Shown: positions 1-27,581 of the stretch, piece after piece
Numbering within the stretch: position 1 is the first letter of the stretch
How the letters are laid out: the number at the start of each line of letters is the position of its first letter
NCBI GenBank assembly: GCA_002361655.1
Contig: DETM01000021.1
Location: 30,659-58,239, forward strand
Direction of reading: 5' to 3'
Length of the DNA: 27,581 nt
Source of the DNA: Prevotella sp. UBA3288
Lineage (GTDB): Bacteria > Bacteroidota > Bacteroidia > Bacteroidales > Bacteroidaceae
Program-made: the position numbers and the translations under genes
Notes under the pieces: generated by a model
What the model was told of the DNA's origin: nothing
The model's database searches: none
What the model saw: the letters and a program-made list of their open reading frames with translations, nothing else

Positions 1-1932
1 AAGCACTCCAACTACGACACCGATGTGTTCCAGCCCATCATCAAGGCCGAGCAGCAAATCACGGGATTGAAATATACAACTTTCGAGGACGAGGCCAATA
101 GCAAGGAGCCGATTGCCAAAGAGCAGGACGACATCAACGTCGCCATGCGAGTCTGTGCCGACCACCTGCGTGCCGTCGCGTTCTCTATCGCCGACGGTCA
201 GTTGCCTTCGAACGCCAAGGCCGGCTACGTCATCCGCCGCATCCTGCGCCGTGCCGTGCGCTATGCCTACACCTTCCTCGGCCAGAAAGAGGCCTTCCTC
301 TACAAACTGCTGCCCACGCTCGTCGAGGAGATGGGCGATGCCTTCCCTGAGTTGAAGGCTCAGCAGATGCTCATCGCCAAGGTGATGAAAGAAGAAGAGG
401 ATGCCTTCCTGCGTACCCTGGACAAAGGCATCTCGTTGCTCGACAAGGCCATGGAGCAGTTGCGTGCTGAGGGTAAGACCGAACTCGACGGCGTACAGGC
501 ATTCCGTATGTTCGACACCTATGGTTTCCCTCTCGACCTCACCGAACTGATTTGTCGTGAGAACGGATTCACGGTCAACGAGGAGCAGTTCAATGTGGAG
601 ATGCAGAAACAGAAAGACCGTGCCCGCAATGCCGCACAAGTGGAGAATGGCGACTGGGTCACAGTGCCCGGCGGTTCTCCCGCCGCGGAACAGCAGTTCG
701 TGGGCTACGACTACACCGAATACCCCTGCCACATCCTGCGCTACCGTAAGGTCACCCAGAAGAAGAACGAGTTCTACGAACTGGTACTCGACTATACCCC
801 CTTCTATGGTGAGATGGGCGGACAGGTGGGCGACCAAGGCGTGCTGGCAGGTGAGAACGAGACCGTCGAGATTGTCGACACCAAGCGTGAGAACAACCAG
901 AGTGTCCACATCGTCAAGCAACTGCCCAAGGACCCCACGGCCGAGTTCATGGCCTGCGTCGATACCGACAAGCGTGATGCCTCGGCAGCCAACCATACCG
1001 CTACCCACTTGCTCGACTATGCCCTCAAGCAGGTTCTCGGCGACCATGTGGAGCAGAAGGGCTCGTTTGTCAGTCCCGATGTGCTGCGTTTCGACTTCTC
1101 GCATTTCCAGAAGGTCACCGACGAGGAACTGCGCCAGGTGGAGCGTATGGTGAACGACATGATCCGTCAGGATATCCATATCGACGAGCATCGCGACATG
1201 CCTTTTGAAGAGGCAAAGAAACTGGGAGCCATCGCTCTCTTCGGCGAGAAATACGGCGACAAGGTGCGTGTGGTACGCTTCGGTCCCTCTTGCGAGTTCT
1301 GCGGCGGTGTCCATGCCTCGTCTACCGGTCGTATCGGATTCTTCAAGATTATCTCTGAGAGCAGTGTGGCCGCCGGCATCCGCCGTATTGAGGCCAAGAC
1401 CGGTCGTGAGTGCGAAGATCTGCTCTATGTGATGGAAGACCATCTGAAGGCCGTCAAGGCTTTCTTCAACAACGCCAAGGATCTGGAGAGCGTCATCCGC
1501 AAGTATATCGACGAGCACGACCTGATGAAGAAGGAGATAGAGTCGTTCCAGGCTCAGGCTGTGGAGCGTACCAAGAACTACCTGCTCACTGAGATACATA
1601 CCGTCAATGGTGTCCATGTCATCACTGCCACACTTGAGATGCAGCCCAACTCGGTGAAGGACCTGGTGTTCCAGTTGCGTGCGGCCGTCGAGCCTCCCTT
1701 CCTCGGTGTCGTCGGCTCCACCTTCCAGGGTAAGCCGATGCTCAGCATCATGATGAGCGACGACCTGGTGAAGGATCACGGTCTGAACGCCGGTCAGATG
1801 GTGCGCGAAGCCGCCAAACTCATCCAGGGAGGCGGCGGTGGCCAGCCCCACTACGCCCAGGCCGGCGGCAAGAATGCCGATGGTCTGAAGGCTGCCGTGG
1901 ACAAGGCCGTAGAACTGGCCAATCTGAAATAA
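1..1932 (+). CDS. alaS: Alanyl-tRNA synthetase, 3' part (5' end outside window)
   Basis: Alanyl-tRNA synthetase charges tRNA-Ala and hydrolyses mischarged Ser/Gly-tRNA-Ala in the cytoplasm. The reading frame is open from base 1 ([12 protein letters not shown]), so the GTG at 25 is not a true start. About 643 residues are visible; the family is usually about 870, so the catalytic core lies upstream. Visible parts, in order: the C-terminal part of the aminoacylation and tRNA-binding region; the editing domain with the zinc-type motif NHTATHLLD (near base 995) and its partner CGGVH (near 1300); then the DHHA1-like tail with [16 protein letters not shown] just before the stop. The frame is intact throughout. 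A tandem 25-bp duplication and a strong terminator follow. Identification is close to certain from these motifs. Confidence 0.97.
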
Positions 1933-1981
1933 GTCTGAAATAGGGAGCCTCTCAGAAGTCTGAAATAGGGAGCCTCTCAGA
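1932..1981. repeat. Perfect 25-bp tandem duplication after alaS
   Basis: Two identical 25-bp units occupy 1932-1956 and 1957-1981. Each begins AGTCTGAAATAGGG and ends CCTCTCAGA. The last alaS codons and stop (ATCTGAAATA) match the start of the unit, so a partial third copy sits inside the gene end. The unit ends (TCTGA and TCAGA) are complementary, so each could form a weak hairpin. Confidence 0.9.
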
Positions 1982-1988
1982 AATAAAA

Positions 1989-2024
1989 AAATCCGAATCG
2001 CTTGGCGGTTCGGATTTCTTTTTA
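1989..2024. terminator. Bidirectional intrinsic terminator between alaS and the tRNA genes
   Basis: A 13-bp stem (AAATCCGAATCGC, loop TTG, then its complement with one G-T pair) spans 1989-2017. It is followed by CTTTTTAT on the plus strand and by TTTTTTATTT when read on the minus strand. It can therefore end alaS from the left and the two tRNA genes from the right. Confidence 0.88.
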
Positions 2025-2051
2025 TGATTAAAGAATAAGTTATATAAGAGG

Positions 2052-2133
2052 TGCGCCTGACAGGACTCGAACCTGCACATCGTGAGATACTAGATCCTAA
2101 GTCTAGCGCGTCTACCAATTCCGCCACAGGCGC
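2052..2133 (-). tRNA. tRNA-Leu (anticodon TAG)
   Basis: On the minus strand an 82-nt cloverleaf can be drawn. The acceptor stem GCGCCTG pairs with CAGGCGC, with an A discriminator. The anticodon stem CTAGA/TCTAG has loop CTTAGGA, giving anticodon TAG (leucine, CTA/CTN codons). A variable arm typical of class II tRNAs follows, then a T arm with GGTTCGAGTCC. The 3' CCA is not encoded. It lies downstream of tRNA-Val, probably in the same transcript. Confidence 0.93.
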
Positions 2134-2154
2134 TTGTTGTGTTTCTCGGAGAAG

Positions 2155-2228
2155 TGTCGACACTTGGATTCGAACCAAGGACCCCCACCATGTCAAGGTG
2201 ATACTCTAACCAACTGAGCTATGCCGAC
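2155..2228 (-). tRNA. tRNA-Val (anticodon GAC)
   Basis: On the minus strand a 74-nt cloverleaf is visible. The acceptor stem GTCGGCA pairs with TGTCGAC (one G-T pair), with an A discriminator. The D arm is of the form GCTCAGTTGGTTAGAG. The anticodon stem has loop TTGACAT, giving GAC (valine). The T arm is CTTGG-TTCGAAT-CCAAG. CCA is not encoded. The region ACCTTGACATGGTGGGGGTC resembles the E. coli tRNA-Val(GAC) anticodon arm. Confidence 0.93.
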
Positions 2229-2246
2229 ATTTTTGGAATGCGGGTG

Positions 2247-2254
2247 CAAAAGTA
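2247..2254 (-). promoter_or_regulatory. -7 promoter box for the tRNA-Val/tRNA-Leu transcript
   Basis: The minus strand reads TACTTTTG, an exact match to the Bacteroidetes TAnnTTTG box, 18 nt before the 5' end of tRNA-Val. Its position fits a start just upstream of the mature tRNA. No clear -33 TTTG at the ideal spacing was found. Confidence 0.6.
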
Positions 2255-2297
2255 CGACTTTTTTTTGAAAAGACCAAATAATATCGCGGAAAATTAG

Positions 2298-2305
2298 TAA
2301 CTTTG
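2298..2305 (+). promoter_or_regulatory. -7 promoter box for the btuF-like gene
   Basis: TAACTTTG matches the Bacteroidetes TAnnTTTG box and lies 20 bp before the ATG at 2326. The following bases, CCATCAAAAA, are the same as those after the folA promoter box on the minus strand near 26567. No well-spaced TTTG is seen upstream. Confidence 0.55.
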
Positions 2306-2325
2306 CCATCAAAAATCGAAATAAG

Positions 2326-3477
2326 ATGAAAAGAAACCATCTGTTGATGCCATTGTTTATGGTTATGGCGATATTGACAACGGCCTGTGGAGGACGAGTG
2401 AAAAGTGTTGACGAAGTGAGGCAGGGCGTGAGCGACACGCTGAAATATGCCAAGGGCTTTACGGTGCGGACACTGGACGACGGCGTGCGGCTGGTTGACG
2501 TGGCCGACCCCCAGACCGACGAAGACCGGATGCCGGTGGACTACCACTTTGCGCTGGTGCCGAAGGGGAGCCGGGGCGAGGTGCCGCAGGGCTATCAGCG
2601 GGTGGAGGTGCCTGTGGAGCGTACCATTGTGATGACTATGCTGCAGCTGTCGAACTTCACGGCTCTCGGTGCTCACGATGTGGTGCGAGGCATCACCGGC
2701 ACGAAGAATCTCTTTAATGAGGACATCCGTCGGCGGGTGGCTGACGGTCGTATGGTGAAGATTGGTATGGAGGGCAACTTCGACACCGAACTGATATTGG
2801 CGGCCCAGCCGGAGGTGATCTTTATCTCGCCCTTCAAACGTGGCGGCTATGATGCCATCAAGGAGACCGGCATCACGCTCATTCCCCATCTGGGCTACAA
2901 GGAACTGACACCCCTCGGCCAGGCAGAGTGGGTGAAGTTTGTGGGCCTGTTCATCGGAAAGGAGCGTGAGGCTGACTCGCTGTTTGCTGCCATCGAGACA
3001 CGTTATAACAGCCTGAAGGCGCTTGTGGCCGACCTGGATGAGGCGAGCCGTCCGACGGTGTTCAGCGGTGAGATGCATGGCGGCAACTGGTATGCCGTCG
3101 GTGGTAAGAACTCGCTGGCCCAGATTTTCCGTGATGCCGGAGCCAGATATGTCATCGACAATGATGATACCGGCGGCGTGAATATCGAGTTCGAACAGAT
3201 GTACGCCGCTGCTGCCGATGCCGACTACTGGCGTATCCTGAACAGTTTCGAAGGCGACTTCTCCTATGAGGCCCTGAAGGCGAGTGAGCCGCGCAACGAA
3301 CTCTTTAGGGCATTCCGCGAACATAAGGTCATCTACTGCAATATGAAGCAGACACCCTATTATGAGAAGTCGCCCATGATGCCCGACGTCCTCCTGTCCG
3401 ACCTGGTGGCCATCTTCCATCCCGACGTGCTGGGCGCTGACTATCAACCGACGTTTTATCATCTTCTAGTGCCCTGA
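2326..3477 (+). CDS. btuF: BtuF-like ABC transporter substrate-binding lipoprotein
   Basis: The 383-aa product starts with a lipoprotein signal (MKRNHLLMPL onward, lipobox LTTAC, Cys at 21). The mature part has the layout of the class III metal-chelate/B12 binding proteins. PVERTIVMTMLQLSNFTALGA begins the first lobe, EVIFISPF lies mid-protein, and SGEMHGGNWYAVGGKNSLAQIF begins the second lobe. It should bind a corrinoid in the periplasm and deliver it to the permease encoded 25 bp downstream. The ATG at 2326 is preceded by a -7 box. Placement beside the cobalamin operon favours corrinoid over ferric siderophore, but the family covers both, so the substrate is inferred. Confidence 0.85.
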   Translation: MKRNHLLMPLFMVMAILTTACGGRVKSVDEVRQGVSDTLKYAKGFTVRTLDDGVRLVDVADPQTDEDRMPVDYHFALVPKGSRGEVPQGYQRVEVPVERTIVMTMLQLSNFTALGAHDVVRGITGTKNLFNEDIRRRVADGRMVKIGMEGNFDTELILAAQPEVIFISPFKRGGYDAIKETGITLIPHLGYKELTPLGQAEWVKFVGLFIGKEREADSLFAAIETRYNSLKALVADLDEASRPTVFSGEMHGGNWYAVGGKNSLAQIFRDAGARYVIDNDDTGGVNIEFEQMYAAAADADYWRILNSFEGDFSYEALKASEPRNELFRAFREHKVIYCNMKQTPYYEKSPMMPDVLLSDLVAIFHPDVLGADYQPTFYHLLVP

Positions 3478-3502
3478 GTTAGTGGCTGGCGGTCTGAACA
3501 AT

Positions 3503-4534
3503 ATGAAGAAGCGTTTACTGCTGCTCGTGGCCTTACTGCTGGTCATCGCCGTGCTGTTTGTGCTGAACCTGCTGTTGGGCACGGTACATATTCCCGTGGG
3601 CGATGTCTGCCGAATTCTTGTTGGCAGCACCTCGGAGTCGGAAATATGGACGAATATCATTTGGAGTTCACGAGTGCCACAAGCCCTGACGGCTCTCATG
3701 GCCGGGGCCGGTTTGGCTGTGAGCGGCCTGCAGATGCAGACCGTCTTCCGCAATCCGTTGGCCGGTCCTTCGGTGCTGGGCATCAGCAATGGTGCCTCGC
3801 TCGGTGTCGCCTTCGTCGTGCTGTTGTCAGGATCGCTGGGTGGTGTGGCACTGAGCCGACTGGGCTATATGGGCGATGTGGCCATGTCGCTGGCGGCTAT
3901 CGTCGGTGCGCTGGCCGTGATGGGGCTCATCCTTTGGGTGGCTTCGCGAGTGAGAGGCAACGTCACCTTATTAATAATAGGTGTGATGATCGGCTATCTG
4001 GCGACGGCCATCATCGGGGTGCTGAAGTTTTTCTCGGCCGAGGAAGACATCAAGGCCTATGTGGTGTGGGGGCTAGGGTCGTTTGCCCGTGTGTCGGGCG
4101 ATCAGATGGTGCTGTTTGTAGCGCTGATGGCTGTGCTCCTGCCGTTGAGCATGCTGACGGTGAAGTCGATGAATGTCTATCTGTTGGGTGATGCCTATGC
4201 CCGCAACCTGGGCCTGGACATCCGTCGTGTCCGCTTTTGGCTGATTGTCTGTTCGGGTACGCTGGTAGCCATCGTCACCGCCTATTGCGGTCCGATCATG
4301 TTCATCGGACTGGCTGTGCCCCATCTGGCGCGGGCATTGTTTCGCAGCAGCGACCACCGTGTGCTGATGCCGGCCACGATGTTGGCAGGTGCTGCCCTGG
4401 CCTTGTTGTGCAATCTGATAGCGCGGATGCCCGGCTTCGAGGGTGCCTTGCCGGTCAATAGTGTCACAGCACTGGTTGGTGCTCCGGTGATAGCGAGTGT
4501 ATTGTTCCGTCGTCGGCAATCAGCAGCAGAGTGA
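3503..4534 (+). CDS. btuC: BtuC-like cobalamin ABC transporter permease (FecCD family)
   Basis: This 343-aa polytopic inner-membrane protein belongs to the FecCD/BtuC permease family. Visible family features: SRVPQALTALMAGAGLAVSG near residue 55, the signature QTVFRNPLAGPSVLGISNGA near residue 80, and a C-terminal GPIMFIGLAVPHLAR. An in-frame GTG at 3482 would add seven residues. The ATG at 3503 is preferred because MKKRLLLLVALLLVIAVLF starts directly with the first membrane segment. It would work with the upstream BtuF-like protein. The usual third gene, an ATPase (btuD), does not follow. Instead the last 71 bp overlap the 3' end of cbiJD on the opposite strand. Confidence 0.9.
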   Translation: MKKRLLLLVALLLVIAVLFVLNLLLGTVHIPVGDVCRILVGSTSESEIWTNIIWSSRVPQALTALMAGAGLAVSGLQMQTVFRNPLAGPSVLGISNGASLGVAFVVLLSGSLGGVALSRLGYMGDVAMSLAAIVGALAVMGLILWVASRVRGNVTLLIIGVMIGYLATAIIGVLKFFSAEEDIKAYVVWGLGSFARVSGDQMVLFVALMAVLLPLSMLTVKSMNVYLLGDAYARNLGLDIRRVRFWLIVCSGTLVAIVTAYCGPIMFIGLAVPHLARALFRSSDHRVLMPATMLAGAALALLCNLIARMPGFEGALPVNSVTALVGAPVIASVLFRRRQSAAE

Positions 4535-6395
4535 GTTCGCCGTGAGGCAGGAGTGGTTGGCAGTGGCGCAGGCAGTGGCGTATGACGACACGGGCGAAAT
4601 CGCTGGCTTCTTCTTTCGGCAGTCTTTCCCAGAGTTCGCGGGCAAGGGTTAATGGCGCGTTCTTGTTTGGACCGTCGTCCCTTTGCGACGGGTTGACAAG
4701 GGTGCATGAAGCATGGGCTTCGTCGAGCATCTGTTGTATGAATGCCAGGTTCATCGTTCCTTTCTTGCTGTGTGTGTCGAGTTGTCCCTCGGCCAGTTTG
4801 ACGGCTTTGCCCAGCATGACTCCCAGTGTGACCTTCGTAAAACCTAGTTCATCGGCCATGCGGAGCGTCTCTCCGATATAGTTGCCGTATTCTACGAATG
4901 CCTGTTGGGGCAGGGTGGGGTAGAGTGCTTTGACAAAGCGCTCGCTCTTGGCACCGCTGTTGATGACCACGCGGTCGGACCCACTGGCCTTTGCCACCTC
5001 CATACATTTGCGGATACTCTGGATGAAGGCCTCTTCGGAGAAGGGCTTCACGATGCCTGAGACACCGATGATCGAGATGCCGCCCTCGATGCCCAAACGG
5101 GGGTTGAAGGTTCGGTGGGCGATCTCGGCTCCGCCGGGGGCGGAAATCTTAATTATAAGTGAAGAGGGCAGAGTAAAGAGTGAAAAACTCCTTGCGTCCC
5201 TTTGGTGGCAAGCGAGCAAAACTCGATCGGCTACCGCCATCAGGTTATGACGTATCATCTCGCGGGGTCCTTTGTTGATGGCAGGCTCGCCGGGAGGATA
5301 GTCGAAACCGGGCAGTGTGAAACGGCCGATGCCCTCTCCCGCTTCGATGGTTACCCACTCGCCTGCTTTTGGGAGGTGTTGGGGGCCTTTCTCTCCCTTT
5401 GGGGTGATACGGGGGCGGGCTTTTTCTTTTGTGGTGAGGGCACGGGGGTGAGCCTCTGCCCTGATCTCCAACCCATTCGTCACGTCAGGGTCGTCGCCGC
5501 TTTCCTTGATGCAGTAGGCATAGCGGTCAGCGTAACCGACGGGCACACTGATGGTTTCGCCGTTGGGGAGGATGACGGGCACTTCCGGCCACATCTCGCC
5601 GGTCAGCAGACGTTTTGTGGCAGCGATGGCTGCTGCCGTGGCACAGGTGCCGGTGGTCAGTCCGCTGTGCAGAGGGAAGAACCCGGGCAGAAGTCGTTCC
5701 ACCATACGTCGCAAGCCATAAGGTCCGTCGACGTTATGGTCGAACGCCAGTGCCGGCCTTTTCAGTACGATGATGCGCATACCCTTTTCTCTGGCTGCCG
5801 TCACCTTCTCGTTGAAGCCCCCCGAACGGCCGCTCTCTTTCATCAGGATGGCATCGGCCTCGACATCGATGGCCGTCCCGTCTTCGTAGAAGCACAGTTG
5901 GTCGTCTGTGGCTCCTTGTTTGTGGGCCAGCAGGATACTGCTTTTGCGGTTCAGTATCCGATAGACGATTCTGACGCCCTGCTGTTCCAGGTATTTCAGC
6001 CGTCCGATACTCTGCACGCCCGTTGTGGCCAGCAGTGTATGGATGTCTGTCGGCACCTCGCCGTAGTCGTCAATCCATTCGATCGACGGGTCGCGGGGCG
6101 GATAGATGCGTTCGTAGCGGACGGCGGGTATCAGTAGTGCCGCCGCCGTTTGGACGATGGTCTGATGGAGCAGTGTGGCAAAGGGGTGGGCGGCATCGAC
6201 GATGAGACGGATGGCGTGCTCACGGCAGAACCCTATCATCGCCTCGCGGTCCATCGCTCCGTCGGTGCGCTGTCCGTGGTGCAAGGCGACGACCTGTTCG
6301 CCCGTCTTGGTGGAATAGTAGAATGGGGTGCCGGCCTCTTCCAGCACCTCTGCCGCCCGGCGGCCTTCCGTTGTTCCTCCGAATACGAGTATCAT
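4464..6395 (-). CDS. cbiJD: Fused CbiJ-CbiD: precorrin-6A reductase and cobalt-precorrin-5B C1-methyltransferase
   Basis: A 643-aa fusion. Residues 1 to about 238 are CbiJ/CobK (MILVFGGTTEGRRAA, then VDAAHPFA near 66-73), which reduces the corrin macrocycle. From about 240 the CbiD methyltransferase begins with the signature GLTTGTCATAAAIAA (245-259), followed by GEPAINKGPR and FNPRLGIEGGISIIG. The ATG overlaps the cbiGF stop by 4 bp, so translation is probably coupled. Two stretches look inserted relative to CbiD as I remember it: about 320-345 (TPKGEKGPQ) and about 393-415 (HQRDARSFSLFTLPSS, AT-rich DNA unlike its neighbours). The 3' end overlaps btuC convergently. It is the last gene of the operon. 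Confidence 0.93.
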   Translation of the reverse strand: MILVFGGTTEGRRAAEVLEEAGTPFYYSTKTGEQVVALHHGQRTDGAMDREAMIGFCREHAIRLIVDAAHPFATLLHQTIVQTAAALLIPAVRYERIYPPRDPSIEWIDDYGEVPTDIHTLLATTGVQSIGRLKYLEQQGVRIVYRILNRKSSILLAHKQGATDDQLCFYEDGTAIDVEADAILMKESGRSGGFNEKVTAAREKGMRIIVLKRPALAFDHNVDGPYGLRRMVERLLPGFFPLHSGLTTGTCATAAAIAATKRLLTGEMWPEVPVILPNGETISVPVGYADRYAYCIKESGDDPDVTNGLEIRAEAHPRALTTKEKARPRITPKGEKGPQHLPKAGEWVTIEAGEGIGRFTLPGFDYPPGEPAINKGPREMIRHNLMAVADRVLLACHQRDARSFSLFTLPSSLIIKISAPGGAEIAHRTFNPRLGIEGGISIIGVSGIVKPFSEEAFIQSIRKCMEVAKASGSDRVVINSGAKSERFVKALYPTLPQQAFVEYGNYIGETLRMADELGFTKVTLGVMLGKAVKLAEGQLDTHSKKGTMNLAFIQQMLDEAHASCTLVNPSQRDDGPNKNAPLTLARELWERLPKEEASDFARVVIRHCLRHCQPLLPHGELTLLLIADDGTIHSLSPEHQPVL

Positions 6396-8167
6396 GCTTC
6401 GCCTTGACGGAACAGATGGGTGAAGTACTTGTTGTAGAGTTCGGAGAGCCCCTGGCGGTTGTCGATAGCCTTGCCGATGACCAGCATCGTGGTCAGCGTC
6501 AGGTTGTTGTCGTGCACGATCTTGGCGAGGTCTTTCAGGACACCGCGGTAGATCTTCTGGTCGGGCCAGGTGAGATGGTAGCAGGCGGCGACCGGTGTGT
6601 CTTCAGGATATTCCTCTAGCAGTTCGCGCTGTACGTTGTCGACGACGGTGGCTGAGAGGAAGATACACATCGTACTCTGCGACCGGGCCAACAGGTGCAG
6701 TTGCTCTTTCTTTGGCATCGGTGTCCGTCCCCCGTCACGGGTCAGGATGATGGTTTGGGTGTTTCCTGGGATGGTGAACTGGCTGCGCAACTCGGCGGCA
6801 GCGGCCAGGAACGACGATATGCCCGGGGTGATATGATACGACATCCCTTCGCGGTCGAAGAATGCCATCTGCTCCTGTATGGCCCCGAAGATGCAGGGGT
6901 CGCCGGTATGCAGTCGAACGATGAAATGTCCCTTGTCGTAGTGCTCCTTCATCAGTTGGCATTGCTCTTCGAGTGCCATACCGGCCGACGAGCGCACCAC
7001 GGCTCCTGGCTTATGGCATGCCGTCAGCGCCTTGGGCACCAGTGAGCCGGCATAGAGGATCAGGTCGGCCCGTTCGAGCATCTTCCGGCCGCGGACGCTG
7101 ACCAAGTCGGGAGCGCCGGGGCCTGCACCCACAATCTCGATGTGGCCTTGGTGCCGGCGCAGGTACCGGCGGTTGATGGCCAGGGCTGCCGTCCAGTTCT
7201 TACCTTTAATCTTGGGAACAATGAGTTGTCCGTGGTCGGACCCCAAGATGGCCGCCGCCTCGCAGACACTTGGCGTGCCGACATGTCGGGCGACAGTCTC
7301 GCTGGGATTGGGCACGTCGACGGCAGCCAGTTCTTCGGCACTGTAGAAGATGACCTCTTCACCGTTGTTTCGGAGTGTCGAACAGAACGGCTCGTCTTTC
7401 TTGACATCGATGGTGCAGAAACGGCGGGAGCATGGCAGAAAGCCCAGTTTGCAAAATTCCGAATCAATCTCATCAAGGATTGTCTCATAGTTGCACGGAT
7501 AGTGAGCCAGCCCGAAGCCGATGGCGGCCACCATGGGTACGAAGTGGAGTTCCAGCATACCGCTGGGTGCCTGTCGGTTGTAGGGAGAGACGATGATAAG
7601 GAGGTCGTACTTTTTAGGGTCGGCCTCTCTGATGTCGTCGATGATGGTGACATGGTCGGGCTTGGTGGCCTCCAGGTAGTCGGTGCCCCGGTCGCGGATT
7701 TCCAGCAGCAGTGCCGTAGGTTGGCGGTTGACGAAGGCAAAGATGCAATTGTTTATGTTCCTGTCGTCGCTGGCTATGGACCAGTCGAAACGCTTGCTCA
7801 GCAGGTCGAGTGCCCATAGTCCGGCATTATCGCTCTGTGTGGTGATGACGGCTTTGGCTCCCGTGAAGTCTGCGATGTCGGCTGTCAGTTCGTTGGCACC
7901 GCCGACGTGACCGGAGAGCACGGCGACGACGTGTTGTCCCAGCGTGTCCATACACACCACGGCGGGGTCGGTGTGCTTGTCCTCGATATACGGGGCGATG
8001 GTGCGGACGCAGATGCCCATGGCTCCAATGAAGACGAAGGCATCGTAGTGATACCACTGCCGGCCTACTTCGGCACGTTTGATGATAGAGGCTTTGAACT
8101 TCTTCTGCAGCGTGCTGGCAATGTTGTTGCCGGCCTTGCTGATTTGTATGATGGCTATCTTCTGCAT
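6392..8167 (-). CDS. cbiGF: Fused CbiG-CbiF: cobalt-precorrin-5A hydrolase and cobalt-precorrin-4 C11-methyltransferase
   Basis: A 591-aa fusion. The N-terminal CbiG part carries GAMGICVRTIAPYIEDK and LSGHVGGANELT. It opens the lactone ring and releases C20 as acetaldehyde. From about residue 341 the CbiF part begins with IEIVGAGPGAPDLVSVRGRK, followed by YAGSLVP and a tetrapyrrole methyltransferase core with HTGDPCIFGAIQEQ. It methylates C11 with SAM. The frame stays open upstream of 8167, but the ATG at 8167 is chosen because MQKIAIIQISKAG is the natural CbiG start and the extension overlaps cbiET more deeply. The start overlaps the cbiET end by 13 bp and the stop overlaps cbiJD by 4 bp. 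Confidence 0.93.
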   Translation of the reverse strand: MQKIAIIQISKAGNNIASTLQKKFKASIIKRAEVGRQWYHYDAFVFIGAMGICVRTIAPYIEDKHTDPAVVCMDTLGQHVVAVLSGHVGGANELTADIADFTGAKAVITTQSDNAGLWALDLLSKRFDWSIASDDRNINNCIFAFVNRQPTALLLEIRDRGTDYLEATKPDHVTIIDDIREADPKKYDLLIIVSPYNRQAPSGMLELHFVPMVAAIGFGLAHYPCNYETILDEIDSEFCKLGFLPCSRRFCTIDVKKDEPFCSTLRNNGEEVIFYSAEELAAVDVPNPSETVARHVGTPSVCEAAAILGSDHGQLIVPKIKGKNWTAALAINRRYLRRHQGHIEIVGAGPGAPDLVSVRGRKMLERADLILYAGSLVPKALTACHKPGAVVRSSAGMALEEQCQLMKEHYDKGHFIVRLHTGDPCIFGAIQEQMAFFDREGMSYHITPGISSFLAAAAELRSQFTIPGNTQTIILTRDGGRTPMPKKEQLHLLARSQSTMCIFLSATVVDNVQRELLEEYPEDTPVAACYHLTWPDQKIYRGVLKDLAKIVHDNNLTLTTMLVIGKAIDNRQGLSELYNKYFTHLFRQGEA

Positions 8168-9393
8168 TTGAGAATGGTGATGGGGTGATAATCGTTCAGT
8201 TGGATGCTGGTGGGCGCATCCTGTCGCAGACCGAGGTCGGCACAGGCTTCGTCCCACAGTCGGTGGCTGTCTCTGCTGACTTTAGGTGCTATGACGCTGT
8301 TCATGACGATGATGCCGTCGGGGGTCAGGTAGCGGAGCACCTTCTCCATGATGGCTTTCAGTTGACCGCCGTGGCCGCCGATGAATACAGCATCGGGACG
8401 TCTCGCCTCCGGCACCTCTCCCGTAGGGAGGGGAGCCGTCAGGAAGTCGCCGATATGGAGATTGATGCCGGGGGCACCGTGGCGACGGCAGTTCTCCCGG
8501 ATGATGGCCTCGCATTCAGGGCGAACCTCGAAGGCTTCAATCTGGAGATGCGGGAACAGCAGACGGGCCTCGATGCTGACGCTGCCGGTACAGGCACCGA
8601 TGTCCCAGAGCATATGGCGGCAAGGCAGGTCGAGGGCCTGCAGGGTCAGCAGTCGGATGGGCATCTTGGTAATCATCTTCTCGCGGCCGTCGAGGAGCGT
8701 GAACGTGGCATCGGGCAGACCGAAGGGTGTTATGCCAACCCCGACTCCCTCGCTATGGTGAAGGGGGATGGTCAGAATCACACAGTTGGGCATGGCAAAG
8801 GTGCGATGTGATGCCTCTTCGAGCGTGATGGTGGTGATGCGTTCCTTCTGAGGGTTGCCCAGATGTTCACCGATGTGCATCAGGTAGTGGCTGTAGCCGT
8901 AGTCGAGCATCCGCAGGGCGATGGTCTGTGGTGTGTGCTCATGGTCGGTGAGCACGCCAATCTTTGTTTCCCGTTCTATGAGTGCACGGTCGAATGCCTG
9001 CCAGGGTCGGCCCGTCAGCGAGACGATGCGCATATCGTGATAGGGCATTATGAGACGATGGGCCAGCATCTGCAGGGAGTTGAAGACCGGATAGACTTCC
9101 ACCCCGGCCTCGGGCATTTTCCGTTTGATGGTATTGGCGAAACCGAAGAAGAGCGGGTCTCCGCTGGCGAAGATGATGATAGATGTATGGTCGAACCGAC
9201 GGTATTGCTCGAAGACGGCATCGAGGGGAACGGTGATGTCTATCCATACGGCATCGGCTGGCAACAGCGGGGCAACGATCTCATGGTGGCGACGGCCGCC
9301 GGAGAATACCGTGCCGTGGCTGATGACCTCCGATACTTCCGGCGGGAAGTAAGGATGGGGGTTGTCGGTGATTCCGATGACGATAAACCTCAT
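8155..9393 (-). CDS. cbiET: Fused CbiE-CbiT (CobL-type): cobalt-precorrin-7 C5-methyltransferase and C15-methyltransferase (decarboxylating)
   Basis: A 412-aa fusion that methylates C5 and C15 and decarboxylates the ring C acetate. The CbiE part is residues 1 to about 205 (IIIFASGDPLFFGFA, RPWQAFDRALIE). CbiT starts near 230 with GREKMITKMPIRL and carries SAM motif I WDIGACTGSVSIEA near 264, then DAVFIGGHGG. Two stretches look inserted: HHSEGVGVG at about 209-219, between the domains, and PLPTGEVPEARRP at about 319-331, before the conserved DAVFIGGHGG. Both are encoded by G/C-run dyad DNA. The start overlaps the cbiHC stop by 4 bp. Confidence 0.93.
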   Translation of the reverse strand: MRFIVIGITDNPHPYFPPEVSEVISHGTVFSGGRRHHEIVAPLLPADAVWIDITVPLDAVFEQYRRFDHTSIIIFASGDPLFFGFANTIKRKMPEAGVEVYPVFNSLQMLAHRLIMPYHDMRIVSLTGRPWQAFDRALIERETKIGVLTDHEHTPQTIALRMLDYGYSHYLMHIGEHLGNPQKERITTITLEEASHRTFAMPNCVILTIPLHHSEGVGVGITPFGLPDATFTLLDGREKMITKMPIRLLTLQALDLPCRHMLWDIGACTGSVSIEARLLFPHLQIEAFEVRPECEAIIRENCRRHGAPGINLHIGDFLTAPLPTGEVPEARRPDAVFIGGHGGQLKAIMEKVLRYLTPDGIIVMNSVIAPKVSRDSHRLWDEACADLGLRQDAPTSIQLNDYHPITILKCRR

Positions 9394-10838
9394 AAGTCGC
9401 GGCCGGGCTTTAGTTGTTCGGCATCATCGAAGGTCAGGATGGCATTGCACAGCGTGGCAGCGAGATTGCTGCCGCCCTTGCGACCCTCGACAATGATTTT
9501 TGGAATGTCGCGGAACGGCTTCACCATGTGCTTCGACTCACGGACATGGACGAAGCCCACCGGTGCGGCTATGATGCCTGCCGGCTTGGCCTTGCCTTGG
9601 CGTATCAGGTCGCACAGTTCCATCAGGGCTGTCGGCGCATTGCCGAAGGCGAAGAGCGCATCGGGATGGTCTTCAACGGCCAGTCGGATGCCGGCCTGTG
9701 TTCGGGTGAGTCCTGTCCCTTGGTCCTCCCGAGAGGCGTGTTGATTGATGAGTTCCGGTATGCGAGGGTCGTTGAGGTAGCATTTGGCTTCGATGCCCAG
9801 TCGCTGCAGGGCTCCCTTGCGAATACCACTGGTCACCATCGTCACGTCGGTCACGATAGTCTTCACCTCGCACGCGCGAACCTTATTATATATAGTCTCT
9901 ACGGCTCCCGGGTCAGTATAGAGAATCTGCTCCATGTCGAAGTCGGCGGTGGTGTGGATGGCATGTAGCAGGGCCCATTTATGGTCGAGCGGATAGTCTT
10001 GCCGCTTCAGTTCGGAGGCAATGGTACGGAACGACTCTGTCATGATCGATCTTCCGACACCCTCCGACGAAGGGGCTTCCTGCCGGTAGTAGCCGCGCGG
10101 CGTGACAAACTTGCCGTCGGTCATATACGACTGGGAGTTGCCTATCAATACAACGGTGAACATATCGATGTCTTCCGGGTCGAGGGCACCGAGGGTTGTC
10201 AGTGTGACCTTTTGGTCAGGGCGCCCTGCTTGTCGCACATAGCCTACCGGCGTGTCGGCCCCCCGTTCTTGTAAGAAGAGTTCCTGCAGGCGGTAGAGTT
10301 GCCAGTAGCGGCCGTGCGACTTGGGGTTGTAGACGGCCGTGACGAAGTCGCCGGTGGCGGCAGCGCGGATGCGCCGTTCGATGACCTCCCATGGTGTCAT
10401 CAGATCGGAAAGCGAAATGATGCAGAAGTCGTGACCGATAGGGGCTCCCAACAGCGATGCCGCTTTCTGGAAGGCGGAAATGCCGGGAAGAACGATGATC
10501 TCGATGTCGGAGCCATCGGTTGCCGACTTCGAGTCGGCGCGTTCGCGCTGCATCTCGTAGAGCAGGGGCGCCATGCCGTAGATGCCGGCATCGCCACTCG
10601 ATACGACCACAACCGTCTGGCCTGTCTCTGCCAGTTGGAAAGCCTGCTCGGCGCGTTCGCGTTCCCGTTTCATCCCGGTGTCGACACATTGGCACGCCGG
10701 TTTGACATAAGGCTCCACGAACCGGAAATAGTATTTATAGCCCACCACCACATCGGCTTCCTTGAGGGCATCGATGACGGCAGGCGTCATGTCTTCGGGG
10801 CTTCCGGGCCCCAGTCCTGCAATGATAATCTTCTTCAT
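9390..10838 (-). CDS. cbiHC: Fused CbiH-CbiC: precorrin-3B/cobalt-factor C17-methyltransferase and precorrin-8X methylmutase
   Basis: A 482-aa fusion. CbiH (about 1-250) begins IIIAGLGPGSPEDMTP and has SSGDAGIYGMAPLLYE. It performs C17 methylation with ring contraction. CbiC (about 265-482) carries HAIHTTADF, VTDVTMVTSGIRKGAL and FAFGNAPTALMEL. It moves a methyl group from C11 to C12. A TTG at 10850 is in frame, but the ATG at 10838 is preferred because it overlaps the cbiB stop as ATGA. PSSEGVGRS at about 254-262 lies exactly between the domains and resembles inserts in neighbouring genes. NQHASREDQGTG near 363-374 may be another. Confidence 0.93.
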   Translation of the reverse strand: MKKIIIAGLGPGSPEDMTPAVIDALKEADVVVGYKYYFRFVEPYVKPACQCVDTGMKRERERAEQAFQLAETGQTVVVVSSGDAGIYGMAPLLYEMQRERADSKSATDGSDIEIIVLPGISAFQKAASLLGAPIGHDFCIISLSDLMTPWEVIERRIRAAATGDFVTAVYNPKSHGRYWQLYRLQELFLQERGADTPVGYVRQAGRPDQKVTLTTLGALDPEDIDMFTVVLIGNSQSYMTDGKFVTPRGYYRQEAPSSEGVGRSIMTESFRTIASELKRQDYPLDHKWALLHAIHTTADFDMEQILYTDPGAVETIYNKVRACEVKTIVTDVTMVTSGIRKGALQRLGIEAKCYLNDPRIPELINQHASREDQGTGLTRTQAGIRLAVEDHPDALFAFGNAPTALMELCDLIRQGKAKPAGIIAAPVGFVHVRESKHMVKPFRDIPKIIVEGRKGGSNLAATLCNAILTFDDAEQLKPGRDL

Positions 10839-11884
10839 ATCCGGATGCAAAGATAAACAAATAAATCGAAACCGACAAGCAAAAGGGCTGTCAGGATGAC
10901 CATTGCTGCCTCGGCCCGTCGGTTCACACGGATAGCCGTTTGCATGTCGGCGGTGTTCAGCGGCCGGTCGTTATCGCCGATAAACGGTTTGTTGAACAGT
11001 TCTCCGAAATAATAGTGCGGTCCGCCGAAGCGACAGTTGAGAATGGCGGCCAGGGCTGCCTCGGGGTAGCCACTGTTGGGGCTGGCATGGCAACGGCCGT
11101 AGCGACGGAGGAAGGCAAGTCTCCCCCCAAAGCCTCCCCGGAGGTGAGGGGTACTACCTCGACTGTCCAGAGTGGAGGAGGCGGGAGCGACGATGAGCAT
11201 GAGCAGGGCGGTGAGGCGGGCGGGGATGTAGTTGGCCACATCGTCGATGTGGGCGGCCCAGCAGCCGAAGTCGCGGTAGCGGTCGGTGCGGTAGCCAATC
11301 ATCGAGTCGAGGGTGTTCACCATTTTATAAGCCACCATGCCGGGGATGCCCAGCATGGCGAGCCAGAACAGCGGGGCAATGACGCCGTCGCTCAGATTTT
11401 CGGCCAGCGTCTCCAAGGCCGCAGTGCGCACCTCCTGTGCCGAGAGTGCTGAGGTGTCGCGCCCTACGATGCGGGCCACCTGTCGCCGTCCTTCGTCCAG
11501 GGAACGGTCTACGGCCAGGAATACCTGTCGCACTTCGCGGATGAGGGTGGTGCCGGCCAGACAGTAGAAGATGAGGAGGGAACCCACCGGAAGGGTGGTC
11601 AGAATGGGCAGCACCGGCATCTCCCCAAGGGGAAAGCCCGCCACCCCGAGAGAGGGAAGTTGAAGGAGTAGGTATAAGAGAGCGTAGGTGGAGATGTAGG
11701 CGAGGGTGATGAGGGCGACAGCCGTCAGTGCCCCCTTCGCCTTTCTGTGATTCCCTTTGTTGAGATGACGCTCGCAGAAGGCGATGGCGCGTCCGAACCA
11801 CACCACGGGGTGGGGCATACGGGCCGGGTCGCCGAAGCAGAGATCGAGCAGCCAGCCGATGAGCAGCGACGTGGCATTAATCAT
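10835..11884 (-). CDS. cbiB: CbiB/CobD-type adenosylcobinamide-phosphate synthase
   Basis: A 349-aa inner-membrane protein that joins adenosylcobyric acid to aminopropanol phosphate, which a CobD-like enzyme encoded at 19608 could supply. Family marks: LLIGWLLDLCFGDPARMPHPVVWFG at the N-terminus, NLSDGVIAPLFW, MVNTLDSMIGYR and HASPNSGYPEAA. The ATG at 11884 is chosen over an in-frame GTG at 11890. It overlaps the cbiP stop by 8 bp. Two loops look expanded by repeat-like DNA: LPSLGVAGFPLGEMP at about 74-89 and SSTLDSRGSTPHLRGGFGGR at about 235-255. The second lies just before the conserved HASPNSG motif. Confidence 0.93.
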   Translation of the reverse strand: MINATSLLIGWLLDLCFGDPARMPHPVVWFGRAIAFCERHLNKGNHRKAKGALTAVALITLAYISTYALLYLLLQLPSLGVAGFPLGEMPVLPILTTLPVGSLLIFYCLAGTTLIREVRQVFLAVDRSLDEGRRQVARIVGRDTSALSAQEVRTAALETLAENLSDGVIAPLFWLAMLGIPGMVAYKMVNTLDSMIGYRTDRYRDFGCWAAHIDDVANYIPARLTALLMLIVAPASSTLDSRGSTPHLRGGFGGRLAFLRRYGRCHASPNSGYPEAALAAILNCRFGGPHYYFGELFNKPFIGDNDRPLNTADMQTAIRVNRRAEAAMVILTALLLVGFDLFVYLCIRI

Positions 11885-13349
11885 CGGCACTCATGATTTG
11901 GTAGAGACGGTCGATGTCCACATGCTGACGGACATGGGCAGCCAGACGGTCGTATTGCTCCTCCTTGAAGTCGGCGTAACTCTGCATCGGCGCGTGGCTG
12001 TCGGCCTTGCCGGCCAAGAGGTGACCGACGACGGGGGCGTTGTCCAGAAAACCATGGATGTAGGTGCCTATACAGCGGTCGCCCTGCATGATGGCCTGGT
12101 CTGTATCGCTGACGCCCTGGTGTATCTCATAGCCCCGGCAGGTCTGTCCCGCGAATTGGAACGTCACTTGTCGGGTGGTCTTCGTGGGGGTGATGGTGGT
12201 ATGGATGGGCAACAGTCCCAGTCCGGGCAGGGTGCTGATGTTGCCTTCGAGACCGTCGGGGTCGCTTACCGTCAGGCCCAGCATCTGGTAGCCGCCACAG
12301 ATGCCGACCACCATTCGGCCGTCGCGATGAGCCTGCAGGATGGCCTGTGCACAACCGTTGCGGCGCAGTTCGAGCAGATCGTCTAAGGTGGCTTTCGTGC
12401 CAGGCAGGATGATGATGTCGGCCCGTAGGATGTCGGAGGTGTTGTTGGTATAGAAGAGGTTGACCTGAGGGTCGCGTTCCAGTCTGTCGAAGTCGGTGAA
12501 GTTGCTGATATGTCTCAGGAGTACCACGGCGATGTTCACCTTCCCCTCGGCCCATTGCCGTCGCTTCTGTTCGAGGCTGACGCTATCCTCCTCCTCGATG
12601 TGGATGTCCCTCATATAGGGCACCACGCCCAGCACGGGCACGCCGCAGATGTCCTCCAGCATACGGCGCCCGTCGTCGAAGAGGCGCAGGTCGCCTCGGA
12701 ACTTATTGACGATGATACCCCGGATGAGCCGCCGGTCTTCTTCCTGTTGCAGGGCGATGCTGCCGTAGACGGAGGCGAAGACCCCGCCGCGGTCGATGTC
12801 GCCCACGAGTATCACCTTGGCCCCGGCATGACGTGCCATGGGCAGGTTGACCAGATCGTGGTGGCGCAGGTTGATCTCGGCAATGCTGCCGGCACCCTCC
12901 ATCACAATGGGGTTGTAGCGGGCGGCCAGTCGGTCGAAGGCATCGCAGACTGCCTGACGGAAGTCGAAACGCCCCCCCAACCCCTCCGTGGTGGGGGGGA
13001 TGTCTTCCCTCGGGGAGCGAGGGGCTCTCCAGAAGTCGTAGGCATCGCGGTTGCCAATGGGTCGTCCGTTGAGCACCACCTGGCTGGTGTGGTCGCTCTG
13101 GGGTTTCAGCAGCAGCGGGTTCATGTCCGTATGGCAGGGAATGCCGGCTGCCTCGGCCTGCACGGCCTGTGCACGACCTATCTCCAGGCCCTCGGGGGTG
13201 GCGTAGGAGTTGAGGGCCATGTTCTGTGCCTTGAAGGGTGCCGGCTGGTAGCCGTCCTGTCTGAAGATACGACAGAGGGCCGTCGCCAAGACACTCTTGC
13301 CGACGTCGCTGCCTGTACCGGCCAGCATGACAGGTGATAGTCGTTTCAT
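11877..13349 (-). CDS. cbiP: Adenosylcobyric acid synthase (CbiP/CobQ)
   Basis: A 490-aa glutamine-dependent amidotransferase that amidates four side chains of adenosylcobyrinic acid a,c-diamide. The ATP-binding synthetase domain starts MLAGTGSDVGKSVLATALCR and has KAQNMALNSY and EGAGSIAEINLR. The C-terminal class I glutaminase domain shows the nucleophile Cys in VGICGGYQMLG and the late HGFLDN. Residues about 109-129 (APRSPREDIPPTTEGLGGRF) interrupt the region between DAYDFWR and the DFRQAVCDAF helix. They look like an insert compared with CobQ proteins as I remember them; the encoding DNA has long C and G runs. The start overlaps the cbiA stop by 4 bp. Confidence 0.95.
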   Translation of the reverse strand: MKRLSPVMLAGTGSDVGKSVLATALCRIFRQDGYQPAPFKAQNMALNSYATPEGLEIGRAQAVQAEAAGIPCHTDMNPLLLKPQSDHTSQVVLNGRPIGNRDAYDFWRAPRSPREDIPPTTEGLGGRFDFRQAVCDAFDRLAARYNPIVMEGAGSIAEINLRHHDLVNLPMARHAGAKVILVGDIDRGGVFASVYGSIALQQEEDRRLIRGIIVNKFRGDLRLFDDGRRMLEDICGVPVLGVVPYMRDIHIEEEDSVSLEQKRRQWAEGKVNIAVVLLRHISNFTDFDRLERDPQVNLFYTNNTSDILRADIIILPGTKATLDDLLELRRNGCAQAILQAHRDGRMVVGICGGYQMLGLTVSDPDGLEGNISTLPGLGLLPIHTTITPTKTTRQVTFQFAGQTCRGYEIHQGVSDTDQAIMQGDRCIGTYIHGFLDNAPVVGHLLAGKADSHAPMQSYADFKEEQYDRLAAHVRQHVDIDRLYQIMSADD

Positions 13350-14620
13350 AGGCGATAGAGGTGTGTGTAACTTGCTAAAACATTTTTATATTTGAACACC
13401 GGCGTGCCGACAGGCGCGCCTTTGGCATCGTAGACCTGGCAGGCTGACGGGGGCACAGTGCCGACGAACTGTGTGTAGTGGAACTCATGGCCACGATATT
13501 CCCGGCCGTCGAGCACAAAACGGCGATAGCCCAGCGACAGCCGGCGGTCGGCCCGGCGGGCAGAGATGACGTAGGGCAGCACGCCGCACATCGGATATTC
13601 GCCCATTTCCGCTGTCTCACCTGCCGACAGACTTTCGTCGGTGACAATCTTTTCACAGAGATACATCATGCCGCCACATTCGGCCACGATATGTCCGCCC
13701 CGCTCGGCATAGTCTTTGATGCTCCGGCGTGTATGCTCTGCTCTGGCCAGCGCCTCTAAGTGCTTCTCCGGATAGCCGCCCGGCAGATAGAGCAGGTCAA
13801 TGTCATCGGGGATGGGAGCGTCTTCTTCGGGGTCGAAGAAACGGGGCTTGTCAAAGCAGTCGATGGTCTCTTGATAGAGAAAGGAGAAAGCCTCGTCGTT
13901 GCGGGCTACCAGCACACCGGGAGTTGGGACGGTGCACACCGGGAGTCGGGATGGTGCACACTCCGAGTTTAGACGGAGCAAACCCTCGCAATCGACGTGG
14001 GCTTCCAACAGCCGGACCAGTTCGTCGCTGGCTGTTTCTTCCGAGAAGTCAAGACCCAGATAGCGTGAGCCAGTCTCCAGACTCTGTTGTCGGGGCAGGT
14101 AGCCAAAGCAGGTCAGATGGAGGTCGTCGCACACCTGACGGAGCATCTGCACATGACGTTCCGAGCCCACCTTATTATATATAACGCCGGCGATACGGAC
14201 ATCAGGCCGGAAGTTGGCGAAACCCTGCAGAAGGGGAGCCATCGAGTAGGCGGCACTCTTCGCGTCGACCACCAGCACGACGGGCAGTCCCAGCACGCCG
14301 GCTATCTCTGCCGATGAGCCACGGTCGCGGTCGTAACCGTCGAACAGTCCCATCATCCCTTCGACGATACACACGTCGGCCGTCTGGCCATAGTGGGCAA
14401 AGAGGGTCTGTACATGGTCTGCCGATGCCATGAATGTGTCGAGGTTGACGCTGGGCCGCTGGCATACCGACTCGTGGAATTTCGTGTCGATATAGTCGGG
14501 ACCGCACTTGAAGGGCTGTACACTGTAGCCCTTCTTAGCCAGAAGAGCCATCAGTCCTCTGGCAACGGTCGTCTTGCCCGCTCCGCTCGAAGGTGCTGCT
14601 ATCATGAATTGTGCTTTCAT
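13346..14620 (-). CDS. cbiA: Cobyrinic acid a,c-diamide synthase (CbiA/CobB)
   Basis: A 424-aa glutamine amidotransferase acting on the a and c acetate side chains of cobyrinic acid. The P-loop domain begins MKAQFMIAAPSSGAGKTT, with KCGPDYID and VEGMMGLFDG following. The glutaminase domain has the nucleophile Cys in VAECGGMMYL (near residue 312) and the late HEFHYTQF. The frame is open upstream, but the ATG at 14620 fits the family start and lies directly after a possible -7 box. Residues about 217-236 (SECAPSRLPVCTVPTPG) come from a 22-bp tandem repeat in the linker between the domains. It lies 29 bp after cbiL and overlaps cbiP by 4 bp. Confidence 0.95.
   Translation of the reverse strand: MKAQFMIAAPSSGAGKTTVARGLMALLAKKGYSVQPFKCGPDYIDTKFHESVCQRPSVNLDTFMASADHVQTLFAHYGQTADVCIVEGMMGLFDGYDRDRGSSAEIAGVLGLPVVLVVDAKSAAYSMAPLLQGFANFRPDVRIAGVIYNKVGSERHVQMLRQVCDDLHLTCFGYLPRQQSLETGSRYLGLDFSEETASDELVRLLEAHVDCEGLLRLNSECAPSRLPVCTVPTPGVLVARNDEAFSFLYQETIDCFDKPRFFDPEEDAPIPDDIDLLYLPGGYPEKHLEALARAEHTRRSIKDYAERGGHIVAECGGMMYLCEKIVTDESLSAGETAEMGEYPMCGVLPYVISARRADRRLSLGYRRFVLDGREYRGHEFHYTQFVGTVPPSACQVYDAKGAPVGTPVFKYKNVLASYTHLYRL
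13912..13970. repeat. 22-bp tandem repeat inside cbiA
   Basis: Units at 13912-13933 and 13934-13955 differ at only two positions (GCACACCGGGAGTTGGGACG versus GCACACCGGGAGTCGGGATG). A degenerate partial third unit runs to about 13970. The 22-bp period is not a multiple of three, so each unit is read in a different frame, but three periods (66 bp) restore the frame. Confidence 0.9.
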
Positions 14621-14625
14621 CGGTG

Positions 14626-14633
14626 CAAAGATA
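14626..14633 (-). promoter_or_regulatory. Possible internal promoter box at cbiA
   Basis: The minus strand reads TATCTTTG, an exact TAnnTTTG match, only 5 nt before the cbiA ATG. A TTG lies 17 nt upstream of it, closer than the usual 19-20. If used, the transcript would be leaderless or nearly so. It may be chance, in which case cbiA depends on the riboswitch transcript. Confidence 0.35.
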
Positions 14634-14649
14634 CGAAAAAAAAGCGAAT

Positions 14650-15351
14650 TCAAGCAGGATAGAGGATACAAAGTGAAAAATAGGGAATCTGTCGCGACAG
14701 GATGGTGTCGCGGTCGGTGGTGTGGAAGGCATCGGTGGTGCCTACGTTCTCAAAGTAGTGGCATACGGTTGCCGGACATTGGCTGAGGAAAGTCTTCAGT
14801 GCCTGCTGGCATTGAGACAGTTTCATGACCACTACCACATGGTTGGCGGCCAGCAATGTCTGCAAAGTGTCTGCATCGGCATCGCCCGGCAGCACGGTCA
14901 ACCGTTGTTGCTGACTGGCCAGCGAGAGTCCCGCCTGGGCTGCGGCGGCAATAAACGACGGTATCCCGGGACACTGGACTACGGGGATTCCGTCAGACTG
15001 GAGACGATCCATCACGTAGTGGACGGAGGCGTAGATACTCACGTCGCCCTCGACAGCCACTACCACTTGCTGACCGTCGCGCTGCATGGCTGCCGCGTCG
15101 CGGTAGATATGGTCGTAGACCGCCATGGCCGCCGCCCGGTTTTTCTGCATAGGCAGCGGGTAGAGGTGCTGTTTCCGGTTGTCCGCCCACTCGTTGACAA
15201 TCTCTTGGGCACGTGACCTCACCAGCCCGTCGGCAGATGGTGTGGCGGGCATGAGTATGGCATCGGCCTCACGCAATGTCCTGACGGCCTTGAGCGTCAG
15301 ATGCTCAGGGTCGCCAGGACCAAGTGAAAGGAATGTGACAGGCTTGCTCAT
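14650..15351 (-). CDS. cbiL: Precorrin-2/cobalt-factor II C20-methyltransferase
   Basis: A 233-aa SAM-dependent tetrapyrrole methylase that adds a methyl at C20, the first ring-modifying step after the cobalt or precorrin-2 stage. Visible family features: FLSLGPGDPEHLTLKAVRTL at the N-terminus, VAVEGDVSIYASVHYV in the middle and CPGIPSFIAAAAQAGL after it. Length is normal for CbiL/CobI. It starts 10 bp after the stop of the surface lipoprotein gene and is the first biosynthetic gene of the operon. Confidence 0.93.
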   Translation of the reverse strand: MSKPVTFLSLGPGDPEHLTLKAVRTLREADAILMPATPSADGLVRSRAQEIVNEWADNRKQHLYPLPMQKNRAAAMAVYDHIYRDAAAMQRDGQQVVVAVEGDVSIYASVHYVMDRLQSDGIPVVQCPGIPSFIAAAAQAGLSLASQQQRLTVLPGDADADTLQTLLAANHVVVVMKLSQCQQALKTFLSQCPATVCHYFENVGTTDAFHTTDRDTILSRQIPYFSLCILYPA

Positions 15352-15361
15352 AGGCGCCCGC

Positions 15362-16633
15362 TTAGTCTTCGACGATGCGGATCTGGTCGAAGTAGAAGCC
15401 CGGAGCGATGCTCACACCCTTGCTGACAGTGCCTGTTGCCGTGTCGTAGACATAAACGGTCTCACCGTCTTCGTTGCTGACACCGAAGTAGGCCTTGCGC
15501 TCTTTGGCGTTGTAGACGGCGCGCTGTGAGAAACTGCCGGCACTATAGGGCAGGTCGGCACCGTTGTATTGAATGGGCGTAGCCGTCTTGCCGGTCAGGT
15601 CGACGATAGAGTAGTAGTAGGCTGTGTTCTGAATGCTGGTTCCTTCGCTGGCATCGCCGGAATAGGCCAGAGCCTTGTTGTTGCCGATGTACAGCACAGA
15701 CGCAATCTTGCCCTTTGCATTGGGGAAGGCGTTGTAGCCGGCCTCGAAGTCGTACTCGCCCTTCTTGATACGCAGCAGTTTGCCGGTGTTCACCTTGTTG
15801 ACGCTGCTGAAGGCCGACAGGTAGAGGTTGTCGTCGTCGTCGAAGAACATGAAGTTCTGCATCAGTTCGCCGTAGGCAGAGCCTTGCATCTCGGCGGCCT
15901 CTTTATTGACAATCTCCTGCTCGACGGCCATCGTCTCAGGATTGATGACGGCAATGTGGAAGTTGGGCTCACCGGTGGTCTTCTTGCTGCCGCTGGTCTC
16001 CTGCTTGCTGTAGAAGAAGTAGAACAGTTTGTTGTCGCTCTTGCGATAGGTCAGCAGACCGCTGGTGGTGAACACGTTGTAGCCTTCTGCCACGCTCAGC
16101 GTCAACTGGCCCTCCTTGACGATGGTCATGTCGTCGGTGTTCAGTTTGGTCCAGATAATCTTGTCGGTGGTACCGTTGGCGGCCATGATGACCAGCGTGT
16201 TGTCGTTGAGCCAGGCGTGGGTGTACTTACGGGGAACATAGGTGTTGGTACCGAAGGGACGCTCGCGGATCACACTCAGTTTGTTGTCCTTGAGTTGCAA
16301 CTTGACGAAGCGGTCGCCAGTTGTCGGCACCTGATACATGTACTTCTTGTCGTAGATGTTCTCAATGGTGTAGTCGGTGATTTCCACACCTTTACCGGCA
16401 AAGTCGACAGTGGTGTTGGGGTCTGACAGCGATGCTACGCTCAGCGTCAGGTGGGTCTCCTGCGATGCCATACCGCCATGCTTGCCTGCGGTCACGGTCA
16501 GGTCGTAGTGGGTAGATACGGGCGTAACTTCGGGACCTGTCCCGTTGTCATCGTCGTCGTTAGAACATGAAACGAAAGCAGCGGTCATCATCAGCGCTGC
16601 CATCAGGGAATGAAAGATACTTAACTTTTTCAT
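15362..16633 (-). CDS. DUF4374-like surface lipoprotein encoded next to BtuB
   Basis: A 423-aa lipoprotein. The ATG at 16633 gives MKKLSIFHSL and a lipobox AFVSC with Cys at 23. The following SNDDDDNG run is of the acidic type that promotes surface export in Bacteroidetes. The rest has beta-propeller-like repeats of short strands, for example AWLNDNTLVIMAANG, GLLTYRKSDNKLFYFF, FFDDDDNLYLSAF and RAVYNAKERKAYFGVS. These resemble DUF4374 proteins, a family that as I recall includes the siderophore-capturing XusB. It lies 19 bp after btuB under the same riboswitch and just before cbiL. By analogy with BtuG, it may capture corrinoid for BtuB. Domain and role are inferred. Confidence 0.6.
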   Translation of the reverse strand: MKKLSIFHSLMAALMMTAAFVSCSNDDDDNGTGPEVTPVSTHYDLTVTAGKHGGMASQETHLTLSVASLSDPNTTVDFAGKGVEITDYTIENIYDKKYMYQVPTTGDRFVKLQLKDNKLSVIRERPFGTNTYVPRKYTHAWLNDNTLVIMAANGTTDKIIWTKLNTDDMTIVKEGQLTLSVAEGYNVFTTSGLLTYRKSDNKLFYFFYSKQETSGSKKTTGEPNFHIAVINPETMAVEQEIVNKEAAEMQGSAYGELMQNFMFFDDDDNLYLSAFSSVNKVNTGKLLRIKKGEYDFEAGYNAFPNAKGKIASVLYIGNNKALAYSGDASEGTSIQNTAYYYSIVDLTGKTATPIQYNGADLPYSAGSFSQRAVYNAKERKAYFGVSNEDGETVYVYDTATGTVSKGVSIAPGFYFDQIRIVED

Positions 16634-16652
16634 CTTGTCTGTTGTTTGATAA

Positions 16653-18806
16653 TTATTGTAAAAAGAGTCTGAACTTCGCAAATAGTGAGCGACCGGGCTT
16701 CTGGAGTTTGTAGTTGTCGTAGACGGTCTGGTCCAGCAGATTCTGGCAGTCCAGCGAGATGCTGTAGCGATGGTTCTGCCACGAATAGGTCACGTTGGCA
16801 CCCAGCAGGTGCTTCTCCGGTATGCGGGCCTTGGTCTCCGGCAGTCCGTAGGCTTCCCAGGAGAGGTAGAACCAGTGCACCCATTGGTAGTCCATGCCCA
16901 CCGTCAACTTGTCGCCTTTTGACAGCAGGTCGGCAAAGGAATAGTGGGCCTCTGCTGAGGCGAAGAGCCACGGCCGGTTGGGCACATGGTTCTGATAGGT
17001 GACCGACGGTTTGCCATCGTCTTTGTAGCGATTGTTGTCGCGGGCATCTTGCCAACTCATGTTTGCCACCACCTGCAGCCGCTTGTCCCAGTCGTAGCGC
17101 ACTTCGCCTTCCAGTCCTTTGATTCGCACGGCCGGTTCGTTGACATACTGAAGATAACCTTCGTCGTCGGAAATTTGCGGTTGGATGTAGTTGTTGACAT
17201 GTCGCAGAAAGCCGTTCGCCTCGTAGTATATGGTATGGAGTCCGGTCTGGAAGGTGCCAAAGAGCCCTATGTTCAGGTTGTCGCTTTCTTCGGGCTTCAA
17301 CGCTGTGTTGGCATAGATGGTGGTGCCGTTGCCCAGCAGTTCACGGGCCAACGGCAGACGCACGCTGTGTTCGTAACTGCCTTTGACGGCCAGCGACGGC
17401 ATGAGTTCGAATCTGGTGCCAAGTCCGCCGCCGATGCTGTTCTGTGTGCTGGTGCCTGCCGACTTTTGCGACCCGGTGATGAAGTACAGGTCGCTCTGCC
17501 TGATCTTCAGATGGTTTACATAGTCTTTCAGAAAGAACGTGTTGTACATACGTCCCTCAAGGAGCGACTGGTTATAGGCCAATCCGATGATGTGCTTGGC
17601 AAACAGGTCGTTGGCCGGCTGGAAGGTTTGGTCAGTATCGTCCCAGCGGTCGTTGCCGGTACGGTTGAGCGCATAACTGAGGTTGAGCATATGTTGCTCA
17701 GAGAAACTGTAGTTCAGGTCTGCCCTGAGCAGCGTGAGCGGACGTTTGTAGTGGCGACGGGAGAAGGCTCGCCCGTTCAACTCGTTGCGCTGGCTCTTTA
17801 TCCACTCGCCGTCCCAGTTGTATTTACGCTGGGCGGTATCGGTTGTGATGGCATGGTCCCAGGTGTGCGATAGCGACAGACTGGCATCAAGATGTTGCGT
17901 CAGGAAATTCTTTTTCTGATAGCGCAGCCCGACACTCCAGGCCTTGCTCTGACGGTCGGCCATGCCGATGACGTGATTCTGGACCTGACTGGTCTGCAGA
18001 TCTTTATTTACCTTATTATATGATAGGGTGACAAAAAACTCGTCTGCCCACCACTTGTCAGAGACACCCGCCTCCAACTGGCCCAGCAGCGAGAAGTAGT
18101 CGTCGTGGAAACGCTGCCGCTCACTGGGCAGATATCTGCCTGCTTCCTCGTTCCATACCTCAACGTCTTTCATCCGATAGTCGTTCTTGGAGTAACTGAT
18201 ACCCAACGACGGACGGATGGTGAGGCCGTTTTTGAAGATATACTGTCCGCTGACATCGCCTTGATGGGTATGGAAAGAGCCGATGCCGTAAGAGACGTCC
18301 AGATAGTTCTGCTTCTTGCGCTGTGTCACAATGTTGACGGCACCGCCCAGCACATCGCTATTCAGCCATGTCGGCACAACACCTTTGTAGATTTCTATAT
18401 GGTCTATCATGCTGATGGGCAGGTTGGCAAGCGTGATGCCTGACCCCTTCGCATCGAGCGGTATGCCGTCCATGAAATAGCGTACGGAACTGCCCGACAT
18501 CCCATTGATGCTCAGTTCGAAGTCGGAACCCAACCCACCGTCTTCACGGATCTTCACACCTGTCGTACGGTCAATCAGCCCGCTGAGCGAATGGATGGAA
18601 CCAGCGACGGACTGTATGTCGATGGCATTGACGGCCAGGGCCCCTTCGCGCAGTCGCTGGGTCTTGCTCTTTCCCGTGATGGTCACATTGTCAAGAGCCA
18701 CAGAATCGCGCATCTGGCTCTTCTTTGACTCTTGTGCATCAGCCCAAGACGTGGTCCCAAACCACATGGTGAGGACCGTCATCCACACAATAGCGTTTCT
18801 TTTCAT
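16653..18806 (-). CDS. btuB: TonB-dependent outer-membrane receptor, BtuB-like
   Basis: A 717-aa outer-membrane receptor, directly downstream of a cobalamin riboswitch, so corrinoid is the likely cargo. A signal peptide ends near residue 24 (SWADA). A TonB-box-like ALDNVTITGK follows at about 37. The plug domain is roughly 45-160 (GVKIREDGGLGSDFELSING, MIDHIEIYKGVVPTWLNSD, GGAVNIVT). A 22-strand barrel should fill the rest and ends in a typical aromatic C-terminus (KFRLFLQ). No N-terminal carboxypeptidase-like domain is present, unlike SusC-type receptors. Energy would come from TonB and ExbB/ExbD; an ExbBD set lies at 23493-25554. The downstream lipoprotein gene is 19 bp away and probably co-translated. 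Confidence 0.9.
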   Translation of the reverse strand: MKRNAIVWMTVLTMWFGTTSWADAQESKKSQMRDSVALDNVTITGKSKTQRLREGALAVNAIDIQSVAGSIHSLSGLIDRTTGVKIREDGGLGSDFELSINGMSGSSVRYFMDGIPLDAKGSGITLANLPISMIDHIEIYKGVVPTWLNSDVLGGAVNIVTQRKKQNYLDVSYGIGSFHTHQGDVSGQYIFKNGLTIRPSLGISYSKNDYRMKDVEVWNEEAGRYLPSERQRFHDDYFSLLGQLEAGVSDKWWADEFFVTLSYNKVNKDLQTSQVQNHVIGMADRQSKAWSVGLRYQKKNFLTQHLDASLSLSHTWDHAITTDTAQRKYNWDGEWIKSQRNELNGRAFSRRHYKRPLTLLRADLNYSFSEQHMLNLSYALNRTGNDRWDDTDQTFQPANDLFAKHIIGLAYNQSLLEGRMYNTFFLKDYVNHLKIRQSDLYFITGSQKSAGTSTQNSIGGGLGTRFELMPSLAVKGSYEHSVRLPLARELLGNGTTIYANTALKPEESDNLNIGLFGTFQTGLHTIYYEANGFLRHVNNYIQPQISDDEGYLQYVNEPAVRIKGLEGEVRYDWDKRLQVVANMSWQDARDNNRYKDDGKPSVTYQNHVPNRPWLFASAEAHYSFADLLSKGDKLTVGMDYQWVHWFYLSWEAYGLPETKARIPEKHLLGANVTYSWQNHRYSISLDCQNLLDQTVYDNYKLQKPGRSLFAKFRLFLQ

Positions 18807-18849
18807 TGCTCGAATACTACTCTGCTAGACCTTATTCCCGAAGTCGTCG

Positions 18850-19030
18850 CGTTGTCGTGCCTGACATGGCAGGTTTCCTGACTTCCTCCGAAAAGTCCGC
18901 CTTCCCAAGCATGGCTCAGTGGCTTCTTATGATGGACTTCTCATAATGGAGGTCACAGTAGCGGGCACTGTCCAGGACTCTCACCTGATTCCCTCTCTTC
19001 AGCGGTGAATGACCGCCAAATCACCAAATC
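18850..19030 (-). ncRNA. Cobalamin riboswitch in the btuB leader
   Basis: The minus strand carries the adenosylcobalamin aptamer core: GGGAATCAGGTGAGAGTCCT, then GGACAGTGCCCGCTACTGTGA, the B12-box-like AAGCCACTGAG, and GGAGGAAGTCAGGAAACCTG near the 3' side. It begins at the expected start of the promoter at 19036 and ends about 45 nt before the btuB ATG. I see no U-tract terminator between aptamer and gene, so control of translation initiation is more likely than attenuation. It should repress btuB and, by read-through and coupled translation, the biosynthetic genes when B12 is plentiful. The exact ends are approximate. Confidence 0.93.
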
Positions 19031-19035
19031 GGGTG

Positions 19036-19043
19036 CAAAGGTA
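19036..19043 (-). promoter_or_regulatory. -7 promoter box for the riboswitch/btuB operon
   Basis: The minus strand reads TACCTTTG, an exact TAnnTTTG match, a few bases before the first base of the aptamer. No perfect TTTG lies 19-20 nt upstream; the region there is T-rich. Confidence 0.7.
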
Positions 19044-19094
19044 ATAACTTTTTCTTAAAAAACAGATATTCTTTCGTAAAAAATGCTTTTTAAT

Positions 19095-19125
19095 TTTGTG
19101 GTGTTTCTCCTTCTTCGTACCTTTG
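19095..19125 (+). promoter_or_regulatory. Promoter of the adenosyltransferase/cobD transcript
   Basis: TTTG at 19095-19098 and TACCTTTG at 19118-19125 are separated by 19 nt, a full match to the Bacteroidetes promoter. The ATG at 19132 is 6 bp beyond the -7 box, so the leader is very short or absent. No riboswitch lies on this side. Confidence 0.8.
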
Positions 19126-19131
19126 CAGACG

Positions 19132-19611
19132 ATGAAGCAGATATATACGAAGACGGGCGACGATGGACAGACCGCTCTGAGAGGGGGCCTGCGGGTGGAC
19201 AAGGATGACATCCGCATCGAGACCAACGGACAGATAGACCATCTCAACGCCCTGTTGGGAGTCGTCAGGGCGCAGACCCGGGATGAACTGCTGCTGCAGG
19301 TGCAGCGCGAACTGATGGTGGTGATGAGCCATGTGGCAACGCCGCAGGGAGAGGAAAACCCAAGAACGCTGCGGGTCGTCGAACTGACATCACTGATGGA
19401 ACAGGCCATCGACAGGCTGACAGCCACAAAACCGGCGGGCTTCGTGCTGCCCGGCGACAGTCTGCCCTCAGCCTTTGTCCATCTGGCACGCACCCAATGT
19501 CGCACTGTGGAGCGTCGGCTGTGGACGCTCAACCGTCAGTATCCTGTCCGACAGGAGGTGCTCCGCTTCTTCAATCGACTGTCGGATTACCTTTTTGCTT
19601 TGGCCTTATGA
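19132..19611 (+). CDS. PduO-type ATP:cob(I)alamin adenosyltransferase
   Basis: A 159-aa cytoplasmic enzyme that transfers the adenosyl group of ATP to cob(I)alamin or cob(I)yrinic acid a,c-diamide. PduO-type signatures are clear: YTKTGDDGQTALRGG at the N-terminus (ATP binding), LPGDSLPSAFVHLARTQCR near 118 and the closing FFNRLSDYLFALAL. The usual order is kept and the length is normal, though NGQIDHLNALLGVVRAQ has Q where many members have E. An upstream in-frame ATG at 19096 lies inside the promoter, so the ATG at 19132 is the start. Its stop overlaps the ATG of the next gene by 4 bp. It lies divergent from the riboswitch operon. Confidence 0.93.
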   Translation: MKQIYTKTGDDGQTALRGGLRVDKDDIRIETNGQIDHLNALLGVVRAQTRDELLLQVQRELMVVMSHVATPQGEENPRTLRVVELTSLMEQAIDRLTATKPAGFVLPGDSLPSAFVHLARTQCRTVERRLWTLNRQYPVRQEVLRFFNRLSDYLFALAL

Positions 19612-20567
19612 TACAGGGACATGGGGACGATGCCTACCGCTATGCGGACGTTCGGATCAATTTCAGTTCGAACATCTACGCCCATGCCGACCTGTCGGCA
19701 CTCCAGGCGCATCTGGCCTCCCGTCTTGATGTCATCGGTCAGTATCCGGAACCGGAAGCCATGTCGCTCGAACGGCTCATTGCCCAGCGGCGGGGCATCC
19801 CTGCCGACTGCGTGCTGGTGACCAGTGGAGCCACCGAGGCCATCTATCTCGTTGCCCAGATGTTGAGCCGTCAGGGCATCTGCCACTACCAGATCCGGCA
19901 GCCCACCTTCAGCGAGTACGAAGATGCTTGCCGAATGTTCGGGATGACACCCGGCGAGGGTGGGGCGGTGTGGCTATGCAATCCTAACAACCCCACAGGA
20001 CAGGTAGCCTCTCTTCTCCCCTGCGCCTCGCCCCTCATTCTCGACCAGTCGTACGAAGACTATTGTCTCCAGCCCTTGATGACACCTGCCGAGGCCGTCG
20101 CCCTGGGCTATGTCATACAGATTCACTCGCTCACCAAGACCTATGCCGTGCCCGGCTTGCGTATCGGCTATGTTGTCGCTGCGGCCCAGACCGTCAACCG
20201 CCTGCGCTCACTGATGCGCCCTTGGTCGGTCAACGCCCTGGCCATCGAAGCCGGTCGGTGGCTGATGACCCACCAGGTCGAGGCCGTGCCCGACATGAAG
20301 GCCTATCTGGCTGAGGCGCAGCGGCTGAACCGGGCGCTGAACGCAATCCCTCATCTGGAGGCCCTGCCCACCGATACGCATTTCATGCTGGTCAGAAGCG
20401 ACTCGATGACCGCTGCCGACCTGAAGGAGCGGTTGGCCAGTCGCTATGGCATCCTCATTCGCGATGCCTCCAATTTCCAAGGCCTCACTCCCTATCATTT
20501 CCGCATCGCCGCCCAGCGTCCCGACGAGAACGACCGACTGCTGGAGGCGCTGAGGGAGACGCTTTGA
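19608..20567 (+). CDS. cobD: CobD-like L-threonine-O-3-phosphate decarboxylase (PLP, aminotransferase fold)
   Basis: A 319-aa fold-type I PLP enzyme. CobD makes (R)-1-amino-2-propanol phosphate, the linker substrate for CbiB. Visible marks: HGDDAYRY and INFSSNIY at the N-terminus, VTSGATEAIY near 71, CNPNNPTG at 124-131, LDQSYEDY near 145, and the PLP lysine in HSLTKTYAVPGLRIGY (Lys177). It starts with ATG overlapping the adenosyltransferase stop; an open frame upstream lies inside that gene and is ignored. It is somewhat shorter than the 350-360 residues typical of CobD. Histidinol-phosphate aminotransferase is the main alternative, but context strongly favours CobD. Confidence 0.88.
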   Translation: MIQGHGDDAYRYADVRINFSSNIYAHADLSALQAHLASRLDVIGQYPEPEAMSLERLIAQRRGIPADCVLVTSGATEAIYLVAQMLSRQGICHYQIRQPTFSEYEDACRMFGMTPGEGGAVWLCNPNNPTGQVASLLPCASPLILDQSYEDYCLQPLMTPAEAVALGYVIQIHSLTKTYAVPGLRIGYVVAAAQTVNRLRSLMRPWSVNALAIEAGRWLMTHQVEAVPDMKAYLAEAQRLNRALNAIPHLEALPTDTHFMLVRSDSMTAADLKERLASRYGILIRDASNFQGLTPYHFRIAAQRPDENDRLLEALRETL

Positions 20568-20581
20568 ACGATTCCTATGAC

Positions 20582-20622
20582 AAATAATGGCGGCCATCCT
20601 CACGGACGGCCGCCATCATTTA
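20582..20622 (+). terminator. Intrinsic terminator after cobD
   Basis: A 9-bp perfect stem (ATGGCGGCC at 20587-20595, its complement at 20608-20616) with a 12-nt loop, flanked by A-rich bases on the left and a short T-rich tail. It lies 20 bp after the cobD stop. The near-symmetrical flanks may allow weak use from the right too. Confidence 0.75.
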
Positions 20623-20902
20623 CACTTAATAAATTATTCTGCGACGGCCTGATCCTCACGGACTGCGCCCGTCAAAACTAACATTGCTGTCACCGCCATT
20701 GCGGTGAACAAAAAAATGAAAAAAAAACTACTAATTCCCTACCCCTGTGTGGGGTGGAAACTAAAGCCGCACGGCCACAGCCCTCCCGGGCTCTGCCATG
20801 CGGCTCTTCTATCGATTAGTATCGTTTTAAGTTAACCGGCTTCACAGCCGCTGACACGCAGGCACAAAAAAAAGGCGTAAGACTGAAGCAGCCCTACATC
20901 CC

Positions 20903-21026
20903 TACTTTGTGGTCCTAGGAAAACCAATGACAAAAGATATAGTGATACAACAATCCCACGCTATCGCGTGAGAGAGCCACTATGTCCATCTTGTTGTCAT
21001 TTTGAAATTTCCTAGGTTCCAAAGTA
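20903..21026. repeat. 124-bp long inverted repeat (hairpin or MITE-like element)
   Basis: The ends are inverted copies: TACTTTG plus CCTAGGAAA on the left and TTTCCTAGG plus CAAAGTA on the right. Inside, AATGACAA/TTGTCATT, AAGAT/ATCTT, ATAGTG/CACTAT and CACGC/GCGTG (20957-20970) continue the pairing with internal loops. It may be a domain of the candidate RNA, or a miniature inverted-repeat element. Confidence 0.7.
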
Positions 21027-21030
21027 CAAG

Positions 21031-21058
21031 ACGAAGCACAATGCTTCTCGTTTTTTAT
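21031..21058 (+). terminator. Possible plus-strand intrinsic terminator
   Basis: GAAGCA-CAA-TGCTTC followed by TCG and TTTTTTATTT reads as an intrinsic terminator on the plus strand. No plus-strand gene is known just upstream. On the minus strand the same bases are a hairpin near the 5' end of the candidate RNA. Confidence 0.4.
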
Positions 21059-21145
21059 TTACCAGCGAAAGTCGGAATCCCATAGTCTTTTGGCCCTTTT
21101 GAGGCTATCGGCGCACGCCCCGCTTGGACATGTTTACAGGGAAAC

Positions 21146-21205
21146 CGCTGCAAAAGTACACAAAAATCCCGAAACGCCAAAGCATTTCGGGATTTATTTT
21201 TGATT
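21146..21205 (-). promoter_or_regulatory. 60-bp promoter/hairpin module, copy 1
   Basis: Read on the minus strand, TTTG (21178-21181), 19 nt and TACTTTTG (21151-21158) form a full Bacteroidetes promoter facing the candidate RNA. The -33 box lies in the loop of a hairpin, CCCGAAA...TTTCGGG, at about 21169-21192. The hairpin has T-rich flanks on both sides, so it could also terminate transcription. The 60 bp are identical to 23066-23125. Confidence 0.8.
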
Positions 21206-21268
21206 TATGTCAATTCCCGGCAATTCCTGCCAGCAATTTTGCTGGTAGAAAACTTTTGTCACAGAATC

Positions 21269-21300
21269 TTTGGCCGTTTGAATTCTTTTTCCTAATTTTG
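21269..21300 (+). promoter_or_regulatory. Promoter upstream of the 184-aa protein gene
   Basis: TTTG at 21269-21272 and TAATTTTG at 21293-21300 are 20 nt apart, matching the Bacteroidetes promoter. This gives a leader of about 200 nt before the ATG at 21511. The leader contains no hairpin or riboswitch that I recognise. A short overlapping frame (ATG at 21372, 62 codons) runs into the gene but looks unlike a protein. Confidence 0.55.
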
Positions 21301-21510
21301 CAACCGATATTAGAGCATGATGCTGATTCTTGCTGCCTGAAACCTGACAAGTTCACTCCTCGCAAGAACGCATGATGGTTCTACGCGTATATCTATGTGC
21401 GTGGGTGCTATCATTGTATCCTTGGGGTATGGCTTTGTCAGGGCCGCAGGCAGAGGATATGGTCATACGCTCACGCATTTTATTGTTTAACTTCTTAAAC
21501 CATTTGAGTT

Positions 21511-22065
21511 ATGGGACAGTATTTAACGATTGGCATTGCTACGACAATCTCTATCAGTAAGGATAGGGCTAAGAGACAGGCATCAGCAACGCCGGAGAAA
21601 ATCAGGGAGGCCTTGGAGTCATGCTACAACAAGACGGGACTCTACACGGTAGAAGAAAATGAGTACAGCGTATATTTTAAACTACGTCCGGATGTGGCTG
21701 AGCCGGAGTTACTCGATATGCTTCGGGATTTCTATGCTATGCGCTATGCAGGTAATGAGGAGCGTACTACGGAACTAATGGATGAACTCAGGAGTCACAC
21801 AAAGTGGGAAGAGTGGATGAAAATAGCCAACGACAAGCGCCATTATTGTTTCCAACAGGATGTGTATGTGGTCACCTCGACACCTTACAAGGGAGGCTGG
21901 TCGAACACCTTGGACACCAATGTTGAACAGATTATCCTCAGTATCGACGGAAAGATCTGGATGGAGTGTTGGGGCGACCTTTTCGACTTCTTCGCCCGAC
22001 TCATCAAGGAGAAACTCTCGAAGTACAGACTGGCAGAGAGCCTGATGGTAGAGATTAGCGGATAG
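21511..22065 (+). CDS. Hypothetical protein, 184 aa
   Basis: I do not recognise a family. The product starts MGQYLTIGIATTISISKDRA, is rich in charged residues and has no signal peptide or membrane segment, so it is probably cytoplasmic. Acidic helical stretches (EKIREALESCYNKTG, PELLDMLRDFYAMRYAG) are followed by a beta-rich part (VYVVTSTPYKGGW, IILSIDGKIWMECWGDLFDFF). The start is set by the position of the upstream promoter and the lack of an earlier good ATG. It is convergent with the Rpn-like gene, with stops 9 bp apart, and both lie between two perfect 60-bp direct repeats, suggesting an accessory insertion. No function can be assigned. Confidence 0.7.
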   Translation: MGQYLTIGIATTISISKDRAKRQASATPEKIREALESCYNKTGLYTVEENEYSVYFKLRPDVAEPELLDMLRDFYAMRYAGNEERTTELMDELRSHTKWEEWMKIANDKRHYCFQQDVYVVTSTPYKGGWSNTLDTNVEQIILSIDGKIWMECWGDLFDFFARLIKEKLSKYRLAESLMVEISG

Positions 22066-22074
22066 GTTTGCACA

Positions 22075-23043
22075 TCACAATTGTTCTATCTCTTCCGCCG
22101 TCAGGCCGAGGCTCTTGGCAATGATGTCCAACGGCACTCCGTTGTCCTTCAGACTGCGGGCGTTCTTAATACGCTCATCAGCACGACCTATGGCTTCGCC
22201 TTCGGCACGACCCTCGGCTCGACCCTCGGCACGACCCTCGGCACGACCCTCAGCCCGCCCTTCGGCACGACTTTTGTCGACGGCGGTCTTCATGGTGCTG
22301 TAGTAGTCCCAGTAGTTCTTGATGCTCGCCTCATATTCGCGGCGCTCCTCTGGCGAGTACTGGGCTATCTCGGCCTGCTCGAACACTTTCTGGAAGATGC
22401 GGTCCTGCAGGGCCTTCGGACGGTCCAGCAGACGGCTCAGGTTGCGCAGCACGAACATCCACTTGTCGAACATCGTCTCCAGTTCGTGCTCCGTCTTGTT
22501 GAACTTCGGCATCTCCAGATAGACGAAGGTCAGTTTGTCGTAGAAGATGTGGTTGTCTTCTACATCTTTCAGTTTAATCTCGTGGCGGTAACTGTCGGCA
22601 GGATACTCGCCGTCGGGAAACTTGAAGTTCAGCACACCGATGGTGTAGACATCCTCCAGGTGGTAGTCCCACTTCTTCCCCTTCGGCGCCTGCTCGCGGA
22701 TGGCAAAGGTGGAGTAGTAGATGCTGCGGTCCTTGAAGTACTCCTGCTCGGCCTTCTGCATCTCCACGATGAAGCGTCCGCCGTCCTCCGTCTTACAGTA
22801 GACGTCGAACACGGCCCGGCGGTCGCCGTAGCCGTCGCCAAGATGCTCGCCGTTCAGATACTGCACGTCGGTAATCTCCTTCTTCGTGCCATTGAACAGG
22901 GCATTGAGAAACGAGATGAGCAAGTCCTTGTTCATCTCCGTGCCGAAGAGTTTCTTGAAGCCGAAGTCGGTGTAGGGGTTGATGTATCGCTCCTCGGGCG
23001 ACAACAGACCATCGGTAAGCATTGGTTTCTGTTCGTCTGACAT
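22075..23043 (-). CDS. Rpn/PD-(D/E)XK_2-family putative recombination-promoting nuclease
   Basis: A 322-aa protein of the Rpn (YhgA-like, PDDEXK_2) family, often annotated as a putative transposase; E. coli Rpn proteins are nucleases that stimulate RecA-independent recombination. The N-terminal INPYTDFGFKKLFG (21-34) is characteristic. The likely active site is Asp80 in AVFDVY and Glu94-x-Gln96 in FIVEMQ. Residues about 258-281 are AEGR repeats encoded by a 12-bp tandem array, followed by GVPLDIIAKSLGLTAEEIEQL. The frame continues upstream into the promoter repeat; ATG 23043 (MSDEQKPML) is preferred, about 20 nt after the expected transcription start. Confidence 0.85.
   Translation of the reverse strand: MSDEQKPMLTDGLLSPEERYINPYTDFGFKKLFGTEMNKDLLISFLNALFNGTKKEITDVQYLNGEHLGDGYGDRRAVFDVYCKTEDGGRFIVEMQKAEQEYFKDRSIYYSTFAIREQAPKGKKWDYHLEDVYTIGVLNFKFPDGEYPADSYRHEIKLKDVEDNHIFYDKLTFVYLEMPKFNKTEHELETMFDKWMFVLRNLSRLLDRPKALQDRIFQKVFEQAEIAQYSPEERREYEASIKNYWDYYSTMKTAVDKSRAEGRAEGRAEGRAEGRAEGRAEGEAIGRADERIKNARSLKDNGVPLDIIAKSLGLTAEEIEQL
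22201..22270. repeat. 12-bp tandem array coding AEGR repeats in the Rpn-like gene
   Basis: Nearly six 12-bp units of the form CTCGGCACGACC run from 22201 to 22270 with few differences. Each encodes one AEGR tetrapeptide on the minus strand. Unit gain or loss keeps the frame, so it would vary only the length of the C-terminal linker. Confidence 0.92.
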
Positions 23044-23065
23044 GGTCACACTAATTATAATGGTA

Positions 23066-23125
23066 CGCTGCAAAAGTACACAAAAATCCCGAAACGCCAA
23101 AGCATTTCGGGATTTATTTTTGATT
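23066..23125 (-). promoter_or_regulatory. 60-bp promoter/hairpin module, copy 2 (drives the Rpn-like gene)
   Basis: Identical over 60 bp to 21146-21205 and in the same orientation, 1920 bp away. TTTG and TACTTTTG (23071-23078) with 19 nt between them face the Rpn-like gene, whose ATG lies 28 bp beyond the -7 box. The embedded CCCGAAA/TTTCGGG hairpin could also terminate transcription arriving from either side. Confidence 0.85.
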
Positions 23126-23151
23126 CTAATGCCTTGAAGGGGCTATAATCC

Positions 23152-23235
23152 CGTTTGGAGGCTTCTGGCATCCCGTTTGGAGGCTTCAAACGCCTCGTTT
23201 GGAGGCTTCAAACGGTGCGTTTGGAGGCTTCAAAC
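23152..23235. repeat. Four-unit array with exact 22-bp period
   Basis: CGTTTGGAGGCTTC begins at 23152, 23174, 23196 and 23218, exactly 22 bp apart. In units 2-4 the core extends to CGTTTGGAGGCTTCAAAC, an imperfect palindrome with GTTTG/CAAAC ends. The spacers differ. The layout suits repeated protein sites on one face of the helix, but its role is unknown. Confidence 0.9.
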
Positions 23236-23284
23236 CAGTAGCCGGCAAGGTCCGGTGTCATTCGCTTAGGTTCCTTGGGGGAGG

Positions 23285-23347
23285 TGATGCCCCCTCTATG
23301 ACATATACCCCCTATAAGGGGGTTAATGTCTAAGAGGGGAGGCATCA
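23285..23347. repeat. Long imperfect hairpin upstream of exbB
   Basis: TGATGCC at 23285 pairs with GGCATCA at 23341-23347. CCTCT/AGAGG, GACAT/ATGTC and CCCCC/GGGGG continue the stem with small bulges to a TATAA loop. No U-tract follows, so this is not a classical terminator. It lies between the 22-bp array and the exbB promoter. Confidence 0.75.
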
Positions 23348-23461
23348 GGAGGGGGCAGACCTCTCTATGAGATCGTTTTGGAGAAAGCCAAAGAAAATCA
23401 GATTTTTCTTTGGAAATGATAATTATTTCGGCCTTCTGCTGTTTAATTCATATTTATTTTG

Positions 23462-23469
23462 TACCTTTG
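23462..23469 (+). promoter_or_regulatory. -7 promoter box for the exbB operon
   Basis: TACCTTTG is an exact TAnnTTTG match 23 bp before the exbB ATG at 23493. No perfect -33 TTTG is present; the upstream 20-30 bp are AT-rich. Confidence 0.65.
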
Positions 23470-23492
23470 CGTCAAAATTTGAAGTAACAGAT

Positions 23493-24350
23493 ATGAAGAG
23501 AATCATCAAGGCCCTTGCCTTGGCAACCTTTCTGGCCATAAGCCAGACGGCGGCATTCGCCCAGCAGCAGGAAGCCGATACGACGGCACCATCGGTGACG
23601 GCCGACGCTGTTGTGGCCGACACTGCCGTGGGCGATCTGTCGGTCGAGGAGATGGTGGGCCAGGAGGATATGGCGGCTCTCGAGGCTATGGCCCTTGAGG
23701 AGCAGAGCCTGCATCAGCAGTTGAAGACGAAGTTCGTCGAAGGTTCACCATTCTATATGTCGCTCGTGGCCATCGTGCTGGTGCTGGGATTGGCCTTGTG
23801 CATCGAGCGCATCATCTATCTCACACTGGCCGAGATCAAGACCCGCAAACTGCTGGCCGACATCGACCGTCGACTGGAACAAGACGATGTGGAAGGGGCG
23901 AAGACCCTCTGTCGCGATACCCGAGGTCCGGTGGCGTCGGTCTGCTATCAGGGCTTGATGCACGCTCAGGAGAGTATGGACAGCATCGAGCGCAACATTG
24001 TCAGTTACGGTTCGGTGCAGGCCGCCAAGTTGGAGCGCGGCTGCTCGTGGATCCGCCTCTGCATCGCCGTGGCACCCTCACTCGGCTTCCTGGGCACGGT
24101 CATCGGCATGGTGATGGCTTTCGACCAGATTCAGGAGGCTGGCGACATCAGTCCGACCATCGTGGCCGAAGGCATGAAGATGGCACTCATTACCACCATC
24201 TTCGGTATCATTGTGGCCGTCGTGCTGCAAGTGTTCTACAACTTCATCCTCTCGAAGATTGAGCATCTGACCATGCAGATGGAGGATGCTGCCATCACGC
24301 TGATGGACCTCATCGGAAAGTGGAAGACGAAAGGAGGGGAGCGGGTATGA
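23493..24350 (+). CDS. exbB: ExbB/TolQ/MotA-family proton channel protein
   Basis: A 285-aa inner-membrane protein of the ExbB/TolQ family that powers TonB-dependent transport with the proton gradient. A signal peptide (cut near AFAQ, residue 24) is followed by about 60 acidic periplasmic residues, then a first membrane segment at about 88-110. The conserved pair of segments is at about 188-210 (CIAVAPSLGFLGTVIGMVMAF) and 229-253 (MALITTIFGIIVAVVLQVFYNFIL). Family motif GFLGTVIGM is intact. The ATG at 23493 gives a clean signal peptide; the longer frame upstream crosses the promoter and is rejected. The stop overlaps a 32-codon gene by ATGA. It could energise BtuB encoded nearby, though no tonB is in view. 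Confidence 0.92.
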   Translation: MKRIIKALALATFLAISQTAAFAQQQEADTTAPSVTADAVVADTAVGDLSVEEMVGQEDMAALEAMALEEQSLHQQLKTKFVEGSPFYMSLVAIVLVLGLALCIERIIYLTLAEIKTRKLLADIDRRLEQDDVEGAKTLCRDTRGPVASVCYQGLMHAQESMDSIERNIVSYGSVQAAKLERGCSWIRLCIAVAPSLGFLGTVIGMVMAFDQIQEAGDISPTIVAEGMKMALITTIFGIIVAVVLQVFYNFILSKIEHLTMQMEDAAITLMDLIGKWKTKGGERV

Positions 24351-24445
24351 TCGACGTGCTGCTCTATACCATCTACGTGATGCTGGGCCTGCTGGCGGGC
24401 CTGGTGGTCTGGTCGCTGATTCACCAATATCTAACCCGGGATTAG
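24347..24445 (+). CDS. 32-aa membrane microprotein between exbB and exbD
   Basis: An ORF of 32 codons starts with an ATG overlapping the exbB stop (ATGA at 24347-24350) and ends with TAG 6 bp before the ATG of the first exbD. The peptide begins MIDVLLYTIYVMLGLLAGLV, continues VWSLIHQYLTRD, and so has one membrane helix with a charged end. The 4-bp overlap and filled gap match tightly coupled genes in this region. A single-pass peptide here could be a small subunit or assembly factor of the ExbBD complex; this is inference. The alternative is a chance reading frame. Confidence 0.65.
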   Translation: MIDVLLYTIYVMLGLLAGLVVWSLIHQYLTRD

Positions 24446-24451
24446 ACAGAT

Positions 24452-25072
24452 ATGTTCGGACGGAGGAAACGCAGGGAAGTGCCCGAATTGAATTCTACAT
24501 CGACAGCCGACATCTCGTTCATGCTGCTGGTGTTCTTCCTCGTGACCTCGTCGATGGACACCGACAAAGGTCTGGCACGGCAGTTGCCGCAGCCCGACAA
24601 CAGGCTGGAGGAGCAGGACCTGCTGGTGAAACGGCGCAACGTGATGCAACTGCGCCTCGATGCTGACAACGTGCTCACTTGTAACGGCGACGTCATCACT
24701 CCCCGTGACCTGACGCTCAGCGTGGCTGACTTCGTGGCTAACGAGGCAGGTGATGCCGAGAAGCCGGAGATGAGCGAGCGCGAGGTGCATCTCTTCGGCA
24801 AATGCAAGGTCAGCGACCGCCACGTCATCTTCATCCAAGTGAACCCCAAGGCTACTTACAGTGCCTATTTCGATATGCAGAACGCCATCGTGGCGGGCTA
24901 TGCAAAACTGCGCAACGCATTGGCCCTAAGGCACTTCGGACATCCATGGGCACAGTGCTCGCTGGAGGAGCGCGACGCTATCAGCCTGGTCTATCCGCAG
25001 CGCATCAGCGAGCAAGACTGGCAGGACGCCCTTGCCGGTAGCCCACAGCAGGAGAAAGGAGGTAAGTCGTGA
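24452..25072 (+). CDS. exbD: ExbD/TolR-family protein (first copy)
   Basis: A 206-aa inner-membrane protein with one N-terminal helix, partner of ExbB. The TADISFMLLVFFLVTSSMD stretch at about 18-36 holds the conserved membrane Asp used for proton transfer. The periplasmic part is longer than in E. coli ExbD (about 140 aa) and contains VMQLRLDADNVLTCNG and a VIFIQVNPKATY strand. A positively charged start (MFGRRKRR) fits the cytoplasmic side. Its stop overlaps the start of a second exbD. Two ExbD-type proteins in tandem are common in Bacteroidetes as far as I recall. Confidence 0.92.
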   Translation: MFGRRKRREVPELNSTSTADISFMLLVFFLVTSSMDTDKGLARQLPQPDNRLEEQDLLVKRRNVMQLRLDADNVLTCNGDVITPRDLTLSVADFVANEAGDAEKPEMSEREVHLFGKCKVSDRHVIFIQVNPKATYSAYFDMQNAIVAGYAKLRNALALRHFGHPWAQCSLEERDAISLVYPQRISEQDWQDALAGSPQQEKGGKS

Positions 25073-25554
25073 AGTTGCAGCGTGGCATGTTCCGCCGCAG
25101 GGAGCACCCGTTGCCGAGTCTCAACACCTCGTCGCTGCCCGACCTGATTTTCACGGTGCTCTTCTTCTTTATGATTGTCACCCACATGAGGGATGTCGAA
25201 CTGAAGGTGCACTATGTGGTGCCGCAGGGTACTGAACTGCAAAAGATGACGCCCAAGTCGGCTGTCACTCATATATATATAGGTAGGGTAGAAGGACTGC
25301 CGGCCGACAGTTTCTGCATTCAACTGAACAACCGGCTGGCCACGGTAGGCGACATCCGCGAGTTTGTAGAGACGGAGCGGGCCCGGATGGCAGACGACGA
25401 CCAGGCGCGGATGCTGGTCAGCATCAAGGCCGACCGCGACGTGCCTTATGGTCTGATAGCCCGGGTGAAGCAGGCGCTGCAACAGTCGTTCGCCCTGAAG
25501 ATCAGTTACTCGGCTACGGGGACTGAGAATGGAGAATCGAGAATTGAGAATTGA
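25069..25554 (+). CDS. exbD: ExbD/TolR-family protein (second copy)
   Basis: A 161-aa second ExbD-type protein with one N-terminal helix (SSLPDLIFTVLFFFMIVTHM), keeping the membrane Asp. The periplasmic part ends with a strand-rich region (MLVSIKADRDVPYGLIARVK) like the usual ExbD fold. The chosen GTG overlaps the previous stop (GTGA), with AAAGGAGG upstream acting as a rare clear Shine-Dalgarno sequence. An ATG at 25087 is the alternative. The last dozen residues (TGTENGESRIEN) are encoded by the start of a GAGAATTGA repeat, so the natural stop has probably been replaced. Confidence 0.88.
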   Translation: MKLQRGMFRRREHPLPSLNTSSLPDLIFTVLFFFMIVTHMRDVELKVHYVVPQGTELQKMTPKSAVTHIYIGRVEGLPADSFCIQLNNRLATVGDIREFVETERARMADDDQARMLVSIKADRDVPYGLIARVKQALQQSFALKISYSATGTENGESRIEN

Positions 25555-25584
25555 GAATTGAAAATAGAGAATTGAGAATTAAAA
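25525..25584. repeat. Degenerate GAGAATTGA repeat between exbD and the Lrp gene
   Basis: Six or so units of GAGAATTGA or close variants (GAGAATGGA, GAGAATCGA, GAAAATAGA) run from 25525 to about 25584. The array encodes the C-terminus of the second ExbD and ends 8 bp before the Lrp ATG. Confidence 0.85.
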
Positions 25585-25591
25585 ATACGCT

Positions 25592-26071
25592 ATGGCAAAT
25601 CTGAAACTTGACAAATTAGACAAGCAAATCCTTAAGATGATTGCTGAGGATGCACGGGTGCCTTTCCTGGAGGTGGCCCGGGCATGCAATGTGAGCGGTG
25701 CCGCTATTCATCAGCGCATTCAGAAACTGACCAACATCGGTGTGCTCAAAGGCTCGGAGTTTATCATCGACCCGGAGAAAATAGGCTATGAGACGTGTGC
25801 CTTTATCGGCCTGAACCTGAAAGAGCCGGAGTCGTTCGATAACGTGGTGGAGCAGTTGAAGACGATGCCCGAGGTAGTGGAGTGTCATTATACCACCGGC
25901 AACTACGACCTCTTCATCAAGGTCTATGCCAAGAACAACCACCACCTGCTCAATCTTATCCACGACAAACTGCAACCCTTGGGCTTGAGCAGTTCACAGA
26001 CGCTGATCTCCTTCCACTCGGCCTTCGACCACCAATTGCCGATGATGAACATCATCGACGGCGAGGAGTAG
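25592..26071 (+). CDS. Lrp/AsnC-family transcriptional regulator
   Basis: A 159-aa regulator with the classical two-part Lrp layout. The N-terminal helix-turn-helix is at about 5-55 (LDKLDKQILKMIAEDARVPF, CNVSGAAIHQRIQKL). The C-terminal RAM/ligand domain has TCAFIGLNLKEP, VVECHYTTGNYDLFIKV and a final LISFHSAFDHQLP. It probably senses an amino acid or small metabolite; its targets cannot be told from the sequence. The ATG at 25592 fits the family start and follows the repeat array. Its last 20 bp overlap the 3' end of the convergent folA gene. Confidence 0.93.
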   Translation: MANLKLDKLDKQILKMIAEDARVPFLEVARACNVSGAAIHQRIQKLTNIGVLKGSEFIIDPEKIGYETCAFIGLNLKEPESFDNVVEQLKTMPEVVECHYTTGNYDLFIKVYAKNNHHLLNLIHDKLQPLGLSSSQTLISFHSAFDHQLPMMNIIDGEE

Positions 26072-26546
26072 GCCGCAGATAGTCCACGAAATCGTAAGCG
26101 TGCGAATGTCGCTCGTCTGCGGGGTGGTGTTCGCGCGCTTCTTCTGTCCAGTCGCTATAGTCGGGGAAGAAGGTGTCGGCCTCCGACGGCGTGTCGTCAA
26201 TCTCGGTCAGACAGAGACGGTCGGCCTGGTCCAGCAGTCCGCGGTAGAGGCTGGCTCCACCTATTATATATATATCCTCGTCGGGCTGGCAGGTGGCGAT
26301 GAAGTCATCCCACGTGGCAAAGCACTCGCAGCCCGGCAGCGTCGTCACGCTGGTGGTCAGCACGCAGTTGCGACGGTTGGGCAGTGCCCCCTTGGGCAGA
26401 CTCTCGAAGGTGCGGCGCCCCATCACGATGGTGTGGCCCGTGGTCAGCGCCTTGAAGCGCTTCAGGTCGTTGGGCAGCCAGTATATCAGTTTGTTCTCAA
26501 AGCCGATGGCGCGGTTGCGGGCCACGGCAGCAATCATCGTTACCAT
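26052..26546 (-). CDS. folA: Dihydrofolate reductase
   Basis: A 164-aa NADPH-dependent enzyme that regenerates tetrahydrofolate in the cytoplasm. Family marks: MIAAVARNRAIGFENKLIYW at the N-terminus, LPNDLKRFKALTTGHTIVMG, GRRTFESLPKGALPNRRN and IIGGASLYRG. The ATG at 26546 (MVTMIAAVARN) is preferred over the one at 26537 since most members have a few residues before the first strand. The longer upstream frame crosses the promoter. The gene overlaps the Lrp gene tail to tail by 20 bp, and its promoter box lies about 20 bp upstream of the ATG. Confidence 0.95.
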   Translation of the reverse strand: MVTMIAAVARNRAIGFENKLIYWLPNDLKRFKALTTGHTIVMGRRTFESLPKGALPNRRNCVLTTSVTTLPGCECFATWDDFIATCQPDEDIYIIGGASLYRGLLDQADRLCLTEIDDTPSEADTFFPDYSDWTEEAREHHPADERHSHAYDFVDYLRPTPRRR

Positions 26547-26566
26547 GTGGATTCGCTTTTTGATGG

Positions 26567-26598
26567 CAAAGTTACAACCTTTTTGACTTCCGAGCAAA
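26567..26598 (-). promoter_or_regulatory. Promoter of folA
   Basis: The minus strand shows TTTG near 26595-26598, 20 nt, then TAACTTTG (26567-26574). The -7 box and the next ten bases (CCATCAAAAA) are the same as before the btuF-like gene. Confidence 0.7.
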
Positions 26599-26613
26599 CT
26601 TTTCCTCTCTTTT

Positions 26614-26639
26614 CTTTGGCGTTTCGGGATTTTTGTGTA
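26614..26639 (+). repeat. Partial, decayed copy of the 60-bp promoter module
   Basis: A 26-bp exact match to the centre of the 60-bp module (TTTGGCGTTTCGGG and following), in the opposite orientation. The -7 box has decayed from TACTTTTG to TATGCTTC, and only one arm of the hairpin remains. No plus-strand gene follows. Confidence 0.8.
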
Positions 26640-26753
26640 TGCTTCAAATACGTCCTCACATTCCTCCTTGTCAATCCACTCCCATCCTTCAGTTTATCAA
26701 TAATGATATTAAAAACAACTTATTATTCATCATCCCTTATATAATTATTATAA
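26640..26753. other. AT-rich spacer without visible genes
   Basis: About 115 bp between the decayed repeat and the end of the Fic-family gene. It is clearly more AT-rich than the rest of the window, and I see no ORF, promoter or clear terminator hairpin in it. The change in composition marks a boundary before the Fic gene. Confidence 0.6.
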
Positions 26754-27581
26754 TCACTGAGTCACAAACACTCTCCAACTTCCGTCCTTCTCGCCACGTT
26801 CAACATAATTCTTCTGAATAAGTTGGTCGAGAAGTTTTTGAATGGCAGCAATACTGATGCCTGTTATTTCTTTCATATCTGCCAGCGTAAGCGTTGGTTG
26901 GGTACGCATGGCATTCAAAATCTTCGTATAATTAGGTGTACGGAACGCTATCCGTTCACCATCATACCACCATACATTCTCATCCTTTTCGCTTACAAAC
27001 AGCACATCATTATAAACCTCAGTAGCGATCAATTCATTAAAGTATTTCAGAAACGGTTTGATGTCCTTAATATCAGCATGTGCACCATCAGCAGGTACAG
27101 GGCCGACCTCCATATCAGTCTGATGCAAAGCCTCTAAATACTCACTCTTTTTACGACTGCGCACTACAATCATCGGATAATCGTGGCGAGTAAGAATAAA
27201 GTTTACCATCAGTCGGGCTATACGTCCATTTCCATCCTCAAACGGGTGAATGCGGATGTATCTGTAGTGGAATAGAGCCGCTAACTCCACAGGAGAGAGT
27301 TTTCCGTCCTGCTCTGCCTTGTTATACCAATCCACCAAATCTGTCATCAAACTGGGAGTTTCTTCTGGTGAGGCATATTCGAATCGGTCGCCATAGCGAG
27401 TGATGACGCTGTTTGGACGAGTCTTATATTGTCCAGCATGGATGACAAAACTTGTTTGTACACCTCCAGGGAGTTCACGATATACGGTATAATCTTCACG
27501 TAACAAGGTTTTATGTAATGTCCGGATAAAGTTTTGTGTTAGCGGAACCTCCTTCACTGATGCCTCTTCAGACATCATGCG
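26754..27581 (-). CDS. Fic-family protein, N-terminus outside window
   Basis: At least 274 residues of a Fic/DOC-type protein, which usually transfers AMP from ATP to a hydroxyl of a target protein. The catalytic motif HPFEDGNGRIAR begins at residue 111 counted from the Met codon at 27578, with catalytic His111 intact. Upstream lies the flap-like region HAGQYKTRPNSV, and the C-terminus is a winged-helix-like part (TLADMKEITGISIAAIQKLL). The frame is open to the window edge, and an inhibitory S/TxxxEG/N helix expected before the core is not visible, so the start is probably beyond 27581. Lower G+C than its neighbours suggests horizontal acquisition. Confidence 0.9.
   Translation of the reverse strand, partial: RMMSEEASVKEVPLTQNFIRTLHKTLLREDYTVYRELPGGVQTSFVIHAGQYKTRPNSVITRYGDRFEYASPEETPSLMTDLVDWYNKAEQDGKLSPVELAALFHYRYIRIHPFEDGNGRIARLMVNFILTRHDYPMIVVRSRKKSEYLEALHQTDMEVGPVPADGAHADIKDIKPFLKYFNELIATEVYNDVLFVSEKDENVWWYDGERIAFRTPNYTKILNAMRTQPTLTLADMKEITGISIAAIQKLLDQLIQKNYVERGEKDGSWRVFVTQ

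Follow-up and report, generated by a model that had tools for sequence, protein, structure and literature searches.

Small dispersed palindromic elements as probable in-frame inserts in cobalamin enzymes and other proteins of a Prevotella-type genus

Short C/G-rich stretches interrupt several cobalamin enzymes encoded in a 27,581-nucleotide stretch of DNA from Prevotella sp. UBA3288 (the window), raising the question of whether they are inserted DNA and, if so, of what kind. A preliminary description had named seven such sites in cbiP, cbiB, cbiHC, cbiET, and cbiJD, and had read them as copies of one repeat family.

Each enzyme was aligned with its relatives (56 for CbiP, 60 for CbiB, 20 for CbiHC, 19 for CbiET, and 21 for CbiJD) after exclusion of open reading frames shorter than 60% of the query length, and the length of a segment comprising the named site and 14 residues on either side was measured. 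The cbiP segment spans 50 residues, relative to a usual length of 36. In CbiB, the segments at 11120-11180 and 11618-11662 span 49 and 43 residues, relative to usual lengths of 32 and 27. The cbiJD segment spans 46 residues, relative to 19-24 in 19 of its 21 relatives and to 27 and 29 in the remaining two. On the basis of these protein alignments, all four sites appear to be true in-frame insertions, and no distant homologue with the same residues at them was found among the relatives aligned. The two cbiET sites are best described as small gains of 5-6 residues only: both segments span 43 residues, relative to 38-41 at the 8400 site (38 in 15 of 19 relatives) and to 34-43 in 18 of 19 relatives at the 8730 site (59 in the remaining one). 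The cbiHC segment (43 residues) is not an insertion, because its length equals that of 15 of the 20 relatives (42-44 residues; 46-56 in the other five). Thus, with 19-60 relatives per gene, the proposed inserts in cbiP, cbiB (twice), and cbiJD stand, that in cbiHC falls, and the two in cbiET are marginal (Table 1). The alignments agree with the proposal that the sites lie in linkers and avoid conserved motifs, and in a predicted structure of CbiB (mean pLDDT 66) both inserts lie mostly in coil. The chances are about even that nothing was inserted at several of the named sites and that these are simply linkers of variable length, as the usual length of cbiHC, the small gains in cbiET, and the folds described below would suggest; this explanation fails for the four sites in cbiP, cbiB, and cbiJD.

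Table 1. Coordinates of named sites and additional elements in the window.
Feature	Position	Strand	Basis or remark
cbiJD non-core stretch, 13 residues (residues 567-579), unclassified	4659..4697	-	Alignment; absent from the preliminary description
7-mer-like stretch (AAGTGAAGAGGGCAGAGTAAAGAGTGAAAA) abutting E1 in cbiJD	5155..5190	.	Sequence; non-core stretch
E1 (39 nt, two hairpins) in cbiJD	5191..5229	+	Covariance model R1; pattern matches
cbiJD insert, 27 residues (residues 318-344)	5364..5444	-	Site named in the preliminary description; C/G-rich; E2-like, not significant
cbiET linker, ~5 residues over usual form	8400..8438	+	C/G dyad; E2-like, borderline; fold not significant
cbiET linker, ~6 residues over usual form	8734..8751	-	Protein alignment; E2 score not significant
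cbiHC named site, not an insert	10047..10090	-	Usual length, 42-44 residues in 15/20 relatives
cbiB insert, 17 residues (residues 236-252)	11135..11185	-	E2-like, borderline significance
cbiB insert, 16 residues (residues 80-95)	11606..11653	-	Protein alignment; E2 score not significant
E2 element (C-run/G-run dyad) in cbiP	12968..13001	+	E2 profile 32.4; linker ~14 residues over usual form

At the DNA level, the named sites were scored with a profile of the C/G-run dyad family, E2, which was built from 28 copies of other genomes (without loci L076, L112, L183, L184, L189, and L198 and without loci of this genome) and compared with a null of 60 Markov-simulated windows. The cbiP copy exceeds the null maximum of 23.2 and appears to be the sole named site that clearly belongs to the E2 repeat family as DNA, so the idea of one related family at all seven sites was not upheld. 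The scores of cbiET 8400 (19.3) and cbiB 11118 (18.1; 95% level 18.3) are no proof of membership, because a native stretch of cbiP (13175-13217) scores 19.6. The scores of cbiJD (15.4), cbiET 8733 (8.5), cbiHC (3.3), and cbiB 11636 (1.6) are not significant. The statement that all of the sites are dyads also finds no support in their DNA-fold z-scores, which range from −1.35 to +1.12 relative to shuffles, with none significant. Dyad strength was rejected as proof of insertion, being insignificant both at the named sites and at the E1 element described below. In the fetched DNA, E2-like rows number 42 versus 1 in the reversed control; a few of the 42 look like chance matches, and at least two places are represented on both strands. 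The E2 alignment (A2), from which 10 of 34 E2 places were excluded, has a misaligned right arm, and no model was made from it. As a counter of copies, the motif CCCCAACCCCTCC was rejected (66 occurrences with up to two mismatches in this genome versus 60 in the reversed control).

An E1 copy in cbiJD and the 7-mer-like stretch that adjoins it were overlooked in the preliminary description, and E1 is the clearest element. The copy is read antisense and in frame as the peptide LLACHQRDARS, and together with the 7-mer-like stretch it makes up a 21-residue non-core stretch of CbiJD (residues 392-412). E1 and 7-mers occur in the same order at two other loci (L144 and L157). This copy has the left flank CTC, where TT is usual, and a degenerate tail (GATCG for GAGCG). 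It scores 53.1 bits (E 7.9e-11) with covariance model R1, from which it was left out, and its DNA-fold z-score of −1.58 relative to shuffles is not significant.

E1 starts with CTTG, finishes with AGCG, and contains two stems of 5 bp, the first with a loop of 12 and the second with a loop of 3; CGTC occurs within it internally only, in CTTGCGTCCC. In a set of 41 copies, from which copies of other lengths than 39 nt and identical sequences were excluded, the stems are 97.3% paired and the covariation score exceeds that of every one of 500 shuffles and of every slid form. Two of five structure measures are not extreme among the 500 shuffles; pairs in which both sides have changed are matched by 22 shuffles and further pair types by 108. 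The first stem is nearly invariant, and the sameness of the copies is partly a product of the search, whose patterns prescribe most of the first 23 nt. Among the 76 copies with a recognised end (10 of 86 were excluded for want of one), the length is 39 nt, or 13 codons, in 69: 32 of 32 in open frames of at least 200 amino acids and 37 of 44 elsewhere. TT precedes E1 in 82 of the 86 copies. Direct repeats of 7 bp flank 13 of 74 copies (shuffled mean 0.7, maximum 3) and those of 10 bp flank 3 of 74 (shuffled mean 0.5, maximum 3), after exclusion of 12 of the 86 copies that were short or long or had undefined ends or flanks. By eye, the flanks of the copies with 7-bp repeats look like short tandem arrays. 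A 7-bp target duplication was therefore rejected as a general rule.

The E1 pattern, which was partly designed from the cbiJD copy, has seven matches in this genome and none in the reversed control. Among the matches listed in scans of 200 genomes of the genus for E1, E3, and Y1 transposases, E1 occurs in 72 genomes (up to 32 copies) and E3, an element of 30 nt, in 87 (up to 83 copies), with none in the reversed-pattern controls. Together with the E2-like rows, these dispersed elements bear out the expectation that similar copies exist at other places in the genome and in the genus. E1 and E3 share a plan: after TT come CTT-hairpin-AAG, a second hairpin, and a closing AGCG. A scan for this plan gave 75 matches, 57 of 39 nt and 12 of 30 nt, versus 0 in reversed DNA. 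In E3, both positions of the outer unspecified middle letters are paired in 40 of 48 distinct variants, versus a mean of 12 and a maximum of 25 after shuffling. Only a few classes of length (30, 33, and 39) underlie the multiples of three. In pairwise global operon alignments, 134 of 298 gaps of at least 9 nt are multiples of three, and some look like split gaps; gapped blastn of ten operon pairs gave two indels of at least 12 nt, both of 21 nt and of the tandem-array type. With Rfam, only the cobalamin riboswitch and two tRNAs reach the gathering score in the window, and E1 has no match.

Among the other proteins that carry E1 in frame are UDP-glucose dehydrogenase, RsmF, and a TolC-like protein of this genome. 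Among the best 120 of 8000 matches in the protein searches, a loop of UDP-glucose dehydrogenase has 24 residues in 9 and 11 residues in the other 111, the proteins without E1 being exactly 13 residues shorter at the site. The TolC-like protein has 52 residues versus 39 (the 45 commonest loops), and CbiB of locus L064 versus P0109 is a further case of an exact difference; some loops in the CbiB and UDP-glucose dehydrogenase/TolC-like comparisons were mis-anchored and were read by eye. A Pfam scan of 20 of the 40 E1 host frames gave matches for 17, and these hosts are unrelated. Inserts do occur in several consecutive, unrelated cobalamin enzymes, as first described, but, to judge from the sequences of these hosts, E1 inserts are not special to them.

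Some E1 copies are nested in other repeats. In genome G173, several lie at the same place within a repeat with GTAGGGGCAGGCC (L184 and L190; variants at L182, L186, and L187), and GTAGGGGCAGGCC is also part of an inverted repeat next to a Y1 gene of that genome (L229). In the cob operon of G136, an E2-like palindrome together with E3 and E1 forms a composite that is present twice; for the composite in cbiB, no DNA-level empty site was found, as relatives differ across the whole loop, and only protein-level forms were found. These arrangements favor the explanation that E1 has no mobility of its own and was multiplied as a passenger together with larger repeats (E2 palindromes, short tandem arrays, or repeats that begin with GTAG and are moved by RAYT-like transposases), which we regard as rather unlikely. 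In its favor, E1 is also commoner in genomes with long RAYT-like Y1 genes (29 of 41 versus 43 of 159 others; Fisher p 4e-7, kinship ignored), where Y1 classes were sorted by frame length among the matches listed and genomes of unknown class were counted as lacking the long class. Removal of the latter gives 29 of 41 versus 27 of 124. Short IS200-like Y1 genes show the opposite trend (odds ratio 0.35, p 0.02, kinship ignored), and 14 genomes with at least 10 E1 copies fall outside the long-Y1 class. Against a passenger role, E1 occurs alone as an exact 13-residue difference, as in UDP-glucose dehydrogenase, and four E1-rich genomes (G139, G196, G157, and G101) are without any Y1 match. No Y1 transposase was found in the present genome, which is 68.6% complete. 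In 14 chosen genomes, 10 of which have Y1, E1 lies within 1.5 kb of only 1 of 18 Y1 loci. The gene was located at four of seven long Y1 loci tried, and two of these four carry palindromes other than E1. Adjacency thus gives no support to a Y1/RAYT transposase as the cognate enzyme of E1, and no dedicated E1 transposase was found in this genome or at the Y1 loci of the chosen genomes.

The paired changes in the stems of E1 and E3, and the persistence of the hairpins in coding and intergenic copies alike, would also be expected if the hairpins were functional parts of mRNA or protein, such as RNA processing or pausing sites, that are under selection and are not mobile DNA. This explanation is improbable, given that E1 varies in where it lies, in orientation, and in frame (Pfam-matched hosts show five of the six relative frames), that hosts are unrelated, and that 111 of the 120 UDP-glucose dehydrogenases among the matches listed lack E1. 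Equally improbable is local replication slippage or hairpin-templated repair with convergence of simple sequence. This explanation suits the short tandem arrays and pure C/G runs, which are products of that kind, and the named sites (four of seven match no family and two are only borderline). It is disfavored for E1 and E3 by their dispersed copies, and unrelated genes share 39-mers that are identical or nearly so, as well as stretches of ~29-33 bp, in both orientations.

Among known systems, non-autonomous elements of the IS200/IS605 type have hairpins, a fixed short left flank, and no target duplication. E1 shares all of these features, but a Y1 enzyme is not consistently present or adjacent. 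Cyanobacterial heptanucleotide STRR arrays and very small dispersed repeats likewise include 7-bp tandem arrays and tiny elements nested within other repeats; they belong to another phylum, and much of the present material lies in coding loops. The likeness is one of description. The terminal inverted repeats and target-site duplication of MITEs were not found for E1, in the flank test or in the proteins, which differ by exactly 13 residues. As described in PMC3733652, GTAG/CGTC REPs are dispersed hairpins of 20-40 nt with some intragenic copies, a GTAG/CGTC tag at one end and, in CGTC REPs, a stem of 8-9 bp with a loop of 4-5; RPE-4 and RPE-6 of the Rickettsia palindromic elements (RPEs) are named there as CGTC repeats. 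E1 and E3 agree in size and in their palindromic stem-loops, which are backed by paired changes, but E1 has no terminal GTAG or CGTC tag, has two 5-bp hairpins in place of one of 8-9 bp, and does not show the closeness to a RAYT gene of GTAG-REPs (the single Y1 locus noted above). The comparison with RPEs made at the outset holds for the protein-tolerated, in-frame effect: both are palindromic repeats of several families, inserted in frame in many unrelated protein genes and apparently tolerated. It does not hold for length, which is ~150 bp for RPEs in PMC10969869, and E1 and E3 consist of two small hairpins, often beside or within other repeats. By analogy, E1 would act like a REP or an RPE, yet it lacks some defining features of each. 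No description of these Prevotella repeats was found among the titles and abstract openings listed for a few search terms; absence from print is not claimed.

Overall, the earlier reading is partly supported; its core idea holds and its detail is partly right. The inserts are probably copies of small dispersed palindromic elements of at least three families (E1, E3, and E2, the last being the one noticed in the preliminary description) that colonise genomes of the Prevotella-type genus and are tolerated in protein linkers. This proposal is supported by the dispersed copies, the paired changes in the hairpins, the fixed length, the TT on the left, the lack of a general target duplication, the exact 13-residue protein difference, and the nesting in other repeats. 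The presence/absence differences in length would then be insertions, with some enzyme cutting and joining E1, in the form of a folded single strand, after TT. By adding exactly 13 (or 10) codons, each insertion would leave the reading frame intact, and copies in tolerant loops would be retained by selection. Alternatively, TT could be part of E1 rather than its target, and the length differences could be deletions. More tentatively, E1 and E3 may be a new class of minimal mobile DNA, pairs of hairpins of 30-39 nt that insert seamlessly after TT through an enzyme that reads shape and not sequence, that live in coding sequence by virtue of whole-codon length and a near absence of stops, and that parasitise the loops of other palindromes. 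If the proposal is true, many species of the genus have a number of proteins that a repeat has extended by exactly 10 or 13 residues with the frame intact. Such enzymes would amount to a set of insertion mutants made by nature, and odd peptides in annotated Prevotella proteins would be explained. Two questions would also become testable: how repeats that are too small to encode anything are moved, and whether the length and stop-free frames of selfish DNA can adapt to life within genes.

When the window was compared with 400 kb of DNA sampled from the source genome (incomplete: 68.6% complete, 2.14 Mb, 66 contigs), a stretch inside cbiJD that the preliminary description does not mention proved to recur elsewhere in that genome. 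This element, E1, is built of two hairpins: CTTGC and GCAAG enclosing 12 nt, then CGASC-AGA-GSTCG, and finally AGCG. Copies were collected by sequence patterns, giving an anatomy set of 86 distinct copies. A recognisable end is present in 76, of which 69 are exactly 39 nt; TT directly precedes 82 of the 86, and the right flank is free. Across 41 distinct sequences, 97.3% of stem cells are paired; no slid structure and none of 500 shuffles, which ignore the kinship of copies, reaches the observed covariation score. Two of five structure measures are not extreme (22/500 and 108/500 shuffles), and the covariation evidence comes from the second stem, the first being nearly invariant. With the E1 covariance model, the copy in the window scores 53.1 bits (E 7.9e-11). 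Four more good matches lie in the own-genome sample: two (L127 and L123 at 18503) were among the model-building sequences, and two 30-nt spans in L123 and L128 come from outside that set. A pattern search found seven copies in the source genome (reversed pattern, 0) and copies in 72 of 200 genomes of the genus (maximum 32, controls 0); the genomes analysed are for the most part incomplete. A stricter 39-letter pattern had no match in 294 other genomes of the order. Only three of these belong to the same family and none to the same genus, so the taxonomic boundary of E1 is coarse.

Table. Coordinates of features in the window and in fetched loci.
Sequence	Position	Feature	Remarks
window	2052-2133; 2155-2228	two tRNA genes	minus strand; adjoin gene 2326-3477
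window	2326-3477	gene	presumably BtuF-like
window	5191-5229	E1 copy	inside cbiJD
window	13912-13968	imperfect tandem repeat	inside cbiA; unit 22 nt
window	16653-18806	gene	presumably TonB-receptor-like; same reading direction as the cobalamin operon
window	18851-19043	cobalamin riboswitch	minus strand; Rfam RF00174, 88 bits; directly upstream of gene 16653-18806
window	21146-21205; 23066-23125	identical 60-bp repeats	26-bp part inverted at 26614-26639
window	23148-23235	22-bp spaced palindromic repeat, GTTTGGAGGCTTCAAAC	also elsewhere in the genome
L129	11577-11659	22-bp spaced palindromic repeat, GTTTGGAGGCTTCAAAC	
window	25524-25580	TGAGAAT 7-mer array	intergenic; 8 copies
L123	2514-2543	E1-model match	E 1.1e-5
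L128	9040-9069	E1-model match	E 4.8e-5
L064	1393-4501	1036-residue open frame assigned to cbiP	genome G136; extends far upstream

The same plan is seen in a 30-nt sibling, E3, traced from 30-nt differences between near relatives. Relative to L117, the cbiA of L118 carries an extra 30 nt that read CTT-hairpin-AAG, second hairpin, AGCG, with TT before them; the flanks, 77% alike, make this a less than perfectly clean match. A scan for the plan with stem letters free, over a 1.58-Mb sample enriched in E1 (many loci were fetched for it), returned 75 places versus 0 in reversed DNA, with lengths of 39 (57), 30 (12) and 38 nt (3), plus 37, 31 and 33; the multiples of three among these rest on few length classes. 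With its nine middle letters unspecified, E3 is present in 87 of 200 genomes of the genus (maximum 83 copies, in G139; controls 0). In 40 of 48 distinct middles, taken by hand from the matches listed, both outer positions are paired (shuffled mean 12, maximum 25), which suggests that in E3 shape is kept, not sequence.

Many E1 copies lie within genes: 33 of 86 are in open frames of at least 200 residues (40 frames in total, some of them chance frames), and 17 of the 20 frames compared with Pfam have a match. These hosts include a SpoIIE-type phosphatase (two copies), carbamoyl-phosphate synthase small chain, UDP-glucose dehydrogenase, polyprenyl synthetase, RsmF, a SpoU methylase, GH127, a PD-(D/E)XK protein, a two-domain ABC ATPase, presumably ABC-F (two copies), and, in the source genome itself, a TolC-like outer membrane protein. 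Pfam-matched hosts show E1 in five of the six relative frames; the consensus has no stops in five of six frames, and the sixth is stop-free in GGTGG variants. Where the end is recognised, 32/32 copies in open frames are 39 nt versus 37/44 elsewhere. The length therefore seems to be a property of E1, with exceptions only outside such frames. In UDP-glucose dehydrogenase, 9 of the 120 best among 8000 matches read ALNG-EDSTSGRLLPKGR-KKFNLLF or a close variant, and the remaining 111 are shorter there by exactly 13 residues (e.g. ALNGKKFNLLF). Relatives of the TolC-like protein have several lengths at the site, among them 21, 39 (with 7-mer-type peptides) and 52 residues; the 52-residue form is that of the source genome and its closest relatives, E1 being placed within the 39-residue form. 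In the CbiB of L064, the 13 residues RSTSGRLLPSGRK correspond to E1, and a relative (P0109) lacks them and is otherwise alike there. These exact 13-residue differences fit insertion without target duplication, gain rather than loss being the direction that we infer. Direct repeats flanking E1 stand out at 7 bp only (13/74 copies), in flanks resembling short tandem arrays. In pairwise operon alignments, only 134 of 298 gaps of 9 nt or more are multiples of three.

The cobalamin operon is located on the minus strand and comprises cbiL, cbiA, cbiP, cbiB, cbiHC, cbiET, cbiGF and cbiJD; six of these names come from the analysis, and cbiL and cbiA are presumed. CbiB was found in 112 of 249 genomes of the genus, operon DNA was taken from 60 of the 112, and the encoded proteins were aligned; CbiB relatives with an organism name in the protein search are Prevotella sp. 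MAGs. The preliminary description had named seven in-frame inserts in this operon. Protein alignment bears this out for cbiP, both cbiB sites and cbiJD; cbiHC has the usual length, and cbiET is marginal, with a gain of 5-6 residues at each of two sites. These stretches had also been taken for one related repeat of C/G-run dyads. The dyads correspond to a family, E2 (approximate consensus GACCCACCCCCAACCCCTCCC-loop-GGGAGGGGAGT), with 42 rows in fetched DNA (a few places on both strands) versus 1 in the reversed control, and an E2 profile built without own-genome copies finds the cbiP site clearly and two others at the borderline, the remaining four not being significant. The window CbiB has 351 residues; many of 120 listed relatives are shorter (minimum 302), some are longer, and the variable parts are the two named loops, which in relatives hold other repeat-like peptides (SPPKLGGVRGGL, FIPLLSRRGADRRGG, LFTFHFSLFTF, QLSIINCQLSI, PLGRAGVGF and others). 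In other species, unrelated repeats repeatedly occupy the linker of cbiP and the two loops of cbiB, which we read as hot spots, not as sites of one inherited insert.

Seven operon proteins contain 180 listed non-core stretches of at least 6 residues. Pairs at different sites with at least one 14-mer in common number 29, a count without a matched control, and weight is therefore placed on long matches: a ~33-bp stretch that cbiP shares with cbiA in a single genome (L066), and a ~29-bp stretch in cbiJD whose site and orientation in L078 and L085 differ from those in L118. A further small element, E4 (CCCGCTGACGCGCCTACCCGTAGCC), is located within 30-nt differences at different cbiJD sites of these three loci, in both orientations, and its copies likewise follow TT. 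Separately, cbiA of L105 and L108 has an insert encoding a GAGLVPAR peptide, a translated repeat known from many other phyla, and CbiA of L100 contains inserted tandem copies of FGRDTSH, a longer in-frame array.

E1 is also found next to and inside other repeats. Beside tandem arrays it directly follows their TT; E1 commonly has 7-mer arrays as neighbours, and such arrays recur in the own-genome sample. In 4/74 copies the two flanks are perfect inverted repeats of each other, as if E1 lay in the loop of another palindrome (shuffled mean 0.8, maximum 4; statistically weak). G136 carries two copies of a composite made up of an E2-like palindrome, E3 and E1, one within cbiB and the other upstream of cbiP at the expected place of cbiA; their stems differ by paired changes. 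The long open frame of the same genome is perhaps a cbiA-cbiP fusion or reflects a missing stop. In G173, several E1 copies occupy the same place within a repeat bearing GTAGGGGCAGGCC, a string also found in an inverted repeat adjoining a Y1 transposase gene. Based on the G136 composite and the G173 repeat, some E1 copies probably spread as passengers of other repeats.

Hairpins, a one-sided TT and the lack of a general duplication resemble the features of IS200/IS605- and REP-type single-strand transposition, whose transposases are of the Y1 type. Y1 matches are present in 10 of 14 chosen genomes, and long RAYT-like Y1 genes co-occur with E1 across 200 genomes, in an association sorted manually and ignoring kinship. 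The source genome (68.6% complete) gave no Y1 match, E1 is near only 1 of 18 Y1 loci, and the long genes of L220 and L221 have flanking palindromes of their own (~66-79 nt); that of L220, with a score of 61.9, falls short of the cut-off of 80 set for the NCBIfam REP-associated transposase model. Because of the absence here, the rare adjacency and the uncorrected, manually sorted association, no enzyme is assigned to E1.

A narrow literature search returned no description of a double-hairpin plan kept by paired changes, a fixed whole-codon length, seamless insertion after TT or nesting in other repeats. Intragenic REPs (CGTC/GTAG-tagged palindromic repeats) are described, and CGTC repeats in Bacteroidetes listed, in PMC3733652; E1 and E3 lack the tested tag, stem and transposase features of REPs. 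Rickettsia palindromic elements have the same effect as E1 and E3, which differ from them in length (150 bp is given for the Rickettsia elements in PMC10969869). Because of these tested differences, E1 and E3 are classed with neither group; they work like both.
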